Origin: Ancylobacter moscoviensis
GTDB lineage: Bacteria; Pseudomonadota; Alphaproteobacteria; Rhizobiales; Xanthobacteraceae
Assembly (NCBI RefSeq): GCF_007559435.1
Contig: NZ_VMBP01000007.1
Location: forward strand, 1-64,000
Length of the DNA: 64,000 nt
Direction of reading: 5' to 3'
The notes beneath the pieces were generated by a model that saw only the letters and a list, made by a program, of their open reading frames with translations, was not told the origin of the DNA and made no database searches. Each line of letters opens with the position of its first letter. The first letter of the stretch is position 1. The position numbers and the translations under genes are program-made. This document shows positions 1-64,000 of the stretch, piece by piece.

Positions 1-15
1 AATACGAAATCCAAC

Positions 16-55
16 AAAAACGCCGCCCCGGACTAACCGCCAGGGCGGCGTTTTT
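16..55. terminator. Bidirectional intrinsic terminator
   Basis: A perfect 13-bp inverted repeat (AAAAACGCCGCCC at 16-28, its complement at 43-55) encloses a 14-nt loop. The A-run on one side and T-run on the other make it a terminator on both strands. On the minus strand it lies about 70 nt past the kinase-phosphatase stop codon and should end that transcript. Confidence 0.85.
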
Positions 56-124
56 GCGTTCAAAGAGATGTTGCCGCATCAACACCCCCGGAAAACACAA
101 CCCAGGCGCGCCGTCGCCCAGAGC

Positions 125-1951
125 CTAACCAGCGGAAGGGGTGGTGCGGCAGTCTGGGAGGCGTCGGCCGCGAGGGGCCGATCTCCTCAGGTCCACCACA
201 ACCACGCTGGCATTGTCCGGCGCGCCGTTCTGCAGCACGGCACTGATGACTGCGTCGGCCGCCTCTTGGGCCGAGCTGGCCGAAAGAATGAGCCTGGACG
301 CCGCCTCGGCGTCGAGGACATCGGGCACACCGTCGCTGGCCAGCATCAGGAACAGGTCGTCCTCCCGCCTCTCGAGCCGGAGCACTTCCGGCTCGCTGCC
401 GATCGCCGGCTTGAACGCCGTCGCCCCGAAGGCCCGCGAGATGGCGAGGCCGGCGCCGTGGGCGGCTCGGCTCCCGGCGAAGACACGGAGCGGCCCCCAG
501 GGAACCGCCTCGCCATTGTCCAGCCAGCGCCTTTCCCTCTCTACGACGCCTCCGGCATTCATCACCCGCATTGCTTCGTCCGCGCGGTCGGGGCGATGCC
601 CATCGACGAGAGGGATTACGACGGCATCCGTTCCCTCCGGGCGTTTCCTCAGCAGATAGGCCGGAGTGTCCCCCAGCCAGGCGATCGTGAGGTCGTTCTC
701 CCGCAGCAGCGCGGCGACGGCGGTACTGCCGCACGCGGCGGCGAAATCGGTCGCGTCCAGCCTAGCCTCCACGGCGGCGAAGGCGGCATGCATCGCCGAC
801 CAGGCGTCTCCGCCGGTTGCGGCCATCTCCGCGATCAGCGTCATGGGAAGCTGCCGCGCGCAGAACTCGCTGACATGACCGCCGCGAAAGCCGTCGAATA
901 GGCCGGCGACGAGCACGTCCGGCGTCTCGATGACGGCAACGGCGTCCTCCATGGCGGAGCGAGCCTTGCCGATGTGGCTTGCCAGGCCGACATCCGCGAA
1001 AGTACGGGGCACATCCCGACAGGGCTCGCCGCCGGGACGGCCGGAGGAGGTGGCCCGCGGCCGGGGTGGCGCGAGAAGACGGGCAATCTCCTCGAAGTCG
1101 GGTCGCTCGTCCGGGTCGCTTGCCCAGCAGCGGAAGGCGAGCCGCCGGAGGGCGTCGTCCATGTGCCGCCACTGGGGACGCAACTCCTCGTCGACGACCT
1201 TGCTGGCGAATTCGGCCCGGGACAGGGAGCCCGGCATGGCGGTGCCGACATTGAGGTGCGGGCGCGCGCCGCCATGCGCGACTTCGAACATTAGAATTCC
1301 AAAGGCGTAGATATCGACCTTCCGGTCATAGGGCTTCCACGCCAGCAGTTCCGGCGCCATGTGGAACGGCGAGCCGACCGGCTTCTCGAGCGAGCATCCC
1401 GGCCCCAGTTCCACGGCCCGGTCGAAATCGGAGATCTTCGGCCGCAGCGAGCGGATGTCGGAACCGCCGGCTTCGCCAAACATCAGGATGTTTTCGGCCT
1501 TGAGGTCGCGGTGAACCAGATTCATGGCGTGCAGCCCGGCCATCGCTTCGGCGATGGGGGCGAGCAAGGTGCGCACGAGTTCGACATCCATCGCGCCGCT
1601 GTCGCCTCGGGCCTTGTCGAACAACAGCCGATCGAGCGCGCCGGGACGGGAGCGTTCCATGGCGCGGACCAGATGGCCGCTCGTCCCGCCGACGCCGAGA
1701 AGTCGTACCACGCCGGAAGCCTCGTCGAGCGGCGGCATCCGCGCATAGATGTCGAGCTCGTTGAAGGCCAGCGCGGCACTCTTCCAGGGTGTGAGCTTGA
1801 AAAACAGGGTCGGGCGGGTCTCGTCGGTGGCGACAGTCATGCCGTTGGGCAGCACCCGGCCGGCCGCCGGCGGCGGCTCCACCAGATAGGGCAGGGCCAT
1901 CCGCCGGTTCCAACGCGATGGGATGTCGAGCAGTAGGCGAGAGGACGGCAT
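125..1951 (-). CDS. Protein kinase-PP2C phosphatase fusion
   Basis: This 608-residue protein joins a Hanks-type Ser/Thr kinase (about residues 35-295) to a PP2C/SpoIIE-like phosphatase (about 318-590). Kinase landmarks are a putative ATP lysine (K52) and helix-C Glu (E65), the catalytic loop HRDLKAEN (148-155), APE (199-201) and DIYAFG (213-218). The DFG motif reads DFD (175-177), and I see no clear glycine-rich loop. Phosphatase landmarks are RSAMED (331-336), DG (353-354), GST (409-411), SDG (539-541) and DN (579-580), so the metal-binding aspartates are present. I see no membrane segment, so it is probably cytosolic. The start at 1951 lies after the fdh terminator and has a GGAACGGG ribosome site; an in-frame ATG at 1900 is the alternative. 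It may both add and remove phosphate on one target, but the target is unknown. Confidence 0.85.
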   Translation of the reverse strand: MPSSRLLLDIPSRWNRRMALPYLVEPPPAAGRVLPNGMTVATDETRPTLFFKLTPWKSAALAFNELDIYARMPPLDEASGVVRLLGVGGTSGHLVRAMERSRPGALDRLLFDKARGDSGAMDVELVRTLLAPIAEAMAGLHAMNLVHRDLKAENILMFGEAGGSDIRSLRPKISDFDRAVELGPGCSLEKPVGSPFHMAPELLAWKPYDRKVDIYAFGILMFEVAHGGARPHLNVGTAMPGSLSRAEFASKVVDEELRPQWRHMDDALRRLAFRCWASDPDERPDFEEIARLLAPPRPRATSSGRPGGEPCRDVPRTFADVGLASHIGKARSAMEDAVAVIETPDVLVAGLFDGFRGGHVSEFCARQLPMTLIAEMAATGGDAWSAMHAAFAAVEARLDATDFAAACGSTAVAALLRENDLTIAWLGDTPAYLLRKRPEGTDAVVIPLVDGHRPDRADEAMRVMNAGGVVERERRWLDNGEAVPWGPLRVFAGSRAAHGAGLAISRAFGATAFKPAIGSEPEVLRLERREDDLFLMLASDGVPDVLDAEAASRLILSASSAQEAADAVISAVLQNGAPDNASVVVVDLRRSAPRGRRLPDCRTTPSAG

Positions 1952-1992
1952 CGGCGAACCCGTTCCAAATGCCCGCGGCTTGGCGGCGGGCT

Positions 1993-2026
1993 CAAACAAA
2001 AGGCGCCCCGCTCGTCGCGGGGCGCC
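1993..2026 (-). terminator. Intrinsic terminator of the formate dehydrogenase gene
   Basis: GGCGCCCCG and CGGGGCGCC form a 9-bp stem around CTCGT (about 2002-2026). On the minus strand it is followed by TTTTGTTTG. It lies about 70 nt past the fdh stop and just ahead of the kinase-phosphatase start, so the two genes are probably separate transcripts. Confidence 0.85.
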
Positions 2027-2093
2027 AGTTCTGGCGTCGAGAGGGGCCGGCGTTCGCGGCACCGGCCGATACGCCTTGGGAAGCGGAGAAGGC

Positions 2094-3299
2094 TCAGACC
2101 GCCTTCTTGAACTTGGCGGCCTCTTCCGAACCGCCAGTGGCATTGCCCTTCGAGTAGGAATGCGCGCCGGTGCCGGCAAGAGCGCCGCCCTGCACGATGA
2201 GGTATTCGTCGCGGATCCGACGGCCCTCGAAGAAGCACTCCAGGATCTCGCGGGTGCCCGCCGCATAACGCGCCTGCGCGGTCAGCGTGGTGCCGGAGAT
2301 GTGCGGGGTCATGCCGTTATAGGGCATCGTCCGCCAGGGGTGGTCCTTCGGCGCCGGCTGCGGGAACCACACGTCGCCGGCATAGCCGGCCAGCCGGCCG
2401 GATTCGAGCGCACGTGCCACGGCATCGCGGTCGCACAGCTTGCCGCGGGCGGTGTTGACGATGTAGGCGCCGCGCTTGAACAGCTTCAGCGTCTCGTCAT
2501 TGATCATGTGCTCGGTTTCTGGGTGCAGCGGGCAGTTCAGCGTCACCACGTCGCAAACCGGATACATGTCCTCGCGGGTCGCGTGCCAGGTGAGGTTGAG
2601 CTCCTTCTCGACCGATTCCGGCAGGCGGTGACGGTCGGTGTAGTGCAGGTGCACGTCGAACGGCGCCAGCCGGCGCAGCACCGCGAGACCGATGCGACCG
2701 GCGGCCACGGTGCCGACATGCATCGCCTCGAGGTCGTAGGCGTGGGAGACGCAGTCGGCGATGTTCCAGCCGCCCTTCCGCGCCCATTCGTGCGAGGGCA
2801 GATAGTTGCGCACCAGCGACAGGATCATCATCACCACATGCTCGGCGACGCTGATCGAGTTGCAGTAGGTGACTTCCGCCACGGTGACGTTACGGTCGAT
2901 AGCCGACTGAAGATCGACGTGGTCGGAACCGATGCCGGCGGTGAGCGCGAGCTTCAGGTTCTTGGCCTTGGCGATGCGCTCGGGCGTCAGATAGGCCGGC
3001 CAGAAGGGCTGGGAGATGACGACATCCGCATCGACCAGCTCGCGCTCGAACACCGAGTCGGGGCCGTCCTTGTCGGAGGTCACGACCAGGGTGTGGCCGT
3101 TGGATTCGAGATATTTGCGCAGGCCGAGCTCGCCGGAGACGGAGCCGAGCAGCTGCCCGGGCGTGAAGTCGATGGCCTTCGGCGTCGGCAAGGTCTGGCC
3201 GCCCGGATAGTGGTCGATCTTCGGAAGATCGTCGCGGGCATAGGTCTTCGGGTAGCCGTCGACCGGATCATCGTAAAGAACGCACAGGACCTTTGCCAT
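2094..3299 (-). CDS. fdh: NAD-dependent formate dehydrogenase
   Basis: This 401-residue cytosolic enzyme oxidises formate to CO2 with NAD+ and needs no metal. It matches the Pseudomonas sp. 101 enzyme family in length and throughout its sequence. The nucleotide fold carries GTVAAGRIG (196-204) and D222, which favours NAD over NADP. Catalytic residues by family alignment are N147, R285, Q314 and H333 (in PHISGTT). The start at 3299 has a strong GGAGAGGAG ribosome site; the frame stays open further upstream, but that stretch looks non-coding. A LysR gene lies immediately upstream in the same direction, with a palindrome between them. The usual roles are detoxifying formate or drawing NADH from C1 compounds. 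Family assignment is very secure. Confidence 0.97.
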   Translation of the reverse strand: MAKVLCVLYDDPVDGYPKTYARDDLPKIDHYPGGQTLPTPKAIDFTPGQLLGSVSGELGLRKYLESNGHTLVVTSDKDGPDSVFERELVDADVVISQPFWPAYLTPERIAKAKNLKLALTAGIGSDHVDLQSAIDRNVTVAEVTYCNSISVAEHVVMMILSLVRNYLPSHEWARKGGWNIADCVSHAYDLEAMHVGTVAAGRIGLAVLRRLAPFDVHLHYTDRHRLPESVEKELNLTWHATREDMYPVCDVVTLNCPLHPETEHMINDETLKLFKRGAYIVNTARGKLCDRDAVARALESGRLAGYAGDVWFPQPAPKDHPWRTMPYNGMTPHISGTTLTAQARYAAGTREILECFFEGRRIRDEYLIVQGGALAGTGAHSYSKGNATGGSEEAAKFKKAV

Positions 3300-3524
3300 G
3301 CGGGCATCTCCTCTCCAAGGTTGAGCGGGAACGTCCCCGCCGCACGTGGCGGCAGATCGCACGCGCATCCGGGGCGTTCGCCACGGCGCGGTCTCTCTGT
3401 TCGGGATGCCGCTTTCCGGGCGATGCACGGGCGCGACGGGCGTTCTCCACATCGGCTCCGCGCGCGGACTGGCTTTTCGCCGCTTCGCTGCCGACCCCTG
3501 AAGTCTGGGCGGACGGACGCCGGG

Positions 3525-3537
3525 TTTCAAATTGAAA
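3525..3537. promoter_or_regulatory. Candidate LysR-type binding box upstream of fdh
   Basis: TTTCAAATTGAAA is a perfect 13-bp palindrome with a single central base and fits the LysR T-N11-A rule exactly. It lies in the gap between the LysR gene (ends 3577) and the fdh start, about 226 nt upstream of fdh. Binding by the adjacent regulator is inferred. Confidence 0.5.
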
Positions 3538-3576
3538 GCGGCGAACAATTGATAGATGCGGACAATGAAACGGGCG

Positions 3577-4488
3577 TTACTTGAAATTTTTCTCAATCAA
3601 CTTGTCGCGACCCAGATCCCGCGCCAGCTTCAGCAGCGCGCCGGCCACCGGGCTCAGCGGGTCGCGGTCCGAGAGCACCAGGCCGACGGGCTGGACGTGC
3701 GCGGGCTCGATGAGCGGGATCGCCACGAGGTCGGCCGTGTCGCCCAGCCCCCGGAAGCTTGCCTCCGGCACGATGCAGGTCCATGGGCCGCGCCGTACGA
3801 AGGACCACACGCCCATGAAGGAGTTGGTCTCGATGGCCGGCTGCACGACGATGCCGGCCTCCGCGAGCACATGATCGATGATACGGCGGTTCTGCATGTC
3901 CGGCGTGAGCAGGCAGAGCGGCTGAGCCGCGGCCTCCGCCCAGCGCAGGCTGCGCCGGCGGGCCAGCGGCTCGTCCGGCCGGGTGACGAAGACGTAGTGC
4001 TCCAGATAGAGGTCGAGCCGACGTACGCGGTTGAGCGGCTCGTTCTCCAGATAGGTGATGCCGGCGTCGAGCTCCATCTCGTCGAGGCCACGCTGGATCG
4101 CCGCCGAGCTGAGCGTCAGCATCTGCACCTTCACCTCCGGATGCCGGTCGCGAAAGGGACCGAGGATCGCGGGAGCGGCGGCGGTCGCGGCGGGAATGGC
4201 GCCGACGCGCAGCGTGCCGGAGAGCCGCCCCCCGGTTTCCACACGCTCCTGCTTCAGGCTCTCGTAATCGGCCGCGATCTGCCGGGCCCAGCCGAGCACC
4301 CGCTCGCCTTCCACCGTGAAGCCGAGAAAGCGATGGCCGCGCACCACGATGGGCATGCCCAGTTCCTGCTCCAGCTTGCGGATGCCGGCGGACAGGGTCG
4401 GCTGGGTGACGTGGCAGGCCTCCGCGGCCCGGCCGAAATGCTTCTCGCGCGCGAGGGCGACCAGATAGTGCATCTGCCGGACGAACAT
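3577..4488 (-). CDS. LysR-family regulator, probable fdh regulator
   Basis: This is a 303-residue LysR-type regulator. The N-terminal winged helix-turn-helix (about residues 3-62) contains the typical RAAEACHVTQPTLSAGIRKLE stretch, and the rest (about 90-295) is the periplasmic-binding-like effector domain. The length is normal for the family. The gene sits directly upstream of and codirectional with fdh, which makes formate-linked control the simplest guess. The effector cannot be read from the sequence. The gap to fdh (277 nt) is long enough for an independent fdh promoter. Confidence 0.9.
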   Translation of the reverse strand: MFVRQMHYLVALAREKHFGRAAEACHVTQPTLSAGIRKLEQELGMPIVVRGHRFLGFTVEGERVLGWARQIAADYESLKQERVETGGRLSGTLRVGAIPAATAAAPAILGPFRDRHPEVKVQMLTLSSAAIQRGLDEMELDAGITYLENEPLNRVRRLDLYLEHYVFVTRPDEPLARRRSLRWAEAAAQPLCLLTPDMQNRRIIDHVLAEAGIVVQPAIETNSFMGVWSFVRRGPWTCIVPEASFRGLGDTADLVAIPLIEPAHVQPVGLVLSDRDPLSPVAGALLKLARDLGRDKLIEKNFK

Positions 4489-4571
4489 CGGCGCTTCGGG
4501 CCTTTCCCTTTCCGGGGCCCATGCCTTTACGCCGGCGGCGCAGAGGGCAGGGCAGGCATGGGGACGGGTCG

Positions 4572-5507
4572 CTATTTCCCGTCGGATACAGCAGACATAT
4601 AGTTCGCGATGCGCCGGCGAAAGGCCTTCGGCGTCTCCGTGAAAAGCCGGCCGTGCAGACGCAGCGCCGAGTGGGCCAGCTTGAGCTGCCGTGCGCCGAT
4701 CGCTTCGATCAGCGGCGCGCGCCAGGCGGGGGGGCGGGACGAGATGCGTTCATCGAGCCGTGCGCGCAGCACGCAGAGGTCGTGATGCTTGCCGAGCTTG
4801 TCGCGCAGGCGCTGCAGCTCCGCCACCCAGGCGGCGCCGAGTGCCGGCCAGGCGGGGACGAGCAGTTCCATCTGGTAGCGCTGCGCGACGACGGCCTTGC
4901 GCAGTTCGTGCAGCCCGGTCTCGTCCTCCGGGTCGGCCTTGCGGCCGAGACGGCGTGCCTTGCCGTATTCCGCCGTGAGGGCGGCGACGAGGCTCTTGCC
5001 GTGAAGTGCGGCGCCGAGCTGCGGAGCTGCGGCTGAGAGTTCGGCGAGTCGTGCGGCGAGACCGGCACGGTGCGGCGACAGGCCGGCATCGGCACCTTCG
5101 CGATCCTGCCGCGCGGGTGGCGTGAGGGAGCGACCGGCCGCGCGGCGCTGGGGAGCCGAGAGGTACCCCTTGGCCTGGAGATCGTCCAGCGCCGCCCGCC
5201 GCGCGGCGACGTCGCGCGCACCGGCGAGCTGCCGGGCGTCCCCGGCCAGGGCGCGCCGCAGCCGGCGGGCCTCGGCGGCGACCGCCTTGTCCTCGCTGGC
5301 CTGGGCGAGGCGCAGCAATGCCCGCAACCTCTTGAATGCCTTGCGCAGATCGTGAACGGCGCGCTCGGGATTGGCGGTCGCGAGCGCCGCCAGCGCTTCG
5401 CCGCTGGCCTGCGCGAGCGAGGCATCGAGTGGGCCGGCGGGCCGGCGCGCGGCATCGGCCGCCGCATCCACAGCGTTGGGGCGGGACGGGCCCAGGTTTT
5501 CCGGCAT
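4572..5507 (-). CDS. CHAD domain protein
   Basis: This 311-residue protein is rich in Ala, Arg and Leu and predicted almost entirely helical. Two CHAD repeats are recognisable from their conserved histidine and basic signatures: HDLRKAFKRLRALLRL in the N-terminal half and HELRKAVVAQRYQMELL in the second. CHAD domains bind polyphosphate and are often found with polyphosphate granules or CYTH phosphatases. No CYTH domain or polyphosphate kinase gene lies nearby. The start at 5507 is chosen for its AAGGA ribosome site; an earlier in-frame start would add 23 residues. The specific function is not known. Confidence 0.85.
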   Translation of the reverse strand: MPENLGPSRPNAVDAAADAARRPAGPLDASLAQASGEALAALATANPERAVHDLRKAFKRLRALLRLAQASEDKAVAAEARRLRRALAGDARQLAGARDVAARRAALDDLQAKGYLSAPQRRAAGRSLTPPARQDREGADAGLSPHRAGLAARLAELSAAAPQLGAALHGKSLVAALTAEYGKARRLGRKADPEDETGLHELRKAVVAQRYQMELLVPAWPALGAAWVAELQRLRDKLGKHHDLCVLRARLDERISSRPPAWRAPLIEAIGARQLKLAHSALRLHGRLFTETPKAFRRRIANYMSAVSDGK

Positions 5508-5664
5508 CGAGAAAATCCTTGTGCGTCCAAGCTCTTGCCGGACTTTTCCACGCATGGCGCGACGATCCGATGACAAAATTTAACCCAGCCCCCTTTCATT
5601 TGGCCATCCGGATTGCTAGATACCCGCCGTCGGCAGGCCATTGCGGCCGCACAGCCGTCTCTGA

Positions 5665-5741
<77 letters not shown>

Positions 5742-5754
5742 GTTCGAACCAAAG

Positions 5755-5793
5755 ACCCCAGCAAACTCAATGAGTTGCTGGGGTTTTGTTTTT
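5755..5793 (+). terminator. Terminator of tRNA-fMet
   Basis: ACCCCAGCAA and TTGCTGGGGT pair, with further CTCA/TGAG pairing inside, and are followed by TTTTGTTTTT. It begins 14 nt after the tRNA 3' end. Confidence 0.9.
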
Positions 5794-5832
5794 ATGCCCT
5801 GTTTCGATCCAGCAAAATCAATCACTTGGCAT

Positions 5833-5869
5833 CGCAGGTTCAAATCAGGTGGCGTGCCCCCCGCAACCA
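5833..5869 (+). repeat. Degenerate copy of the tRNA-fMet 3' end
   Basis: CGCAGGTTCAAATC (5833-5846) repeats 14 nt of the tRNA T-arm (5713-5726). After 10 unrelated bases, TGCCCCCCGCAACCA (5855-5869) repeats the tRNA 3' end including CCA, with one extra C. No D-arm or anticodon arm accompanies it, so it is not a functional tRNA. Duplicated tRNA 3' ends are the usual scar of site-specific integration, but no integrase is visible nearby. Confidence 0.65.
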
Positions 5870-6157
5870 ATATGCGGTGAGGAAATCGACAGCCGCCTAA
5901 TCCGGCCGTTCTTATCCGGAAGCACGAGGCGTTAGCCAGAAAACCGATGGCCTCGTTCCAGTCACACCAACCGGATGGAAGGAACCACGACGTTTCGGAG
6001 CAGCCGCAGTACTAATCGGAGGCTGGTGCCGGGACGTCTAGGAGGGACTTTCCCGCGGCCCGCTGGCAGGGAGCTGTTTCCGCTCCGCGCCAGGAGCGGT
6101 CGTGAGCGCTCTGCCGGGAAGTGGACGTTCAAACAACGCCACGACGGTGGTCGATCT
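5870..6157. other. Intergenic stretch without a recognised gene
   Basis: This stretch lies between the tRNA-like repeat and the LysR gene that ends at 6158. The short open frame on the minus strand is proline- and arginine-rich, unlike any family I know. I see no promoter, terminator or RNA gene I could defend. Confidence 0.4.
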
Positions 6158-7087
6158 CTACGGGGCACCGATCTGCGTCAGGGGTGTGCTGTCGAACCCC
6201 TCGATCCACCCGCAGACTCTGCCGCTGGCGGCGCGCAGAGGCGAGTCGAGAGGCGTGTACGCAAAATAGCTGCGCGACGGCAGCGAGATGTCCGGGAAGG
6301 GCGTCACCAGCCGCCCCGCGCGCAAATCGTCCTCGATCAGGGTGGACGGCGCCATCGCCACGCCGAGCCCGTCCGCGGCGGCCTGGATCGAGAGGTAGAA
6401 GTGGTCGAGCATCAGCGCGGCCGCCGGTTCGAGAGAGCCGTGCCCGGCCTTCGCCAGCCAGTCGCGCCAAAGCCGCGGCATGCTGGCGACGTGCAGAAGC
6501 GTGTGCCGCGCGAGGTCACCCACCTCTTCCAGCGGCTGGCGTCGCAGCAGCGCGGGGCTGCAGGCGGGGAGCCGTTCTTCCGGCAGCAGCAGGCGCGCCT
6601 CGAAGCCGTGGAAGGCATCCGGCCCGCCGCGAATGATCAGGTCGTAGTCGCCGGCCAGCCCGTCCACCGGCTCGCCGCCGGTCGTCAGCTCGATCTCGAT
6701 GTCGGGATGCGCCTCCCGCAGCAGGCCGAGCTTCGGCACCAGCCAGCGCAGGCTGAAGGTGGCGAGGGCATTGACCCTGAGCACCACGGTGCCGCTGGTG
6801 CCCCGGCCGTGCACTGCCGCGGCCCGGGCGATGCGCTCCAGCGCGGGCTGGATTTCGGCCAGCAGCGCCCGGCCCTCGGGAGTCAGGGCGACCCCGTGGC
6901 TCAGGCGGCGGAACAGCGCCGGCGGGCCGAGCCATTCTTCCAGCAGCCGGATTTGCCGGCTGATCGCGCCATGCGTGACCCCGAGCTCCGCCGCGGCGTC
7001 CTTGAAACTCGACCGGCGCGCAGCTGCCTCAAACGCGCGGATGGCGTTCAGGGGTGGCAGCGGCCGGTTCTTCGAAGGGCCCTTCAT
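6158..7087 (-). CDS. LysR-family regulator, GcvA-like
   Basis: This 309-residue LysR-type regulator belongs to the GcvA/AmpR-like branch. It starts with PLPPLNAIRAFEAAARRSSF and has the helix-turn-helix segment AAAELGVTHGAISRQIRLLE (about residues 32-51), both typical of that group. The effector-binding half spans about 95-300. It is divergent from the MFS transporter gene with a 73-nt shared promoter region, so it probably controls that exporter. The inducer is unknown. Confidence 0.9.
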   Translation of the reverse strand: MKGPSKNRPLPPLNAIRAFEAAARRSSFKDAAAELGVTHGAISRQIRLLEEWLGPPALFRRLSHGVALTPEGRALLAEIQPALERIARAAAVHGRGTSGTVVLRVNALATFSLRWLVPKLGLLREAHPDIEIELTTGGEPVDGLAGDYDLIIRGGPDAFHGFEARLLLPEERLPACSPALLRRQPLEEVGDLARHTLLHVASMPRLWRDWLAKAGHGSLEPAAALMLDHFYLSIQAAADGLGVAMAPSTLIEDDLRAGRLVTPFPDISLPSRSYFAYTPLDSPLRAASGRVCGWIEGFDSTPLTQIGAP

Positions 7088-7160
7088 GTGAGTTTTTCTG
7101 ACATCGGAGGGTCGAATTAGTCGTTTGCGCCCGGCATTCTAGCAGGCGCACAGTGCTCGT

Positions 7161-8366
7161 GTGACAAATTCATCCAGCATCACATCTTCCGCCGCGCCGT
7201 CGGCACTGTCGCGGGCGCCACGGACCCGACGGCGCACTTTGGTCCTCTCCGGCCTCGCCCATGCCCTGCACGATGGGTACACGGACGCGATCTACGTGCT
7301 CCTTCCGGTCTGGCGGGCCGAGTTCGGGCTCGACTATGTCGCGCTTGCGCTGCTGCGCGGCCTCTATGCCGGCGCCATGGCCATCCTGCAGGTGCCCGCG
7401 AGCTGGCTCGCCGATCATGTCGGCGGCCGGGCGGTGCTGATCCTCGGGACGGTGCTTGCCGCGGCGGGCTATGCCCTCGCCGGCTTCAGCGGCGGCGCGA
7501 TGGGGCTCTATGCCGCGCTGCTGGTCTCCGGCGCCGGTTCCAGTGTCCAGCATCCGATCGCCTCCAGCGCGGTGTCGCGCGCCTATGGGGCCGCCGCGTG
7601 CGGGCCGCTCGGCACCTATAATTTCAGCGGCGACCTCGGGAAGGCCATCATTCCGGCCGCGCTATCCTTCGGCCTGTCGGTCGCGCCGTGGCGGCCGTCG
7701 CTGTGGCTGCTCGCGCTGGCGGGGATCGCGGTCGCCGCCCTGCTCACGCTGTTAATGCCCAGGATCGAAGCGGCGCCGCCGCCGGCCGCCTCGGGACGCG
7801 CGACGCTGCAGCGCGACGGTACCGGTTTCCCGCTGCTGCTGGCCATCGGGGTGATCGACACTGGCGTGCGCATGGGGTTCCTGACCTTCCTGCCGTTTCT
7901 GCTGCAGCTGAAGGGCGCGTCACAGCCGCTCATCGGAGCGGCGCTCGCCTTCGTCTTCCTGGGCGGCGCGGCGGGTAAGCTCGCCTGCGGCTGGCTCGCC
8001 CAGCGCTGGGGCGTCGTCGCCGTCACCCTGTGCACCGAGGGGCTTACGGCCCTCATGATCGCGCTTGCCGCCCTTCTGCCGCTCGTGCCGCTGCTCATTC
8101 TCCTGCCGCTGCTGGGGCTCACCTTGAACGGCACCTCCTCGGTGCTCTACGGCACCGTGCCGGAACTGGCGCCGGCTGACCGGACCGAGCGCGCCTTCGC
8201 CATCTTCTATACGGGCGTGATCGGCTCCGGGGCGCTGTCGCCGCTGCTGTTCGGCGCGGTGGGCGATCAGGCCGGGCCGGTCGTCGCAACACTGGGGACC
8301 GCCGCCGCGGCGCTCGTCAATCTGCCGCTCGCCCTTGCCCTCGGGCCGCGGCTGGCAAGGCGGTGA
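7161..8366 (+). CDS. MFS transporter, fosmidomycin-resistance-like
   Basis: This 401-residue inner-membrane protein has about 12 predicted transmembrane segments. The region around residue 135 (SSVQHPIASSAVSRAYG) and the N-terminal LSGLAHALHDGYTDAIYVLLPVW resemble the Fsr-type drug:H+ antiporters of the major facilitator superfamily. The first codon used is GTG at 7161, since the frame opens there and no better-placed ATG precedes the first helix. The divergent LysR gene is the likely regulator. The substrate is not determined; efflux is more likely than uptake for this branch. Confidence 0.8.
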   Translation: MTNSSSITSSAAPSALSRAPRTRRRTLVLSGLAHALHDGYTDAIYVLLPVWRAEFGLDYVALALLRGLYAGAMAILQVPASWLADHVGGRAVLILGTVLAAAGYALAGFSGGAMGLYAALLVSGAGSSVQHPIASSAVSRAYGAAACGPLGTYNFSGDLGKAIIPAALSFGLSVAPWRPSLWLLALAGIAVAALLTLLMPRIEAAPPPAASGRATLQRDGTGFPLLLAIGVIDTGVRMGFLTFLPFLLQLKGASQPLIGAALAFVFLGGAAGKLACGWLAQRWGVVAVTLCTEGLTALMIALAALLPLVPLLILLPLLGLTLNGTSSVLYGTVPELAPADRTERAFAIFYTGVIGSGALSPLLFGAVGDQAGPVVATLGTAAAALVNLPLALALGPRLARR

Positions 8367-8424
8367 GCGGCGACCGTCGCACCTCGACATGCCCGCGCCG
8401 CGTGAGGATTCGGCAGGGAACGAC

Positions 8425-8850
8425 ATGGCAAGCAAAACGAATGTCCGGTCTGGCCGGTGCCATTGTGGAGCCGTGCGCTTCGAGGTGGCGCTCAGCGACG
8501 GCTTCAACTCGATCCGACGCTGTACCTGCTCCTATTGCCGCATGCGCGGTGCGGTCGTCGTGATGGCCGAAATGGGCGGGGTCCGGATCCTCGAGGGCGA
8601 GGAGATGCTGACGACCTACCGCTTCCATAGCGGCGCGGCGCGGCACTTCTTCTGTTCACGCTGCGGGATTTACACCCACCATCAACGACGATCCGATCAG
8701 AGCCTGTACGCTGTCAACGTCGCCTGCCTTGACGGAACAAGCCCGTTCGATTTCTTCGAGGTGCCCGTCATGGATGGCGTCAATCACACCAGCGATACCG
8801 GAAAGCCGACGCGCCGGGCCGGCACCCTGCGTTTCATTCCGGCAGGCTGA
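8425..8850 (+). CDS. GFA/CENP-V family zinc protein
   Basis: This 141-residue protein of the glutathione-dependent formaldehyde-activating (GFA) fold has three cysteine clusters: CHCGAV near the N-terminus, CTCSYC, and FFCSRCGIYTHH. Together they form the family's zinc sites. The start at 8425 follows a GGGA ribosome site and fits the family's usual beginning; the frame is open further upstream but overlaps the MFS gene. The family name comes from a formaldehyde-glutathione enzyme, but most members are uncharacterised, so the reaction is left open. Confidence 0.85.
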   Translation: MASKTNVRSGRCHCGAVRFEVALSDGFNSIRRCTCSYCRMRGAVVVMAEMGGVRILEGEEMLTTYRFHSGAARHFFCSRCGIYTHHQRRSDQSLYAVNVACLDGTSPFDFFEVPVMDGVNHTSDTGKPTRRAGTLRFIPAG

Positions 8851-8928
8851 CCGTTGTGGATCCCCAGGTCCTGCTCGGCGGCGTAAAGGTGCCGGCACCA
8901 TCCTTTCCGTTCGCGGCGGTTTTTCAGC

Positions 8929-10368
8929 TCACGCGGGATTGGCCGCCGTGAACAGGCGGGTATCGAGATAGGCTTCGATCGCCTCGGAGCCTCCCTCGGA
9001 GCCGTAACCCGAATCCATGACGCCGCCGAAGGGCAGTTCGGGTATGCCGAGGCCGAGATGGTTCACGGACATCATTCCCGCCCGCACCGATTTCAGCGCT
9101 TCCTGATGTGCGGCGGAGCGCGTGTAGGCGTAGGAGGCGAGCCCGAACGGCAAGCGGTTGGCCTCGGCGATGATCGCGTCGCGCGAGCCGTAGCGGTTGA
9201 TGATCGCGACGGGGCCGAAGGGCTCGTCATTCATGATCGCGGCGTCGGTCGGGACATCGGTCAGCACGGTAGGCTGGAAGAAGTAGCCCTTGTTGCCGAT
9301 CCGCCGCCCGCCGAGGGCGACCTTGGCACCGCGCTCGACGGCGTCGGCGATCATCGCCTCGAGGGCGAGGACGCGGCGCCCGTTGGCGAGCGGGCCCATT
9401 TCGACGCCCGGCTCGGATCCATCGCCGACCACCACATTGCCGGCCGCCTCGACGAAGCCGTCGACAAATCTGTCGGCGACGCTCTCCTGAACGAGGAAGC
9501 GCGTGGGCGAGACGCAGACCTGACCGGCGTTTCGCAGCTTCTGGGCCACGAGTTGCGGAATGGCGAGGTCGAGATCGGCGTCCTCCATGACGATGGCGGG
9601 CGCATGGCCTCCGAGCTCCATCGTCGCGCGCTTCATATGCGCGCCCGCGCGTGCCGCCAGATGCTTCCCGACCGGCGTCGAGCCGGTGAAGGAAATCTTG
9701 CGGATCGTCGGATGGGCGATCAGGTACTCGGAAATCTCGGCGGGATTGCCATAGACGAGGCCGACCACCCCGGCCGGCAGGCCGGCGTCAAGGAAGCAGC
9801 GGATGAGTTCGGCCGGCGAGGCCGGCGTCTCTTCCGGCGCCTTGACGATGATCGAGCACCCGGCCGCCAGAGCCGCAGAGAGCTTGCGCACGATCTGGCT
9901 GATCGGGAAATTCCACGGCGTGAAGGCCGCCACCGGCCCGACGGGGGTCTTGAGCGCGAGCTGGGTGATCCCGGCGCCCCGGGCGGGAATGACCCGGCCA
10001 TATGCGCGCCGTGCCTCCTCGGCCAGCCAGTCGATGGTGTCGGCGGCGCCCAGCGCCTCCGCCTTTGACTGGGCGAGCGGCTTGCCCTGTTCCAGGGTCA
10101 TGATCGCGGCGATCCTATCCGCGCGTTCACGCACCAGGTCCGCCGCCTTGCGCATCCGTTTCGAGCGCTCGAAGGCCGAGGTCGCCGACCAGACGGCAAA
10201 ACCGCGGGCGGTGGCCGCCAGCGCCCGGTCGAGCTCGTCCCGGCCCGCATGGGCGACCCGGCCGATGACGGCTTCGGTCGCGGGGTTCACGACCTCGATG
10301 GTTTTCCCTGTGGAGGAGTCCGACCAGGATCCGTCGATCAGGAGTTTCGTGTCGGGATAATCGAGCAT
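8929..10368 (-). CDS. Aldehyde dehydrogenase, succinate-semialdehyde type
   Basis: This 479-residue NAD(P)-dependent aldehyde dehydrogenase closely resembles GabD-type succinate-semialdehyde dehydrogenases. Visible landmarks are [12 protein letters not shown] (cofactor/oxyanion region), [16 protein letters not shown] with the catalytic Glu, and GQVCVSPTR with the catalytic Cys. It is cytosolic. It is divergent from the IclR regulator across a 117-nt gap, and that regulator probably controls it together with the plus-strand catabolic genes. The exact aldehyde cannot be read from the sequence; other semialdehydes or alpha-ketoglutaric semialdehyde are possible. Confidence 0.88.
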
Positions 10369-10450
10369 GCCGGTTCTGCTCCGCTGAGAGGCAGGTTCTG
10401 GTCGAAAGTTTCCATTCTACGGAATCCACTTTTCGCAGAGAGGAAATCGG

Positions 10451-10480
10451 TTGACAAGGCAGCGGCCCGGCACTTAGCGT
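10451..10480 (+). promoter_or_regulatory. Possible sigma-70 promoter of the iclR-like gene
   Basis: TTGACA (10451-10456) is a perfect -35 box. An 18-nt spacer leads to TAGCGT (10475-10480), a weak -10 box. If used, the transcript would begin at about 10487, which would favour the in-frame ATG at 10507 over 10486. The opposite strand must also carry an aldehyde dehydrogenase promoter in this gap. Confidence 0.35.
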
Positions 10481-10485
10481 AAAAA

Positions 10486-11280
10486 ATGAAAATGGGTTTT
10501 CGCCAAATGGAAAATGAAGACAAGCTGGGCAGTGAAGACAAGTCGGGCGTACGCTCGGTGGCCCGCGCACTCGCCTTGCTCTCGGCGCTGGATCGAAAGG
10601 GCAAAAACCTTTCCGAGATGGCGGCCGCGGCGAACATCAGCGTGAGCACGGCGTCGCGCCTGCTCGGGACGCTGGTCGCCCACGGCTTCGTCGCTCAGGG
10701 GAGCAATAACCGCTATGTCGCGGGGCTGGCCCTGACCACGCTGCTGCATGAGACGGACCGGTGGGCGCCGCTGCGGATGCTGGCGGCGGAATCGACCACC
10801 GCCCTCCGTGCCGAGCTGGACGAGACCTCCGCCTTCTTCGTGCGGTTTGGCGATGACCGCCTTTGCATCGACTCGGCCGAGTCCAGCCAATTGGTCCGGC
10901 GTGTCCGGCTGACCGGCGAGAAGGGCAAGATTTACCGCGGCTCCGCGGGCAAGGTGCTGCTCGCCTACAGCACGGATGAGGCCGTCGACGACATTCTCGG
11001 AGACATGCAGAGCTTCGAAATCCCCGGCCAGCGGGACCGGACGGTCGAGGAGCTGAAGGCGGAATTGGCCCAGACCCGGACGCAGGGCTACGGCTTCAGC
11101 CACCATGAATCCACCGGCGGCTCCTGGTCGGTCGCGGCTCCGGTCTTCATCCGGGGCAATCTGGTCGGCGCCCTTGCCGCCGTCATCCCCGATCACCGTT
11201 TCGGCGAGGAGGCCCTGACCGCCGCGATCGAGGCGACCAAGCGCGTCGCCGCCGAGTTTTCCGAAACTCCCAGAAAATGA
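10486..11280 (+). CDS. IclR-family regulator
   Basis: This 264-residue protein has an N-terminal winged helix (about residues 22-75, with LSEMAAAANISVSTASRLLGTL) and a C-terminal IclR effector domain (about 90-260, including GKVLLAY and SWSVAAPVF). It lies between the divergent aldehyde dehydrogenase and the plus-strand run of SnoaL-like, FAD enzyme, cupin, ABC importer and amidohydrolase genes. A local repressor or activator of that locus is the natural role. An alternative start at 10507 is possible. Confidence 0.92.
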   Translation: MKMGFRQMENEDKLGSEDKSGVRSVARALALLSALDRKGKNLSEMAAAANISVSTASRLLGTLVAHGFVAQGSNNRYVAGLALTTLLHETDRWAPLRMLAAESTTALRAELDETSAFFVRFGDDRLCIDSAESSQLVRRVRLTGEKGKIYRGSAGKVLLAYSTDEAVDDILGDMQSFEIPGQRDRTVEELKAELAQTRTQGYGFSHHESTGGSWSVAAPVFIRGNLVGALAAVIPDHRFGEEALTAAIEATKRVAAEFSETPRK

Positions 11281-11293
11281 CGGAAGTAACGAC

Positions 11294-11671
11294 ATGGCTC
11301 GCATTGCCGATATCGACCGGATCGATATCACGGACATCCTCAACAAGGTCGCCTATATCCTCGATTCCAAAGAATACGGCCGGATGGGCGAGGTTTTTGC
11401 CGACGACATCCAGTTCAGCAACCCGGGACGCCTCACCGCCACCGGGCTGGACGAGCTGAAGACGGCGTTCGAGAATTTTCCGGCCCCGTCCCTCAGCCAC
11501 CACATCACCAATCTTCTGCTGTCCGGCAATGAGGACGGAACCGTCAAGGCGCTGTGCAAGGCCTTGTCCCAGCGGGCCGACAAGTCGATGGCCGCGGCTG
11601 AATACACCGACGTTCTGAAGAAGACCCCGATGGGCTGGCGGATCGCCTCCCGCACCATCAGGCCGTTGTGA
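11294..11671 (+). CDS. SnoaL-like / NTF2-fold small protein
   Basis: This is a 125-residue NTF2-fold protein. The pattern DITDILNKVAYILDSKEYGRMGEVFADDIQFSNPG followed by a C-terminal WRIASRTIRPL is typical of the SnoaL-like_4 group. Such proteins act as small hydratases, isomerases or dehydratase partners of oxidising enzymes. It sits 13 nt after iclR and about 70 nt before the FAD oxidoreductase, so it is likely cotranscribed. The substrate is unknown. Confidence 0.75.
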   Translation: MARIADIDRIDITDILNKVAYILDSKEYGRMGEVFADDIQFSNPGRLTATGLDELKTAFENFPAPSLSHHITNLLLSGNEDGTVKALCKALSQRADKSMAAAEYTDVLKKTPMGWRIASRTIRPL

Positions 11672-11740
11672 TCAATCGAGTTTTTGACCCTTCGCGTTGT
11701 CGCCGCGCCGGCGGCACCGGCCGAGATCGAGACGGACGAA

Positions 11741-13336
11741 ATGTCGAAATATGACGTGATTATCGTTGGCGCCGGCCATAGTGGGCTTGTCGCGGGTTTC
11801 TATCTCGCGCGGGCGGGGTTGAAGGTGCTGATGCTGGAGCGGAGCTACCAGGTCGGCGGCACCTGCATCACCGAGGAAGTCTTCCCGGGCTACCGCGGCA
11901 GCAGCATCGCCAATTCCTGCCACAGCCTCGATCCGCGCATCGCCGGCGATATGGAGCTGGAAAAGCACGGGCTGAAGCTGACGCATCCCGCGCTCAACTC
12001 GCTGACCCTGTTTTCCAATGGCGATGCGCTGGTCATGTGGCCGGAGCGCGAGCGCCGGCGCGCCGAGATGGAGCGTCTTGCCGAGCCCGGCGACATGCAG
12101 GGCTTCGCCGACGTGATGCAGTTCTATCAGAACGTGGCGAGGAAGATGGGCGTGTCGTTCTACGACCCGGCGCCCTCGCTGGAAGAGGTCGCGGCGCGGT
12201 TCAAGGAACCCGCCGACAAGGAAGCCTTCAATCTCGTCATGTTCGGCAGCGTCGGCGACGTGCTGGACCGCCACCTCAAATCGCCGTGGCTGAAGGCGTT
12301 TCTGGCCGGCACCGCCATGGCGACCAATCTCGTCGGCCCCCGCACGCCGGGCAGCGGCTACATATTGCTGCAGCGGCCGCTGCAGGAAGAATCGATGCGT
12401 CGCAGCGGCGTGGTCTTCGAAAGCAACGAACTGATGATGAAGAACGCGTCGCCGATCGGCGGCGTGGGCGCCGTCACGCAGGCCATGGCCCGGGCCAATG
12501 AGAGCCTGGGCGTCGAGATCCGACTTGAATCCCCGGTGCGCGAGCTTCTCTGCGACAATGGCAAGGTGAAGGGCGTCGTGCTGGAAAGCGGCGAGGAGAT
12601 CGAGGCCGCGCGCGTGCTGGCCAACATCAACCCGAAGACGGTGCTGACCAAGCTGGTGCCGGCGAACCAGCTGCCGCGCGAGATCGAGGAGCGGGCCAGG
12701 AAGCTGAGCATGCATGGCTCGTCCTCCAAGGTGCACCTCGCCCTCAAGGGCACGCCGCGTTTCAACCGCGCGCGGAACGACGAGGAAAACACCCAGTTTC
12801 TCGGCACGAACTTCCGCGTGGTTCCCAGCATCGACGTGCTTCAGGAGAGCTACAACGAAGCCACCATGGGCCGCTGGTCGCCGCATGTGACGATTTCGGG
12901 TGTCGTGTCGTCTGCCGCGGATCCCGACATGACCCCGCCCGGCTGCCACTTCATGAGCCTGAGCGTGCGCGGCACGCCCTACCACCTAGCCGAGGGAAGC
13001 TGGGACGACCAGCGCGAGGCGCTCGGCAATGCCGTCGTCGAGACGCTCAGCCGGAACATCGGCAACATCAAGGACATCATCGAGGGCATCAGCGTCTACA
13101 CGCCTGTCGACCTCGAGCGGAATTACGGCATGGCCGAAGGCAACGGTGCCCATGGCGACATCGTGCCCGGACGCATCTTCGACGCGCGCCCCATGCCGGG
13201 ATGCTCGAATTACACGACCCCGATCGAGGGCCTCTTCATGTGCGGCGTCGGCAACTGGCCCGGCAACTTCATGAGCGGACTGACGGGCTACAACGCCAGC
13301 CGGAAGATGCTCGGCGAATTCCATCCGGCACACTGA
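11741..13336 (+). CDS. FAD-dependent oxidoreductase, phytoene desaturase (CrtI)-like
   Basis: This 531-residue protein has an N-terminal FAD-binding fold with GAGHSG (10-15) and E33 at the end of the second strand. It also has the C-terminal CrtI/amine-oxidase-type segment GLFMCGVGNWPGNFMSGLTGYNAS. The start at 11741 gives the standard MSKYDVIIVGAG opening; an upstream TTG in frame would add 19 atypical residues. No carotenoid genes are nearby, and the ABC importer and amidohydrolase downstream suggest it oxidises or desaturates an imported compound. It is cytosolic, with no signal peptide. Confidence 0.85.
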   Translation: MSKYDVIIVGAGHSGLVAGFYLARAGLKVLMLERSYQVGGTCITEEVFPGYRGSSIANSCHSLDPRIAGDMELEKHGLKLTHPALNSLTLFSNGDALVMWPERERRRAEMERLAEPGDMQGFADVMQFYQNVARKMGVSFYDPAPSLEEVAARFKEPADKEAFNLVMFGSVGDVLDRHLKSPWLKAFLAGTAMATNLVGPRTPGSGYILLQRPLQEESMRRSGVVFESNELMMKNASPIGGVGAVTQAMARANESLGVEIRLESPVRELLCDNGKVKGVVLESGEEIEAARVLANINPKTVLTKLVPANQLPREIEERARKLSMHGSSSKVHLALKGTPRFNRARNDEENTQFLGTNFRVVPSIDVLQESYNEATMGRWSPHVTISGVVSSAADPDMTPPGCHFMSLSVRGTPYHLAEGSWDDQREALGNAVVETLSRNIGNIKDIIEGISVYTPVDLERNYGMAEGNGAHGDIVPGRIFDARPMPGCSNYTTPIEGLFMCGVGNWPGNFMSGLTGYNASRKMLGEFHPAH

Positions 13337-13389
13337 CCCGGCCGTCTGGGGGTCTGATGGCCTCGACGGAAAATGTAGAGGATTCAAGT

Positions 13390-13767
13390 ATGTATCACGG
13401 AAAAGCCATTCGGAACGGTGAGCCGTCCGGTCTTCGGTCGGCGACCAATACGGGCGATGTGTGGTCCGACATCCTGCTCAACGCCGGCAATGCGCGGGCG
13501 ATCAACATCATGTTCCCGCCGGGTGCCCGCACCCACTGGCACACCCATGAAGGCGGGCAGTTCATCTACACGATTTCCGGCGAGGGCTGGATCCAGGAGC
13601 GGGGCGGCGAGCGCGTCATCCTCAATCCGGGCGATGTCGTCTGGACCGAACCGGGGGTCGAGCATTGGCACGGCGCCAGCGAAACCGGTCTTGTCACGCA
13701 GATCGCCCTGCATTTCGGCAACGTCGACTGGCAGGGCGCCGTGACCGACGAGGAGTACGGCACTTAG
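13390..13767 (+). CDS. Small cupin-domain protein
   Basis: This is a 125-residue single-domain cupin. Motif 1 is PGARTHWHTHEGGQFIYTISGEG (metal-binding His-x-His and Glu or Gln); motif 2 is NPGDVVWTEPGVEHWHGA. A metal-dependent isomerase, dioxygenase or lyase role is possible. The start at 13390 follows GAGG at a good distance; an in-frame ATG at 13357 would add 11 residues. It lies 53 nt after the FAD enzyme and 42 nt before the ABC binding-protein gene, so it is probably part of the same operon. Confidence 0.82.
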   Translation: MYHGKAIRNGEPSGLRSATNTGDVWSDILLNAGNARAINIMFPPGARTHWHTHEGGQFIYTISGEGWIQERGGERVILNPGDVVWTEPGVEHWHGASETGLVTQIALHFGNVDWQGAVTDEEYGT

Positions 13768-13809
13768 TAAAACCGTGCGAAAGCACCAGCAGGGAAGCGG
13801 AATAGATCA

Positions 13810-14940
13810 ATGAACGACAAGAAATATTCTTCTGACCTTTCGATGGCGAGGCTTCGCCTGTGCGGACTTTCGGTGGCGCTGATGCTCAGCGCCACCCATG
13901 GCGCGCTGGCGCAGGACGCGGGCGATATCCGTCGTTTCGCGGGTCAGAGCATCTCCTTCGCGGGATACTCAAGTGCGTTCAATGACAAATGGGCCGCGAG
14001 CTTCGGCAAGTACTTTACCGAGCGCACGGGCGTTACCATCAACTGGATTCCCTCCAGCCCGTCGAAGAACATCACGCGCATCCGGGCTTCCGGCGGCTCG
14101 CCGGACATCGACGTGATGCTCATGGATTCCGCGAATCTTGCCCGCGGTGTCCAGGAAGGGGTCGTCGGCACGGTCGATCCGGCGAAGATCCCCAACATGA
14201 AGAAGGTGCCGGAGAGCCTGCAGATCAAGTCGGGCATCCCCAGCATGGCGTATCGTTACGGCAACTGCTACCGGACCGACAAGTTCGAGCAGCTGAAGCT
14301 CGGTGCGCCCAACGACATCGGTGTCTGGTCAAATCCAGGTCTGGCTGGACGCGTGATGTTCCCCTCGACGACGGCGGCGCAGTGGTTGATCAACGCTCCG
14401 GCGATCGCGATATCGGCGGGCGGCAGTTACGGCGACGTGTCCGCCAGCATCGAGAAGCTGTCTTCGCAGGTGAAGGCCTACGGGTTCTTCAACTCGTCGG
14501 GCGACATGGACGCCGCGATGTCGGCGGGCGACGTCTGGCTGACGGTCGGCAACAACCAGGGCCGCTGCCTCGCGCTGAAAAAGCAGGGCATCCCGGTCGC
14601 CTATGCCAGCTGGACCATCACCTCGGGCGGCAAGACCTATTCCGACCTGATCAACCCGGACAACCTCGTTCTTGTGGCGAACTCGCCCAAGAAGGAGCTG
14701 GTCGAGCTGATGATGAACGAATTCCTGTCGGACGAAGCCGCCAAGGACTCGATTCCGCTCTTCATGTTCATCGCCGGTACGCCGCCGACGTCCTACGCGA
14801 TCGACGCCGTGATGGCCGCCGATCCGTCGTCCGCTGAATGGATCATCAAGGATCCTTCCCAGCTGTTCCAGCCCGACTACCCGGCCTTCCTCGCCAATTT
14901 GCGCGAATGGACCACGCAGTGGGCGGGCATTCTTCGCTGA
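13810..14940 (+). CDS. ABC transporter substrate-binding protein, PotD-like
   Basis: This 376-residue periplasmic protein has a long signal peptide; the likely cleavage is after ALA at residue 34. It belongs to the spermidine/putrescine-type extracellular binding proteins, with GGSPDIDVMLMDSANLARGVQEG and GNCYRTDKFEQLKLG in place. It heads the set ATPase, permease, permease that follows. A polyamine is not proven, because this family also binds opines, phosphonates and other organic amines. A GC-rich hairpin separates it from the ATPase gene. Confidence 0.88.
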   Translation: MNDKKYSSDLSMARLRLCGLSVALMLSATHGALAQDAGDIRRFAGQSISFAGYSSAFNDKWAASFGKYFTERTGVTINWIPSSPSKNITRIRASGGSPDIDVMLMDSANLARGVQEGVVGTVDPAKIPNMKKVPESLQIKSGIPSMAYRYGNCYRTDKFEQLKLGAPNDIGVWSNPGLAGRVMFPSTTAAQWLINAPAIAISAGGSYGDVSASIEKLSSQVKAYGFFNSSGDMDAAMSAGDVWLTVGNNQGRCLALKKQGIPVAYASWTITSGGKTYSDLINPDNLVLVANSPKKELVELMMNEFLSDEAAKDSIPLFMFIAGTPPTSYAIDAVMAADPSSAEWIIKDPSQLFQPDYPAFLANLREWTTQWAGILR

Positions 14941-14953
14941 CGCCCTCCTGAGC

Positions 14954-14990
14954 GGCAACGGCCGGCCCCTGGGCTCCGCCGTCCGTTGCC
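14954..14990 (+). other. Hairpin between binding-protein and ATPase genes
   Basis: GGCAACGG (14954-14961) pairs with CCGTTGCC (14983-14990), with extra GC pairing possible inside. No T-run follows. A stem here fits an mRNA-stabilising or partially terminating element that would keep the binding protein more abundant than the membrane parts. Confidence 0.5.
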
Positions 14991-15073
14991 GGCTTCGGCT
15001 CGAAGACTTGCAACGCACGCCACCCGAACGTTTTGGCGACCCTAGCAACAAGCGCATCCGACGAGGCGTGGCA

Positions 15074-16150
15074 ATGAGCAGACTTGAGATCGACTCCCTG
15101 AAGATCGCCTATGGCGGCTGGGTTGCGATCGACAACCTCAACCTGACGATCGAGAAGGGGGAACTGGTGTCCCTGCTCGGCCCTTCCGGGTCCGGCAAGA
15201 CGTCTTTGCTGCGCGCCATCGGCGGCTATCTGAAGCCGACCGGCGGATCGCTGCGGATCGACGGCAAGGACATCACCTCCATCCCTCCCCAGTTCCGGGA
15301 CATCGGCATGGTGTTCCAGAATTTCGTGCTCTTTCCCCATTTGACCACGGTCGAGAACGTCGAGTTCGGGCTGCGGACCCGGGGTGTTCCCAAGGCGGAG
15401 CGCCGCCGGCGGGCCATCGAGGCCCTCGCGATGGTGCAGATGGACACCTATCTCGATCGCTACCCGTTCGAGCTCAGCGGTGGTCAGCAGCAGCGCGTGG
15501 CGCTGGCGCGCGCGATCGTCATCCGCCCGACCATGCTGCTGCTCGACGAGCCGATGGGCGCGCTCGATACCAAGCTGCGCGAGCGGGCGCAGGAGGAGAT
15601 CCGGGCGCTGCAGCAGGAGCTGCAGCTCACCACGGTTCTCGTGACCCATGATCAGCGCGAGGCCATGGCGATGTCCGACCGGATCATCGTCATGCGCGGC
15701 GGCGCGATCGTCGACGCCGGTGATCCCTGGCGGCTCTACCACGCGCCGAAGACGGCCTTCACCGCTGAATTCCTGGGGACCACCAACCTGCTGCCCGTCG
15801 AGGTGCTGACGCGCGACGGCAACAGGGCACGGGTCCGGATGACGAATACCGGCCACGAGTTCGAGGTGGAGGGCAGTCTGCCGGGCGCCAATGCCGGCTA
15901 TGTGTCGCTGCGCCCGGAAGACATCACCTGCACGCCAAGTGCCGAGCCCGGCGCGCTGCCGGCCAAGGTGGTGAAGCGCATGTTCTATGGCGTGAACACC
16001 CATTTGCGGCTGGAGGCCTCGGGTCTGGGCTCCCTGCTCGCGGTCCAGCACCGGCATGCCGTGTTCGAGGAAGGCGCCGACCTCTTCGTCAGCTTCCAGC
16101 CGCAGGATGCGCGCCTGCTCCCGGCGGATCTCCCGGAGGGCCGGCGATGA
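15074..16150 (+). CDS. ABC transporter ATP-binding protein, PotA-like
   Basis: This is a 358-residue ATPase. It carries Walker A GPSGSGKT (36-43), signature LSGGQQQR (134-141), Walker B LLLDEP (155-160) and switch His in VTHDQ (about 192). A C-terminal TOBE domain from about residue 240 is typical of the polyamine/iron type. It couples ATP hydrolysis to the importer formed with the two permeases downstream. The start at 15074 is chosen because the upstream in-frame codons do not match the family. Its end overlaps the first permease start by four bases. Confidence 0.93.
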   Translation: MSRLEIDSLKIAYGGWVAIDNLNLTIEKGELVSLLGPSGSGKTSLLRAIGGYLKPTGGSLRIDGKDITSIPPQFRDIGMVFQNFVLFPHLTTVENVEFGLRTRGVPKAERRRRAIEALAMVQMDTYLDRYPFELSGGQQQRVALARAIVIRPTMLLLDEPMGALDTKLRERAQEEIRALQQELQLTTVLVTHDQREAMAMSDRIIVMRGGAIVDAGDPWRLYHAPKTAFTAEFLGTTNLLPVEVLTRDGNRARVRMTNTGHEFEVEGSLPGANAGYVSLRPEDITCTPSAEPGALPAKVVKRMFYGVNTHLRLEASGLGSLLAVQHRHAVFEEGADLFVSFQPQDARLLPADLPEGRR

Positions 16151-17010
16151 TCCCCGGCACATCCTCCCTGTTCAGGCTGGGGATCGTCCCGCTTGCCCTG
16201 TTCTTCGTCGTGTTCTTCGCCTACCCGGTGCTGCACTTCCTTTGGGGCAGCCTCGTCGTTGGTGCGGGCGGCGCGTCCAGCCTGTCGCTTCACAACTTCA
16301 CGGACGCGCTGCATTCGCCCTCCGTGCTCCGGTCGTTGTCGGCCACGCTTCTTCTGAGCGTTCTGACCGGCGTCGTCTCGCTCGTCCTGGGCTATCTCCT
16401 GGCTTTCCAGGTCGTGCGGCGGAATGCCGTCATCGGCAGGATCATCTTCGTCGCCGCCATAGCCTCGCTCTTCACCAGCACCATCGCCCGGGCTCTGGGC
16501 TGGCGCGTGCTGCTCGGGTTCGAGGGCCCCATCAACAACGCGCTGGTCGCCATCGGCCTGATTTCGCAACCGTTGCAGCTCATCAACAACTTCACCGCGG
16601 TCGCGATCGGGATGATCCACATCCAGGTTCCGGTGGTGATGGTCGGGCTCATTCCGGTGATCGAGGCCTTGCCGCGTGATTTCGAGCGGGCGGCGATCGG
16701 GCTTGGCGCGCCGCGCTGGAAAACCTTTCTGACCGTTCACCTGCCGATGACCTGGATGAACGCCGTTCCGGTGGGGCTGATCGCGATCATGGCGACCGCC
16801 GCCTATTTCACCACCCCGGTCCTGCTCGGCGGCGGGCGCGTCGATGTGATCGCGATCCAGATCCAGCAGGCATCGCAGGTGCTTTTCGATTTCGGCTACG
16901 CCGCGACGCTGTCGGTCATGCTGGTGGCGATGATCAGCGCCGTCGCGGTCGTCGTCCTTCTGCTGACCCACTGGCGCCGCAACGTCCGGGCGAGGGGATC
17001 GTCGTCATGA
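16147..17010 (+). CDS. ABC transporter permease, PotB-like
   Basis: This 287-residue inner-membrane permease has six predicted transmembrane helices. The EAA loop that docks on the ATPase is VIEALPRDFERAAIGLGAPRWKTFLTVHLP (about residues 170-199). ATGA overlaps link it to the ATPase before and the second permease after, so translation is probably coupled. Confidence 0.9.
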   Translation: MIPGTSSLFRLGIVPLALFFVVFFAYPVLHFLWGSLVVGAGGASSLSLHNFTDALHSPSVLRSLSATLLLSVLTGVVSLVLGYLLAFQVVRRNAVIGRIIFVAAIASLFTSTIARALGWRVLLGFEGPINNALVAIGLISQPLQLINNFTAVAIGMIHIQVPVVMVGLIPVIEALPRDFERAAIGLGAPRWKTFLTVHLPMTWMNAVPVGLIAIMATAAYFTTPVLLGGGRVDVIAIQIQQASQVLFDFGYAATLSVMLVAMISAVAVVVLLLTHWRRNVRARGSSS

Positions 17011-17834
17011 AGAACATGATCTCACGTGTTGTGGATACGGTGCTCTGTTGCGCGATGCACGCGCTGACCGTGCTGGCCGTGGCCTTTCTGGTGATGCCGC
17101 TCTTCGTGGTCGTGATCGTCTCGTTCAACTCGACGACGGTGATCTTTCCGCCGCGGGACTGGTCGCTGGTCTCCTACATGCAGATCCCCCCGGTGGCCGT
17201 CGACACGTTCCTGCGAAGCCTCGTGCTCGGCCTCTGCTGCGCGACGCTGTCGGCGTTGCTCTGCGTGCCGGCGGCGATCGCGATGGTGAAGAGCACGCTG
17301 CCGGGCAGGGCGCTGATCGAGGCGGCGCTGCGCAGCCCGCTGCAGTTTCCCGCGATCATTCTCGGCGTCGCCATCCTTCAGTACTTCTACTTCTGGCAGG
17401 GCGCGCTTTCCGTTCCGCTGGTCGGCACCTTCGTGGGGCTGCTGATCGCCCACACGATCTACACCTTCCCCTTCGTGCTCGTGCCGACCATCGCCCGTCT
17501 TTCGGCGCTCAGCGGCCAGTATGACGAGGCCGCGGCCGGGCTTGGGGCGGGCTCGCTGACGACGCTGTTCCGGGTGATCGTTCCGCTGATGCGGCCCGGC
17601 ATCATCGCCGGCATGTTCATGAGTTTCATCATGTCCTTCGAGGATGTCGCGGTGACGATGTTCCTCGCCGGATCCAAGATGACCACCTTCCCCGTCTATC
17701 TGTTCGGCAGCGCCGAGGTCTCCAACACACCAGGCCTGTACGCCGTGGCCAGCCTTGGCTCGCTCACCGCGCTTGTCCTCGTGCTGCTGGTCGAGCGCTT
17801 CATCGGCATCCGGACCGTTCTCAGCAAAGGCTGA
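17007..17834 (+). CDS. ABC transporter permease, PotC-like
   Basis: This is a 275-residue inner-membrane permease with about six helices. The coupling loop reads LSGQYDEAAAGLGAGSLTTLFRVIVPLMRPG (about residues 168-198). It completes the PotDABC-type importer begun at 13810. The gene overlaps the upstream permease by four bases and is followed by a GC-rich hairpin before the amidohydrolase. Confidence 0.9.
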   Translation: MKNMISRVVDTVLCCAMHALTVLAVAFLVMPLFVVVIVSFNSTTVIFPPRDWSLVSYMQIPPVAVDTFLRSLVLGLCCATLSALLCVPAAIAMVKSTLPGRALIEAALRSPLQFPAIILGVAILQYFYFWQGALSVPLVGTFVGLLIAHTIYTFPFVLVPTIARLSALSGQYDEAAAGLGAGSLTTLFRVIVPLMRPGIIAGMFMSFIMSFEDVAVTMFLAGSKMTTFPVYLFGSAEVSNTPGLYAVASLGSLTALVLVLLVERFIGIRTVLSKG

Positions 17835-17845
17835 CGCAGCTCCCC

Positions 17846-17866
17846 GCGGGCGCGTCGGGCGCCCGC
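17846..17866 (+). other. GC-rich hairpin after the permease gene
   Basis: GCGGGCGC (17846-17853) pairs with GCGCCCGC (17859-17866) across a five-base loop. No T-run follows, so termination would at most be partial. It separates the importer genes from the amidohydrolase, which has its own strong ribosome site (AAGGAG). Confidence 0.45.
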
Positions 17867-17938
17867 GCACTCATCCATCCAATCAGGCCACTGCACCGGA
17901 GACATCCCGGCAGGGTATGGCCCAAGGAGAACTGACTC

Positions 17939-19639
17939 ATGAGCAACCCAGATATCGCCGACCTGAAAGCTGCGGGGGTGAGCGGCGTGCCGAGCGGGAA
18001 GATCCTCGTCACCAACGCGACCATCCTGACCATGGACGATGCCGGGACCACGGCCGGTTCCCTGCTGATCGACGGCGGCCGGATCGTCGCGGTCGATCCT
18101 TCCGAGGAGCAGGCGAAGGGTGCCGCGATCGTGGACATGGGCGGCAAGACCGTGGTTCCCGGCCTGATCGATGCCCATACCCATATGGAAATGATCGCCT
18201 ATGGCTGGAACATCGCCGTCAACGTCAAGCCGCCGCTCGTGACGTCCATCGACGATATGGTCGAGCGCCTTGCCGAGAAGGCCGCGACCTTGCCGGCGGG
18301 GAAATGGATCCTCGGCCAGGGCATGCACTATCAGAACCAGCACATCGCCGAAGGCCGCTATCCCAATCGCTGGGATCTCGACCGTGCCAGCACCGAGCAT
18401 CCGATCGTGGTCCGGTTCAGCTTCCACATCAATGTCTTCAACTCCAAGGCCCTTGAGGTTCTGGGCGTGGACGAGAATACGCCCGACTCCGACGGCGGCT
18501 ATCTGGAGCGCACTGCGGACGGTGTTCCGAACGGCGTGTCCAACGACATGTGGCACGCCCTGAACGCGCCGGACTGGCCCTATGAGGAAGTCGGCCCCGC
18601 CCTCGCCAATGCCCAGGCAAGCTTTCTCGAGAACGGCATCACGGCGATCACCGAGTTCACGCTGTTCCGCGGCGGCATCGACGCCTATCTGGAGATGGAG
18701 CGGCGCAAGGATCTGAAGATCCGCGTCGCGCTCTATCCGAAGGTTCCGTCCGTCTGCCCGCTGGAGGACGCTGTCTCCGGCCGCCTCGGCGAGCGCTTCG
18801 CCGAAGCCGATCCGAGCCGACTGAAGCTCGGCGGGATGAAGATGTTCATCGATGGCGGCCTGACCTCCCGCGCCGCGGCGATGTACGAGCCCTATTGGGA
18901 CAGCAATCTGAAGGGCGACCTGTCCTTCGAGCCCGAGGAGTTCTCGGAGATCGTCAAGAAGCTGCATGGCGCAGGCTATCAGATCTGTGTCCATGCGATC
19001 GGCGATCTGGCGCAGGACGTCGTGCTCGACGCCTTCGCGGCGTTGCCTGAGCGCAAGGCCGCGAACGGCGCATTCCACCGTATCGAGCACGCCGGCAACT
19101 GCCTCTGGACGGACGAGCGCGCCAAGCGCTTCGCCGATCTGGGCGTGCTGCCGGTGCCGCAGCCTCCGTTCATCTACACGACGGCCGCGGGCTATCGTAA
19201 GAACCTGGGTCCGGTGCGCGGCGCCGATCTCTTCCCGATGCGCCGGATGGTGATGGACCAGAAATTCGCCATCCCCGGCAACTCGGATGCGATCGGCATT
19301 CACCCGAAGCAGCACGTTCCCATGTTCGGCATCTGGGCCATGGTGGCGCGCGAGATGAACAATGGCGAGACGCTCACGGACGGTGAGAACCTCGACGTCA
19401 TGACCTCGCTGCGGATGTACACCCGCTTTGCCGCGCGCTCGATCGGACGCGAGCACGAGATCGGGTCCCTTGAGCCGGGCAAGTTCGCCGACTTCGTCGT
19501 ATTCGATGAAAATCCGCTGACGGTTCCGACGGACACGCTGCGCGATATGATGCCGAACCAGACATGGATCGGCGGCGAACAGGTGTTCGCACGGGACGCA
19601 CGCGAGGTCGCCGCAAAGGAAGCCCACATACCCGCGTGA
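17939..19639 (+). CDS. Amidohydrolase family protein, YtcJ-like
   Basis: This is a 566-residue metal-dependent hydrolase of the amidohydrolase superfamily, YtcJ-like branch. The HxH motif is DAHTHM (H80, H82). Further metal or catalytic positions are suggested by KMFIDGG, HAIGD and HRIEHAG, and the C-terminal strand set returns with [17 protein letters not shown]. No signal peptide is visible, so it is cytosolic. It follows the importer and probably hydrolyses the imported amide, carbamate or cyclic compound. The substrate is unknown; family members differ widely. Confidence 0.88.
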
Positions 19640-19679
19640 AGCCTGTCGACACGGCCTTTCGTGTGAGCCCGGGGAAGCA

Positions 19680-19717
19680 CCCGCCATGGCTGTTCGTTCT
19701 GAGCTGGCCATGGCGGG
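19680..19717 (+). other. Long hairpin downstream of the amidohydrolase
   Basis: CCCGCCATGGC (19680-19690) pairs perfectly with GCCATGGCGGG (19707-19717) around a 16-nt loop. No T-run follows. It lies in the 220-nt gap ahead of the PLP enzyme gene and may be a factor-dependent terminator or an mRNA end structure. Confidence 0.45.
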
Positions 19718-19859
19718 CGGGACTCACGTTTCCCGCTCCCCGGGACGGCCCCTTGGGCGCCTTCTGCCGTGCGCCGACAAAGCGGCCCGTGGCGCAGGCA
19801 AACGTGGCCAAGCCATGAATTTCACAAGCATCATCCGGCCTGCAGCCCGAGGGTCTGAA

Positions 19860-20978
19860 ATGACGAACCTCACCCAAGTCTCGTCCCACCCGGCATGTCA
19901 TTCCAACACGCAGCCGCGCGACTGGCTGTGCACCGCCATCCAGCGGATCGAGGCGGACATCAACCGTTCCGCCGACACGCATCTCATCCGCGTGCCGCTT
20001 CCGGCCTTGCCGGGGATCACGCTCTATCTCAAGGACGAGTCGAGCCACCCGACCGGAAGTCTCAAGCACCGGCTGGCGCGCTCGCTCTTTCTCTACGCGC
20101 TGTGCAATGGCTGGATCGGGCCGCAGACCCTTGTCGTCGAGGCATCCAGCGGGTCGACCGCCGTGTCGGAAGCCTATTTCGCCCGGCTTATCGGCCTTGA
20201 TTTCGTGGCGGTGATGCCGCGAACCACCTCACCGGAGAAGATCGCCGCCATCGAGTTCCAGGGCGGTCGCTGCCATCTCGTCGATGATCCCAAGACGGTC
20301 TACGGCGAGGCTGCGGAACTCGCCCGCGGGGCGGGGGGGCTGTACATCGACCAGTTCACCTTCGCCGAGCGGGCGACGGACTGGCGCGGCAACAACAACA
20401 TCGCGGAATCGATCTTCAGCCAGATGTCGCAGGAGCCCGATCCGGTGCCCCGCTGGATCGTAACCGGTGCCGGGACCGGGGGCACCTCGGCAACGATCGG
20501 GCGCTACATCCGCTACCAGCGCCACACGACCCGGCTGTGCGTCGCCGACCCCACGGAATCGGTGTTCCATCGGCACTATCAGGATCGATCGGTCTTGGAG
20601 GTGGATCGCTGCCGTTCCGTCATCGAGGGCATCGGCCGCCCGCGCGTCGAGCCCTCGTTCATTCCCGAGGTCGTCGATCGGATGATCACCGTCCCGGACA
20701 CGCTGTCCGTCGCGTCGATGCGCGTCATCAGCGACATGCTCGGCCGCCGCTGTGGCGGCTCGACGGGAACCAACGTCTACGCCGCCCTGCGACTGGCGGA
20801 GGAGATGGCGGCCGCGGGAGAGCAGGGGTCGATCGTCTCCATTCTGTGCGACTCCGGCGACCGTTACGCCTCCACCCTCTACGATGACGCCTGGCTCGCC
20901 GGGCGCGGCATCGGCATCGCGGCCCCCATGGCGCAGCTGGAGAGCTTCCTGACGGGCAAGGGAAGCCTCCCCCTCTGA
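19860..20978 (+). CDS. PLP-dependent cysteine synthase-like / Cds1-like enzyme
   Basis: This 372-residue fold-type II PLP enzyme closely resembles mycobacterial Cds1 (L-cysteine desulfhydrase) and related cysteine synthase-like proteins. The PLP lysine lies in HPTGSLKHR, the phosphate-binding region reads [15 protein letters not shown] and [12 protein letters not shown], and [13 protein letters not shown] is the typical end. The start at 19860 has GAGGG at the right distance; an ATG at 19815 lacks a ribosome site. The last plus-strand gene of the IclR locus, it may split a C-S or C-O bond of a product from that pathway. Confidence 0.85.
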
Positions 20979-21090
20979 GTTCGAGCCGCGGCTTCGTTCC
21001 GGGGCCATCGTCCGCCATGGCGATGGCCTGCCGGTTCGGGCGGGGAGTGCTTCCGACGCAGGGCACCGGCAGACCCGCGCCGGGGGGAGA

Positions 21091-22050
21091 CTACCGCAGG
21101 CGGCGGGCCTTCCACTCGTCCGTGGCGGCGAGCGAAAGCAGCGTCTCTACCGCCACCTCGGCGACCGCCATCGTGGCCCGCGAGGAGGGCCTGTTGAGCG
21201 GCGTCGCCAGATGGACCGTGCGGCGGAAGCCCGGATCGACGATGCGGAACGTATGGATGGGCGCCTTACCCGCCAGGCTCGAGATCGATCCGGGATGACG
21301 GGCCGCCAGGGAGCAGATCGTCGCCCCGTGCCCGCGCCGGACGAGTTCGAATATCTGCGGCGAGGCGTCGACCTCCATGCCGATGTTCAGCGGAATGGCG
21401 TGACGCCGCGCCGTCGCTTCCACAAGCACCCTGAGGCCATGTTCGGGGCCCGGCATCACCAGCTTCAGATGCTGGACGTCGCGCATGCGGATCTCGTCCC
21501 TCTCGTTCAGGAAGGGAGCGACGACCGCCCGATCATATGTCGCGATGTAGAGTTCTTCCTCGGCGATGGGACGCAGCGAGGCGCTGCGGTCGGTCGCGGC
21601 GCCGCCGCCGAACACCACGGCGGCGTCGAGCGTGCCCTCGCGCAGCCAGCTCGCAATGTAGCCCGACATGCTCTCGACCACGCGCAGACGGACCTGCGGG
21701 AAGCGCTCGAGGCAGGTCTCGATGAGCTGCGCCGTCAGCAGCCCGACCAGCGAACCGGGCACGCCGAAGCGCACGGCACCGACGGGGGGCTTCTCGCGGC
21801 TGAGCATGCTCGCCTTGGCGTCCTCCGCCTGCTTGAGGATGGCGTAGGCATGGGAGAGGAATTCCCGTCCCTGCTCGGTGAGCGTGAGCCCCCGCGCCCG
21901 GCGTTCGAACAGCGTCGTGCCGAGTTCGTCCTCGAGATCCTTCAGCCGCACGCTCAGCGACGGCGGGCTGCTGTGCAGCACCTTCGCGGCGGCGGCGAGC
22001 GAGCCGGTCTCGGCGATCGCTACGAAGGCTCGCAGATCACGAAGGTCCAT
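21091..22050 (-). CDS. LysR-family regulator, Nac/CynR-like
   Basis: This is a 319-residue LysR regulator with an N-terminal helix-turn-helix (about residues 16-40, including AAAKVLHSSPPSLSVRLKDLE) and a normal effector domain. It lies 15 nt downstream of the CitE-like lyase gene in the same direction. That makes it the last gene of the long minus-strand operon that begins with the aldehyde dehydrogenase at 29697, and a regulator at the tail of its own operon is plausible. The effector is unknown. Confidence 0.9.
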   Translation of the reverse strand: MDLRDLRAFVAIAETGSLAAAAKVLHSSPPSLSVRLKDLEDELGTTLFERRARGLTLTEQGREFLSHAYAILKQAEDAKASMLSREKPPVGAVRFGVPGSLVGLLTAQLIETCLERFPQVRLRVVESMSGYIASWLREGTLDAAVVFGGGAATDRSASLRPIAEEELYIATYDRAVVAPFLNERDEIRMRDVQHLKLVMPGPEHGLRVLVEATARRHAIPLNIGMEVDASPQIFELVRRGHGATICSLAARHPGSISSLAGKAPIHTFRIVDPGFRRTVHLATPLNRPSSRATMAVAEVAVETLLSLAATDEWKARRLR

Positions 22051-22065
22051 ACCGCTCCACGCCCG

Positions 22066-22971
22066 TTACGCCACTCGCGCTCTCTGTGCCCTCATATCGG
22101 CCAGGCCGGCGGCGCGGGCAAGGATCGACCGCGCGCGATCGGCCACCGGCAGGTCGACCATCGCACCGCGAAAGGTAACGGCGCCGCGGCCGTCGGCCAG
22201 GGCCTGCTCGAAAGCCTCCAGCGCACCCTGCGCCCATTCGATCTCGCCCTTGGAGGGCGCGAATACCTCGTTGAGGATCGGCACCTGGCTGGGATGGATG
22301 CAGAACCCGCCGGTGAAGCCCATTTCCCGCGCCTGCTCGATGGTCCGGCGGAACTTCGCTTCGTCGGCATAGTCGGCGACCGTGCCGACGAAGCCGATCG
22401 GCTGGATGCCGGCGTTGCGGGCGGCGACGACCGCCTGGGCGTTGTGAATGTACAGCGTATCGTAGGTCGGCGAGGCGCCGAGCGACACGGCGAGGTCCTC
22501 GGCGCCGACGATCATGCCGGCCACGCGCGGATGGGCGGCGGCGATGGCCGCCATGTTGAGCAGGCCCTCGGCGGTCTCGATCATGACCACCAGCCGGGTA
22601 TGGCCCGGCGCCATCCCCCGCTCGCGCTCCAGCTCGTCGATGATTTCGGCGATGGCCCGCACATGCGAGGCGTCGGGAACCTTCGGCAGGGTGAGACAGC
22701 AGACATGGGGGCAGATCGAGGCTTCGATATCGGCCGTCGCCTGCCGCCAGGGGCGGTTGATCCGCACCACGACGTCGAGCCCCTGTCCGGCGAGACGAGC
22801 GGCCGCCGGCATGACGGCGCGGCGGGCCTCCTCCTTCTGGCCGGGCGGGATGGCATCCTCCAGATCGAGCTGGATGCAGTCCGCATCCCGCTCGGCGGCA
22901 CGGGCGAGGAAGCGCTCGTTGAGCACGGGCACGAACAGCATGGAGCGCCATGCCGATGGGGAACGGGTCAT
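22066..22971 (-). CDS. CitE-like lyase (HpcH/HpaI aldolase family)
   Basis: This 301-residue protein resembles citrate lyase beta subunit, malyl-CoA lyase and citramalyl-CoA lyase. It starts with the family's RSMLFVPVLNERFL, has the metal-binding stretch DADCIQLDLEDAIPPG and MIETAEGLLNM, and carries GAEDLAVSLG and CIHPSQV. It probably cleaves a hydroxyacyl-CoA into a shorter acyl-CoA and a keto acid such as glyoxylate or pyruvate. The start codon overlaps the CoA-transferase stop by one base, and AGAGG lies ahead of it. The tight link to a CoA-transferase supports a CoA-ester substrate. Confidence 0.88.
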   Translation of the reverse strand: MTRSPSAWRSMLFVPVLNERFLARAAERDADCIQLDLEDAIPPGQKEEARRAVMPAAARLAGQGLDVVVRINRPWRQATADIEASICPHVCCLTLPKVPDASHVRAIAEIIDELERERGMAPGHTRLVVMIETAEGLLNMAAIAAAHPRVAGMIVGAEDLAVSLGASPTYDTLYIHNAQAVVAARNAGIQPIGFVGTVADYADEAKFRRTIEQAREMGFTGGFCIHPSQVPILNEVFAPSKGEIEWAQGALEAFEQALADGRGAVTFRGAMVDLPVADRARSILARAAGLADMRAQRARVA

Positions 22972-24173
22972 CAGGAAACCTCTGCCGGCTGCTTGGGTGT
23001 CGCCATGCCGAGCTCCCGGCGGAGTTCCTCGGTGTGCTCGCCGATGTCGGGGGCGGGCCGGCGGAACGGGGCCGGCGTGGCGGAAAAGCGGGGAATGATG
23101 TTGTGCATCGGCACCGAGCCGAGCTCGCGGTCCGGGATCTCGACGATCGCCTCCCGGCCCTCGACGAAGGGATGGTCCAGGAGGTCCATTACCGAGCACA
23201 CCGGTCCGACGGTCACGCCGGAGGCTTCGAACAGGGCGAGATTCTCGGCCTGACCGCGGCCGGCGATGAACGTGGCGATGATCGTGTCGAGCTCGTCGCG
23301 ATGGGCGACACGCGCCGCGTTGTCGACGAAGCGCGGGTCGGTCTTGAGCTCGGGTCGGCCGATCGTGTCGAAGATCCGCTCGGCCATGGACTGCATCGAG
23401 CCCGACAGCGCGACATAGGCGCCGTCCGCGCATTCGTACACGTTGCGCGGCGCGGTGTGCGACGACTGGTTTCCGGCACGCGGCGTCGGCGCGCCCGTGA
23501 GGCGGATCTGGGCCGCCTCGGCGCCGATCAGCGAGTGGATCGGCTCGAACAGCGAGAGGTCGAGAACCTGCCCGGGCGCGTCGCCCTGCTCGACCGCCCG
23601 CAGCGCCGCGAGGATCGCCGCCGTGCCGTACAGGCCGGCCACCATGTCCGCCATGGCGAGCGGCGGCAGCGTCGGCGGCTTGTCGGCATGCCCGTTCATG
23701 AAGGCCCAGCCCGACATCGCCTCGACCAGCGTGCCGAAGCCCGGGCGCAGCCGCCAGGGGCCCGTCTGCCCCCAGCCCGAGACGCGCAGGATCACCAGCT
23801 TGGGGTTGCGGGCGAGCAGTTCCTCCGGGCCGAGCCCCCAGCGCTCCAGCGTGCCCGGCACGAAGTTCTCGACGAGCACCTGCGCCGTATCGACGAGGCG
23901 CAGCAGCATCTCGCGCCCATCGGGGTCGTGGATGTCGAGCGCGACGCTCCGCTTGTTGCGGGCATAGACCTTCCAGAACACCTCGACGCCCTCGACGCGC
24001 CAGCTCCTGAGGTCGTCCCCCTTGCCGGGGCGCTCGATCTTGATGACATCGGCGCCGTAGTCGGCCAGCACATGCGTCGTCATGTTGCCGGCGACGAGGC
24101 GGGACAGGTCGATCACGCGCACGCCGTCGAGCGGGCCGCGCCCATCGGGCGTGAAAGGAATGGTCCGGGGCAT
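22971..24173 (-). CDS. CaiB/BaiF family CoA-transferase
   Basis: This is a 400-residue class III CoA-transferase. It starts at the N-terminal GPLDGVRVIDLSRLVAGNMTTHVLADYGADVIKIERPGKGD and has the likely catalytic aspartate in PPLAMADMVAGLYG. It moves CoA from a donor such as succinyl-CoA to a carboxylic acid. The start at 24173 has a strong GGAGGAGG site. Together with the adjacent lyase gene, it would activate and then split an imported (hydroxy)dicarboxylic acid, as in itaconate or citramalate breakdown. The actual acid is not determined. Confidence 0.92.
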   Translation of the reverse strand: MPRTIPFTPDGRGPLDGVRVIDLSRLVAGNMTTHVLADYGADVIKIERPGKGDDLRSWRVEGVEVFWKVYARNKRSVALDIHDPDGREMLLRLVDTAQVLVENFVPGTLERWGLGPEELLARNPKLVILRVSGWGQTGPWRLRPGFGTLVEAMSGWAFMNGHADKPPTLPPLAMADMVAGLYGTAAILAALRAVEQGDAPGQVLDLSLFEPIHSLIGAEAAQIRLTGAPTPRAGNQSSHTAPRNVYECADGAYVALSGSMQSMAERIFDTIGRPELKTDPRFVDNAARVAHRDELDTIIATFIAGRGQAENLALFEASGVTVGPVCSVMDLLDHPFVEGREAIVEIPDRELGSVPMHNIIPRFSATPAPFRRPAPDIGEHTEELRRELGMATPKQPAEVS

Positions 24174-24187
24174 GGGCAACCTCCTCC

Positions 24188-25315
24188 TCAATCCATCACG
24201 ATGAGCGGCTTGATCTCCTGCAGCGCATGCATGCGCTCCAGCGCCGTGTTGACCTCGTCGAGGCTGTAGCGGCCGGTGATCATCTTGCCGAAGGGGATGC
24301 GGTCGATATGGGCGGAGGCGAACTGTAGCGCCTTCCAGTAGGATTTCACGTCGCCGGAAAAGGAACCGATGACACGGATGTTCTTCTTCACGATCGTGGA
24401 AGGGCTGAAGGTCGCCGTGCCGCTGCCGAGCTGCCCCACGGTGAGATAGCGCCCGCCCTTGCGCACCAGGTCGAGGCCTTCGGCGAAGGCGCCGGGATGA
24501 CCGGTGAACTCCATCACGATATCCGGGCCGCGCCCGTCCGTGATCTCGCGCACGGCCGCGAGGCGCTCTTCATGGGTCGTGCCCTCGATGGTGAAGGTGT
24601 GCGTGGCCCCGAAGTCGCGGGCGAGCGCCAGCCGGGCCTCCGGCGCGCCGATGACGCTGACCGTGCGCGCGCCGTTGACGCGGGCGACGGCCGCCGCCAG
24701 CACGCCGAGCGGCCCGGCGCCCTGGATCGCCACATGCTCGGACGGCTCGATGCCGCCGAGATTGTCGAAGGCGTTCATCACCGACCGGAAGGCGCAGCTG
24801 CACAGGCTGGCGACGCCGTCGTCGAGATTGTCCGGCACGCGCACGCGGCCCGATTCCGGCAGCACATAGCCGTATTCGGAGAACCCGCCGAGCAGATAGG
24901 GCGGCTTTTCGATGTTCTCGTACATATAGGCGCGGCGGTTCTCGCACAGCGTCGGCTGGCGGGCGATGGTGCAGTAGAAGCAATGCCCGCAGGCCGTATG
25001 CGTCCACAGGATGCGGTCGCCGATGGCGAGTTCCTGCCCGACGCTGTCGCGCTCGGCACCCTCGCCGATGGCGACCACGCGCCCGACCATCTCGTGGCCG
25101 AGGATCACCGGCAGGTCGACCGCCAGAGACAGGTTGCCGCGCGACAGATGCACGTCGGTACCGCAGATCGAGCAGGCCGTGGTCTTCACGATCAGGGCGC
25201 CGGGCTCGGGGCCCGAGGGAACCGGCACGCATTCGATCTTCACCGGCTGCCCGAACTGGCGGACCACCGCCGCGCGCGAGAAGTCGGGAAGCTTGGTTTC
25301 ACCCTTCATCAGCAT
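24188..25315 (-). CDS. Zinc-dependent alcohol dehydrogenase
   Basis: This is a 375-residue medium-chain dehydrogenase. The catalytic zinc site is CSICGTDVHLSRGN with ILGHEMVGRV. The structural zinc cysteines are CGHCFYC plus the Cys in PTLCENR, and NAD(P) binds at GAGPLGVLAAAVA. Start 25315 (MLMKGETKLPDF) lies 15 nt downstream of the TRAP permease stop. It could oxidise an alcohol group of the imported compound to feed the aldehyde dehydrogenase at the head of the operon. Substrate unknown. Confidence 0.92.
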   Translation of the reverse strand: MLMKGETKLPDFSRAAVVRQFGQPVKIECVPVPSGPEPGALIVKTTACSICGTDVHLSRGNLSLAVDLPVILGHEMVGRVVAIGEGAERDSVGQELAIGDRILWTHTACGHCFYCTIARQPTLCENRRAYMYENIEKPPYLLGGFSEYGYVLPESGRVRVPDNLDDGVASLCSCAFRSVMNAFDNLGGIEPSEHVAIQGAGPLGVLAAAVARVNGARTVSVIGAPEARLALARDFGATHTFTIEGTTHEERLAAVREITDGRGPDIVMEFTGHPGAFAEGLDLVRKGGRYLTVGQLGSGTATFSPSTIVKKNIRVIGSFSGDVKSYWKALQFASAHIDRIPFGKMITGRYSLDEVNTALERMHALQEIKPLIVMD

Positions 25316-25329
25316 TGGGTCACACACGT

Positions 25330-26613
25330 CTAGAGGTAACGGAACCAGAGGGTCACGAACGGCACGAAGGTGATGATCGCCTGACCGAGCAGCGCCGCGC
25401 CGAAGAACCATCCGAGATAGGGGAGCATGTCGGCGAGCCGGGCGTTGGCTGCCCGCGCCGCCACGTAGAGATTGGCCGCCATGGGCGGCGTCAGCAGGCC
25501 GATTTCCAGATTGGTCGCGGTGATGATGCCGAAATGCACGGGATCGATGCCGAACTTCTCCGCCGCCGGGGCCAGCAGCGGCCCCATCAGCAGGATCGAG
25601 GCATTGGTCTCCATGAAGGTGCCGACCAGCAGGAGGACGACGTTGACCATCAGGAGGAAGGCCACCGGGCTCTCGATGTAGGTCGCCACCCACATGGCGA
25701 TGTCCTGCGGCACCTGGTTCAGCACCATGGCGCGGTTGAAGATGCCGGTCATGGCGATGACGATCAGGATGCCCGAGCCGGTGATGGCCGCCGAACGGAA
25801 GGAGCGCGCGAAGTCCCCGCTGCCGAGCAGCCGGCGCAGCAGCGATACCCCGACCGCATACAGGCACCCGATCGCCGCCGCCTCGGTGGGCGTCATCAGC
25901 CCCCCGTAGATGCCGCCGAGAATGACGACCGGCAGCAGCAGCGCCGAGGCGGCCTCCAGCCAGATGGTCCGCTTGGATTTCCCGGCGGTGAGCGTGTCGC
26001 CGCCTTCCGGGCGGCTCTCGACGCCCCCCTTGAGCAGGCGGCGCGACAGCGCGTTGTGCACGACGAGGAACAGCACGCTCATGAGCAGGGCCGGCGCCAG
26101 CGTGGCGAGGAACAGCTGCGAAATCGACACGCCGACCGTCGCGCCGTAGAGGATCAACGGGATCGAGGGCGGCACCAGCACCCCGAGCAGCCCGGCTGAA
26201 GAGGTGAGCGAGGCGATGTATCCCTTGGGATAGCCGCGCTCGGCCATGGCCGGGCTGACGATGCCGCCGATGGCGGCCACCGTGGCGACCGAGGAGCCGG
26301 TGATGGCCCCCATCATCGCCGAGGCGGCCACGGTGATGTAGCCGAAGGCGGCCCGGATGCGGCGCAGCAGCAGGTCGGCCAGCGCGATCAGCTCCCCCGC
26401 CATGCCGCTGCGATTCATCAGCTCGCCGGTCAGCATGAAGAGGGGAATGGCCACCAGCGGATAGCTGGAAATCTCCTCATAGGGAATGTTGCTCAAGCCG
26501 GAGATGGACAGCCCGAAGGCACCCATCTGCAGGAAGATGACCAGACCGAAGGTGACGGCGAGCGGCGCGCCGAGGACCAGGAAAAGGGCCATGAGGCCGA
26601 AGGTCAGCGCCAT
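25330..26613 (-). CDS. TRAP transporter large permease (DctM-like)
   Basis: This is a 427-residue inner-membrane protein with about 12 predicted helices and the conserved DctM stretches MGAITGSSVATVAAIGGIVSPAM and GVLVPPSIPLILYG. It is the sodium-coupled transport subunit. The start at 26613 overlaps the end of the small permease gene by 10 bases. With the small permease and binding protein it forms a complete TRAP system for an organic acid. Confidence 0.95.
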   Translation of the reverse strand: MALTFGLMALFLVLGAPLAVTFGLVIFLQMGAFGLSISGLSNIPYEEISSYPLVAIPLFMLTGELMNRSGMAGELIALADLLLRRIRAAFGYITVAASAMMGAITGSSVATVAAIGGIVSPAMAERGYPKGYIASLTSSAGLLGVLVPPSIPLILYGATVGVSISQLFLATLAPALLMSVLFLVVHNALSRRLLKGGVESRPEGGDTLTAGKSKRTIWLEAASALLLPVVILGGIYGGLMTPTEAAAIGCLYAVGVSLLRRLLGSGDFARSFRSAAITGSGILIVIAMTGIFNRAMVLNQVPQDIAMWVATYIESPVAFLLMVNVVLLLVGTFMETNASILLMGPLLAPAAEKFGIDPVHFGIITATNLEIGLLTPPMAANLYVAARAANARLADMLPYLGWFFGAALLGQAIITFVPFVTLWFRYL

Positions 26614-27182
26614 GGATCGTATCCTCCGGGTTCGCGCCCCTCGAGCGCGCGCCAGATGTCGAGCATCGAATGGAAGGTCATCAGGACCGCCCCCGCCAGC
26701 ACGAAGCCGGCGGGAATGGCGACCGGCGTGTCGCGGTCGATGAGGCGCTCGCCCGAGGACCAAGCGTAGTCGAACAGGTCCCAGGCGAGGACGATGAAGA
26801 ACAGGCCGAAGACGAGGCACAGTATGGCCGCGATCGCATCGAGGCTGCGCCGCAGGAGACCGGGCGGCAGCATCTCGACGATATCCGCCGTCAGGTGACG
26901 GTGCAGATGGCTGCACAGCGCGCCGCCGATGAAGGTCAGCGGCGACATGGCGACCATCGCCCATTCTCCGGTGTCGGCGATCGGCAGGTTGAAGGTGCGG
27001 ATCGCGACCGACATCGCGACCGCGGCGATGGCCACGACCATCGCCGTGATCACCACCATGTTTTCCATGCGGGCGAGCACGAGTTCGCCTCGCATGAGCG
27101 CGCCGAGCACGGGGCTGCCGCCACGCCAGGTCGCCGCGCCGGCTTTCCCGCCGCTCATCGACGTCGTCTCGTCATAGGCCAT
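26604..27182 (-). CDS. TRAP transporter small permease (DctQ-like)
   Basis: This is a 192-residue membrane protein with four predicted helices. It has the usual DctQ features: an R..HL..D pattern (CSHLHRHLTADIVE) after the second helix and a C-terminal helix rich in aliphatics. It starts 7 nt after the binding-protein stop. It links the large permease to the binding protein. Confidence 0.92.
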   Translation of the reverse strand: MAYDETTSMSGGKAGAATWRGGSPVLGALMRGELVLARMENMVVITAMVVAIAAVAMSVAIRTFNLPIADTGEWAMVAMSPLTFIGGALCSHLHRHLTADIVEMLPPGLLRRSLDAIAAILCLVFGLFFIVLAWDLFDYAWSSGERLIDRDTPVAIPAGFVLAGAVLMTFHSMLDIWRALEGREPGGYDPWR

Positions 27183-27189
27183 CGCCGCC

Positions 27190-28194
27190 TCACTCGCCGC
27201 GCGCCGCGGCGATTTCCTTCTTGAGCTCGGCGATGCGCTCCGCGCCGTAGACCGCCTCCAGCTTCTGCCAGCCGACCTGGCCGATACGAGCGAACTCGGC
27301 CATGGCTTCCGGTGTCGGGGTGACAACCTCGACGCCGCCCGCCTTGATCTTCTCGAGGAAGGCGGCATTGGCGGCGCGGTTGCGGGCGATGCCTTCCTGC
27401 GCCGCTTCCTCGGCGGCCTGCTTGACGATCTTGCGCTGCTCCTCGCTCAGCCGGTCCCAGAAGCGCTTGCTGACGGTGATGGCGCCCATCGCGTAGACGT
27501 GGTTGGTCAGCGTCATGTATTTCTGGGCTTCGAACAGGCGCGAATTGAAGACGATGCTGGCGCCGTTGTCCTGGCCGTCCACGGTGCCCTGCTGCAAGGC
27601 GACGAACAGGTTGGGCATGGGCATGGTGACCGCCTGCGAGCCCGCCGCCTCGAAGAAGCTGCGGATGGAAGCCGAGCCCGGCACGCGGACCTTGAGGTCC
27701 TTCAGGTCCTCGACCGTACGCACCGGATGCTTGGAATTGGTCACGGCGCGGAAGTCGAGCTCGAAATAGGCGAGCGCCACCATGTTGTGCTTGGCGAGCG
27801 TCTCGCCCAGCGTGCGCTGGAGGATCCCCTTCGGGTTGTAGAAGATCTTGTCGACCTCCTGGGTATTCGTCGCGATGTAGGGGAGGTAGTGGATGTCGAG
27901 CAGCGGATCGAGGCCGGTCAGCGAGCCGATGTTCAGGAAGGCGAATTCCACCGAACCCCGGCTGAGATCGCGCCCCAGCGCCTCGTCGCCGCCGATCTGG
28001 CTGTTCGGGAACACGGTGATGTCGATCTCGCCATTGGTGCGTTCCTTGACGAGTCGCGCGAAGATCTGGCTCGCCTCGTCGGCGGCGTTGCCCTGCGCGA
28101 AGACGTGGCCGAGACGGGCCTTCTGAGCCAGTGCCGGCGACGAGACAGCGATGATGGATGCGGCCGCGAGGGCAGCGAGAACAAGCTTCTTCAT
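27190..28194 (-). CDS. TRAP transporter substrate-binding protein (DctP-like)
   Basis: This 334-residue periplasmic protein has a clear signal peptide (MKKLVLAALAAASIIAVSSPALAQ, cleavage after ALA). The conserved arginine that binds the substrate carboxylate lies in LKDLKVRVPG. The start has GGAGGAAA. It brings an organic acid to the DctQM permease encoded next. The adjacent CoA-transferase and lyase suggest a dicarboxylic or hydroxy acid. Confidence 0.95.
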   Translation of the reverse strand: MKKLVLAALAAASIIAVSSPALAQKARLGHVFAQGNAADEASQIFARLVKERTNGEIDITVFPNSQIGGDEALGRDLSRGSVEFAFLNIGSLTGLDPLLDIHYLPYIATNTQEVDKIFYNPKGILQRTLGETLAKHNMVALAYFELDFRAVTNSKHPVRTVEDLKDLKVRVPGSASIRSFFEAAGSQAVTMPMPNLFVALQQGTVDGQDNGASIVFNSRLFEAQKYMTLTNHVYAMGAITVSKRFWDRLSEEQRKIVKQAAEEAAQEGIARNRAANAAFLEKIKAGGVEVVTPTPEAMAEFARIGQVGWQKLEAVYGAERIAELKKEIAAARGE

Positions 28195-28254
28195 GGTTTC
28201 CTCCCGGGAAACGGACGTCTTCGTTTTGTTTTTGATGGGAAGACGTCGGATTTT

Positions 28255-29697
28255 TCAGGTGTTGTGATCGATCACCACCGTTTTGGCGACGGTGTATTCC
28301 TTCAGGGCCTCGAAACCCTTCTCGCGACCGTGGCCGCTCTTGCGGAAGCCGCCGAACGGCAATTCGATGCCGCCGCCGGCCCCATAGCCGTTGATGTAGA
28401 TCTGGCCGGCGCGGATGCCCTTGGCCATCCGCATCTGACGGCCGCCGTCGCGGGTCCACACGCCCGCGATGAGGCCGTAGTCGGTTCCGTTGGCGAGGCG
28501 CAGCACGTCGTCCTCGTCGTCGAACGGCAGGGCCGCCAACACCGGGCCGAACACCTCCTCGCGCGCCAGCTCATGCGCGCGCGGCACAAGGCCGAACAGG
28601 GTCGGCGGCACGAAATAGCCGGCCTTGCTGGCCTCGGGGTGGATCTGCCCCTGCGCGGCCACCTCGATCCCGTCGCGCGCGGCGCGGTCGAGGAAGCTCA
28701 TCACGCGGTCGCGCTGGACCGCATTGATGACCGGTCCGCAATCGAGGTCCTGGCCGGGGAAGCCGACCTTCATCGACCCCATGCGGTCGGCGAGCTTGCG
28801 CATGAAAGGCTCGTAGATCGACCGCTCGATGAGCACGCGCGAGCCGGCCGAGCAGGTCTGCCCGGCATTCTGCACGATGGCGCCGATGATGACCTCGCAC
28901 GCCCGGTCCTGATCGGCGTCGGCGAAAACGATCTGCGGCGACTTGCCTCCAAGCTCCAGAACGCACGGAACATGGTTCCTCGCCGCCGCCGTCTGCACCA
29001 GCGTGCCGACCTCCGGCGAGCCGGTGAAGGAGAGGAAATCGATCCCGGCATGGCTGGAGAGGGCGGCGCCCGCCTCCTCGCCGAGGCCGGTGACGACATT
29101 GATGACGCCGGCCGGGAACCCGATCTCCTCGGTGAGCTCCGTGAAGCGCAGGCAGGAGAGCGAGGCTTCCTCGGCGGGCTTGAGGATGGCCGCGTTGCCG
29201 GCGGCGAGCGAGGCGCCGAGCGTGCGCCCGAACATCGAGGCCGGATAGTTCCACGGGATGATGTGCCCGGTGACGCCGCGCGGTTCGCGCAGCACCATCA
29301 CCTGGTAGCCCGGCAGAAAGGGAATGGTGTCGCCATGGATCTTGTCGGCGGCGCCGCCGTAATATTCGAAGTAGCGGGCGGTGACGCGGATGTCGTTGCG
29401 GGCGAGCTTCATCGGCTTGCCGGTATCCGCGGCCTCGATCTCCGCGAGCTCCTCCAGCCGGTCGAGGATCAGCAGGCCGAGCCGGCTGAGCAGCCGTCCA
29501 CGCTCCAGGGCCGCCATGGAGCCCCAGGCCGTCTCGAAAGCGAGGCGGGCGGCGGCAACGGCGCGATCGATGTCGGCGCCGCCGCCGCGCGCGATGCGCC
29601 CGATGGTTTCGCCGGTGCTCGGATCGATCACGCCGAGCGTGGCGCCCGAGGCCGGCTTCACCCAGCGGCCATCAATGAAAATCTCGTCGCGCCCCAT
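28255..29697 (-). CDS. Aldehyde dehydrogenase
   Basis: This 480-residue NAD(P)-dependent aldehyde dehydrogenase has PWNYPASMFGRTLG, FTGSPEVGTL, ELGGKSP (catalytic Glu) and GQTCSAGSR (catalytic Cys). The start at 29697 is preferred because GGAGG lies about nine bases upstream; ATG codons just before it are too close to that site. It heads the minus-strand operon with the TRAP transporter and zinc alcohol dehydrogenase, so it likely finishes an alcohol-to-acid oxidation before CoA activation. Confidence 0.92.
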   Translation of the reverse strand: MGRDEIFIDGRWVKPASGATLGVIDPSTGETIGRIARGGGADIDRAVAAARLAFETAWGSMAALERGRLLSRLGLLILDRLEELAEIEAADTGKPMKLARNDIRVTARYFEYYGGAADKIHGDTIPFLPGYQVMVLREPRGVTGHIIPWNYPASMFGRTLGASLAAGNAAILKPAEEASLSCLRFTELTEEIGFPAGVINVVTGLGEEAGAALSSHAGIDFLSFTGSPEVGTLVQTAAARNHVPCVLELGGKSPQIVFADADQDRACEVIIGAIVQNAGQTCSAGSRVLIERSIYEPFMRKLADRMGSMKVGFPGQDLDCGPVINAVQRDRVMSFLDRAARDGIEVAAQGQIHPEASKAGYFVPPTLFGLVPRAHELAREEVFGPVLAALPFDDEDDVLRLANGTDYGLIAGVWTRDGGRQMRMAKGIRAGQIYINGYGAGGGIELPFGGFRKSGHGREKGFEALKEYTVAKTVVIDHNT

Positions 29698-29932
29698 CGG
29701 CATCCTCCGCACTCCTTTTTTGCGTTTGCGGGGATGCTCCTACGATTGGCCGGCCTTCGACAATGCCGAAAAATCATAAGTTCCGTTCGGCTTTTCCGAA
29801 TGCTCGCCGCCGACTCGGGAGAGGAGGCCGAAGCGAACCGGGCGGCGGGCGGCGATCCCTCGGCCGCTCCGGTTGACAACGCTTCCAGCGCCATCGAGGT
29901 CGCTGGCCTGCCGGGAGATCAGTATGTCCCGA

Positions 29933-30598
29933 TCATCCGCGAGGCTCATCGGTCCGTGACCGGGCATTCAGCGGATTGTGCCGAACCAGTTCGTCGACCT
30001 GTTCCAGCGTGAGCAGCCGAGGCTGCCGGTCCTGCAGCAGGAAGAGCAGCTTTGCCGTCTCCTCGAGTTCCTCGGCTGCGTAGACCGCGCTTTCGAGATC
30101 CTTGCCGGCGACAACCGAACCGTGATTGGCCAGGAGGACGGCGGCGTGCCTTCCTTCCAGTTCCCGGATCATCTCGCCCATGGCCGGATCGCCCGGGCGT
30201 ACATAGGGAAGCAGCCGCACCTTCCCGACCCGCATCACCACATAGGGCGTCAGCGGCGCGATGCAGTTCTCCGGGTCGATATCGGGAAGGCAGGACAGGA
30301 CCGTTGCGTAAGTGGAATGCAGGTGCACCACCGCCCCGGTGGACGGCCGCGTCGCGTAGAAGGCCCGGTGCAGGAAGATCTCTTTCGAGGGGAGATCGCC
30401 GGACAGATGGCGTCCCTGGTGATCGAGCTTGCAGATGCGCTCTTCTTCAAGGAAGCCAAGGCATGCATTGGTTGGCGTGATCAGCAGCCCATCCTCGATC
30501 GCCACGCTGATATTGCCGGCTGAACCCACGGAATAGCCGCGCTCGAAGAGAGTGCGCGACAGGCGAACGAGGGATTGACGCGCCGCTTTCTCGCTCAT
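29933..30598 (-). CDS. otnC: Class II aldolase family, 3-oxo-tetronate 4-phosphate decarboxylase (OtnC-like)
   Basis: This is a 221-residue class II aldolase/adducin-fold protein. Metal-binding histidines are in VVHLHSTYAT and NHGSVV, and the phosphate site is SAGNISV. The start overlaps the kinase gene by four bases. In tetronate breakdown, OtnC removes CO2 from a 3-oxo-tetronate 4-phosphate to give dihydroxyacetone phosphate. The pairing with OtnK strongly supports this role. Confidence 0.85.
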   Translation of the reverse strand: MSEKAARQSLVRLSRTLFERGYSVGSAGNISVAIEDGLLITPTNACLGFLEEERICKLDHQGRHLSGDLPSKEIFLHRAFYATRPSTGAVVHLHSTYATVLSCLPDIDPENCIAPLTPYVVMRVGKVRLLPYVRPGDPAMGEMIRELEGRHAAVLLANHGSVVAGKDLESAVYAAEELEETAKLLFLLQDRQPRLLTLEQVDELVRHNPLNARSRTDEPRG

Positions 30599-31881
30599 CG
30601 TGCATCTGCTCCCGTGCCGGAGATCGCGTCGAGCGCCTTGGCGAAAAAGTCCTCGGCACCGAAATTGCCCGATTTGAGCGCCATGCCGAGCCCCGCTCCA
30701 GCCTCGCTCACCAGCACCGGGACGCCGGGATCGATCTCCGGGCCGATGCGGAAGGATGTGATGCCCAGCGCCGAAACCACGGCTCCCGAGGTCTCTCCGC
30801 CTCCCACGACGATGCGCCGGGTGCCGCTCTCGAAAAGCTCCTTCGCCGCCGAGGCAAACAGCGCATCGAGCGTATGGGCAACCGTTTCGCGTCCGTATTT
30901 TTTCTGCAGGGCGGCGACCTGGTCCGGGTCCGACGAGGAGTAGGCCAGCGGCGCGGTATCGCGATTGGCGCGGATGAACGCCACGATATCCTGCGCGGTG
31001 AGGCGTCCCTCCATCACCTGATCGACATCGATGGCAAATACCGGGTGGCTCGCGCGATGACGCTCGATCTGCGCGCGGGTCGCCCGTGAACAGCTGCCGA
31101 CGAGGATGGCCTCGGGGCCCCCGATTCCACGGACGTCGGGGGTGCCGCCATGCGCGGCTCCCCGGCGGATGAAGTTGCGCGGCAGGCCAAGGGCGATGCC
31201 CGAACCGCCCGTCAGCAGCCGAGCGTCCGCGCAGGCTTCGGCCAGGGCGAGAAGGTCGTCGTTGCGGATGGCATCGGCGATGACCAGCTGCTCGCCGCGC
31301 GCCGCCGCCGCGTCGAGCGCCGCACGCGTCGCCACGGTTCCGCGCTGGAGCGTGGGCCAGTCTATCAGCCCGACCGGCCCGGTGCCCTGCCGGGCCAGCC
31401 AGCGCCGCAGGTCGGGGTCGGTCATCGGATTGAGCGGGTGATGCTCCATGCCCGATTCATTGAGCAGCCGGTTCCCGACGAAGAGATGGCCCATGTAGAC
31501 GCTGCGCCCCGCATCCGGAAAGGCGGGGCAGGCGATCACGCCCCTCACATCCAGCCGTCGCGCCAGGGCCACGCCGACGGGGCCGATATTGCCCTCCGGC
31601 GTGGAATCGAATGTCGAGCAGTATTTGAAGACGATCTGCCGGCAGCCTTGCGCCAGCAGCCAGTCCAGCGCGGCGAGCGATTGCGCGACCGCTTCCGCCG
31701 CCGGAATGGAACGGCTCTTCAGCGAGATGACGCCGGCTTCGACATCCGCGGCCGCGGGCGCCGCCGGCACCCCGAGATACTGCACCGTGCGCAGGCCCCC
31801 TTCCGGGGCGATACCCTTGGCGATGGTGTTGGCGATGTCGCTCGCCCCGGTGAAATCATCCGCAATAACGCCCAGGAGCAT
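30595..31881 (-). CDS. otnK: 3-oxo-tetronate kinase (OtnK-like, DUF1537 family)
   Basis: This is a 428-residue four-carbon acid-sugar kinase. The substrate-binding domain opens with LLGVIADDFTGASDIANTIAKGG-like spacing and contains KYCSTFDSTPEGNIGPVG. The C-terminal nucleotide domain carries VVGGGETSGAVVSALG. It phosphorylates a 3-oxo-tetronate at C4 for OtnC. A strong GGAGGGAA precedes the start. The dehydrogenase (LtnD) and isomerase (OtnI) usual in such loci are not beside it. Confidence 0.9.
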   Translation of the reverse strand: MLLGVIADDFTGASDIANTIAKGIAPEGGLRTVQYLGVPAAPAAADVEAGVISLKSRSIPAAEAVAQSLAALDWLLAQGCRQIVFKYCSTFDSTPEGNIGPVGVALARRLDVRGVIACPAFPDAGRSVYMGHLFVGNRLLNESGMEHHPLNPMTDPDLRRWLARQGTGPVGLIDWPTLQRGTVATRAALDAAAARGEQLVIADAIRNDDLLALAEACADARLLTGGSGIALGLPRNFIRRGAAHGGTPDVRGIGGPEAILVGSCSRATRAQIERHRASHPVFAIDVDQVMEGRLTAQDIVAFIRANRDTAPLAYSSSDPDQVAALQKKYGRETVAHTLDALFASAAKELFESGTRRIVVGGGETSGAVVSALGITSFRIGPEIDPGVPVLVSEAGAGLGMALKSGNFGAEDFFAKALDAISGTGADAR

Positions 31882-31920
31882 TCGTTCCCTCCGGTACAGA
31901 CAAGGGGGGCCGGCTTAGAA

Positions 31921-32910
31921 TCAGCGATTCTGACGCGCGCGGCGGCGGCGCGCATATTCGGCCAGACCGACCGTCGCGATCAGCATCGTCCCGTTGAACA
32001 GGGGCTCGACGAAGAAAGGCGCGCCAAGCTGGCTGAGCCCGGTGACGGCGACGGCGAGGACGGCGACGGCGAGAAGCGTGCCTCCGACATTCGCGCGCCC
32101 CGGCCGCACCGAGGTGACGCCAAGGAGGGCGCCGGTGAAGGCGGGCAACAGCATCTCCTGTCCCACCGTGCTCTGTCCCACGAGAAGCTGCGCCTGCAGA
32201 ATAATGCCGGCGAAGGCGGCGATGACGCCGGACGCGGTAAAGGCGAGGGTCACGTAGAGGGGCGAATTGATGCCCATCAATACCGCCGCGCGCGGATTGT
32301 CGCCGATGATGTAGAGATACCGCCCCACGGGCAAATATTCGAAGGCGATCCAGAGCACGAGGGCAATGACCAGCACGTACAGGATCGCCACCGGAATTCC
32401 GATGCCCGGGAGCATGCCCGACAGAGCGACGAAGTCCGGGGGAAGGATGCCGATCACCTGCTGGCCGCCGGTGTACCACTGGTTCAGCCCCAGCAGCACC
32501 GTGCCCGAACCGAGTGTGGCGATGAAGGAACTGATGCCCGCACGGCTGACCAGCAGCCCATTGATGCAGCCGACCAGGGCCCCGCCGGCCAGGATGATCA
32601 GCGCGGCCACCTGCCAGGACAGCCCCTGCTGGGTCTGCAGCCCGTTCGCCAGAACCTGCGCGAAGCCGAGAACCGACGCCACCGACAGGTCGAAGTGATT
32701 GGCCGCCAGCGGGATCATCACGGCAAAGGCAAGCAGCGCGTAGATCGAGCGCGAGTTCAGCAGCGAATTGAAGGTGAAGCTGGTGAGGAACGTATCGCCC
32801 TTCAGCACGGAGAAGAGCAGAAACAGTGCCACGAGAAGGATGAGCAGCCCCCACGAGGACAGGGCGTGTTGCAGGCGGCTGCCGGAAGAATGCGCGACCA
32901 TGGAGGACAT
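31921..32910 (-). CDS. Sugar ABC transporter permease, RbsC-like
   Basis: This 329-residue inner-membrane protein has 8-10 predicted helices and the RbsC signatures NHFDLSVASVLGFAQVLANGL and FIATLGSGTVLLG. It is the last gene of the ribose-type importer, 9 nt after the ATPase stop. Start 32910 (MSSMVAHSS) is used; an in-frame ATG at 32901 is possible. It likely imports the acid sugar or a precursor fed to OtnK/OtnC. Confidence 0.92.
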   Translation of the reverse strand: MSSMVAHSSGSRLQHALSSWGLLILLVALFLLFSVLKGDTFLTSFTFNSLLNSRSIYALLAFAVMIPLAANHFDLSVASVLGFAQVLANGLQTQQGLSWQVAALIILAGGALVGCINGLLVSRAGISSFIATLGSGTVLLGLNQWYTGGQQVIGILPPDFVALSGMLPGIGIPVAILYVLVIALVLWIAFEYLPVGRYLYIIGDNPRAAVLMGINSPLYVTLAFTASGVIAAFAGIILQAQLLVGQSTVGQEMLLPAFTGALLGVTSVRPGRANVGGTLLAVAVLAVAVTGLSQLGAPFFVEPLFNGTMLIATVGLAEYARRRRARQNR

Positions 32911-32919
32911 GCGTGTTTC

Positions 32920-34473
32920 TCAGTGAGGATTCGAGCTCTGACTGGCGGCTAGTGCGGTAAGCGCGGGAACGGAGAGTTCCGCGCGCGGGACCTCGCGGGC
33001 GATCCGGCCTCGATTGAACACGAGCGCGCGGTGGGAGATTCCCGCCACTTCTTCCATGTCCGAAGAGATGAGCAGCACCGAGGTGCCCGCGTCGAGCGCC
33101 TTCTGGAACAGGGCATAGATCTCGGCCTTGGCGCCGACATCCACGCCGAGCGTCGGCTCCTCCAGCACGATCAGGCGCCGGTTGGCGACGAGCCAGCGCG
33201 CGACGATGATCTTCTGCTGGTTGCCACCGCTCAAATTGGCGATGACGGCCTCGCTATCGCGTGGACGCACCGAGAAGCGGTCAATCACGTCCCTTGTCCG
33301 CGCATGCTCCCGGGCCGGCATGACCGGTGCCCAGGGATGGCCGCCCGTCAGCAGGACGTCGGGGAAGAGGTTCTCGCGAACCGTCAGTCCGTTGGCGAGG
33401 CTTTCCTCGCGCCGCTTGCTGGAGACGAAGCCGATGCCGCGCCGCGCCGCATCGCAGGGCGTTTCGAGACGGAGAGGCTCGCCGTCGAGCCAAACCCGCC
33501 CGCCGCTGATCGCGAGATCGCCGAACAGGGCCCGCCCGATCGCCTCCTGCCCGGCCCCGCGCAGGCCGACGAGGCCGAGCACCTCCCCGGCTTGAAGCCG
33601 GAAGGAGACGGGTCCCGCCGAGCCGGCACGCAGATTCTCGACTTCGAGAACCGTCGCCCCGCTCTCGGCGACCGGCGTCACGAAGACTTCTTCGAGCGGA
33701 CGCCCGACGATACGGTGCACCAGCCCGGCCGCATCGAGTGCCGCGATCGGCTCCGAACAGACCCGCCGGCCGTTGCGCAGCACGGTAACGCGATCGGCGA
33801 TGCGGAAGACCTCGTCCAGGCGATGCGTGACGTAGAGCACCGCCACGCCTTCCTCACGCAAGCGCCGGACGCATTCGAGCAGCCTGGCGACGTCGCTTTC
33901 GGGCAGTGCCGCGGTGGGCTCGTCCAGCACGACGACATCGACATGCAGGGCGAGTGCGCGGGCGATCGCCACGATGGCCTTGTCCGCCGCCGTGAGGTCG
34001 CCCACCACCTGCCCGGGATCGATGTCGGAGCCGAGGACCCGCAGGGCCTCGACCGCCGCACGCCACGTGGCGCTCCAGTCGATCAATCCGAACCGCCAAT
34101 GGTACCCGGCGATGAGCGCCACGTTCTCCGCGACGGTCATCGTGTCGACGAGGCCGAGATCCTGATGGATGAAGGCGATGGGCAGGCGGCCGGCGGCGGG
34201 GCGCACGACCTGCCCATCCAGCCGGATCTCGCCGCCATCCGGTGCGTAGACACCGGCCAGCATCTTGATCAGGGTCGACTTGCCGGCGCCGTTCTCGCCG
34301 AGCAGCGCGTGGACTTCGCCCCGATGAAGATCGAGATCGACGTCATCCAGCGCCTGCGTGCCGAGGAAGCGCTTGCTCCAGCCGCGTATCGCGACCAGCG
34401 GTGCGTCGGCGGCGCCGGCATCGCCACGAGCCTCCCCGGCATGGGCGCCAATGGAAGCCGCGGAGGCCGTCAC
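32920..34473 (-). CDS. Sugar ABC transporter ATP-binding protein, RbsA-like
   Basis: This is a 517-residue double ATPase. Domain 1 has Walker A GENGAGKST and Walker B VVVLDEPTAALPE. Domain 2 has the degenerate first site GLRGAGQEA, a signature LSGGNQQK and LIVLEEPTLGVD, which is normal for RbsA/MglA proteins. It starts with GTG at 34473, overlapping the binding-protein stop by four bases (GTGA). Upstream sequence in frame is antisense to the binding-protein gene and is not counted. Confidence 0.93.
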   Translation of the reverse strand: MTASAASIGAHAGEARGDAGAADAPLVAIRGWSKRFLGTQALDDVDLDLHRGEVHALLGENGAGKSTLIKMLAGVYAPDGGEIRLDGQVVRPAAGRLPIAFIHQDLGLVDTMTVAENVALIAGYHWRFGLIDWSATWRAAVEALRVLGSDIDPGQVVGDLTAADKAIVAIARALALHVDVVVLDEPTAALPESDVARLLECVRRLREEGVAVLYVTHRLDEVFRIADRVTVLRNGRRVCSEPIAALDAAGLVHRIVGRPLEEVFVTPVAESGATVLEVENLRAGSAGPVSFRLQAGEVLGLVGLRGAGQEAIGRALFGDLAISGGRVWLDGEPLRLETPCDAARRGIGFVSSKRREESLANGLTVRENLFPDVLLTGGHPWAPVMPAREHARTRDVIDRFSVRPRDSEAVIANLSGGNQQKIIVARWLVANRRLIVLEEPTLGVDVGAKAEIYALFQKALDAGTSVLLISSDMEEVAGISHRALVFNRGRIAREVPRAELSVPALTALAASQSSNPH

Positions 34474-35573
34474 TTCACGCCCCAGAGCTCGAGATAGCGT
34501 TCGGCGAAGTTGTTGTCCGGGACATAGGTGTTGTCCTTGCCGCCCTGGACGTCGACGTTGGTCGCTGTCACGAGGTAAGGCGGCGGAACGGTTCCGCTCG
34601 GCTCCTGCTTGTGGAAGGCGCGGTTGAGCTCGTCGACAGCCTGGTAGCCGAGATAGGCGTTCGGCTCGGCGACGGTGACGGTCTGGTATTCCTTGCCGCC
34701 GCGAATGCGCGAATAGGCGGACTTCGTTCCGTCCGAGCCGACCAGGAAGACTTTCGAGGGATCGACGCCCCCCGCCTTCAGCGCGGGAACCTGGAAGTCC
34801 AGCGTGTAGTCGGCGATGGCGGTGATGTAGAGCGGCAAGCCGTATTTCTGCACCCAGGACGCGACGAGCTGCGGCTGCCGCTGCGCCGCCTCGACCAGCG
34901 GCGTGTTGGAGAATTCGACCACCTTGCAATCCGGGCATTGCTCCAGCCGGTCCTTGACCGCGGTGGCCTTGACCATGGCGATGGCGTATTCACCGCTGGT
35001 CGTCACCACGACATTGGCCTTGCCGCCGGAATGGGCGATCACCCAGTCCGCCTGCGCCCTGCCAATGGAAGCCGGGTCTTGCTGGATATTGGTGAAAAGC
35101 CCCAGTTCCGGCTGCGGTCCCGCCGTCCCGGCGGCATGGATGCCGACCACCGGGATGCCCAGTTCGTTGGCCTGCCTGATGGGGGCTGCGAGGCTCCGGG
35201 CATCCGCGCTCGTCACGATGCCGTCGACCTTGAGCGAAATCGCCTGGTTCATCCCGGAGAGCCAGCTCACCGGGCTGCCGCGACCGTCGATGATGGTGAC
35301 CTTCCAGCCGGCTTTGCCGGCGGCCTCAGCCAAGGCCTGGCCCCACTGGCGCTCGCCGTCGTTCTGCTCGTTGGCCGAGAGATACGCGATGTGCTTGCCA
35401 GACTCGACCTTCGGCGCCGATGCCGGGCCGGTCCAGGCGGTTTTGGTCGCGCCAAGGCGTTCCACATTGGCCTTCGCGTCGGCGACGATGTCGTCGGCAT
35501 GCGCCGACGCCGCGCCGCATGCGATCACCGAAGCAAGCATCAGCGCGGGAAGAGCGGGCGATGAACGTTTCAT
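34470..35573 (-). CDS. Sugar ABC transporter substrate-binding protein
   Basis: This is a 367-residue periplasmic protein of the ribose/galactose-binding type (PBP1 fold). The signal peptide MKRSSPALPALMLASVIACGAASAHA is cut after AHA. The start at 35573 has GGAGGAAAC. Family landmarks include VDGIVTSADARSLAAPIRQANELGIPVVGIHA. It is divergent from the lactonase-like amidohydrolase, and a GntR-type motif lies in the shared promoter gap. Confidence 0.92.
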   Translation of the reverse strand: MKRSSPALPALMLASVIACGAASAHADDIVADAKANVERLGATKTAWTGPASAPKVESGKHIAYLSANEQNDGERQWGQALAEAAGKAGWKVTIIDGRGSPVSWLSGMNQAISLKVDGIVTSADARSLAAPIRQANELGIPVVGIHAAGTAGPQPELGLFTNIQQDPASIGRAQADWVIAHSGGKANVVVTTSGEYAIAMVKATAVKDRLEQCPDCKVVEFSNTPLVEAAQRQPQLVASWVQKYGLPLYITAIADYTLDFQVPALKAGGVDPSKVFLVGSDGTKSAYSRIRGGKEYQTVTVAEPNAYLGYQAVDELNRAFHKQEPSGTVPPPYLVTATNVDVQGGKDNTYVPDNNFAERYLELWGVK

Positions 35574-35733
35574 GTTTCCTCCAAGCGATCGTTCCGGACG
35601 CGCCTCCCGCAACGGGATTGCGCCTTCTGTTCTTTTGATCTGGCGGCCACGGCGGAACGTTTTCGCCGGGCCTCGCCCACGTCGGAAGCGGCTCGTCTGA
35701 CGCCGCGCCAGCGCATGGCTATGCTAGCGATAG

Positions 35734-35746
35734 CTGGTATGATAGG
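35734..35746. promoter_or_regulatory. Candidate GntR operator, copy 1
   Basis: CTGGTATGATAGG matches the locus motif TTGGTATGAAAGG at 11 of 13 positions. It lies 34 nt before the lactonase-like start and 161 nt before the divergent sugar-binding protein start. Confidence 0.55.
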
Positions 35747-35779
35747 TCAATAGTCTCGAAGCTGGTCACGGAGATAACG

Positions 35780-36688
35780 ATGGCGGTATGCCGCCACCCC
35801 GCCATGCGTCCCGACCAACTCATGAGGAAGACGCCCTTGCCTGACTTTCCGATCATCGACAGCCATGTGCATCTCTATGACGTCGACCGGCTGAGCTACA
35901 GCTGGCTGGCCTCTCGTCCCGCCATCAATCACTCGCATTTCGTGCCGGACTATCTGGCGCAGTGCGGCGAGACGCGGGTGGAGAAGCTCGTCTTCGCCGA
36001 GGTGTGGATCGATGCGCATCTGAACCTTCAGGAGGCGGAGTGGGTGAGCGAGCAGGCGGCGCGCTATCCCGTGATCCAGGGGATGATCGCCGCCGCGCCG
36101 CTGGAAAGGGGCGCCGGCGTCGAGGCGGACCTCGACGTCCTCGCCCATCATCCCACGCTCCGGGCCATCCGCCGGATTACCGAGCTCGAGGCGGACCCGG
36201 CCTATTGTCTGCGGCCCGATTTCATCGAGGGGGTACGACGGCTCGGCGAGCGCGGACTGGTCTGCGACATCTGCGCCTTCCACTTCCAGCTATCCGCCGT
36301 CGTCGAGCTGGTGCGCCTGTGTCCCGGCACGACATTCGTGCTCGACCATATCGGCAAGCCCGGCATCCGCGCCGGGTTGCTGGATCCCTGGCGGGACGAC
36401 ATGGCCCGGCTCGCGCGCCTGCCGAACGTGGCGGTGAAGATTTCCGGCGTCGTTACCGAAGCCGACCATGGTGCCTGGACGCGGCAGCAGCTGCGGCCGT
36501 ATCTCGACCACACCATTGCCAGCTTCGGCTTCGATCGGGTGCTCTACGGCAGTGACTGGCCGGTGGTGAACCTTGCCAGCAGCCATGCCGAATGGCTCGA
36601 TATTGTCGACGAGATCGTCTCCGGCTGCTCGCCCGAGGAGCGGCGCAAGCTCTATCGGGACAATGCCCTGCGCCTCTACCGTCTGTGA
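35780..36688 (+). CDS. Amidohydrolase, L-fuconolactonase-like
   Basis: This is a 302-residue metal-dependent TIM-barrel hydrolase (COG3618 type). The HxH motif is DSHVHLYD, and GSDWPVVN near the end holds the metal-binding aspartate. Such enzymes open sugar lactones, so it fits with the acid-sugar kinase and decarboxylase next door. The start at 35780 has GGAG; later in-frame ATGs lack one. A GntR-type motif lies in its promoter. It is convergent with gntR, six bases apart. Confidence 0.85.
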   Translation: MAVCRHPAMRPDQLMRKTPLPDFPIIDSHVHLYDVDRLSYSWLASRPAINHSHFVPDYLAQCGETRVEKLVFAEVWIDAHLNLQEAEWVSEQAARYPVIQGMIAAAPLERGAGVEADLDVLAHHPTLRAIRRITELEADPAYCLRPDFIEGVRRLGERGLVCDICAFHFQLSAVVELVRLCPGTTFVLDHIGKPGIRAGLLDPWRDDMARLARLPNVAVKISGVVTEADHGAWTRQQLRPYLDHTIASFGFDRVLYGSDWPVVNLASSHAEWLDIVDEIVSGCSPEERRKLYRDNALRLYRL

Positions 36689-36694
36689 GCGGAA

Positions 36695-37411
36695 TCAGCG
36701 CCGGGCGCTCTGCCAGTACAGCGACGCGACCGAGTCCAGATGCTCATGCATGGCCGATTCGGCCGCGTCGGGATCATGCGCGGCGATCGCTTCATAGATG
36801 CGCTCATGGAAGGCGAAGGCCTTCTGCTTGGCGCGGGCGACCCGCAGCGAGACATTGCGCTGTTCCGACAGCCACTGCACCACTGCCTGATGCACACCAT
36901 TGAACAGAGGATTGTTGGCGACGAGCACAATCTCGTAGTGAAAGGCGACATCGGACTTCTCGAAGGCGTCCATGTCCGACAGGTCGCGCTTGTTCCGCGC
37001 GAGCGCCCCGCCGATCCGGGCAATGTCGGCCTCCGTCGCCTCGCGGGCGGCATGGCGCGCGAGTGCCATTTCAAGATGCATGCGCGCATTCTGGAAATGA
37101 CGCACACCTTCCGGATTGGCGATGTAGGATCGCACGGAGGTCGACAATTCCTGAATGAAATGATGGGCGTCGGGGCGGGCAACGCGAGCGCGCTCACCAT
37201 TGGTGATCGACACCAGCCCGGCTTTCTGCAGCGATAGAAGAGCCTCGCGGATCGCCGGCCGGCCAACCTGGAACTGCTCCATGAGGTCGCGTTCGGAGGG
37301 CAGCATGTCGCCTTCCGCCAGCGTGCCGTCGAGCATCATCTGCTGCAGCCTCTGGGCAACGTCCTCGTAGATGCGGCGCCTGCGGATCGGTTGGATATCG
37401 AGCACGGTCAC
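36695..37411 (-). CDS. GntR-family regulator (FCD domain, NanR-like)
   Basis: This is a 238-residue regulator. The N-terminal winged helix (about residues 12-78) carries LPSERDLMEQFQVGRPAIREALLSLQKAGLV. The C-terminal FCD effector domain (about 100-230) has metal-type histidines in FHYEIVLVANN and HLDSV. It starts with GTG at 37411 after AGAGGA. NanR-type proteins bind GGTATA-like repeats, and a GGTAT motif lies only 8-20 nt upstream of the start, so it is probably self-regulated. Five such motifs define its likely regulon. Confidence 0.92.
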   Translation of the reverse strand: MTVLDIQPIRRRRIYEDVAQRLQQMMLDGTLAEGDMLPSERDLMEQFQVGRPAIREALLSLQKAGLVSITNGERARVARPDAHHFIQELSTSVRSYIANPEGVRHFQNARMHLEMALARHAAREATEADIARIGGALARNKRDLSDMDAFEKSDVAFHYEIVLVANNPLFNGVHQAVVQWLSEQRNVSLRVARAKQKAFAFHERIYEAIAAHDPDAAESAMHEHLDSVASLYWQSARR

Positions 37412-37418
37412 TCCTCTT

Positions 37419-37431
37419 TCGGTATAAAAGG
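37419..37431. promoter_or_regulatory. Candidate GntR operator, copy 2 (autoregulatory)
   Basis: TCGGTATAAAAGG matches the locus motif at 11 of 13 positions and begins 8 nt upstream of the gntR start. CCTCTT immediately before it gives an outer CCT...AGG inverted arm. Confidence 0.55.
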
Positions 37432-37559
37432 ATCACCGAAGCAGTGAGCGCTGTCAACCGCAGCCGACTCATGGAAAAGACCCATAAATCAACTGATTGC
37501 CTTCACTGAGCCCGTAGGGCGCGTGGGGGTGATTGACGTTGCTTCACCCCTATGTTTAA

Positions 37560-37572
37560 CCTTTCATACCAT
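37560..37572. promoter_or_regulatory. Candidate GntR operator, copy 3
   Basis: CCTTTCATACCAT is the reverse complement of the locus motif at 12 of 13 positions. It ends 55 nt before the FMN oxidase start, within its expected promoter region. The sequence continues TAGG, so CCT and AGG flank it. Confidence 0.6.
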
Positions 37573-37627
37573 TAGGTGCTTTGTAGGGCCTCGCGACCTT
37601 GGGGGAGCGGAGGCCAGGATTCCCGCC

Positions 37628-38785
37628 ATGCCCCGCCTCGACTTCGCCGCGTCGATCGCCGATCTGCGCCTTCTCGCTCGCGCCCGTCTGCCACGGTCGG
37701 TCTTCGAATTCATCGACGGCGGTGCCGCGGATGAGTACACGCTGAAGGCGAACAGCGACGATTTCGGCGCCTTTCGATTGATGCCCGATGTGGGAGTGGA
37801 CGTCGCCCTGCGGTCAAGCGCGACGACCGTGGTCGGCAAGCCCTCCCGCCTGCCGCTGGTCCTCGCGCCGACCGGCCTTGCCGGTCTTTACTGGCCGAAG
37901 GGCGAGATCGCCGCGGCCCGTAGCGCCGCTCGCGCGGGCATTTCCTTCTGCCTGTCGACCAATTCGGTCGCGTCGATGGAAGAGGTCGCCGATGCCGTGC
38001 CGGAGGTGGATCGCTGGTTCCAGCTCTACTTCCTCAAGGATCCCGACCTCATGCGCTCCATGGTGGAGCGGGCAAGGGCCAGCGGCTACCGCGTCCTGTG
38101 CATTACGCTCGACCTCGCGGTGCAGGGGCGGCGCGATCGCGATATCCGCAATGCCTTCACCGTGCCGCTCAAGCCACGCCTGACCACGGTGCTGGAGGTG
38201 CTGGCCCGACCGGCCTGGCTTGCCGGCTTCCTGCGCGCGCCCATGCGCTTCGGCAATTTCGCGGCCGCCGCGCCGCAGGGTGGCTTCAGCAGCATCGCCC
38301 AGCACATTGCCAAACTCTGCGATGCGTCGGCGGACTGGGACACCGTTGCGCGCTTGATCGAGCTCTGGGATGGGCCGGTCGTGGTGAAGGGCCTGCTCAA
38401 CCCGCGCGACGCCGAGCGCGCCGTCGCGCTGGGCGTCGACGCGATCATCGTCTCGAACCACGGCGGACGCCAGCTCGACCGCGTGCCTTCCGCCATCGCC
38501 GCACTGCCCGCCATTGCCGCAGCCGTGGCGGGACGGACGCAGATCATCCTCGATGGCGGCGTGCGACGCGGCACCGACATCGCCATTGCCCGCTGCCTCG
38601 GTGCCGATGCCTGCATGATCGGCCGCCCCTTCCTGTGGGGCCTCGCCGCCGCCGGCGAGGCGGGCGTCACGCGAGCGCTCGATATATTGCGCGACGAGCT
38701 GGACATCGCGATGGCCCTGCTGGGCGTCACGTCCATGGACGCCTTTTCCGCCGGACATCTGTGGCGCAACGAGACCGCGCGCTGA
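37628..38785 (+). CDS. FMN-dependent alpha-hydroxy acid oxidase / L-lactate dehydrogenase-like
   Basis: This is a 385-residue FMN TIM-barrel enzyme. It begins with the family's LARARLPRSVFEFIDGGAADEYTL and has LAPTGLAGLYWPKGE. The catalytic histidine and substrate arginine are in VSNHGGRQLDRVPS, and FMN phosphate binding is ILDGGVRRGTDI. It oxidises an L-2-hydroxy acid to the 2-oxo acid. The start at 37628 follows GGAGG. Its GntR motif ties it to the acid-sugar genes; it may supply the oxo acid in place of an NAD-dependent dehydrogenase. Confidence 0.9.
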   Translation: MPRLDFAASIADLRLLARARLPRSVFEFIDGGAADEYTLKANSDDFGAFRLMPDVGVDVALRSSATTVVGKPSRLPLVLAPTGLAGLYWPKGEIAAARSAARAGISFCLSTNSVASMEEVADAVPEVDRWFQLYFLKDPDLMRSMVERARASGYRVLCITLDLAVQGRRDRDIRNAFTVPLKPRLTTVLEVLARPAWLAGFLRAPMRFGNFAAAAPQGGFSSIAQHIAKLCDASADWDTVARLIELWDGPVVVKGLLNPRDAERAVALGVDAIIVSNHGGRQLDRVPSAIAALPAIAAAVAGRTQIILDGGVRRGTDIAIARCLGADACMIGRPFLWGLAAAGEAGVTRALDILRDELDIAMALLGVTSMDAFSAGHLWRNETAR

Positions 38786-38790
38786 GGCGC

Positions 38791-38820
38791 GGCCTTTCCC
38801 AAGGCGGCCTTTCCCAAGGC
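38791..38820 (+). repeat. 15-bp perfect tandem repeat
   Basis: GGCCTTTCCCAAGGC occurs twice back to back directly after the FMN oxidase stop, followed by a partial third start (GGCATT). Each unit can form GCCTT/AAGGC pairing. It may arise from slippage and is too short to be a CRISPR. Confidence 0.7.
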
Positions 38821-38838
38821 GGCATTGCCCATGCAGGA

Positions 38839-38862
38839 ACGGCCGCCCTTGCGGGCGGCCGT
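38839..38862. terminator. Hairpin between convergent genes
   Basis: ACGGCCGCCC (38839-38848) and GGGCGGCCGT (38853-38862) form a perfect 10-bp stem around TTGC. It lies between the convergent FMN oxidase and aldolase genes. No long T-run follows on either strand, so termination is likely but not canonical. Confidence 0.55.
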
Positions 38863-38900
38863 CGCAACCTATCCGAGATAGTGCGGCCCCGGCGGCGCTC

Positions 38901-39716
38901 TCACCCCTTCGGCCGCCCCTGCTTGCGAAGCCCCTTGAGCATCTCCACGCCGTCGGACAGCGCCTTCTGGAACAGCAGGTGATCGAGGCCGTAGGCGATG
39001 ATGTCGAAGCCATGCTTCCAATAGGCTTCCGCCCATACGGAATCGAGCGCCATGAAGCCGGCGGGCTTGCCATTGCGATGAGCGGCGGCCACCACCTTCT
39101 CGATTCCCCTGAGATAGGCGGGGTGATCGAACTCGGCCGGGATCCCCATCGAGTTGGTCAGGTCGAAATGCCCGACCCAGAGAACGTCGACCCCCTCGAC
39201 CGCCGCGATCTCGTCGACATTGTCGAGGCCGGCCGCCGTTTCGATCTGGCAGATGACGAGGTTGCGCTCGCGGCTGGCCTTCATCTTCTCCGCGGGATGG
39301 CCGCCGCGATAATCGTCATGGGCGATGCCGAAAGCGGCGCCGCGGCGACCGTGCGGCGGATAATTGGCGCTCGACACGATCCGCTCGGCCTGCTCGCGCG
39401 TCTCGACCATGGGGACCATCACGCCATGGGCGCCCATGTCGAAGGCGCGCGCGACGAAATGGTATTCCCCCGCCGGCACCCGCACGAGAGGCGCCACGCC
39501 CAGCCCGCGACACCCCGCGAACTGGACCTTCATCGTCTCGAAGCCGGCTCCCGAATGCTCCATGTCGTAGAGGATGAAATCCGAGCCGGTCGCGGCCACG
39601 ATGGCGGGCAGGCCCGGCGAGAAGAACTCGATCACCATGGGGCCGAACAGCCCGCCCTCATCTGCGAGCTTCTTCCTCAGGCCGGACGCGATGTCACGCG
39701 ACGATGTCTTGGACAT
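38901..39716 (-). CDS. HpcH/HpaI family aldolase
   Basis: This is a 271-residue class II pyruvate-type aldolase. Landmarks are the catalytic His in YDMEHSG, the substrate Arg in VRVP, YPPHGRRGAAFGIAHDDY, and the metal-binding QIETAAGLDNVDEIAAVEGVDVLWVGHFDLTNSMG. Such enzymes split 2-keto-3-deoxy acids (for example 5-keto-4-deoxyglucarate) into pyruvate and an aldehyde. The start at 39716 has GAGGGAG. It is 10 nt downstream of the small monooxygenase gene and likely cotranscribed with it. Confidence 0.88.
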   Translation of the reverse strand: MSKTSSRDIASGLRKKLADEGGLFGPMVIEFFSPGLPAIVAATGSDFILYDMEHSGAGFETMKVQFAGCRGLGVAPLVRVPAGEYHFVARAFDMGAHGVMVPMVETREQAERIVSSANYPPHGRRGAAFGIAHDDYRGGHPAEKMKASRERNLVICQIETAAGLDNVDEIAAVEGVDVLWVGHFDLTNSMGIPAEFDHPAYLRGIEKVVAAAHRNGKPAGFMALDSVWAEAYWKHGFDIIAYGLDHLLFQKALSDGVEMLKGLRKQGRPKG

Positions 39717-39726
39717 GTCTCCCTCT

Positions 39727-40041
39727 TCACTTGCTGTTCTGGTGGCAGGCATAGCTGCGGACCGTCTTGTGCCTCACGAGAGGCGCCGTAAGCGCGTCGA
39801 ATTCGATGAAATGCGGGCTCGCCAGGTGGTCGCGAAACGCCGCCTCGCTATCGTAAATCTCGTAGAGCGCGACCGCACCCTCTCCCTCGACCGGGACGAG
39901 CACGTCGAAGCGCTGGCAGCCGGTTTCGCTGCGCACGGATTCGGCCGCGTTTTCCTTCACCAGCATCATGAACCGGCCGAGATTCTCAGCCGCCACATCG
40001 AATTCGACCCAGATCACATAAGACAAGGCGACACTCCCCAC
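39727..40041 (-). CDS. Antibiotic biosynthesis monooxygenase (ABM) domain protein
   Basis: This 104-residue protein is a ferredoxin-like fold of the ABM/YgiN type: YVIWVEFDVAAENLGRFMMLVKENAAESVRSETGCQRFDVLVP, then ALYEIYDSEAAFRDHLASPHF. Known relatives include quinol monooxygenases and the epimerase-like LsrG. It leads a two-gene operon with the aldolase, and a GntR-type motif lies 78 nt upstream. In sugar-acid loci such proteins may act as mutarotase-like helpers; that is only a guess. Confidence 0.82.
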   Translation of the reverse strand: MGSVALSYVIWVEFDVAAENLGRFMMLVKENAAESVRSETGCQRFDVLVPVEGEGAVALYEIYDSEAAFRDHLASPHFIEFDALTAPLVRHKTVRSYACHQNSK

Positions 40042-40118
40042 GCAAACCCGTCGACAGGCCGCCGCGCTCTCCGGCCAGAGTGCCGGGAAGCGGCCAACCG
40101 GATGGCGGGTGCCCTCTG

Positions 40119-40131
40119 TTGGTATGAAAGG
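40119..40131. promoter_or_regulatory. Candidate GntR operator, copy 4
   Basis: TTGGTATGAAAGG, an exact consensus match, is 78 nt upstream of the ABM monooxygenase start on the minus strand. CCTCTG directly before it again gives an outer CCT...AGG arm. Confidence 0.6.
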
Positions 40132-40337
40132 ATGAACATGATTTTGAAGACTGTCAAATGATCCATGCCGTCGACCACGGAGCGTCGCGGGGGCGGAGAC
40201 GGGCGGCCCGGGAGGGCGCCCTTTCGTATTAGTGAGTTGTTTTCATTGAAAATTATTCCAATCCAGGAATAGGGCGGTGGATGTCTTTGCCTTCCGCGAC
40301 CAATCACGTCTTGACGACACGTAAGATAAACAATTAG

Positions 40338-40350
40338 CCTTTCATACCAA
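40338..40350. promoter_or_regulatory. Candidate GntR operator, copy 5
   Basis: CCTTTCATACCAA is the exact reverse complement of copy 4. It lies 46 nt upstream of the TRAP binding-protein start. TAAGG follows, giving a CCTT...AAGG inverted repeat. Confidence 0.6.
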
Positions 40351-40395
40351 TAAGGAGCGCCATTCAATCACGCGCATCCAATTGGGAGGAAACCA

Positions 40396-41388
40396 ATGTC
40401 CTTACGCCATCTCGCCTTGGCCGGCTGCCTGGTCGCCAGCCTTGTCACCCCGGCGGCCGCTCAGCAGGTGCGCGAGCTGCGCCTGGGTTCGCCCTGGCCG
40501 TCCGCCAGCACCGTTCACGCCGCACTGCCGGTGTTTGCCGAGGCGGTGGAGCGCGAGAGCAAGGGGGCGATCAAGGTGCGCGTCTATCCCGACAGCCAGC
40601 TCGGGGACATCCAGTCGCTCATCAACGGCGTCCAGCTCGGGACGGTCGACATGACCTACCTGGCCATCGGCAATGCCGGCGTGCTCAAGGGCGGTGCCCC
40701 GCTCAACGTGGCTTACGTACCCTACCTGTTCAAAAGCAAGGAGGGAGCGGAGAAGGTCGTCAACAGCCCGGTATTCCAGGAACTGTACGACAATCTGGCA
40801 AAGGAATCGGGCGTCCGGATCTTTGCCGTTTACGGGGCGCGCTCGCCTCGTGCGGTGCAGAACCGCGTCCGGCCGGTCACCAAGCCGGAGGACCTGAAGG
40901 GCCTGAAGATCCGCATCCCTCCGATCGAGGGCATTCGGATCGCCTTCGAGAAGATGGGCGCGAAGCCGGTCGTGCTGGGGCTGGGAGATACGTACAACGC
41001 GATCGAGCGCGGCCAGGTCGACGGGCACGAGAACGGCATCGACGCCGCCGTGGGCTACAAATGGTACGAAGTCGCCAAGTTCTTCACGCCGACCGACCAC
41101 ATCTATGAGACCGGCGCCTTCTACATCAACGAGAAGCTCTGGCAGTCCCTGACGAAGGAAGAGCAGGAGATCTTCATCAAGGCCGCCAAGGAAGGCGGCG
41201 CCGCCATGACAAAGGCGGGCGAGAAGGTCGACGCGGAGGGCGCGAAGATATTCGCCGAGAATGGCGTCCAGGTCTCCCAGCCCGACAAGGCTGCGTTCGA
41301 GGCGGCTCTCACCGACGTCTACAAGCGCCTCGAAGGCCGCGTCTGGCCCGAGGGTCTCGTCGAGCGCATCCGCGCCATTCCCCAGTAA
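40396..41388 (+). CDS. TRAP transporter substrate-binding protein (DctP-like), second system
   Basis: This is a 330-residue periplasmic protein with signal peptide MSLRHLALAGCLVASLVTPAAA. The carboxylate-binding arginine is in LKGLKIRIPP, and VDGHENGI is typical of the family. A good GGAGG-type site (GGGAGGAA) precedes the start. A GntR-type motif lies 46 nt upstream, so uptake is controlled with the acid-sugar genes. A strong terminator follows before the permease genes. Confidence 0.95.
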   Translation: MSLRHLALAGCLVASLVTPAAAQQVRELRLGSPWPSASTVHAALPVFAEAVERESKGAIKVRVYPDSQLGDIQSLINGVQLGTVDMTYLAIGNAGVLKGGAPLNVAYVPYLFKSKEGAEKVVNSPVFQELYDNLAKESGVRIFAVYGARSPRAVQNRVRPVTKPEDLKGLKIRIPPIEGIRIAFEKMGAKPVVLGLGDTYNAIERGQVDGHENGIDAAVGYKWYEVAKFFTPTDHIYETGAFYINEKLWQSLTKEEQEIFIKAAKEGGAAMTKAGEKVDAEGAKIFAENGVQVSQPDKAAFEAALTDVYKRLEGRVWPEGLVERIRAIPQ

Positions 41389-41406
41389 GTCCTCCTCCTG
41401 AGACTT

Positions 41407-41437
41407 CGGGTGCCGGATCGCCGGCACCCGCTTTTTT
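41407..41437 (+). terminator. Intra-operon terminator after dctP
   Basis: CGGGTGCCGG (41407-41416) pairs perfectly with CCGGCACCCG (41421-41430) around ATCG, followed by CTTTTTT. It sits between the TRAP binding-protein gene and the permease genes, so most transcripts should stop here and only read-through makes the permeases. Confidence 0.9.
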
Positions 41438-41457
41438 CCGGCTACGAGGTTGTGTCC

Positions 41458-41985
41458 ATGTCTTTCGACGATGTCGAACGCATCGTGCTGAAGGTCTCGG
41501 GCTATGTCGCCCGAATCGTCGATCTGTTGATTGCCGTGGTCGTGGGGGCGTTGCTCGTTCTCGTCACGTCCCAGTTCATCGACCGCAATTATGTGACCCT
41601 CTGGTACGACTCACCCGAAGAATATGTGAAGATAGGCCTCGTCTGGCTGTGTTTCCTCGGCTTCGTGCGCGCATCGGCGACAGGTGAGACGATCCGTATC
41701 ACTTTCGCTCAGGACATGCTGTCGCCGGGGATACAGCGAATTATCGCCATTCTCCTGGATGTCCTGCTCCTTGTGGTCGTGGCTTTCCTGGCCTGGAAGA
41801 GCTGGATCATGATCCAGACGGCCCGTATGCAGATCATTCTGGGAACCGACCTTACTCTGGACGTTCCGGTCTTCGGAATGCTCGCGGGCTTTGGCCTCCT
41901 CGTCCCTCTCGTCTTCTGGCGTCTGGTTCGCGCGCTGGCCGGGCGGCCGCACATGCCTGACGCCCATCCGGTGATCGAGGACTGA
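41458..41985 (+). CDS. TRAP transporter small permease (DctQ-like), second system
   Basis: This is a 175-residue membrane protein with four predicted helices, including the typical FLGFVRASATGETIRITFAQD loop. The start at 41458 has GAGG; the frame stays open further upstream but runs into the terminator hairpin. It links the binding protein to the large permease eight bases downstream. Confidence 0.92.
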   Translation: MSFDDVERIVLKVSGYVARIVDLLIAVVVGALLVLVTSQFIDRNYVTLWYDSPEEYVKIGLVWLCFLGFVRASATGETIRITFAQDMLSPGIQRIIAILLDVLLLVVVAFLAWKSWIMIQTARMQIILGTDLTLDVPVFGMLAGFGLLVPLVFWRLVRALAGRPHMPDAHPVIED

Positions 41986-41993
41986 GCGGCATC

Positions 41994-43268
41994 ATGAATC
42001 TCCTCTTCCTTTCCTTTGTCGGCCTGCTCCTTCTCGGCATGGAGGTCGGCTTCGCGATGATCGTCGCGGCGTGGCTCGGCCTGGAATTCAAGGCCGGTCC
42101 GGCGGTCGACGCCATCATGCTCCCGACGTCGATGCTGGGCGGCATCAGCCTTTATGCGCTGGTGCAGATTCCCCTGTTCATCCTCGCCGGCGAGGTCATG
42201 AACAGGGGTGGCATCACCCGCCGCCTCGTCGAGGTCTCCTCGGCGTGGATCGGCCAGCGCCGGGGGAGCCTCGGGCACGTCGGCATCCTGTCGAACCTCA
42301 TGCTCTCGGGCATTTCGGGCTCCGCCGTGGCGGATGCCGTCGCAACCGGCAAGGCACTGATTCCCGAGATGCGCGCCAAGGGATATGGCGCCGGCTATTC
42401 GGGCGCCGTCATCGCCTCCGGTGCATTGCTTGGCCCGATCATCCCGCCGTCGATCCCGATGGTCGTCTACGCGCAGATCGCCAATGTCTCGGTCGCCAAG
42501 ATGTTCCTGGCCGGCGTTCTGCCGGGCCTTCTTCTGGCGTCGGGGTTCCTCGTCATCTGCAGCCTCATCGGCAAGCGTCGCGGCCTGCCGCGCGAGCCGG
42601 CGATGAACTGGCGGGCGAAAGGCAAGGTGACGGTGCGGGCGGTCTGGGCGCTGCTCATGCCGATCATCATTCTGGTCGGCATCCGCATGGGCCTGATGAC
42701 CGATACGGAGATCGCGGCCATCGCGGTGATCTACGCGCTGCTCGTGGGGTTCTTCGTCTATCGCACGATGAAACTGCGCGATCTGCCGGCCATCCTGATG
42801 TCGGCCGGTCGTTCGAGCGCGGTGATCCTCTTCCTCCTGGCCGCCGCGGCGCCCTTCTCCTGGCTCGTGGCGGAAAGCCAGATCAGCGAACATCTCGTCG
42901 AGATGATCCGTCAGATCACCGACAACCCGCACCTCATCCTGCTGATCATCAACGTCCTGCTGCTTCTGGTCGGGCTGGTCCTGGAGCCGCTGCCGGCCAT
43001 GGTGATCTTCCTGCCCGCCCTCCTGCCGCTCGCCGCGGAACTCGGCATCGACCCGATTCATTTCGGCGCGGTCGTCGTCGTCAATCTGATGATCGGGCTG
43101 CTGCATCCCCCGATCGGCCTGCTCCTGTTCGTCGTGTGCAGCATCGACCGGCTGCCCTTCATGGCGGTGGCGCGCGAGGTGCTTCCCTTCCTCGCCTGGT
43201 CGATCATGGTGCTGGTCCTGATAATCTTCTTCCCGCCGCTCACCGTGTGGTTGGGACAGGGCCTCTGA
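41994..43268 (+). CDS. TRAP transporter large permease (DctM-like), second system
   Basis: This is a 424-residue membrane protein with about 12 helices and the family stretches LSGISGSAVADAVATGKALIP and GPIIPPSIPMVVYA. It is the sodium-driven transport subunit for an acid, likely a sugar acid or a product handled by the OtnK/OtnC and aldolase genes. A hairpin with internal pairing lies about 50 nt after its stop. Confidence 0.95.
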   Translation: MNLLFLSFVGLLLLGMEVGFAMIVAAWLGLEFKAGPAVDAIMLPTSMLGGISLYALVQIPLFILAGEVMNRGGITRRLVEVSSAWIGQRRGSLGHVGILSNLMLSGISGSAVADAVATGKALIPEMRAKGYGAGYSGAVIASGALLGPIIPPSIPMVVYAQIANVSVAKMFLAGVLPGLLLASGFLVICSLIGKRRGLPREPAMNWRAKGKVTVRAVWALLMPIIILVGIRMGLMTDTEIAAIAVIYALLVGFFVYRTMKLRDLPAILMSAGRSSAVILFLLAAAAPFSWLVAESQISEHLVEMIRQITDNPHLILLIINVLLLLVGLVLEPLPAMVIFLPALLPLAAELGIDPIHFGAVVVVNLMIGLLHPPIGLLLFVVCSIDRLPFMAVAREVLPFLAWSIMVLVLIIFFPPLTVWLGQGL

Positions 43269-43320
43269 TCAGGACGCAATCCGGCCTTCTCCTCATCGAG
43301 GAGTGAGGGCTTCTGTGGAT

Positions 43321-43357
43321 GCCGCATGTCTCCGGTAACATCCGAGAGGCATGCGGC
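43321..43357 (+). terminator. Terminator-like hairpin after the TRAP operon
   Basis: GCCGCATG (43321-43328) and CATGCGGC (43350-43357) form the outer stem. CTC/GAG and CGG/CCG pairs continue inward to a TAACAT loop. TTTCCC follows, a short T-run. Confidence 0.65.
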
Positions 43358-43789
43358 TTTCCCATGCCGCCGGGCGGAAAGATAAAGGCGGGCTGTCCGT
43401 TCAATCTCCCGATCCGCCACGCGCCGGCTGGTCCGCCGAACCTCGCCGCGGGCCTATGTCCCATGAAAGTCCAGCCCCTCCCGTGGTGGCCTGCATATAA
43501 TATATAGCCGGCTACAAGAGTCCGGCTTGGGCGGGTCGAGGGTTCTCGGCTTCGTGGCAGAGGCAAGCCGCCGGGATGGCCGAAGGCGGCATGGCGCAAA
43601 GCCGGCCCGGACCTGGCCGAAGAGCCCGGTCAGGCGGCAACGGCCTTGTTCCTGCGGAAAGCCGATTTCAGCCTTCACGGACGGCGGAACCCGCATGCCA
43701 TGCCCGCCCGCTCATTCATCCTGATTGGTTGACTAGTCAGGTTGGTGGCGTTAGGACCTTTGGCAGGTTGGACAACCGGCGAGGGTGCA
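43358..43789. other. Intergenic region before the hydantoinase genes
   Basis: This 432-nt stretch has no gene I can support. It holds a short AT-rich island (CATATAATATATAG at 43494-43507) with a perfect TATAAT, but I find no matching -35 box. A small stem (AGCCGG/CCGGCT, 43506-43527) follows at once. The palindrome TGACTAGTCA lies at 43730-43739, about 50 nt before hyuA. The hyuA promoter is therefore somewhere near the right end. Confidence 0.5.
43729..43740. promoter_or_regulatory. Candidate HutC-type operator upstream of hyuA
   Basis: TTGACTAGTCAG contains the perfect 10-bp palindrome TGACTAGTCA. TTGACTAG recurs upstream of the GntR gene at 50563 and its divergent ABC operon, which suggests the same regulator. 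Confidence 0.6.
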
Positions 43790-45931
43790 ATGACGGCGCA
43801 GGCAAGGACCGGCGGCTACAGGCTCGGCGTGGATATCGGCGGTACCTTCACCGACATCGTGGTGATCGACGCCCACGGCACGGTCTTCTCGAAAAAGCTG
43901 CTCTCGACCCCTCACGACTATTCCGAGGGCATCGAGGCCGGCGTGCGCGACCTGCTCGCGGAGCTCGGGGTTCCGGCCGGCGACATCGTGGAGTTCGTCC
44001 ACGCGACCACCGTGGCGACCAACACCATCATCGAGCGCAAGGGCGCCCGGGTGGCCCTGGTGACCACCGAGGGCTTCCGCGACGTGCTGGAGATCGCCCG
44101 GTTCCGCACGCCGCGCCTCTACGACATCCGGTACCGCAAGCACGATCCGCTGGTTTCGCGCGAGCTGCGCTTCGAAGTGGCCGGACGGCTCGGCGCCGAC
44201 GGCGAGGAGGTGTCGCCGCTCGACGAGGCCGCGCTGGACGGCATCGCCGAGGCCATCCGGACCTCCGGCGTCGAGTCGGTCGCCGTGACCTTCATCAACG
44301 CCCATGTCGATCCCCGGCACGAGGCGCGCGCGGCTGCCCTGCTGCGCGAGCGCCTGCCCGGCCTGATGATCACCGCCTCCAGCGAGCTGGTGCCGCAACA
44401 GGGCGAGTATGAGCGCACCTCCACCACGGTGGTGAACGCCTATCTGCGGCCGATCGTGACCGCCTATGTCCGCTCGCTGCAGCGCCGGCTGGACCATATG
44501 GGCATCACCGCGCCGCTGATGATCATGCAGTCTTCCGGCGGCATCGCCCCGGCGGCGCTGGTGGCGGACCAGCCGATCACCATCATCGAGAGCGGCCCGG
44601 CGGCGGGCGTGCTGGGCAGCGCGCGGCTGTCCCGGCATCTCGATCTCGGCGACGTGCTGGTGTTCGACATGGGCGGCACCACGGCCAAGGCGACGCTGAC
44701 GGAGGCCGGCGACTACACCGTCTCGCCGGAGACCGAAGTGGGCGGCGGCCCGATGCTGGGCGCGCGCATGGTGCGCGGCGCCGGCTATCCGGTTCAGGTG
44801 CCCACCATCGACATCGCCGAGGTCGGCGCCGGCGGCGGCAGCCTCGCCGCCAATGACGGCGCCGGCGGCCTGCTCGTCGGCCCGCGCAGCGCCGGCTCGA
44901 CGCCCGGCCCGATCGCCTACCGGCGCGGCGGCACCCAGCCGACCGTGACCGACGCCAATCTGGTGCTCGGCTATCTCAATCCCGGCGTTCTGGTCGGCGG
45001 CGAGCTCACCCTCGACACCGACGCGGCACGACGGGCCTTCGGCGACCTCGCCGCGAGCCTGCGGCTGGAGGCGACCGAGACGGCGGAAGGCGTGCATCGC
45101 ATTGCGAATGCCACCATGCTGCGCGCCATCCGCAGCGTCAGCTCGGAAAAGGGGCGGGACCCCTCGCAGTTCACCCTGCTGGCGATCGGCGGCAACGGGC
45201 CGGTGCACGCCTGCTCGCTCGCCGAGGACGCCGGCATGGACAAGGTGGTCATTCCTCCGGTGGCCGGCCTGTTCTCGGCGCTCGGCATGCTGTTCGCCGA
45301 TGTCGAGCACCAGCTCGTCGCCTCCTTCTATCGCCGCTTCGACGAAACGCGCGGCAGCGACCTCGCCGAGGCGACGGCAGGGCTGGTGGCGCGCGGCCGC
45401 GACCTGCTGGCCACCCAGGGCTTCGCCGGCGCGGCACAGGACATAAGGGTGCTGGTCGACGTGAAATATGCCGGCCAGACCGCGCCGCTCACCGTCGAGC
45501 TCGACGCCGGCCCGGCCGCCTTCGAAGGCGCCACGCCCGCGGTCGCCGCCGATCCGGTCTTCGCCGAGATCGCGGAGAAGTTCCACGCGCTGCACGACCA
45601 GACCTTCGGCTATGCCTCGCCGCAGGAGCCGCTGCAGTTCGTCGCCCTGCGCGCGATCTGCCGCGGCGTGCCGGAGGCGCCGCGCATGCCCGGCCAGTGC
45701 CTGCGCGGCAACGAGAAGGTGCCGCCGGCGATCGACCGCGAGGCGCATTTCGCCGGCCATGGCTGGCACCGCGCCCAGGTGCTGGGCCGCGCCGCGCTGC
45801 CGGATGCGGCGGGGGACTGGCGCCCCGGCCCGATCATCGTCGAGGAATACGACACGACCTGCGTGATCCCGCCCGGCTGGGAAGCGCGCCGTGACGGCTG
45901 GAACAACATCCACGCCCGGCGCGTGGGCTGA
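43790..45931 (+). CDS. hyuA: Hydantoinase/oxoprolinase family subunit A
   Basis: This is a 713-residue ATP-using subunit of the hydantoinase/oxoprolinase family. The N-terminal LGVDIGGTFTDIVVID phosphate-binding region, HATTVATNTIIERKGARVALVTTEGF and the central VFDMGGTTAKA are diagnostic. The start at 43790 has GAGG. With HyuB it opens a cyclic amide (N-methylhydantoin, 5-oxoproline) or carboxylates a ketone, using ATP. The substrate is not determined here. An HutC-type palindrome lies in its promoter. Confidence 0.93.
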   Translation: MTAQARTGGYRLGVDIGGTFTDIVVIDAHGTVFSKKLLSTPHDYSEGIEAGVRDLLAELGVPAGDIVEFVHATTVATNTIIERKGARVALVTTEGFRDVLEIARFRTPRLYDIRYRKHDPLVSRELRFEVAGRLGADGEEVSPLDEAALDGIAEAIRTSGVESVAVTFINAHVDPRHEARAAALLRERLPGLMITASSELVPQQGEYERTSTTVVNAYLRPIVTAYVRSLQRRLDHMGITAPLMIMQSSGGIAPAALVADQPITIIESGPAAGVLGSARLSRHLDLGDVLVFDMGGTTAKATLTEAGDYTVSPETEVGGGPMLGARMVRGAGYPVQVPTIDIAEVGAGGGSLAANDGAGGLLVGPRSAGSTPGPIAYRRGGTQPTVTDANLVLGYLNPGVLVGGELTLDTDAARRAFGDLAASLRLEATETAEGVHRIANATMLRAIRSVSSEKGRDPSQFTLLAIGGNGPVHACSLAEDAGMDKVVIPPVAGLFSALGMLFADVEHQLVASFYRRFDETRGSDLAEATAGLVARGRDLLATQGFAGAAQDIRVLVDVKYAGQTAPLTVELDAGPAAFEGATPAVAADPVFAEIAEKFHALHDQTFGYASPQEPLQFVALRAICRGVPEAPRMPGQCLRGNEKVPPAIDREAHFAGHGWHRAQVLGRAALPDAAGDWRPGPIIVEEYDTTCVIPPGWEARRDGWNNIHARRVG

Positions 45932-45942
45932 GGGAGGCGAGA

Positions 45943-47646
45943 ATGACCGAGATCAACCCGATCCGCCGCGAGCTCCTGAAGAACGCGCTCGTCACCATCG
46001 CCGACAACGCGCTGGTGATGGTGACGCGCACCGCGCGCACCGCCAATGTGAAGAACTCGATGGACTTCTCTTCCGCCATCTGCACGGCGGCGGGGGCGCT
46101 GGCCGCGCAGGGCATGGCGGTGCCAGTGCATCTCGGCGTGGTGATGCCCGCGCTCAAGGGCTGCATGGATCATTTCGGCGCCGACATCGCCGAAGGCGAC
46201 GTGCTGGCCTCCAACGATCCCTATTCCGGCTGCTCCCACCTCAACGACATCTTCACCTTCAAGCCGATCCATGTGGACGGCCGGCGGGTCGCCTTCGTCT
46301 CGCTGGTGCTGCACCACACCGATCTCGGCGGCCGCGTCGCCGGCGGCAACGCCGCCGACAGCCAGGAGATCTGGGAGGAGGGGCTGCGCATCCCGCCGGT
46401 GAAGCTGCGCGACGCCGGCCGCGAGAACGCGGCGGTGTTCGGCATCATCGCCTCCAATTCGCGCGTGCCGGACCGGGTGATCGGCGACCTGCGCGCCCAA
46501 TTGGCCGCGCTCGACGAGGCCGGCCGCGAGGTGGAGGCCATCGCCCGCCGGATGGGGGCGGACGCCTTCGACGCCTATCTCGCCGACCTCATCCGCCATG
46601 CGGAGGAGCTGACGCGCGGCGCCATCGCCGCCCTGCCGGACGGCAGCGTCGAATTCGAGGAATGGAACGACGATGACGGCGCCGGCCACGGGCCGATCCG
46701 CCTGCATTGCCGCCTCACCAAGCGCGGCGACGAGGTGGAGGTCGACTATTCCGGCACCCAGGACGACACCGGCGGCGCCGTGCACTGCAACTGGGAATTC
46801 GCCGTCTCCTGCACCTATGCGGCCCTGCGCACCGTGCTGCCCGAAGAGGTGCCGAACAATGCCGGCCTCTATCGCCCGATCAAGGTGATCGGCCGGCCCG
46901 GCAGCTTCGTGAGCGTGCAATATCCCGCCGCCGTCGGCTCGCGCGGTCAGATCGGCTTCCGGCTGCGCTCCATCGTGCTCGGCGCGTTGGCGAGGCTGCT
47001 GCCGGGGCGCATGCCGGCCTGCGCCGGCGGCTCGGAGTTCGCCATCGTCGCCTCCGGCGTGCAGAAGACGGCCGAGGGCGCCAGCCGGCGCTTCCTGCAT
47101 CTCGAGTTCCACAACAATACCGGCCTCGGCGGCGGCCCCGACGCCGACGGGCAGGATGCCGGCCCCTACTGCATTGGCAACCTCGCCAATGTGCCGGTCG
47201 AGCTCATCGAGAGCGAGAATCCGATCCGCGTCGAGCGCTACGCGTTCATCCCGGATTCCGGCGGCGACGGCCAGTATCGTGGTGCTCTGGGGTTGCGGCG
47301 CGACTACCGTTTCCTCACCGACGGCGTGCGCGTGCAGGTCCGCTCCGACCGCTACACCTCGCGGCCCTGGGGCATCTTCGGCGGTGGCCCCGGCGCCGGC
47401 GGGCGCCTCGTCGCCAATCCGGGCACCGCGCGGGAGGAGGCGCTGTCCTCGAAGTTCATCCGCGGCTTCGGCGCCGGCGACGTGCTGAGCGTCACCATGG
47501 CGGCGGCCGGCGGCTATGGCCCGGCCGAGCAGCGCGACCGGGCGGCGATCGAGGCGGACATCCGCCAGGGCAAGATGACGCCGGCCCATGCCGCGCGCGT
47601 CTATGGCTACCGGGCCGAGGCGTCCGATCCGGAACAGGCGGCATGA
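45943..47646 (+). CDS. hyuB: Hydantoinase/oxoprolinase family subunit B
   Basis: This is a 567-residue partner of HyuA. It starts with INPIRRELLKNALVTIADNALVMVTRTA and carries EGDVLASNDPYSGCSHLNDIFTFKP and LVLHHTDLGGRVAGGN, where metal ligands are expected. The C-terminal part has SGGDGQYRGALGLRRDY. It lies 11 nt after hyuA and overlaps the next gene by four bases, so all three products are probably made together. Confidence 0.93.
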   Translation: MTEINPIRRELLKNALVTIADNALVMVTRTARTANVKNSMDFSSAICTAAGALAAQGMAVPVHLGVVMPALKGCMDHFGADIAEGDVLASNDPYSGCSHLNDIFTFKPIHVDGRRVAFVSLVLHHTDLGGRVAGGNAADSQEIWEEGLRIPPVKLRDAGRENAAVFGIIASNSRVPDRVIGDLRAQLAALDEAGREVEAIARRMGADAFDAYLADLIRHAEELTRGAIAALPDGSVEFEEWNDDDGAGHGPIRLHCRLTKRGDEVEVDYSGTQDDTGGAVHCNWEFAVSCTYAALRTVLPEEVPNNAGLYRPIKVIGRPGSFVSVQYPAAVGSRGQIGFRLRSIVLGALARLLPGRMPACAGGSEFAIVASGVQKTAEGASRRFLHLEFHNNTGLGGGPDADGQDAGPYCIGNLANVPVELIESENPIRVERYAFIPDSGGDGQYRGALGLRRDYRFLTDGVRVQVRSDRYTSRPWGIFGGGPGAGGRLVANPGTAREEALSSKFIRGFGAGDVLSVTMAAAGGYGPAEQRDRAAIEADIRQGKMTPAHAARVYGYRAEASDPEQAA

Positions 47647-48818
47647 CCGGCCGGGGGGAGTTCCCCGGCGCGCCGGTGACGCGCGTGGCGCACGCCGCCA
47701 ATGCCCGGCTGGTCGGCGCCGCCGATGCGCGCGCGCGCCTGCTCACCCCGGCGCTGCTGGTCGAGCAGGACGTGCTCGACGCCAACATCGCCGCGATGCA
47801 GGCGCGCTGCGACCGCGCCGGCGTGGCGCTGCGCCCCCATGCCAAGGCGCATAAATGCGTGGAGATCGCCCGCCGCCAGTTGTCGGCAGGCGCGGCCGGG
47901 CTGTGCGTGGCGACGCCCGGCGAGGCGGAGGTCTTCGCCCGTGCCGGGCTGCCGGATCTGCTGCTCACCTCCACCTTCGCGCCGGGGCCGGCGCTGGAGC
48001 AGCTGGCCGACGCGGCGACGCTGTGCCGGCTGACGCTGGTGCTCGACGCGCCGCAGACCGCGCGGGCGCTGGCGGCGGCGGCCCGCGCTCGTGGCATCCG
48101 CATTCCCGTGCTCGTCGATCTCGACATGGGCCGCCACCGCGCCGGGGCGGAGGGGCGGCAGGCGGTCGCGGCGCTGGCGGGAGTGATCGCGGAGGAGGAG
48201 AGCCTCGTCCTTGGCGGCCTTCAGGCCTATGCGGGGCACCTGTCGCATCAGGCGGACGCCCGGCAGCGCAGCCTCGGCGCGCAGGAAGCCGCCGCGCGTA
48301 TCCATGCCGCCCGCGAGGCGCTGAGCCCGTTCATGGGCGACATCAGGCCGGCGGTGACGGGCGGCAGCACCGGCGCCTTCGTGCAGGAGCTGGCGACCGG
48401 CGTCTATACCGAGTTCCAGTGCGGCAGCTACGCGCTGATGGATGTCGAATACGACCTCGTCGATCCCGACGGCTCGGGGCGGCCGGCCTTCCCCGCCAGC
48501 CTGTCCGTCGCCGTGCGGGTGACCAGCGCCAATGCGCCGGGCCTCGCCACCACCGATGGCGGCGAGAAGCGTTTTGCCGCCAAGCACGGCACCGCGCCAC
48601 GCATCATGCGCGGCGCGCCGGCCGGCGCCTCCTACCGGCCCTCGAGCGATGAGCACGGCACGGTGACGCTGCCGGAAGGGGCGCGCCTGTCGCCGGGCGA
48701 CCTGATCGAGCTCGAAGTGCCGCACTGCGACCCGACGGTGAACCTTTACGATTTCATCCATGTCATGCAGGGCGACAAGCTGGTCGCGATCTGGTCGGTG
48801 GACGCCCGCGGGGCGTAG
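47643..48818 (+). CDS. PLP-dependent D-threonine aldolase-like enzyme (DSD1 family)
   Basis: This is a 391-residue fold-type III PLP enzyme with an alanine-racemase-like barrel. PLP lysine is probably K68 in RPHAKAHKC. The C-terminal metal site reads PHCDPTVN (H361, D363). In this family His-x-Asp marks D-threonine aldolases and His-x-Cys marks D-serine dehydratases, so an aldolase is favoured. It would split a D-beta-hydroxy amino acid into glycine and an aldehyde. ATGA overlap with hyuB suggests it acts on a product of hydantoinase/oxoprolinase cleavage. Confidence 0.8.
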   Translation: MTGRGEFPGAPVTRVAHAANARLVGAADARARLLTPALLVEQDVLDANIAAMQARCDRAGVALRPHAKAHKCVEIARRQLSAGAAGLCVATPGEAEVFARAGLPDLLLTSTFAPGPALEQLADAATLCRLTLVLDAPQTARALAAAARARGIRIPVLVDLDMGRHRAGAEGRQAVAALAGVIAEEESLVLGGLQAYAGHLSHQADARQRSLGAQEAAARIHAAREALSPFMGDIRPAVTGGSTGAFVQELATGVYTEFQCGSYALMDVEYDLVDPDGSGRPAFPASLSVAVRVTSANAPGLATTDGGEKRFAAKHGTAPRIMRGAPAGASYRPSSDEHGTVTLPEGARLSPGDLIELEVPHCDPTVNLYDFIHVMQGDKLVAIWSVDARGA

Positions 48819-48866
48819 TCCCGCCGGAACTGCGGGGAGCGACTGGCCTTCGGCTCAAATGCATAA

Positions 48867-48879
48867 TTGACTATACTGG
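48867..48879. promoter_or_regulatory. Orphan HutC-type motif
   Basis: TTGACTATACTGG shares TGACTATAC exactly with the site before the gntR gene at 49764. It lies in the gap between the convergent aldolase and gntR genes, with no gene start beside it. It may be a secondary site or a relic. Confidence 0.35.
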
Positions 48880-49032
48880 GCCTTGCCGGTTCGCCGCGCC
48901 GGCACTTGCTCACATGCAGCATCGGGAATGCCGGGCATCGTGCCGGGGCCGCCCGGCAATCGAGGCGACACCGGAACTGTCGCCCGTCAGCACGGCGGCG
49001 GGCCGAAATCCCCGCCCGGATGGTGATCCGGC

Positions 49033-49764
49033 TCAAGGGGCGGGGCCGTCGACCGAATAGGCGATCTGCACCTCTCGGGTGAAGATCGCGGTGCCGGCGA
49101 CCAGCGGCACCGGCTCGGCGTCGCTGAGCACATAGTCCCGCACCAGCACCGGCGTCGCCGGCGCGATCGCCAGCTTGGAAGCGGTATCGGCGGAGGCCGC
49201 GTCGGCGCGGATCACCCCCTCAATATGCGCGACGGGCCGCCCCATCTCGGCGAGGATGGTGAACATGGGCAGCCGCGAGAGGGCGTCGATGCTGAGCTTT
49301 TGCCCGAGCTCGATGCGCATGAAGCGGATTTCCTGCACCGTCGGCGTGCTGTCGAGGATGCGGATTCGTTCCAGGCGAAAAACATCCTCGCCGGGCTCCA
49401 GCCGCAGCCGCCGCGCCGTCTCCTCGGTCGGAGCCATGCGGGTGAAGCCAAGCAGCCGGAACTCGATCTTCGAACCGCGTTCGAGCACCTCTTCGTCGAA
49501 GGAGCGCACGAGGGTGGTGTGCTGGGTGACGCGCACCTCGCGCCGGGCGACGAAGGTGCCCTTACCGGCGATGCGGGTGATCTGTCCCGACGAGACGAGG
49601 GAGGAGAGGCCGTGGACGACCGTGTTGCGGGTGACGCGGAAGCGTTCCGCCAGCTCGGTCTCGGACGGCAGGCGGTCGCCCGGCCCGAAGGTGCCCGCCT
49701 CGATCTCGGCCAGGAGATAGCGCCGGATCTGCAGATAGGCAGGCTCCTGCCGCTCGATGATCAT
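49033..49764 (-). CDS. GntR-family regulator (HutC type) 1
   Basis: This is a 243-residue protein with an N-terminal winged helix (about 5-70, LPSETELAERFRVTRNTVVHGLSSLVSSGQITRIAGKGTFV) and a C-terminal UTRA effector domain (about 95-240). The start at 49764 gives the usual short lead before the helix-turn-helix; upstream in-frame sequence lacks family features. TGACTATAC 14 nt upstream suggests self-repression. The effector is probably a compound of the hydantoinase/aldolase pathway. Confidence 0.9.
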   Translation of the reverse strand: MIIERQEPAYLQIRRYLLAEIEAGTFGPGDRLPSETELAERFRVTRNTVVHGLSSLVSSGQITRIAGKGTFVARREVRVTQHTTLVRSFDEEVLERGSKIEFRLLGFTRMAPTEETARRLRLEPGEDVFRLERIRILDSTPTVQEIRFMRIELGQKLSIDALSRLPMFTILAEMGRPVAHIEGVIRADAASADTASKLAIAPATPVLVRDYVLSDAEPVPLVAGTAIFTREVQIAYSVDGPAP

Positions 49765-49777
49765 CAATAACGCCTGG

Positions 49778-49790
49778 CTGACTATACAAG
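49778..49790. promoter_or_regulatory. Candidate operator of HutC-type regulator 1
   Basis: CTGACTATACAAG lies 14 nt upstream of the gntR start at 49764, where a bound repressor would block transcription. TGACTATAC recurs at 48868-48876. Confidence 0.55.
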
Positions 49791-49825
49791 GGTCGCCGGA
49801 CCATAGCGACGCACCGGCGACCCCG

Positions 49826-50563
49826 TCAAACCGAGGCGCCGCGCGGCTGCTGGACGACATAGTCGATGTGGAACTCGTCGCGGTAGCAGGATTCGCCGCC
49901 GACAAGCGGGCGGCGGTCGGCGCTGAACAGCACATAGTCGCGGATGAGCACCGGCGAGCCGCGCCGCACGCCCAGCCGGTCGGCGGTCTGGCCGCGGGCG
50001 AGGCCGGCGCGGATGCGTCCCTCGACGCGCTGGACCTGGAGGTCGAATTCCTCGTCGAGGATCCGGTGCAGCGACTTCGCCTCCAGCATTGCCGGGGTGA
50101 TGTGCCGGCCCAGCTCGTCGGGGATGACGCGGTGCTCGATGCTCATCCGCTTGCCGTTGACGAGGCGCAGGCGATCGAGCTCGTACACATGGCCGTCGGG
50201 AGCAAGATGCAAGGTCGTGCTTTCGCCGGCGCTCACGGGGCGGCGCAGGAAGTGCAGAGTCTCATAGGCGATCTCCGCCCCCTTGGCGGCGACCTGCTCC
50301 TCGAAGGAGCGCACGCGGGTGAGGTCGATCGGCGCGCTGAGCGAGGCCGGCGCCACGAAGGTGCCGCTCCCCGAACGGCGAATGACCACCCCTTCGAAGA
50401 CCAACTGCTGCAGCGCGCGGGCGACGGTCGCGCGCGTGGTGCCGAAGAGCCGCGCCAGTTCCGGTTCGGACGGCGTCCGCGCGCCTTCCTTCAGTCGGCC
50501 GGAAGCGATCTCGTCGCGGATGAAGGTCTGGATGCGGGCATAGATCGGCGTGAAATCGGCCAT
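49826..50563 (-). CDS. GntR-family regulator (HutC type) 2
   Basis: This is a 245-residue regulator with an N-terminal winged helix (about 8-75, PSEPELARLFGTTRATVARALQQLVFEGVVIRRSGSGTFV) and a UTRA effector domain. It is about as long as regulator 1 but clearly diverged. ATG at 50563 is used; a GTG at 50584 would add seven residues. TTGACTAG sites lie just upstream and again before hyuA, so it likely controls both the ABC importer and the hyuAB-aldolase operon. Confidence 0.9.
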   Translation of the reverse strand: MADFTPIYARIQTFIRDEIASGRLKEGARTPSEPELARLFGTTRATVARALQQLVFEGVVIRRSGSGTFVAPASLSAPIDLTRVRSFEEQVAAKGAEIAYETLHFLRRPVSAGESTTLHLAPDGHVYELDRLRLVNGKRMSIEHRVIPDELGRHITPAMLEAKSLHRILDEEFDLQVQRVEGRIRAGLARGQTADRLGVRRGSPVLIRDYVLFSADRRPLVGGESCYRDEFHIDYVVQQPRGASV

Positions 50564-50594
50564 GGACACGTTTATGTTCCCCACATCCCAGAAG

Positions 50595-50615
50595 TTGACT
50601 AGACAGCTAGTCAGC
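50595..50615. promoter_or_regulatory. Candidate operator in the gntR/ABC divergent promoter
   Basis: TTGACTAG begins this site, and GACTAG-ACAG-CTAGTC (50597-50612) is a perfect interrupted palindrome. It is 32 nt from the regulator start and 66 nt from the divergent permease start, so one site could control both directions. Confidence 0.6.
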
Positions 50616-50680
50616 TATGTGGCTAGTGTAATCCATGGCACGAGAGGGCGTAAGCCCCGAACTTCCAGGACAGACAGGCC

Positions 50681-51493
50681 ATGACGACTTCCATGGACGT
50701 GCCGGCGCGTCCCGCCCGCAGCGCCCGCCTCTCGCCCGGCCAACGCTCCTTCGCGCTGCTCTACACCGCGTCGATCGCTGGCGGCCTGCTCATCTGGCAA
50801 CTCGTGGCGCAGGGCTATTCGAGCTTCGTGCTGGCGTCACCGCTCGACGTGCTGAAGCGCCTGTGGAGCCTGACCGCTTCGGGCGAGCTGCCGCTGGCGC
50901 TCGCCGGAGCGCTCCAGCACATGATGCTCGGCTATCTCATCGCCTGCGCCATTGCCATCCCGCTCGGCATGCTGATGGGCCGCAACCGTTTCATCAACGA
51001 TCTCGTCGATCCCATCGTCAACCTCGTCTATGCGGTGCCGAGCGTCGCCTGGGTGCCGTTCATCATGATCTGGTGCGGGCTCTATTTCGAGGCCCGTGTC
51101 GCGCTCGTCGTCATCATGTGCGTGTTCGACATGATCATCGTCGTCTCCACCGGCGCGCGCAACGCCGATCGCCGGCTGCTCGACGTCGGCCGCTCCTTCG
51201 GCGCCGGCGCCTGGCAGCGCACCCGCCTGGTACTGCTGCCGGAAAGCCTTCCCTTCCTGTTCACGGCCCTGCGGATCGGCGTGGTGCGGGCGGTCAACGC
51301 GATGATCACCGCCGAGCTGTTCCTCGCCGCCGTCAATCTCGGCGCGATCATGAAACAGGCCGCCGTCCGGCTCGACAGCGCGGCGGTGCTCGGCGTCCTC
51401 GCCGTCCTGTGCCTCCTCGGCCTCGCCTTGCAGGAAGCCCTGCTGGTGATCGAGCGCCGCATCTGCGTCTGGCGTCCGAGGACCAAGGCATGA
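50681..51493 (+). CDS. ABC transporter permease, NitT/TauT type (1)
   Basis: This is a 270-residue membrane permease of the SsuC/TauC type with six predicted helices. The ATPase docking loop is ADRRLLDVGRSFGAGAWQRTRLVLLPESLP (about 165-194). It is divergent from HutC-type regulator 2. The following permease overlaps by four bases. A two-permease arrangement suggests a heterodimer. Confidence 0.9.
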   Translation: MTTSMDVPARPARSARLSPGQRSFALLYTASIAGGLLIWQLVAQGYSSFVLASPLDVLKRLWSLTASGELPLALAGALQHMMLGYLIACAIAIPLGMLMGRNRFINDLVDPIVNLVYAVPSVAWVPFIMIWCGLYFEARVALVVIMCVFDMIIVVSTGARNADRRLLDVGRSFGAGAWQRTRLVLLPESLPFLFTALRIGVVRAVNAMITAELFLAAVNLGAIMKQAAVRLDSAAVLGVLAVLCLLGLALQEALLVIERRICVWRPRTKA

Positions 51494-52248
51494 AACTGCG
51501 TTCCCGCCTCACCAATCTTCTCGGCATCGCCCTCATGCTGCTGCTGTGGCAGCTCGCGGGACAGAATCTCGGCGACGCCCTGCTGGCGACGCCGGTCGAG
51601 GCCGCGCGCGCCCTCGTGGCCACGCTGCGGGAGCCGGGCTTCTGGGCCGCCCTGTGGCAGATGATGTGGCAGATGACGATCGGCTATCTGCTGGCCCTCG
51701 GCATCGGCGTCCCGCTCGGCATCGCCATGGGCCGCGTGCCGGTGGTCGACGCCATCGTCAAGCCGTGGGCGTCGATGTTCATCGTCGTGTCGGCGGCGGC
51801 GGTGGTCCCGCTCTTCATCATCCTGATGGGGCGGGGCCTCCTGTTCTCGACCGCCATCGTGTTCGTGGTGACGGTCTGGTACGTGGTGGTCTCCGTCACC
51901 GAGGCGGCGCGCGCCGTATCGCCGAAGCTGATCGACGTGGCGCGCTCCTTCGCCGCCAGCGATGCCCAGCGCTTCCGCCATGTCATCCTGCCGGCGCTCC
52001 ATCCCTATGTGATGATCGCCGCCCGCGTCGGCTTCGTCCATGCGCTGCGCGCCATGGTCACCGCCGAGATGTTCATCAGCGCCGGCTATGGCGGGCTGCT
52101 GAACAATGCCGGCCTCGACCTGTCGACCGCTCCTCTCTTCGCGCTGATCGTCATGCTGATGGTGATCAGCCTTTCGGCGACCACGCTCCTGCGCTGGGCC
52201 GCCGACCGCGCGGCTCCCTGGTATGCGAGCCGGACGCGGGATCGGTGA
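51490..52248 (+). CDS. ABC transporter permease, NitT/TauT type (2)
   Basis: This 252-residue membrane permease is related to but different from the preceding one. The docking loop is VSPKLIDVARSFAASDAQRFRHVILPALHP (about 139-168). ATG at 51490 overlaps the upstream stop codon. A membrane importer for the hydantoinase/aldolase substrate is likely. Confidence 0.9.
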   Translation: MKLRSRLTNLLGIALMLLLWQLAGQNLGDALLATPVEAARALVATLREPGFWAALWQMMWQMTIGYLLALGIGVPLGIAMGRVPVVDAIVKPWASMFIVVSAAAVVPLFIILMGRGLLFSTAIVFVVTVWYVVVSVTEAARAVSPKLIDVARSFAASDAQRFRHVILPALHPYVMIAARVGFVHALRAMVTAEMFISAGYGGLLNNAGLDLSTAPLFALIVMLMVISLSATTLLRWAADRAAPWYASRTRDR

Positions 52249-52283
52249 ACGTTCATCCAAGAAACCAGAAGGGGACAGATGAG

Positions 52284-53357
52284 ATGACCACGTTCGAGCC
52301 TTTGAGCCGGCGCGACCTGCTGCGTGCCGGCGCCGGAACCGGCCTGATGATCGGCATGGGCGCCACGGGGCTGATCACGCTCGGCCCGGTCGCCGAGGCG
52401 GTGGCCGAGACCGGCCGGGTGCTCAAGGTGAACACGCTTGCCGCGACCGCCGCCATCAACGTGCCGATGCAGGCGGCGCTGAAGGCGGAGCTCGCCAGGA
52501 TCGCCGGCTTTGCTGCGCCGGAGGTGCGCCCGACCGCCAAGATCCCGCAGATCGCCTCGGAGGTGATCGCCGGGGCGGCCGATCTCGGCGACGCGGATGT
52601 CGCCTCCAGCCTCGCGGCGGCGGAGGCGGGCGCCGACATCAAGATCATCGGCCTGTCCTACAACAACACGTCGCAGGTCGTGGTCGTCAACGCCGACAAG
52701 ACGAAGAGCCTCGAGGGGATCGCCCAGGAGGGCGGCACCATCGCCGTCAACAGCATCGGCGACTTCATGTACGTCATGCTGATCGGCGCGCTGATCAAGC
52801 GCCAGATCGATCCCAAGAAGGTCAACTTCATCGAGATGGGGTCTTCCGGCGACCGCGCCCGCGCGCTGATGGCCGGCCGCGTCGACGCCGTGCCGATGCA
52901 TATCGAGCAGGCGGCCGAGCTCGCCACCAAGGGCAACTACCAGATCCTGGTGCGCCCGTGGGAGGAGTTCGGCAACTGGCTCAGCGCCGTCGTCATGACC
53001 ACCGGCAAATGGCTGGAGCCGGACGCCAACAAGACGGCGGCGGTCGCCGTGCTGAAGGCGGTGCTCACCTCCTTCCGCAAGGCCAATGGCGACTATGGCT
53101 GGTACAAGGAGCAGGTGGGCCTCTACGCCTCCTCGAAATCGCTGAAGGAGGCGGACGACGCCTTCCTCAAGCCGGTCTGGCAGACGCTCACCACCGACAT
53201 CAAGGCGTTCCCGGCCGACATGCAGACGATGACGCCGGACGAGTTCGCCAAGGTATTGCCGGTCTACAAGGAGGCGGGCGCGCTCAAGGGCACGCTGAAG
53301 CTCGACGGCATCATCGACCGGACCTATGTCGACCAGGCCGTGAAAGAGCTCGGCTGA
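52284..53357 (+). CDS. ABC substrate-binding protein with Tat signal
   Basis: This is a 357-residue NitT/TauT-type periplasmic binding protein. The N-terminus has a twin-arginine motif (SRRDLL, residues 8-13) followed by a weakly hydrophobic stretch, so export is probably by the Tat route after folding. Family landmarks are GAADLGDADVASSLAAAEAG and GGTIAVNSIGDFMYVM. The start at 52284 is in frame with the signal; a nearby ATG at 52279 is in another frame. The ATPase gene starts two bases after its stop. Confidence 0.9.
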   Translation: MTTFEPLSRRDLLRAGAGTGLMIGMGATGLITLGPVAEAVAETGRVLKVNTLAATAAINVPMQAALKAELARIAGFAAPEVRPTAKIPQIASEVIAGAADLGDADVASSLAAAEAGADIKIIGLSYNNTSQVVVVNADKTKSLEGIAQEGGTIAVNSIGDFMYVMLIGALIKRQIDPKKVNFIEMGSSGDRARALMAGRVDAVPMHIEQAAELATKGNYQILVRPWEEFGNWLSAVVMTTGKWLEPDANKTAAVAVLKAVLTSFRKANGDYGWYKEQVGLYASSKSLKEADDAFLKPVWQTLTTDIKAFPADMQTMTPDEFAKVLPVYKEAGALKGTLKLDGIIDRTYVDQAVKELG

Positions 53358-53358
53358 C

Positions 53359-54114
53359 ATGACGCATCTGTCCGTATCGAATGTCTGCAAGTCGTTCGGC
53401 AGCGTGCCGGTGCTGGTCGACCAGTCGCTGGACGTGGAGGAGGGCGAGTTCGTCGCTCTCCTCGGCCCGTCCGGCTGCGGCAAGTCCACCCTGCTGCAGA
53501 TCATCAACGGCCTCGTGCCGGCCGATCGCGGCACCATCCTGCTCGACGGCAAGGACATCACCGGCCGGACCGGTGCCGGCCGGGGCATGGTGTTCCAGGG
53601 CGCCGACCTCTTCCCCTGGCGTACCGCGCTGGAGAACGTCGCCTTCGGCCTCGAAGTGATGGGTGTCGGCAAGGCCGAGCGGCTCGAGCAGGCGCGGCAT
53701 TATCTGCATCTCGTCGGGCTGCGCGGCTTCGAGGAAGCCTGGCCGCACCAGCTGTCCGGCGGCATGCAGCAGCGTGTCGGCATCGCCCGCGCCTTCTGCA
53801 TCCGTCCGAGCCTCCTGCTGATGGACGAGCCCTTCGGCGCCCTCGACGTGCAGACGCGCGACATCTTGCAGGACGAGCTGGTGCGCATCTGGGAGGCCGA
53901 GCGCAAGATGGTGCTGTTCGTCACGCACGGTATCGAGGAAGCGCTGTATCTCGCGGACCGCATCCTCGTCTTCTCGAAGCGCCCCGCCCATGTGCTGCGC
54001 GAAATCGTCGTGCCCTTCGAGCGGCCGCGCCGCGAGGAGATGAAGCTCGACAGCACCTTCCTGGAACTACGGCGCGAGATCTCCGATCTGCTGCGCCACG
54101 ACATACACGCATAG
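53359..54114 (+). CDS. ABC transporter ATP-binding protein, NitT/TauT type
   Basis: This is a 251-residue ATPase with Walker A GPSGCGKST, signature LSGGMQQR, Walker B LLLMDEPFGALD and the switch His in VTHGIEEALYLA. It belongs to the SsuB/TauB type, without a TOBE domain. It powers the two permeases encoded upstream. Six bases separate its stop from the MmgE/PrpD start. Confidence 0.94.
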   Translation: MTHLSVSNVCKSFGSVPVLVDQSLDVEEGEFVALLGPSGCGKSTLLQIINGLVPADRGTILLDGKDITGRTGAGRGMVFQGADLFPWRTALENVAFGLEVMGVGKAERLEQARHYLHLVGLRGFEEAWPHQLSGGMQQRVGIARAFCIRPSLLLMDEPFGALDVQTRDILQDELVRIWEAERKMVLFVTHGIEEALYLADRILVFSKRPAHVLREIVVPFERPRREEMKLDSTFLELRREISDLLRHDIHA

Positions 54115-54120
54115 GCCCTC

Positions 54121-55521
54121 ATGAACGACCTGACCGCCACCGGCGCCGGAATCGGCCGCTCCATCGCCGCCACCCTCTCCCGGCTCACCTATGACGACTT
54201 GCCGCCGGATGTGGCGCGGATCGTCAAGCTGTTCACGCTCGACACGCTGGGCGTCATCGGCGGCGCCGCGAAGGCGCCGGGCATGGCCGATCTCCTCGCG
54301 GCGCTGACCGCGTGGGAGGGGGACGGCAAGGCGACGCTGCTGCTCGACGGCCGGCGGGTGAACCCGGCAAGCGCGGCGCTCGCCAACGGCGCCGCCGCGC
54401 ACAGCCTCGATTTCGACGATCAGCACGATCCCGCGCGGGTGCACGTGTTCTGCGTCGTGCTGCCGGCCGTCCTGGCGGCGGTGGAGGCGAAGGATGGGCC
54501 GACCAGCGGCCGGGACTTCATCACCGCGGTGGCCACGGGCGTGGAGCTGTTCTGCCGGCTTGGCCTCGCCTGCTACAATTCCCTCGGCAAGGGATGGCAT
54601 CCGACCACGGCGCTCGGCTCGATTTCCGCCGCGGCGGCGGCGGCGAAGATCTTCGGCCTCGACGCGGAACGCACGCTGCACGCTCTGGCGCTGGCTTTCG
54701 TCCAGCTCAGCGGCACCACGCAGTTCATCGCCGACGGCGCGCTCGCCAAGCGGATCGGCCCCGGCTTCGCCGCGCGTTCCGGCGTGCTCGCGGCGCATCT
54801 CGCCGCGTATGGCCTTACCGGCCCGTGGCGGTTCCTCGAAGGCGAGGCTGGCCTCTTCAAACTCTATGAGCGTGGCGAGGTGAAGCCCGAAATCCTCACC
54901 GGGGGGCTCGGCGAGACCTGGCATGTGCGCGATCTCAGCATGAAGCCCTATCCGTGCTGCCGCTGCGTCCACACCACGATCCAGCTGGCGCTCGAACTGC
55001 GCGCGCAGGGCCTGCGCGGCGAGGAGATCGACAGCGGCACCATCGAGCTCGGCGAAGTCAATCGCAAGATCGTGGGGGCGCCGTTCGACCGCGCTCATGC
55101 CAATCCGGTGGTGCATGCCCAGTTCAATGCCGCCTATGGCTTCGCCGCCGCTCTGACCGACGGCAAGGTGGAGATCGCCAGCTACGCGCCGGACCGCATC
55201 CGCGCCGACGACGTCGCCTTTGCCGGCCGCTTCACCACCATCGCCGCCTCCGACATCGAGCCGACCGCCATCGCGCCGGCCCGCGTGTCGCTGCGGCTCA
55301 AGGATGGCCGGACACTGATCGCGGAGCGCTGGACGATGAAGGGCGCGCCGGACGAGCCGATGAGCGAAGAGGAAGTGTTCGCCAAGTTCCGCGCGTGCCT
55401 CGGATGGGGATTCGATGCGCCGGCGGATGCTGTCCTGCGCTTGCAAAAGAAGGTCATGGCGCTCGATACGCTGGAAGATGCGCGTGAGCTGGTGACGGAC
55501 TTCCTCGCCTGCCGGCGCTGA
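54121..55521 (+). CDS. MmgE/PrpD family protein
   Basis: This is a 466-residue protein of the MmgE/PrpD fold (2-methylcitrate dehydratase, cis-aconitate decarboxylase, iminodisuccinate epimerase relatives). It opens with SRLTYDDLPPDVARIVKLFTLDTLGVIGGA and carries AAAHSLDFDDQHDPARVHVFCVVLPA and GKGWHPTTALG, plus KPYPCCRCVHTTIQLA. It is probably a dehydratase or isomerase/racemase acting on the imported compound. It closes the operon. No methylcitrate synthase is near, so a propionate role is unlikely. Confidence 0.88.
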   Translation: MNDLTATGAGIGRSIAATLSRLTYDDLPPDVARIVKLFTLDTLGVIGGAAKAPGMADLLAALTAWEGDGKATLLLDGRRVNPASAALANGAAAHSLDFDDQHDPARVHVFCVVLPAVLAAVEAKDGPTSGRDFITAVATGVELFCRLGLACYNSLGKGWHPTTALGSISAAAAAAKIFGLDAERTLHALALAFVQLSGTTQFIADGALAKRIGPGFAARSGVLAAHLAAYGLTGPWRFLEGEAGLFKLYERGEVKPEILTGGLGETWHVRDLSMKPYPCCRCVHTTIQLALELRAQGLRGEEIDSGTIELGEVNRKIVGAPFDRAHANPVVHAQFNAAYGFAAALTDGKVEIASYAPDRIRADDVAFAGRFTTIAASDIEPTAIAPARVSLRLKDGRTLIAERWTMKGAPDEPMSEEEVFAKFRACLGWGFDAPADAVLRLQKKVMALDTLEDARELVTDFLACRR

Positions 55522-56053
55522 TCTGGCGCGTCCCGGCATTCAGGCCGGAATCGCAATTCCACTCTTCGGCTGTCCGCTCTTCGGCTGGTCGCGACGCTCA
55601 CGCCGCACGGAGCGCGTCGGGATTTCCAAACGCGCGCGGAAGACGGCCAGTGATTGCATGAGCCGGAAGCCTCGCGCCCGCGATCTTGTCGTCGATCGTG
55701 ACCGCGGCTGCCCATGGGCGCCGTCGGGGATGGACGTTTTCGGGCCTCCGCTTCGCCATGCCCGGCCCTCTGCACCATGCGGCCGCGTTCCGCATGGCGC
55801 GCAGCTCCGGCGTTCCTGTCTCCGTACGGCTCCGGCTTCAGGGTAAGCCGGATTTCGTCCCATCCGGATGGATTCCGGACGGTGTCGCCGGCGGGCTCCT
55901 TGCTCAGGCGGGGAGGGGCGGCGCGGGGACGCTTGTGGAGCCGCCCGCGCCGGAGTCCGGGTCTATCGCGAGGGGCGGAGGACGCCGGTGGGGCAGGGCG
56001 CCGCCGTGGAGAGGGCGGGGACGGCGACACTGTCCTCCCTTGCCGCCGGACGC
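55522..56053. other. Intergenic region without a supported gene
   Basis: This 532-nt stretch lies between the convergent MmgE/PrpD and GntR genes. Open frames in it are arginine- and proline-rich without family similarity that I recognise. A short repeat (CTCTTCGGCTG at about 55562 and 55578) is present. I see no terminator with a T-run and no RNA gene. Confidence 0.4.
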
Positions 56054-56770
56054 CTATGAGGAGGAGGAGGCGCCGGTCTGGGGTGTCTTGTCCAGCGTCC
56101 AGCCCAGCCGGCTGTAGAGGTAGCGCTGGTAGCTGAGGATATCGACCCGGCGCAGGTCGCGCACGCGCGCGCCGTCGCGGGTACGCAGCGCCAGTACGAT
56201 TTCCTGCATGATCTGGTTGGTGAATTCGAGGAAGGCGGGATCCTGCACCATCGGCGCGTGCAGCGCCCGCGCCATCATCGGCGCGCCGCGCAGCCGCATC
56301 GTGCGGATCAGCGAGGCGAGAAGCGGCGAGCCGCAATGCTCGGAAACGAAGAAGGCCCAGTTGTGGATGCTGCGCATGTGCTCCGCCGGGGTGCCGTGGA
56401 ACTGCGCGTGGTGGGAGGCCCGCGTCAGTTCCTGCAGCCGGTCGAAATCCGGCTCGGTCGCGCGGAGCGTGAACAGCGCGGCGGCCTCGCCTTCCAGCAG
56501 CGCGCGCAGCGACCACACCTCGTCGCATTGCGCCCGCTCCAGCAGCGGTACCTGAATGGTGCGCGCGGGCGTTACCTCCAGCGCGTCGTCGGCGACGAGG
56601 CGCGCCACCGCCTCGCGCACGGGCTGCATGCTGGTGCCGTAGGTGGTCGCCAGCGAGCGCAGCGATACCTTGGCGCCCGGTAGCATCTTCCCGTCGAGCA
56701 TGTCCTGCCGGATGGCGGAGTAGACCTGGTCCGACAGCGTGCTGCCGCCATTGCCGTTCTGCTGTGTCAC
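56054..56770 (-). CDS. GntR-family regulator (FCD domain)
   Basis: This is a 238-residue regulator. The winged helix (about 10-75) has SLRSLATTYGTSMQPVREAVARLVADDALEV, and the FCD effector domain (about 90-225) follows with helices rich in His and Arg. The start is GTG at 56770 with GAGGGA ahead of it; further upstream in-frame codons look non-coding. It ends in four serines. It is divergent from the class III aminotransferase, and two TGTGATCACA palindromes lie in the gap. Confidence 0.9.
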   Translation of the reverse strand: MTQQNGNGGSTLSDQVYSAIRQDMLDGKMLPGAKVSLRSLATTYGTSMQPVREAVARLVADDALEVTPARTIQVPLLERAQCDEVWSLRALLEGEAAALFTLRATEPDFDRLQELTRASHHAQFHGTPAEHMRSIHNWAFFVSEHCGSPLLASLIRTMRLRGAPMMARALHAPMVQDPAFLEFTNQIMQEIVLALRTRDGARVRDLRRVDILSYQRYLYSRLGWTLDKTPQTGASSSS

Positions 56771-56935
56771 GCGTCCCTCGTTTTCCACGACGCCGGCGTC
56801 CGGAGGCTGCCGGCCGGACGCGGCGGCCCGGCCCCGCGCGGGCGGTCCCCTTCCTTCCTTTGGCCCAGTCCCGCCACGGCGTCCATAGCCGGTGGCCGGT
56901 GAGCCGGCCTTCCGCCGGCCGAGTAGCATGCGTAG

Positions 56936-56945
56936 TGTGATCACA
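56936..56945. promoter_or_regulatory. TGTGATCACA palindrome, gntR side
   Basis: A perfect 10-bp palindrome lies 166 nt upstream of the gntR start. It is identical to the one at 57073-57082, 137 bp away. The form TnGTnnnACnA is typical for FCD-type GntR operators. Confidence 0.6.
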
Positions 56946-57031
56946 ATCGGCGGTGCTACGGATATTGCTACCATGGTTTGGGGGTCGAAAGGCTCAGACT
57001 TAGGTCGGAATGCGCGCAAATGCGTAAAGCC

Positions 57032-57061
57032 TTGACGCTGCCGAGGAAGTGAATGTAGCTT
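57032..57061 (+). promoter_or_regulatory. Possible promoter of the class III aminotransferase
   Basis: TTGACG (57032-57037) is followed after 18 nt by TAGCTT (57056-57061). The expected transcript start, about 57068, falls just before the palindrome at 57073, where a bound repressor would block it. Confidence 0.4.
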
Positions 57062-57072
57062 TTTCCATCAAC

Positions 57073-57082
57073 TGTGATCACA
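57073..57082. promoter_or_regulatory. TGTGATCACA palindrome, aminotransferase side
   Basis: A perfect palindrome 16 nt upstream of the aminotransferase start codon, identical to the copy at 56936-56945. Confidence 0.65.
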
Positions 57083-57098
57083 TATTGGGAGCGCGTCG

Positions 57099-58478
57099 AT
57101 GAACGTCCAGGCGCGGGGTGCCAACCACCCCGGCAACATGGTCATGCTGCCCTTCTCCAACCTTCGGCGGCTGCGCGAGGAGCGCCCGCTGATGTTCGTG
57201 AAGGGCAAGGGCATCTACACCTTCGACGAGCATGGCCGGGACTACATCGAGGCGGTTTCGACCTTCTACTGCGTCAATCTCGGCTTCAGCGACGAGGAGT
57301 TGATCGAGGCGGCGGTGGAGCAGCTTCGCGCGCTGCCCATGTACCCCTCGGGCATTCACCGCACCGTGCCGGTGGTCATGGAGCTCGCCGAGCGCCTGGC
57401 GGAGAAGGCGCCGGTGCGCGGCGGCCACGTGATGTTCGCCACCACCGGCTCGGAGGCGAACGACCAGCTGCTGAAGTTCACCTGGTACGCCAACCGCGTC
57501 GCCGGCGAGCCGCAGCGCCGCAAGATCATCTCGCGGCGGGCGAGCTACCATGGTGGCACCATCGCCACCACCGCCCTAGCCGGCAGCCCCGCTTTGCAGG
57601 AGGCTTTTGGCATTCCGACCGGCGACAGCCTGTTCGTTTCGCACCCGACCTGGCCCATCGGTGCCAATCCGGGCGAGACCGAGGAAGCCTATACCGACCG
57701 CCTCGTCGAGGAATTGCGCCAGACGATCGAGGCCGCCGGGCCGGAGACGGTCGCGGCTTTCATCGCCGAGCCGGTCTCGGTCTCGTCGGGCATGTTCCCG
57801 CCGCCGGTCGGCTATTTCCAGAAGGTGAAGGCGCTACTCGATCGCTACGGTATCCGTCTATTCGCCGACGAGGTCGTAACGGGCTTCGGCCGCACCGGGC
57901 GCCTGTGGGGCAGCGAGACGCTGGGGATCGAGCCGGATTGCATCAGTTGCGCCAAGGGGCTCTCCGGCGCCTATCAGCCGATTTCCGCCGTGGTGATGTC
58001 CGATGACTTCTACAGCTACCTCGAAGAAGGCAGCAATTCGGCCGGCATCTTCAACCATGGCGGTACCTATGGCGGCCATCCCGTCTCGGCTGCGGTGGCC
58101 CTGAAGGTGCTCGACATCTTCGAGCGCCGGAACATTCTCGGCCATGTGCAGTCGATCATGCCGATCTGGCAAAAGGCGCTGGCGAGCCTTGAAGATCACC
58201 CGCTCGTCACCGCCACGCGCTGCTTCGGCCTTGCCGGCGCGGTACAGATCGCTCGTCCGGGCGAGGGCGGGCCGGTGGCCGCGTCACCTTCGCTCGCGCC
58301 GGGCGGCCTGAGCGAGCAACTCTATCAGGAGGGCCTCGCCGCCGGCGTCGTCGTGCGCCCGTTGCAGGGCTGCGTCGTGCTTGCGCCGCCGCTCATCATC
58401 ACCGAGGCCGAGATCGGCGAGCTCTCAAGGCGCCTGCGCGTCGCGCTGGATGCCACACTCGCCGCCCTTCCGCGCTGA
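57099..58478 (+). CDS. Class III aminotransferase
   Basis: This is a 459-residue PLP aminotransferase (omega-amino acid/amine:pyruvate type). The PLP lysine is K286 in CAKGLSGAYQPIS, and the PLP pyridine is held by D257 in FADEVVTGFGRTG. TTGSEANDQLLK marks the phosphate site. It moves an amino group from a terminal amine or omega-amino acid, usually to pyruvate. It leads the amine locus controlled by the divergent GntR regulator, with the DMT gene following in the same direction. Confidence 0.92.
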   Translation: MNVQARGANHPGNMVMLPFSNLRRLREERPLMFVKGKGIYTFDEHGRDYIEAVSTFYCVNLGFSDEELIEAAVEQLRALPMYPSGIHRTVPVVMELAERLAEKAPVRGGHVMFATTGSEANDQLLKFTWYANRVAGEPQRRKIISRRASYHGGTIATTALAGSPALQEAFGIPTGDSLFVSHPTWPIGANPGETEEAYTDRLVEELRQTIEAAGPETVAAFIAEPVSVSSGMFPPPVGYFQKVKALLDRYGIRLFADEVVTGFGRTGRLWGSETLGIEPDCISCAKGLSGAYQPISAVVMSDDFYSYLEEGSNSAGIFNHGGTYGGHPVSAAVALKVLDIFERRNILGHVQSIMPIWQKALASLEDHPLVTATRCFGLAGAVQIARPGEGGPVAASPSLAPGGLSEQLYQEGLAAGVVVRPLQGCVVLAPPLIITEAEIGELSRRLRVALDATLAALPR

Positions 58479-58563
58479 CTGGCCGCGCGGCATCTATCTC
58501 CGTGTCTCGCGCATGAACCAAAGGGGGCGGAGCGGTTCGCCCCCTGCCGGTGGATTTCCCGAC

Positions 58564-59418
58564 ATGAACATGATCGACCGTTGGTTGGCGGTAGGCGTCG
58601 TCGCCTGCTGGGCCGGCACGCTGGTGCTGGTGAAGCAGGGCGTCGCGGAAATGCCCCCCATGCTCATGAGCGTGATGCGCTTCACGCTCGTCGCTGCGCT
58701 GGTGGTGCCGTTCACACGCATCGGACGGCGGCACATACCCTGGCTGCTGCTCGTGTCCTTCACATTTGGCACGGTGCATTTCGGCCTGCTGTTCATGGCG
58801 CTGGGCCTCGCCGAGGTCGGCACCAGCGCGGTGCTGGTGCAGCTCGGCGCGCCGATGGCGAGCCTTCTCGCCTGTCTCGTCTTCCGTGAGCCGCTGGGTC
58901 TCATGCGGGCCTTCGGACTGGCGCTGACGGTTGCCGGCGTGTTCGTGCTGGCGCAGGGGCCGACCTTCCCCGGCTTCCTGCCGCTGGCCTTGCTGGTCGC
59001 CAGCGCCGCCGGTTGGGCCGTCACCAATCTCGTCGTGAAGCTCATGCCGCCGTTGGACGCCATGGCTCTGACGGGGTGGTCTTCACTGTTCTGCGTGCCG
59101 CAGCTTGCGGTGGCGGCGCTGCTGTTCGAGGGCGATCCCTGGCCCCACCTCGCCGCGGCTGGCTGGCACGGATGGAGCGCGGTCGTCTACAGCGCCGTCG
59201 TTTCGTCAGTCATGGCCTATGGCGTCTGGTACTGGTTGCTGGCGCGCAATCCGGTAAACGCCATCGTGCCCTATTCCATGCTTAATCCGGTGATGACGAT
59301 CGGCCTTGGCGTGCTCGTGGTCGGCGAGAGTATTCCTCCGCTCAAGATCGCCGGCACGGTGCTGATCCTCGGCGGCGTGCTGCTGGTGCTCCGGCAGCGG
59401 CGGCCGGCCGCCGCCTGA
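58564..59418 (+). CDS. DMT-family transporter (EamA)
   Basis: This is a 284-residue membrane protein with ten predicted helices in two EamA halves. The second half ends with the family's YSMLNPVMTIGLGVLVVGESIPPLKIAGTVLILGGVLLVL. It probably exports an amino acid or a related metabolite. The start at 58564 is used; an ATG about 50 nt upstream is possible. It follows the class III aminotransferase and may remove its product. Confidence 0.85.
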   Translation: MNMIDRWLAVGVVACWAGTLVLVKQGVAEMPPMLMSVMRFTLVAALVVPFTRIGRRHIPWLLLVSFTFGTVHFGLLFMALGLAEVGTSAVLVQLGAPMASLLACLVFREPLGLMRAFGLALTVAGVFVLAQGPTFPGFLPLALLVASAAGWAVTNLVVKLMPPLDAMALTGWSSLFCVPQLAVAALLFEGDPWPHLAAAGWHGWSAVVYSAVVSSVMAYGVWYWLLARNPVNAIVPYSMLNPVMTIGLGVLVVGESIPPLKIAGTVLILGGVLLVLRQRRPAAA

Positions 59419-59455
59419 AGAGGATGCCGGCGCCGGGTCGGCATCCTCCGCCGCG

Positions 59456-60382
59456 TCAGAGTATCTCGGTGCCGTGCCAGCCCTCGGCGCGCTTCTGCCA
59501 GAAGGTTTCCTTCAGCTGCATCGAGATCGGACCGGGCACGTCATTGCCGAGGATACGACCGTCGATCCGCGTCGCCGGCATGATGCCGCCCGCGGTGGTG
59601 CAGGCGAAGATCTCGTCGGCGTTGACGAATTCCTCGACCGTCACGTCGCGTATCTCAAGCGGCAGCCCCAGTTCTTCGCAGAGCTCGAAGACCGAGAGGC
59701 GGGTAATGCCGTCCAGTCCGCCACGCGCGGGCGTGATGACGCGACCGTTGACGATGCAGAACACGTTGAAGCCCGGACCTTCGGTGACGTTGCCGGCCTC
59801 GTCCGTCAGCACGGCGAAGTCCGCGCCCGCCTCCTTGGCCTCGAACATCCCCTCGGTCAGGTCGCCCCAGTGGAAGTTCTTCACGCGCGGGTCGAAGGAG
59901 GATGGGGGAATGCGCTTCACCTTCGGGATCATCAGATGCATGCCGCGCACTTCCATTTCCGGGCTGACGACCGAGATCCACGGCACCGCCGAACAGGAGA
60001 GATAGGAGCGGCAGGAGGCGGGATGGCGTAGCGCTCCCGGCGCCGGCGAGGCCCGCAGGCATTCCATTGATACGTAGGCGTCGCGCACATCCGCCATCAG
60101 CACCAGCTTCATGAGGATGTCGCGGATCTCCGCGTCGCCCTCCGGCGGCTCCATGTGCAGCGCCGTCATCGAGTTGCGGAAACGGTTTATGTGGTCGTCG
60201 AGCCGGAAGAAGCGCCCATCGCGCACGCCGACGACGTCGTAGGTGACGTCCGAGCGCCGGTAGCCCCAATGAGTGACGGGAATCTTCGCCTCGGCGAGCG
60301 GCATGAATTCGCCGTCGAGATAGGCGGCCCCTCCGGCATATCTGCCACGCAGCGTGGCGATCTCGTCGGTCATCGCGTCCAT
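59456..60382 (-). CDS. Class IV aminotransferase, (R)-amine transaminase-like
   Basis: This is a 308-residue fold-type IV PLP enzyme. PLP lysine is probably K168 in RVKNFHWGDL; E201 in TEGPGFN and FACTTAGGIMP are further landmarks. RRSDVTYDVVGVRDGRFFRLDDH (43-65) and the C-terminal TTAGGIMPATRIDG closely match fungal (R)-selective amine transaminases, rather than the branched-chain or D-alanine enzymes. It would transfer an (R)-amine group to a keto acid. It lies 36 nt upstream of the importer genes in the same direction, and so belongs to their operon. Confidence 0.87.
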   Translation of the reverse strand: MDAMTDEIATLRGRYAGGAAYLDGEFMPLAEAKIPVTHWGYRRSDVTYDVVGVRDGRFFRLDDHINRFRNSMTALHMEPPEGDAEIRDILMKLVLMADVRDAYVSMECLRASPAPGALRHPASCRSYLSCSAVPWISVVSPEMEVRGMHLMIPKVKRIPPSSFDPRVKNFHWGDLTEGMFEAKEAGADFAVLTDEAGNVTEGPGFNVFCIVNGRVITPARGGLDGITRLSVFELCEELGLPLEIRDVTVEEFVNADEIFACTTAGGIMPATRIDGRILGNDVPGPISMQLKETFWQKRAEGWHGTEIL

Positions 60383-60418
60383 TTCCGGGTTTCCTTTCTT
60401 TTCGAAGGGCCGATCATC

Positions 60419-61201
60419 TCAGCGGGCACCGCTGAAGCGGCGACGGGCCAGCAGGACAAGCAGGGTGAGAAGCACGGTGCCGGCGATGAACAAGAAGGCG
60501 GCCGCGGCGATGGCAGGACTGATGCTGTCGCGCAGCGTGGCGAACATCTGCCTGGCCAGCGTCCGCTGACCGGGACCGGCAAGGAAGATGTTGAGCACCA
60601 CCTCGTCCAGCGAGACGGCGAAGGCGAGAACGGCCCCGGTCATGATGCCGGGAAAGGCGAGCGGCAGCGTGACGTGCCGGAGCGTCGCCGCCGGTCCGGC
60701 TCCGAGGCTCGCCGCCGCCAGCTCGAGCCGCGTGTCCATGCCCTGCAGCGAGTTGGCCACGCTGACGATCACCAGCGGAATGGCGATCACCGTATGGGCG
60801 ATGATGATGCCGGCATAGGAGCTGGAGAGCCCGAGCTTCGCGTAGAGGATCTGCATGCCCACGCCCAGCACCACTGCCGGCACCACCATCGGCAGCAGGA
60901 AGACGGTGTTGAGCGGGGCGCTGATGAAGTTGAGCTTCTCGCGCAGACCCAACGCCGCCAGAACACCGAGCACCGTTGCCAGTATCGTGGTGCCAGCGCC
61001 GATGATCAGGCTGTTGACGATGGAGTCGCGCCAGACCGGCGTGGTGAACAGCTCCTCGAACCAGCGCAGGGAGAAGGACGGGATCGGATAGATCAGGAAC
61101 TGGCTGGAGGTGAAGGCCAGCGGCAGGATGACCACCAGCGGCAGGAGCAGGAAGCAGACCGCCAGAACGCCGAAGACGGCGGAGATGAGCTTGCCGGCCA
61201 T
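60419..61201 (-). CDS. ABC transporter permease, PotC-like
   Basis: This is a 260-residue membrane permease with six helices. The docking loop is LQGMDTRLELAAASLGAGPAATLRHVTLPLAFPG (about 154-187). The start is one base downstream of the other permease's stop. Together with the preceding permease, ATPase and binding protein it forms a polyamine-type importer. It lies directly ahead of the class IV aminotransferase start. Confidence 0.92.
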   Translation of the reverse strand: MAGKLISAVFGVLAVCFLLLPLVVILPLAFTSSQFLIYPIPSFSLRWFEELFTTPVWRDSIVNSLIIGAGTTILATVLGVLAALGLREKLNFISAPLNTVFLLPMVVPAVVLGVGMQILYAKLGLSSSYAGIIIAHTVIAIPLVIVSVANSLQGMDTRLELAAASLGAGPAATLRHVTLPLAFPGIMTGAVLAFAVSLDEVVLNIFLAGPGQRTLARQMFATLRDSISPAIAAAAFLFIAGTVLLTLLVLLARRRFSGAR

Positions 61202-61202
61202 C

Positions 61203-62387
61203 TCACATCCTCCCGTTCACGCTGGTGCGGCCGGAGAGCTGCACATAGACGACGTAGAGGATGAGCGTGATGACGAGGAGCACGATGCCGAGCGCGCTCG
61301 CCATGCTCCAGTTCGCGGTCTGGGTCGAATAGAAGGCGATGACCGAGGAGATCATCTGGTCGCCGGCGCCGCCGACCAGGGCGGGCGTGATGTAGTAGCC
61401 GACCGCCGTCATGAAGACGAGAAGCGCCCCCGAGATCACCCCCCTCAGGCTGAGCGGCAGCAGCACGTGGAGGAATGCCCGCAGCGGATGCGCGCCCAGC
61501 GAGGTTGCGGCCGGCATGAGGTTGGTCGGAATGGTCAGCAGCACGCTGTAGATCGGCAGCACCATCAGCGGCAGCAGCACATGCGTCATGGCGATGACCA
61601 CGCCGGTGCGGTTGAAGATAAGCGGCAGCGGCGAGGAGATCGCCCCCATGCTCAGCAGGAAGCCGTTGATCAGCCCCTGCTCCTGCAGAAGGATGAACCA
61701 GGCGGCGGTGCGCACCAGAAGCGAGGTCCACAGCGGCAGCAGCACGGCCGTCAGCAGGATGGTCCGCGTGATGCCCGTCGAGGCGGCTGTGAGCAAGGCA
61801 TAGGGATAGCCGATCAGCACGCAGAAGAAGGTGACCACGGCGGCGATCCAGAAAGTGCGGATGAAGATCGTCCGGTTGGCGGAGGCGCCGTCCGGCAGTC
61901 CCGCGATCTCGCCCGCCTTGTTGCGCTCGAGGTCGACGGCGGCGAGCAGATAGCGGTCGGTCATCGGCTCCAGGGCATCGGCGATGGCGATCCAGAAGGC
62001 CGGTTGTGCCCACCGCTTGTCGACATCCGTCAGCAGCGGGCCGGTTTCCGGCTTCGCGACCGCCGACAGGGTCTTGGTCATCAGCGTGCGATAGCCGGAC
62101 TGGGCGCTGTTGAGGCGGCGCACCATGTCGCCAACTGCCTTCTCGTCGTCGGCGGCGCGCAGGTCGGCGATGAGGGCGGCCTGCATCGCCTCGGTCGGCG
62201 GCGCGGTCCGATCCCAGCCGGCGATCGCCTCGGTGGTGCGTGGCAGCAGATGCAGCACGGCGTCATCGAGGACCGACTGCTTGACCATGATGCCGAGCGG
62301 CCAGACGAAGAAGATGCCGATGAACAGCGCCAGCGGCAGGATCAGCAGCGCCGCCCGGGTCTTTCGGTTCCAGAGCCGGGCCGTCAT
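61203..62387 (-). CDS. ABC transporter permease, PotB-like, with long insertion
   Basis: This is a 394-residue membrane permease, about 100 residues longer than usual PotB. After the first helix (about residues 12-34) comes a soluble stretch of about 125 residues, then five helices. The docking loop is LMPAATSLGAHPLRAFLHVLLPLS. The inserted part faces the periplasm by topology and may contact the binding protein. The start at 62387 overlaps the ATPase stop by four bases. Confidence 0.9.
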   Translation of the reverse strand: MTARLWNRKTRAALLILPLALFIGIFFVWPLGIMVKQSVLDDAVLHLLPRTTEAIAGWDRTAPPTEAMQAALIADLRAADDEKAVGDMVRRLNSAQSGYRTLMTKTLSAVAKPETGPLLTDVDKRWAQPAFWIAIADALEPMTDRYLLAAVDLERNKAGEIAGLPDGASANRTIFIRTFWIAAVVTFFCVLIGYPYALLTAASTGITRTILLTAVLLPLWTSLLVRTAAWFILLQEQGLINGFLLSMGAISSPLPLIFNRTGVVIAMTHVLLPLMVLPIYSVLLTIPTNLMPAATSLGAHPLRAFLHVLLPLSLRGVISGALLVFMTAVGYYITPALVGGAGDQMISSVIAFYSTQTANWSMASALGIVLLVITLILYVVYVQLSGRTSVNGRM

Positions 62388-63451
62388 GGGACGATCACCC
62401 AGCAGTCTTCCGGGGCGAAGGTCGCGTTGATCTTCGCTCCCGGCGTCCATTCCGCCGCGCGCCGGTCGCGCCGGGCGACCAGCCGCTGGCCGGGCCCCTG
62501 CAACTGCACGCGCAGATGATCGCCCTGATAGATCGAATCTGTCACTGCGACGGGGATGCTGTTGATCGCCGCCGGCGCCTCGGACAGTTCGACCTTCTCG
62601 GGCCGGACGGTCGCCAGCACGCGGCGGCCGGCATCGAATTCCGCCCGGTCGCGTACCCGCAGCATGCCGCCGCTGTCGAGCCGGATCAGCGCCTCGCCGC
62701 CTTCCCGGCCGGCGATTTCGCCCTCCATGAGGTTCGTCTCGCCGATGAACTCGGCGACGAAGCGGGTCGCCGGATGGTCATAGATCATGCGGGGGGTATC
62801 GATCTGTTCGATCAGCCCCTTGTTGAACACCGCGATCCGGTCCGACATGGTGAGTGCCTCGGACTGATCGTGCGTGACGAAGACGATGGTGAGGCCGAGC
62901 CTCCCGTGCAGTTCGCGAATGTCGAGCTGCATCTGCTCGCGCAACTGCTTGTCGAGTGCGCCGAGCGGCTCGTCCATCAAGACCACGCCGGGCTCGAACA
63001 CCAGTGCACGGGCCAGCGCCACGCGCTGCTGCTGGCCGCCGGAGAGCTGCGCCGGCCGGCGCTCGCTCAGCGCGGCGAGCTGCACCATGTCGAGCGCCCT
63101 GTTGACCCGCGCGTCGATCTCCGCCCGTCCGACACCGCGCATCTTCAGCGGGAAGGCGACGTTCTGCGCCACGGTCATATGCGGAAAGAGCGCGTAGCTC
63201 TGGAACACCACCCCCATGTTGCGCCGGTGCGAAGGGATGTCGTTGATCATATGTCCGTCGACATAGATCGTTCCTTCCGTCGCGTCCTGAAAGCCGGCGA
63301 GCATCATCAGGATCGTCGTCTTGCCGGAGCCCGACGGCCCGAGCAGGCTCAGAAACTCGCCGCGCACGATGTCGAGGCGCAGATTGTCGACCACGCGCAA
63401 GGCGCCGAAGGTCTTCGTCACGCCGTCGAGGCGAATATGGTAGTCGACCAC
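62384..63451 (-). CDS. ABC transporter ATP-binding protein, PotA-like
   Basis: This is a 355-residue ATPase with Walker A GPSGSGKTT, signature LSGGQQQR, Walker B VVLMDEPLGALD and switch His in VTHDQSEAL. A TOBE domain starts at about residue 270. It uses GTG at 63451. It follows the binding-protein gene across a 166-nt gap holding two hairpins. Confidence 0.94.
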   Translation of the reverse strand: MVDYHIRLDGVTKTFGALRVVDNLRLDIVRGEFLSLLGPSGSGKTTILMMLAGFQDATEGTIYVDGHMINDIPSHRRNMGVVFQSYALFPHMTVAQNVAFPLKMRGVGRAEIDARVNRALDMVQLAALSERRPAQLSGGQQQRVALARALVFEPGVVLMDEPLGALDKQLREQMQLDIRELHGRLGLTIVFVTHDQSEALTMSDRIAVFNKGLIEQIDTPRMIYDHPATRFVAEFIGETNLMEGEIAGREGGEALIRLDSGGMLRVRDRAEFDAGRRVLATVRPEKVELSEAPAAINSIPVAVTDSIYQGDHLRVQLQGPGQRLVARRDRRAAEWTPGAKINATFAPEDCWVIVP

Positions 63452-63532
63452 GTCCGGTCTCCGTTCGGTGCCTGGCCGTCTCCGGCCCGCATGGGGCGGA
63501 CCGGAGCAGGGCGTCAGGCGGACTGACGGGAG

Positions 63533-63602
63533 CCTGCGGTGCCGACCGCAGGCGAAGGATCGGTGAGGCGCCCGGCGGCCCGTCCGGAGACGGGCGGCCG
63601 GG
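63533..63602 (-). other. Two hairpins between binding-protein and ATPase genes
   Basis: CCTGCGGT-GCCG-ACCGCAGG (63533-63552) is one perfect stem. GCCCGTC-CGGA-GACGGGC, with GC-rich outer arms (about 63571-63602), is the second. There is no T-run. This matches the hairpin found at the same place in the PotDABC-type operon at 14954. Confidence 0.6.
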
Positions 63603-63617
63603 CCGCGGCGGCGGTCG

Positions 63618-64000
63618 TCAGCGCGCGGCGAGCCAGGCGTTGAAACGCTTGGTCAGGCTCTCATTGTTGTCGATCCAGAACTCGATGTTCAGCGGCACTG
63701 CCTCGGCGAGGTTCTTCGGATCGGTCGGCAGGTCCTTGGAGATTTCCGCCGGCACCATCGCGGCGGCCTTCTTGCTGGGCAGGCCGTAGGTGATGAGCTC
63801 GGCCATCTTCACCTCCGGCTCGGGCTGGCTCATGAAGGCGATGGCCTTCATCGCCGCTGCCTTGTTTTCCGAGCCCTTGAGGATGACCCAGCTGTCGGTG
63901 GCGGTGACGTTGCCCGGCCAGACGAAGACGAACTTCTTGCCTTCCTTCTTGTTCACGTTGGCGATGCGCCCGTTGTAGGAGGCGGTCATCGCCACCTCGC
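63618..64000 (-). CDS. ABC substrate-binding protein, PotD-like (cut by window end)
   Basis: The last 126 or so residues of a periplasmic binding protein are visible; the N-terminus lies beyond the right edge. KFVFVWPGNVTATDSWVILKGSENKAAAMKAIAFMSQPEPEVKMAELITYGLPSKKA and a C-terminal aromatic- and basic-rich tail are typical of the spermidine/putrescine-type family. It is the first gene of the importer encoded to its left. Confidence 0.88.
   Translation of the reverse strand, partial: EVAMTASYNGRIANVNKKEGKKFVFVWPGNVTATDSWVILKGSENKAAAMKAIAFMSQPEPEVKMAELITYGLPSKKAAAMVPAEISKDLPTDPKNLAEAVPLNIEFWIDNNESLTKRFNAWLAAR

Follow-up and report, generated by a model that had tools for sequence, protein, structure and literature searches.

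Predicted operators of a NanR-type GntR/FCD regulator in an acid-sugar locus of Ancylobacter moscoviensis

Introduction

NanR, the sialic-acid regulator of the Escherichia coli nanATEK genes, is a GntR/FCD protein whose operator is composed of GGTAT half-sites with a period of 9 between the first two repeats (phase GGTATA-ACA-GGTATA; nanA carries GGTATAACAGGTATAAAGGTATA) and a third repeat. Its residues R59, R69, R73 and N89 have been proposed as base contacts (PMC8012715, in excerpt). FadR-subfamily regulators such as ExuR, UxuR and LldR use palindromic operators with a GT/AC half-site alphabet, and extra half-sites 7–12 nt from such palindromes have been described (PMC4494728, in excerpt; our comparison with ExuR/UxuR and LldR draws on this source and on general knowledge). 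The erythronate/threonate genes of Brucella are regulated by VdtR, a DeoR-family protein (PMC10580937, in excerpt).

The locus described here lies in the window, the whole 64,000-nucleotide stretch of A. moscoviensis DNA that was analysed. It shares a GntR/FCD protein, the GGTAT half-site and the period of 9 with the nanATEK system; unlike that system, its sites have a degenerate second repeat, lack a third and are placed on acid-sugar genes. The GT/AC alphabet is common to it and the FadR-subfamily operators, and distant relatives of its regulator carry an inner GGTATACC palindrome; the window sites, however, contain no palindrome and keep ACC at site 2 only. The resemblance to VdtR lies in the tie to four-carbon acid-sugar use (PMC10580937, in excerpt), whereas the regulator family differs. 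We conclude that five sites in this locus are very probably the operators of the GntR/FCD protein encoded at 36695–37411, a predicted NanR-type repressor of the locus. No description of such a regulon was found in the open-licence literature searched, a weak negative for that scope.

Five GGTAT-type sites and their genes

The initial annotation reported five copies of a 13-bp GGTAT-type motif, and all five were found where it placed them, with 2, 2, 1, 0 and 0 mismatches to TTGGTATGAAAGG. As redefined here, the sites are the following:

Site 1, 35736..35750, + strand: GGTATGATAGGTCAA; upstream of the ABC importer-OtnK-OtnC genes
Site 2, 37421..37435, + strand: GGTATAAAAGGATCA, then CC; gntR's own promoter
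Site 3, 37556..37570, − strand: GGTATGAAAGGTTAA; promoter of the FMN-dependent dehydrogenase
Site 4, 40121..40135, + strand: GGTATGAAAGGATGA; ABM-HpcH promoter
Site 5, 40334..40348, − strand: GGTATGAAAGGCTAA; TRAP importer promoter

The surrounding genes were assigned as follows:

29933–30598, − strand: OtnC, 3-oxo-tetronate 4-phosphate decarboxylase (above curated cut-off)
30595–31881, − strand: OtnK, 3-oxo-tetronate kinase (above curated cut-off)
31921..35573, − strand: ribose-type ABC importer, three genes
31921–32910, − strand: its permease (named by ORF reading)
about 32920–34473, − strand: its ATPase (named by ORF reading)
34470–35573, − strand: its binding protein (domain search)
35837..36688, + strand: amidohydrolase 2 family, lactonase-like (domain search; earlier start at 35780 possible)
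36695..37411, − strand: gntR, GntR/FCD regulator of the NanR subfamily
37628..38785, + strand: FMN-dependent 2-hydroxy-acid dehydrogenase, lactate dehydrogenase-like (domain search; start set after the operator)
38901..39719, − strand: HpcH/HpaI-type aldolase (domain search)
39727..40041, − strand: ABM-domain small protein, weakly LsrG-like (domain search)
40396..43268, + strand: TRAP importer, three genes
40396–41388, + strand: DctP (domain search)
41458–41985, + strand: DctQ (domain search)
41994–43268, + strand: DctM (named by ORF reading and position)

The GTG at 37405, which follows AGGAG, seems a more plausible gntR start. The gene set (FMN dehydrogenase, HpcH, ABM, OtnK/OtnC and lactonase) suggests a hydroxy or sugar acid substrate and nothing narrower.

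All five motifs hold up as genuine and specific. Exact GGTATRAHAGG occurs at five places in the 4.18-Mb genome, all of them inside 4.6 kb of the locus, and the reversed pattern, used as a control, occurs at two; the exact motif is therefore not found elsewhere in the genome, and an equal frequency there, which the initial annotation had named as refuting its reading, was not seen. Allowing up to three mismatches to TTGGTATGAAAGG, the window holds nine matches (the four beyond the five sites each have three mismatches), against a mean of 3.8 in 100 shuffles, one of which attained nine. A matrix built solely from relatives' sites (17 sites, representing only seven distinct 15-mers) ranks the five sites first to fifth in the window at 21.9 to 25.9 bits, with a next-best score of 14.7 and a best score of 18.2 across 20 simulated 64-kb sequences. 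Looser counts were rejected as evidence: GGTATGAAAGG with up to one mismatch occurs at 13 places genome-wide, five of them at the locus, against 15 for the reversed control, and GGTATRAWAGG with up to two mismatches occurs 14 times in the window against a shuffle mean of 11.5, which is no enrichment. As these counts match their controls, we rely on exact matches and their clustering alone.

The conserved unit is a 15-bp direct repeat, GGTATGAAA-GGNTNA (i.e. GGTATRAHA-GGNTNA), with a period of 9, in which the first repeat is GGTATR and the second is degenerate. The GGTAT-type core of the originally described motif is retained. The CCT/AGG outer arms, read as an inverted repeat, were rejected because the distance between CCT and GGTAT varies from 3 to 5 bases at sites 2–5 and CCT is missing from site 1 and from several orthologues. 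Likewise, the proposed likeness to NanR-type GGTATA repeats holds in their phase, now as a direct repeat that overlaps promoters and has a degenerate second half.

Site 1 is about 30–90 bp upstream of the possible lactonase starts on the + strand, and its motif at 35734 had been assigned to a joint lactonase/sugar importer promoter. We keep the importer side of this assignment and infer a link to OtnK. Because no lactonase relative was found at E values up to 1e-20 across the 18 related loci searched, we rejected this gene as a conserved member of the regulon, and it is the weakest member, placed there by its position.

Overlap with promoters

TTGAC-type elements accompany each of sites 2–5:

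37457–37452, − strand: TTGACA, for site 2
37533–37538, + strand: TTGACG, for site 3
40157–40152, − strand: TTGACA, for site 4
40311–40316, + strand: TTGACG, for site 5

TTGAC precedes the operator by 20–21 bp at all four of these sites and by 18–21 bp at all 12 relatives' sites of this type, against a background frequency of 0.00044 per base and strand. By this spacing, sites 2–5 cover the expected −10 region; the core-promoter overlap is read from the TTGAC spacing, the −10 hexamers themselves being poor (GATCCT, TAACCT, CATCCT and TAGCCT). A promoter scanner reported none of the promoters at sites 2–5 and gave one report at site 1, about the shuffle level (mean 0.8). Site 1 instead overlaps the −35 element of a leftward promoter-like site:

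TTGACC 35750–35745 and TAGCAT 35726–35721, − strand, 18-bp spacing

In relatives, TTGACC lies across the operator start at five of the five sites of the site 1 type (L049–L053). Four operators over −10 regions and one over a −35 element therefore point to the geometry of a repressor, and sites are found both at the regulator's own promoter and at adjacent catabolic promoters, overlapping core positions, as expected of a local FCD catabolic repressor.

FCD regulators can activate as well as repress. It is possible, though unlikely, that the same regulator acts through the same sites as an activator or a dual regulator, as E. coli NanR is annotated to do; the weak −10 hexamers would leave space for a helper, but operators on the −10 region (sites 2–5) or on the −35 and spacer (site 1) occupy positions that would block polymerase.

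In the repression model that we favour, a GntR dimer would place one winged helix on GGTAT and the other on the degenerate repeat GGNTNA, 9 bp on. At sites 2–5 the bound dimer would lie over the −10 region and the start point, and at site 1 over the −35 and spacer. The repressor would thereby silence its own gene, the FMN dehydrogenase, ABM-HpcH and the TRAP importer and, via site 1, may also silence ABC importer-OtnK-OtnC. The inducer would be a carboxylated hydroxy or sugar acid, imported or made by products of the locus, and its capture in the FCD pocket by a zinc ion and two arginines would release the repressor.

Conservation in relatives

All 10 distinct orthologues (72–82 % identity) carry the site ahead of gntR, so that no promoter in this set keeps the regulator and lacks the motif. 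In Methylobrevis, the TRAP, FMN dehydrogenase, gntR, ABM, HpcH, OtnK and OtnC families diverge from one intergenic region that holds two exact sites, and the regulon reading therefore holds across this rearrangement. Eight of nine same-genus orthologues yielded neither an FMN dehydrogenase nor a TRAP relative in the neighbourhood of gntR; these eight genomes consequently inform on the gntR site only, together with site 1 in five. We also dropped co-inheritance of TRAP and regulator as a statistic, since DctP matches at E values up to 1e-100 occur in too few genomes of the order (2/397, including the window's own). L061–L063, three loci that pair OtnK/OtnC with a related ABC importer, have GGTATGACAGGTCGA no more than about 250 bp ahead of the binding-protein gene; it is their sole exact site, with none at gntR.

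Among the more distant loci, 9/11 have gntR-ABM-HpcH genes preceded by GGTATRAYAGGTATACC-like sites (here GGTATNNHAGGTATACC at the 5′ end of gntR, with up to one mismatch); ABM and/or HpcH homologues occur in the examined stretch of 10/11. No site was found at the remaining two (L095 and L102). The sites vary among five plasmid loci, with a GGTCT variant at L104, a one-mismatch GGTATAACAGC at L108 and, at L106, nothing closer than a match with three mismatches, which lies 4 kb away from gntR. Because distant loci carry like sites, the single regulon for acid-sugar use proposed in the initial annotation largely stands, with a NanR-type repressor predicted to control a pathway for sugar or hydroxy acids.

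The pattern extends beyond the gntR locus in the nine relatives' genomes: of 36 exact matches, the gntR locus accounts for 15 and the vicinity (about 1 kb) of a second regulator (44–45 % identity) for eight; the remaining 13 compare with 15 in the reversed control. This second NanR-like gene, present in eight of nine relatives with GGTATGACAGG about 1 kb away, means that related factors may share sites there. Together with the fixed spacing to TTGAC, it gives some footing to the view that a different transcription factor uses the sites or that they are simply a shared promoter element. We consider this very unlikely, as the site tracks the regulator in both the orthologues and the distant loci, exact GGTATRAHAGG was absent from six of six HpcH homologue loci without such a regulator (3.7–3.8 kb each), and half-site and phase match those of a solved relative with the same base-reading residues.

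The regulator

The assignment of a GntR/FCD protein was borne out by its winged-helix (PF00392, 1.6e-18) and FCD (PF07729, 2.4e-20) domains. Among NCBIfam models it scored best with NanR (NF003011), whose cut-off of 260 bits it narrowly missed at 259.1 (next model 87). The own genome has only one match to it at E values up to 1e-30. By alignment, the four proposed base contacts of NanR correspond to R41, R51, R55 and N71, all four zinc ligands (D172, H176, H222 and H244) are kept, and so are the Neu5Ac contacts R128, R203, F168 and L245, including the carboxylate arginines. Unlike NanR, the protein has an N-terminal arm about 18 residues shorter (its residue 6 aligns with NanR residue 24) and lacks much of the 32-residue extension used for cooperative binding.

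A true NanR sialic-acid regulon is highly improbable, for although the NanR model falls only 0.9 bits under its cut-off and E. coli NanR is the best solved relative (3.6e-50), six of the ten non-zinc Neu5Ac contacts are lost (N165, I200, H214, N215, S218 and Q221), the protein falls in a clade separate from E. coli NanR, the scanned locus genes are not nan genes, and NanE (PF04131), the nan gene that was searched for, was found in none of 10 genomes, the own included (control positive in 8/14). On these sequence grounds, the NanR-like regulator is very probably not a sialic-acid regulator here.

Discussion

The repressor is most likely a relative of E. coli NanR put to a different use. Several family records carry the NanR name by automatic annotation, and NanR-labelled genes beside ABM-HpcH are probably not sialic-acid regulators. 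More tentatively, and with slightly less than even confidence, we suggest a family of NanR relatives dedicated to a gntR-ABM-HpcH sugar- or hydroxy-acid pathway, with operators graded from a palindrome plus half-site to a decayed direct repeat. If so, distant members would represent the palindrome with its extra half-site (TGGTATRAYAGGTATACCA) and the window sites the opposite end of the series, a decayed direct repeat whose second repeat is fused to the −10 element; this would outline a route from a FadR-type palindrome to the odd direct-repeat operator of NanR. The window locus would then be a two-operator cluster that has become fragmented, every new transcription unit carrying an operator of its own.

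One predicted regulon joins importers and an unassigned ABM protein with a flavin dehydrogenase and an aldolase, and the pathway is therefore open to probing via its regulator, whose inducer should indicate the pathway substrate. The range of operators within one family offers a testable series from palindromic to direct-repeat recognition.

Motif copies and genome specificity

The initial annotation had linked five copies of a 13-bp motif (35734..40350) into a NanR-like regulon for acid-sugar use. A search with TTGGTATGAAAGG recovered all five, the two exact copies (sites 4 and 5) being mutually inverted, as had been described.

35734: site 1 (2 mismatches), before the ABC importer, 3-oxo-tetronate kinase (OtnK) and 3-oxo-tetronate 4-phosphate decarboxylase (OtnC) genes and a lactonase gene
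36695..37411 (-): gntR, GntR/FCD regulator and predicted binder of sites 1–5
37419: site 2 (2 mismatches), before gntR
37560: site 3 (1 mismatch), before the FMN dehydrogenase gene
40119: site 4 (0 mismatches), before the genes for a small ABM-domain protein (ABM) and an HpcH/HpaI-type aldolase (HpcH)
40338: site 5 (0 mismatches), before the TRAP importer genes

Across the genome (4,179,879 bases, 13 contigs), exact GGTATRAHAGG occurs at five places, all at this locus, with two places for the reversed-pattern control. GGTATGAAAGG with up to one mismatch occurs at 13 places, five of them at the locus, against 15 for its control; thus, the loose form is present at chance frequency, whereas the exact, clustered form is not. 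We also scored the window with a matrix of 17 relatives' sites (7 distinct), which included no window sites and is therefore independent of the window but, as these sites were themselves chosen by the pattern, not of the motif. Sites 1–5 were the top five matches (21.9–25.9 bits; next score 14.7), and the highest score among 20 simulated sequences was 18.2 bits.

Putative operator shape and promoter geometry

The CCT/AGG arms previously proposed as a feature of the motif were not upheld, their spacing being inconstant and the arms themselves absent from several orthologues. The AGG of the supposed arm is the beginning of a second repeat: site plus flank reads GGTATRAHA-GGNTNA, a pair of GG-led units at nine-base spacing, with A at position 15 in 5/5 window sites and 6/7 distinct sites from relatives. 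The E. coli nanA promoter (GGTATA-ACA-GGTATA-AA-GGTATA) has the identical half-site, and its repeats 1 and 2 are in equal phase to those of the window. The longer 17-mer site of distant relatives combines a palindrome (GGTATACC) with the 9-bp direct repeat. Because PMC4494728 describes extra half-sites lying 7–12 nt from palindromes of the FadR subfamily, the direct repeat could plausibly have evolved from a palindrome.

Read along the direction of each transcript, sites 2, 3, 4 and 5 are preceded by TTGAC at 20, 21, 20 and 21 bases, respectively, and 12/12 relatives' sites of this type have it 18–21 bases ahead of the operator; the window frequency of TTGAC is 0.00044 per base and strand. The −10 region of these four promoters coincides with the degenerate second repeat, an overlap that may account for the degeneracy. 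Their −10 hexamers are weak, and none of the four was reported by a consensus scanner. The sole promoter it reported, a leftward TTGACC-18-TAGCAT (35750–35721), overlaps site 1; shuffles average 0.8, and this match proves nothing alone. TTGACC is found at the equivalent place in 5/5 relatives' sites of site 1 type.

Conservation among close orthologues

A family search of 296 genomes returned, besides the window's own gene, gntR orthologues in nine, all of the same genus (72–82 % identity); a Methylobrevis orthologue is 75 % identical. In the comparison of orthologous promoters called for by the initial annotation, exact GGTATGAAAGG lay upstream of gntR in 10/10, within ~80 bp of the aligned start. 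Five of the nine same-genus relatives also have a copy of site 1 type (GGTATGAYAGGTCAA) past the gntR 3′ end; at one such locus (L050), a domain search identified the adjacent gene as a TctC receptor, not an ABC importer. A near-identical promoter-operator (TTGACCTATCATACC...TAGCAT) stands at L050:9538–9548 before this TctC-type transporter and at 35720–35750 before the window's ABC importer. At three loci carrying OtnK/OtnC and a related ABC importer (L061–L063), exact GGTATGACAGG lies within ~250 bp before the binding-protein gene, and none lies at gntR. No relative of the lactonase was found at E values up to 1e-20 in the 18 related loci searched, and its place in the regulon is unsupported beyond its position.

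TRAP and FMN dehydrogenase genes are kept in 2/10 orthologue genomes, G284 and Methylobrevis, where DctPQM-FMN dehydrogenase is divergent from gntR-ABM-HpcH and two exact sites occupy the shared intergenic region; OtnK-OtnC follow gntR-ABM-HpcH in Methylobrevis. The window has these gene families split among several transcription units with five sites. In each of its two divergent gaps (gntR/FMN dehydrogenase and ABM/DctP), the distance to TTGAC is 20 bases for one site and 21 for the other, a pattern suggesting that a single ancestral control region was duplicated or shuffled, with the window arrangement perhaps the derived one. A 15-mer is perfectly duplicated in tandem right after the FMN dehydrogenase gene (38789–38818). 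Hydantoinase/oxoprolinase A and B genes follow the TRAP genes (43787–47646) without an exact motif copy, and a HyuB-like gene likewise lies near gntR in a distant relative (L092).

The nine same-genus genomes contain exact GGTATRAHAGG at 36 places: 15 at the gntR locus, eight near another regulator gene (~1 kb away) and 13 elsewhere that, against 15 for the reversed control, look like chance matches. This second NanR-like gene (44–45 % identity) is present in eight same-genus relatives (e.g. L040–L043), each with one GGTATGACAGG ~1 kb off, and these eight copies may be its operators. The window genome returned only one match to the regulator at E values up to 1e-30.

The wider gntR-ABM-HpcH family

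An order-level search of 397 genomes yielded, in addition to G000, G022 and G388, 11 distant loci from 10 genomes at E values up to 1e-60. GGTATNNHAGGTATACC (≤1 mismatch) lies at the gntR 5′ end in 9/11, and ABM and/or HpcH homologues are present in 10/11 within the 2.4–3.7 kb examined. L102 lacks both in the stretch examined, while L095 has ABM/HpcH genes and no GGTATNNHAGGTATACC-type site. Exact GGTATRAHAGG was absent from six control HpcH loci without such a regulator in the stretch examined; one of these, L120, matches the 17-mer with three mismatches. The HpcH homologues of L113 and L120 each contain one in-frame TAG.

Five plasmid loci were also compared. In those of Mesorhizobium ciceri and Bradyrhizobium, gntR is succeeded first by a small gene, ABM-type or hypothetical, and then by one for an aldolase/citrate lyase, and the site ends 1–2 bases ahead of the annotated gntR start. 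The Cupriavidus locus (L104:5709–5885) has three copies of GGTCTRAWAGG, one half-site base changed, near the 5′ side of a regulator 54 % identical to the window's, with an ABM gene ~3.5 kb distant. GGTATAACAGC with one mismatch lies upstream of gntR on the Sinorhizobium medicae plasmid, and at the Halomonas locus the only match has three mismatches and lies 4 kb off; tblastn at 1e-6 found no ABM/HpcH homologues at either locus. Upstream of a 43 %-identical regulator, GGTATAATGACTACAT and GGTATGATCACTATAT (L031:2180–2330) are perhaps a further operator variant of the family.

The regulator compared with NanR

The regulator comprises GntR and FCD domains, and its top NCBIfam model is NanR (259.1 bits against a cut-off of 260; next LldR, 87). 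Its closest relative of solved structure is E. coli NanR (3.6e-50), and public annotation names several distant-relative regulators NanR. The NanR residues proposed as base-reading in PMC8012715 (R59, R69, R73 and N89) correspond to R41, R51, R55 and N71, and the zinc ligands are unchanged at all four positions. Among ten further Neu5Ac contacts named in that paper, R128, R203, F168 and L245 are retained, and N165, I200, H214, N215, S218 and Q221 are lost. The 32-residue arm described there as giving cooperative DNA binding is largely absent. NanE was found in 0/10 genomes searched (control positive in 8/14). In a midpoint-rooted tree of 35 sequences, the regulator groups with its orthologues (0.996), then with regulators beside OtnK/OtnC (0.928), and E. 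coli NanR groups with an S. medicae protein (0.984).

Proposed working of the locus

The observation behind the initial annotation stands and its interpretation largely so; amended are the operator shape, the promoter placement, the lactonase's unsupported membership and any tie to sialic acid, from which the regulon is set apart. We infer regulator binding, repression and induction. In the absence of inducer, regulator dimers would occupy the promoters and keep the locus off, gntR included; an acid bearing carboxylate and hydroxyl groups, held by zinc and two arginines, would free the dimers from DNA. OtnK and OtnC both exceed their NCBIfam cut-offs, and the pathway is probably one in which a hydroxy or sugar acid is imported by the TRAP and ABC systems, oxidised by the FMN enzyme and then used through the aldolase and OtnK/OtnC.
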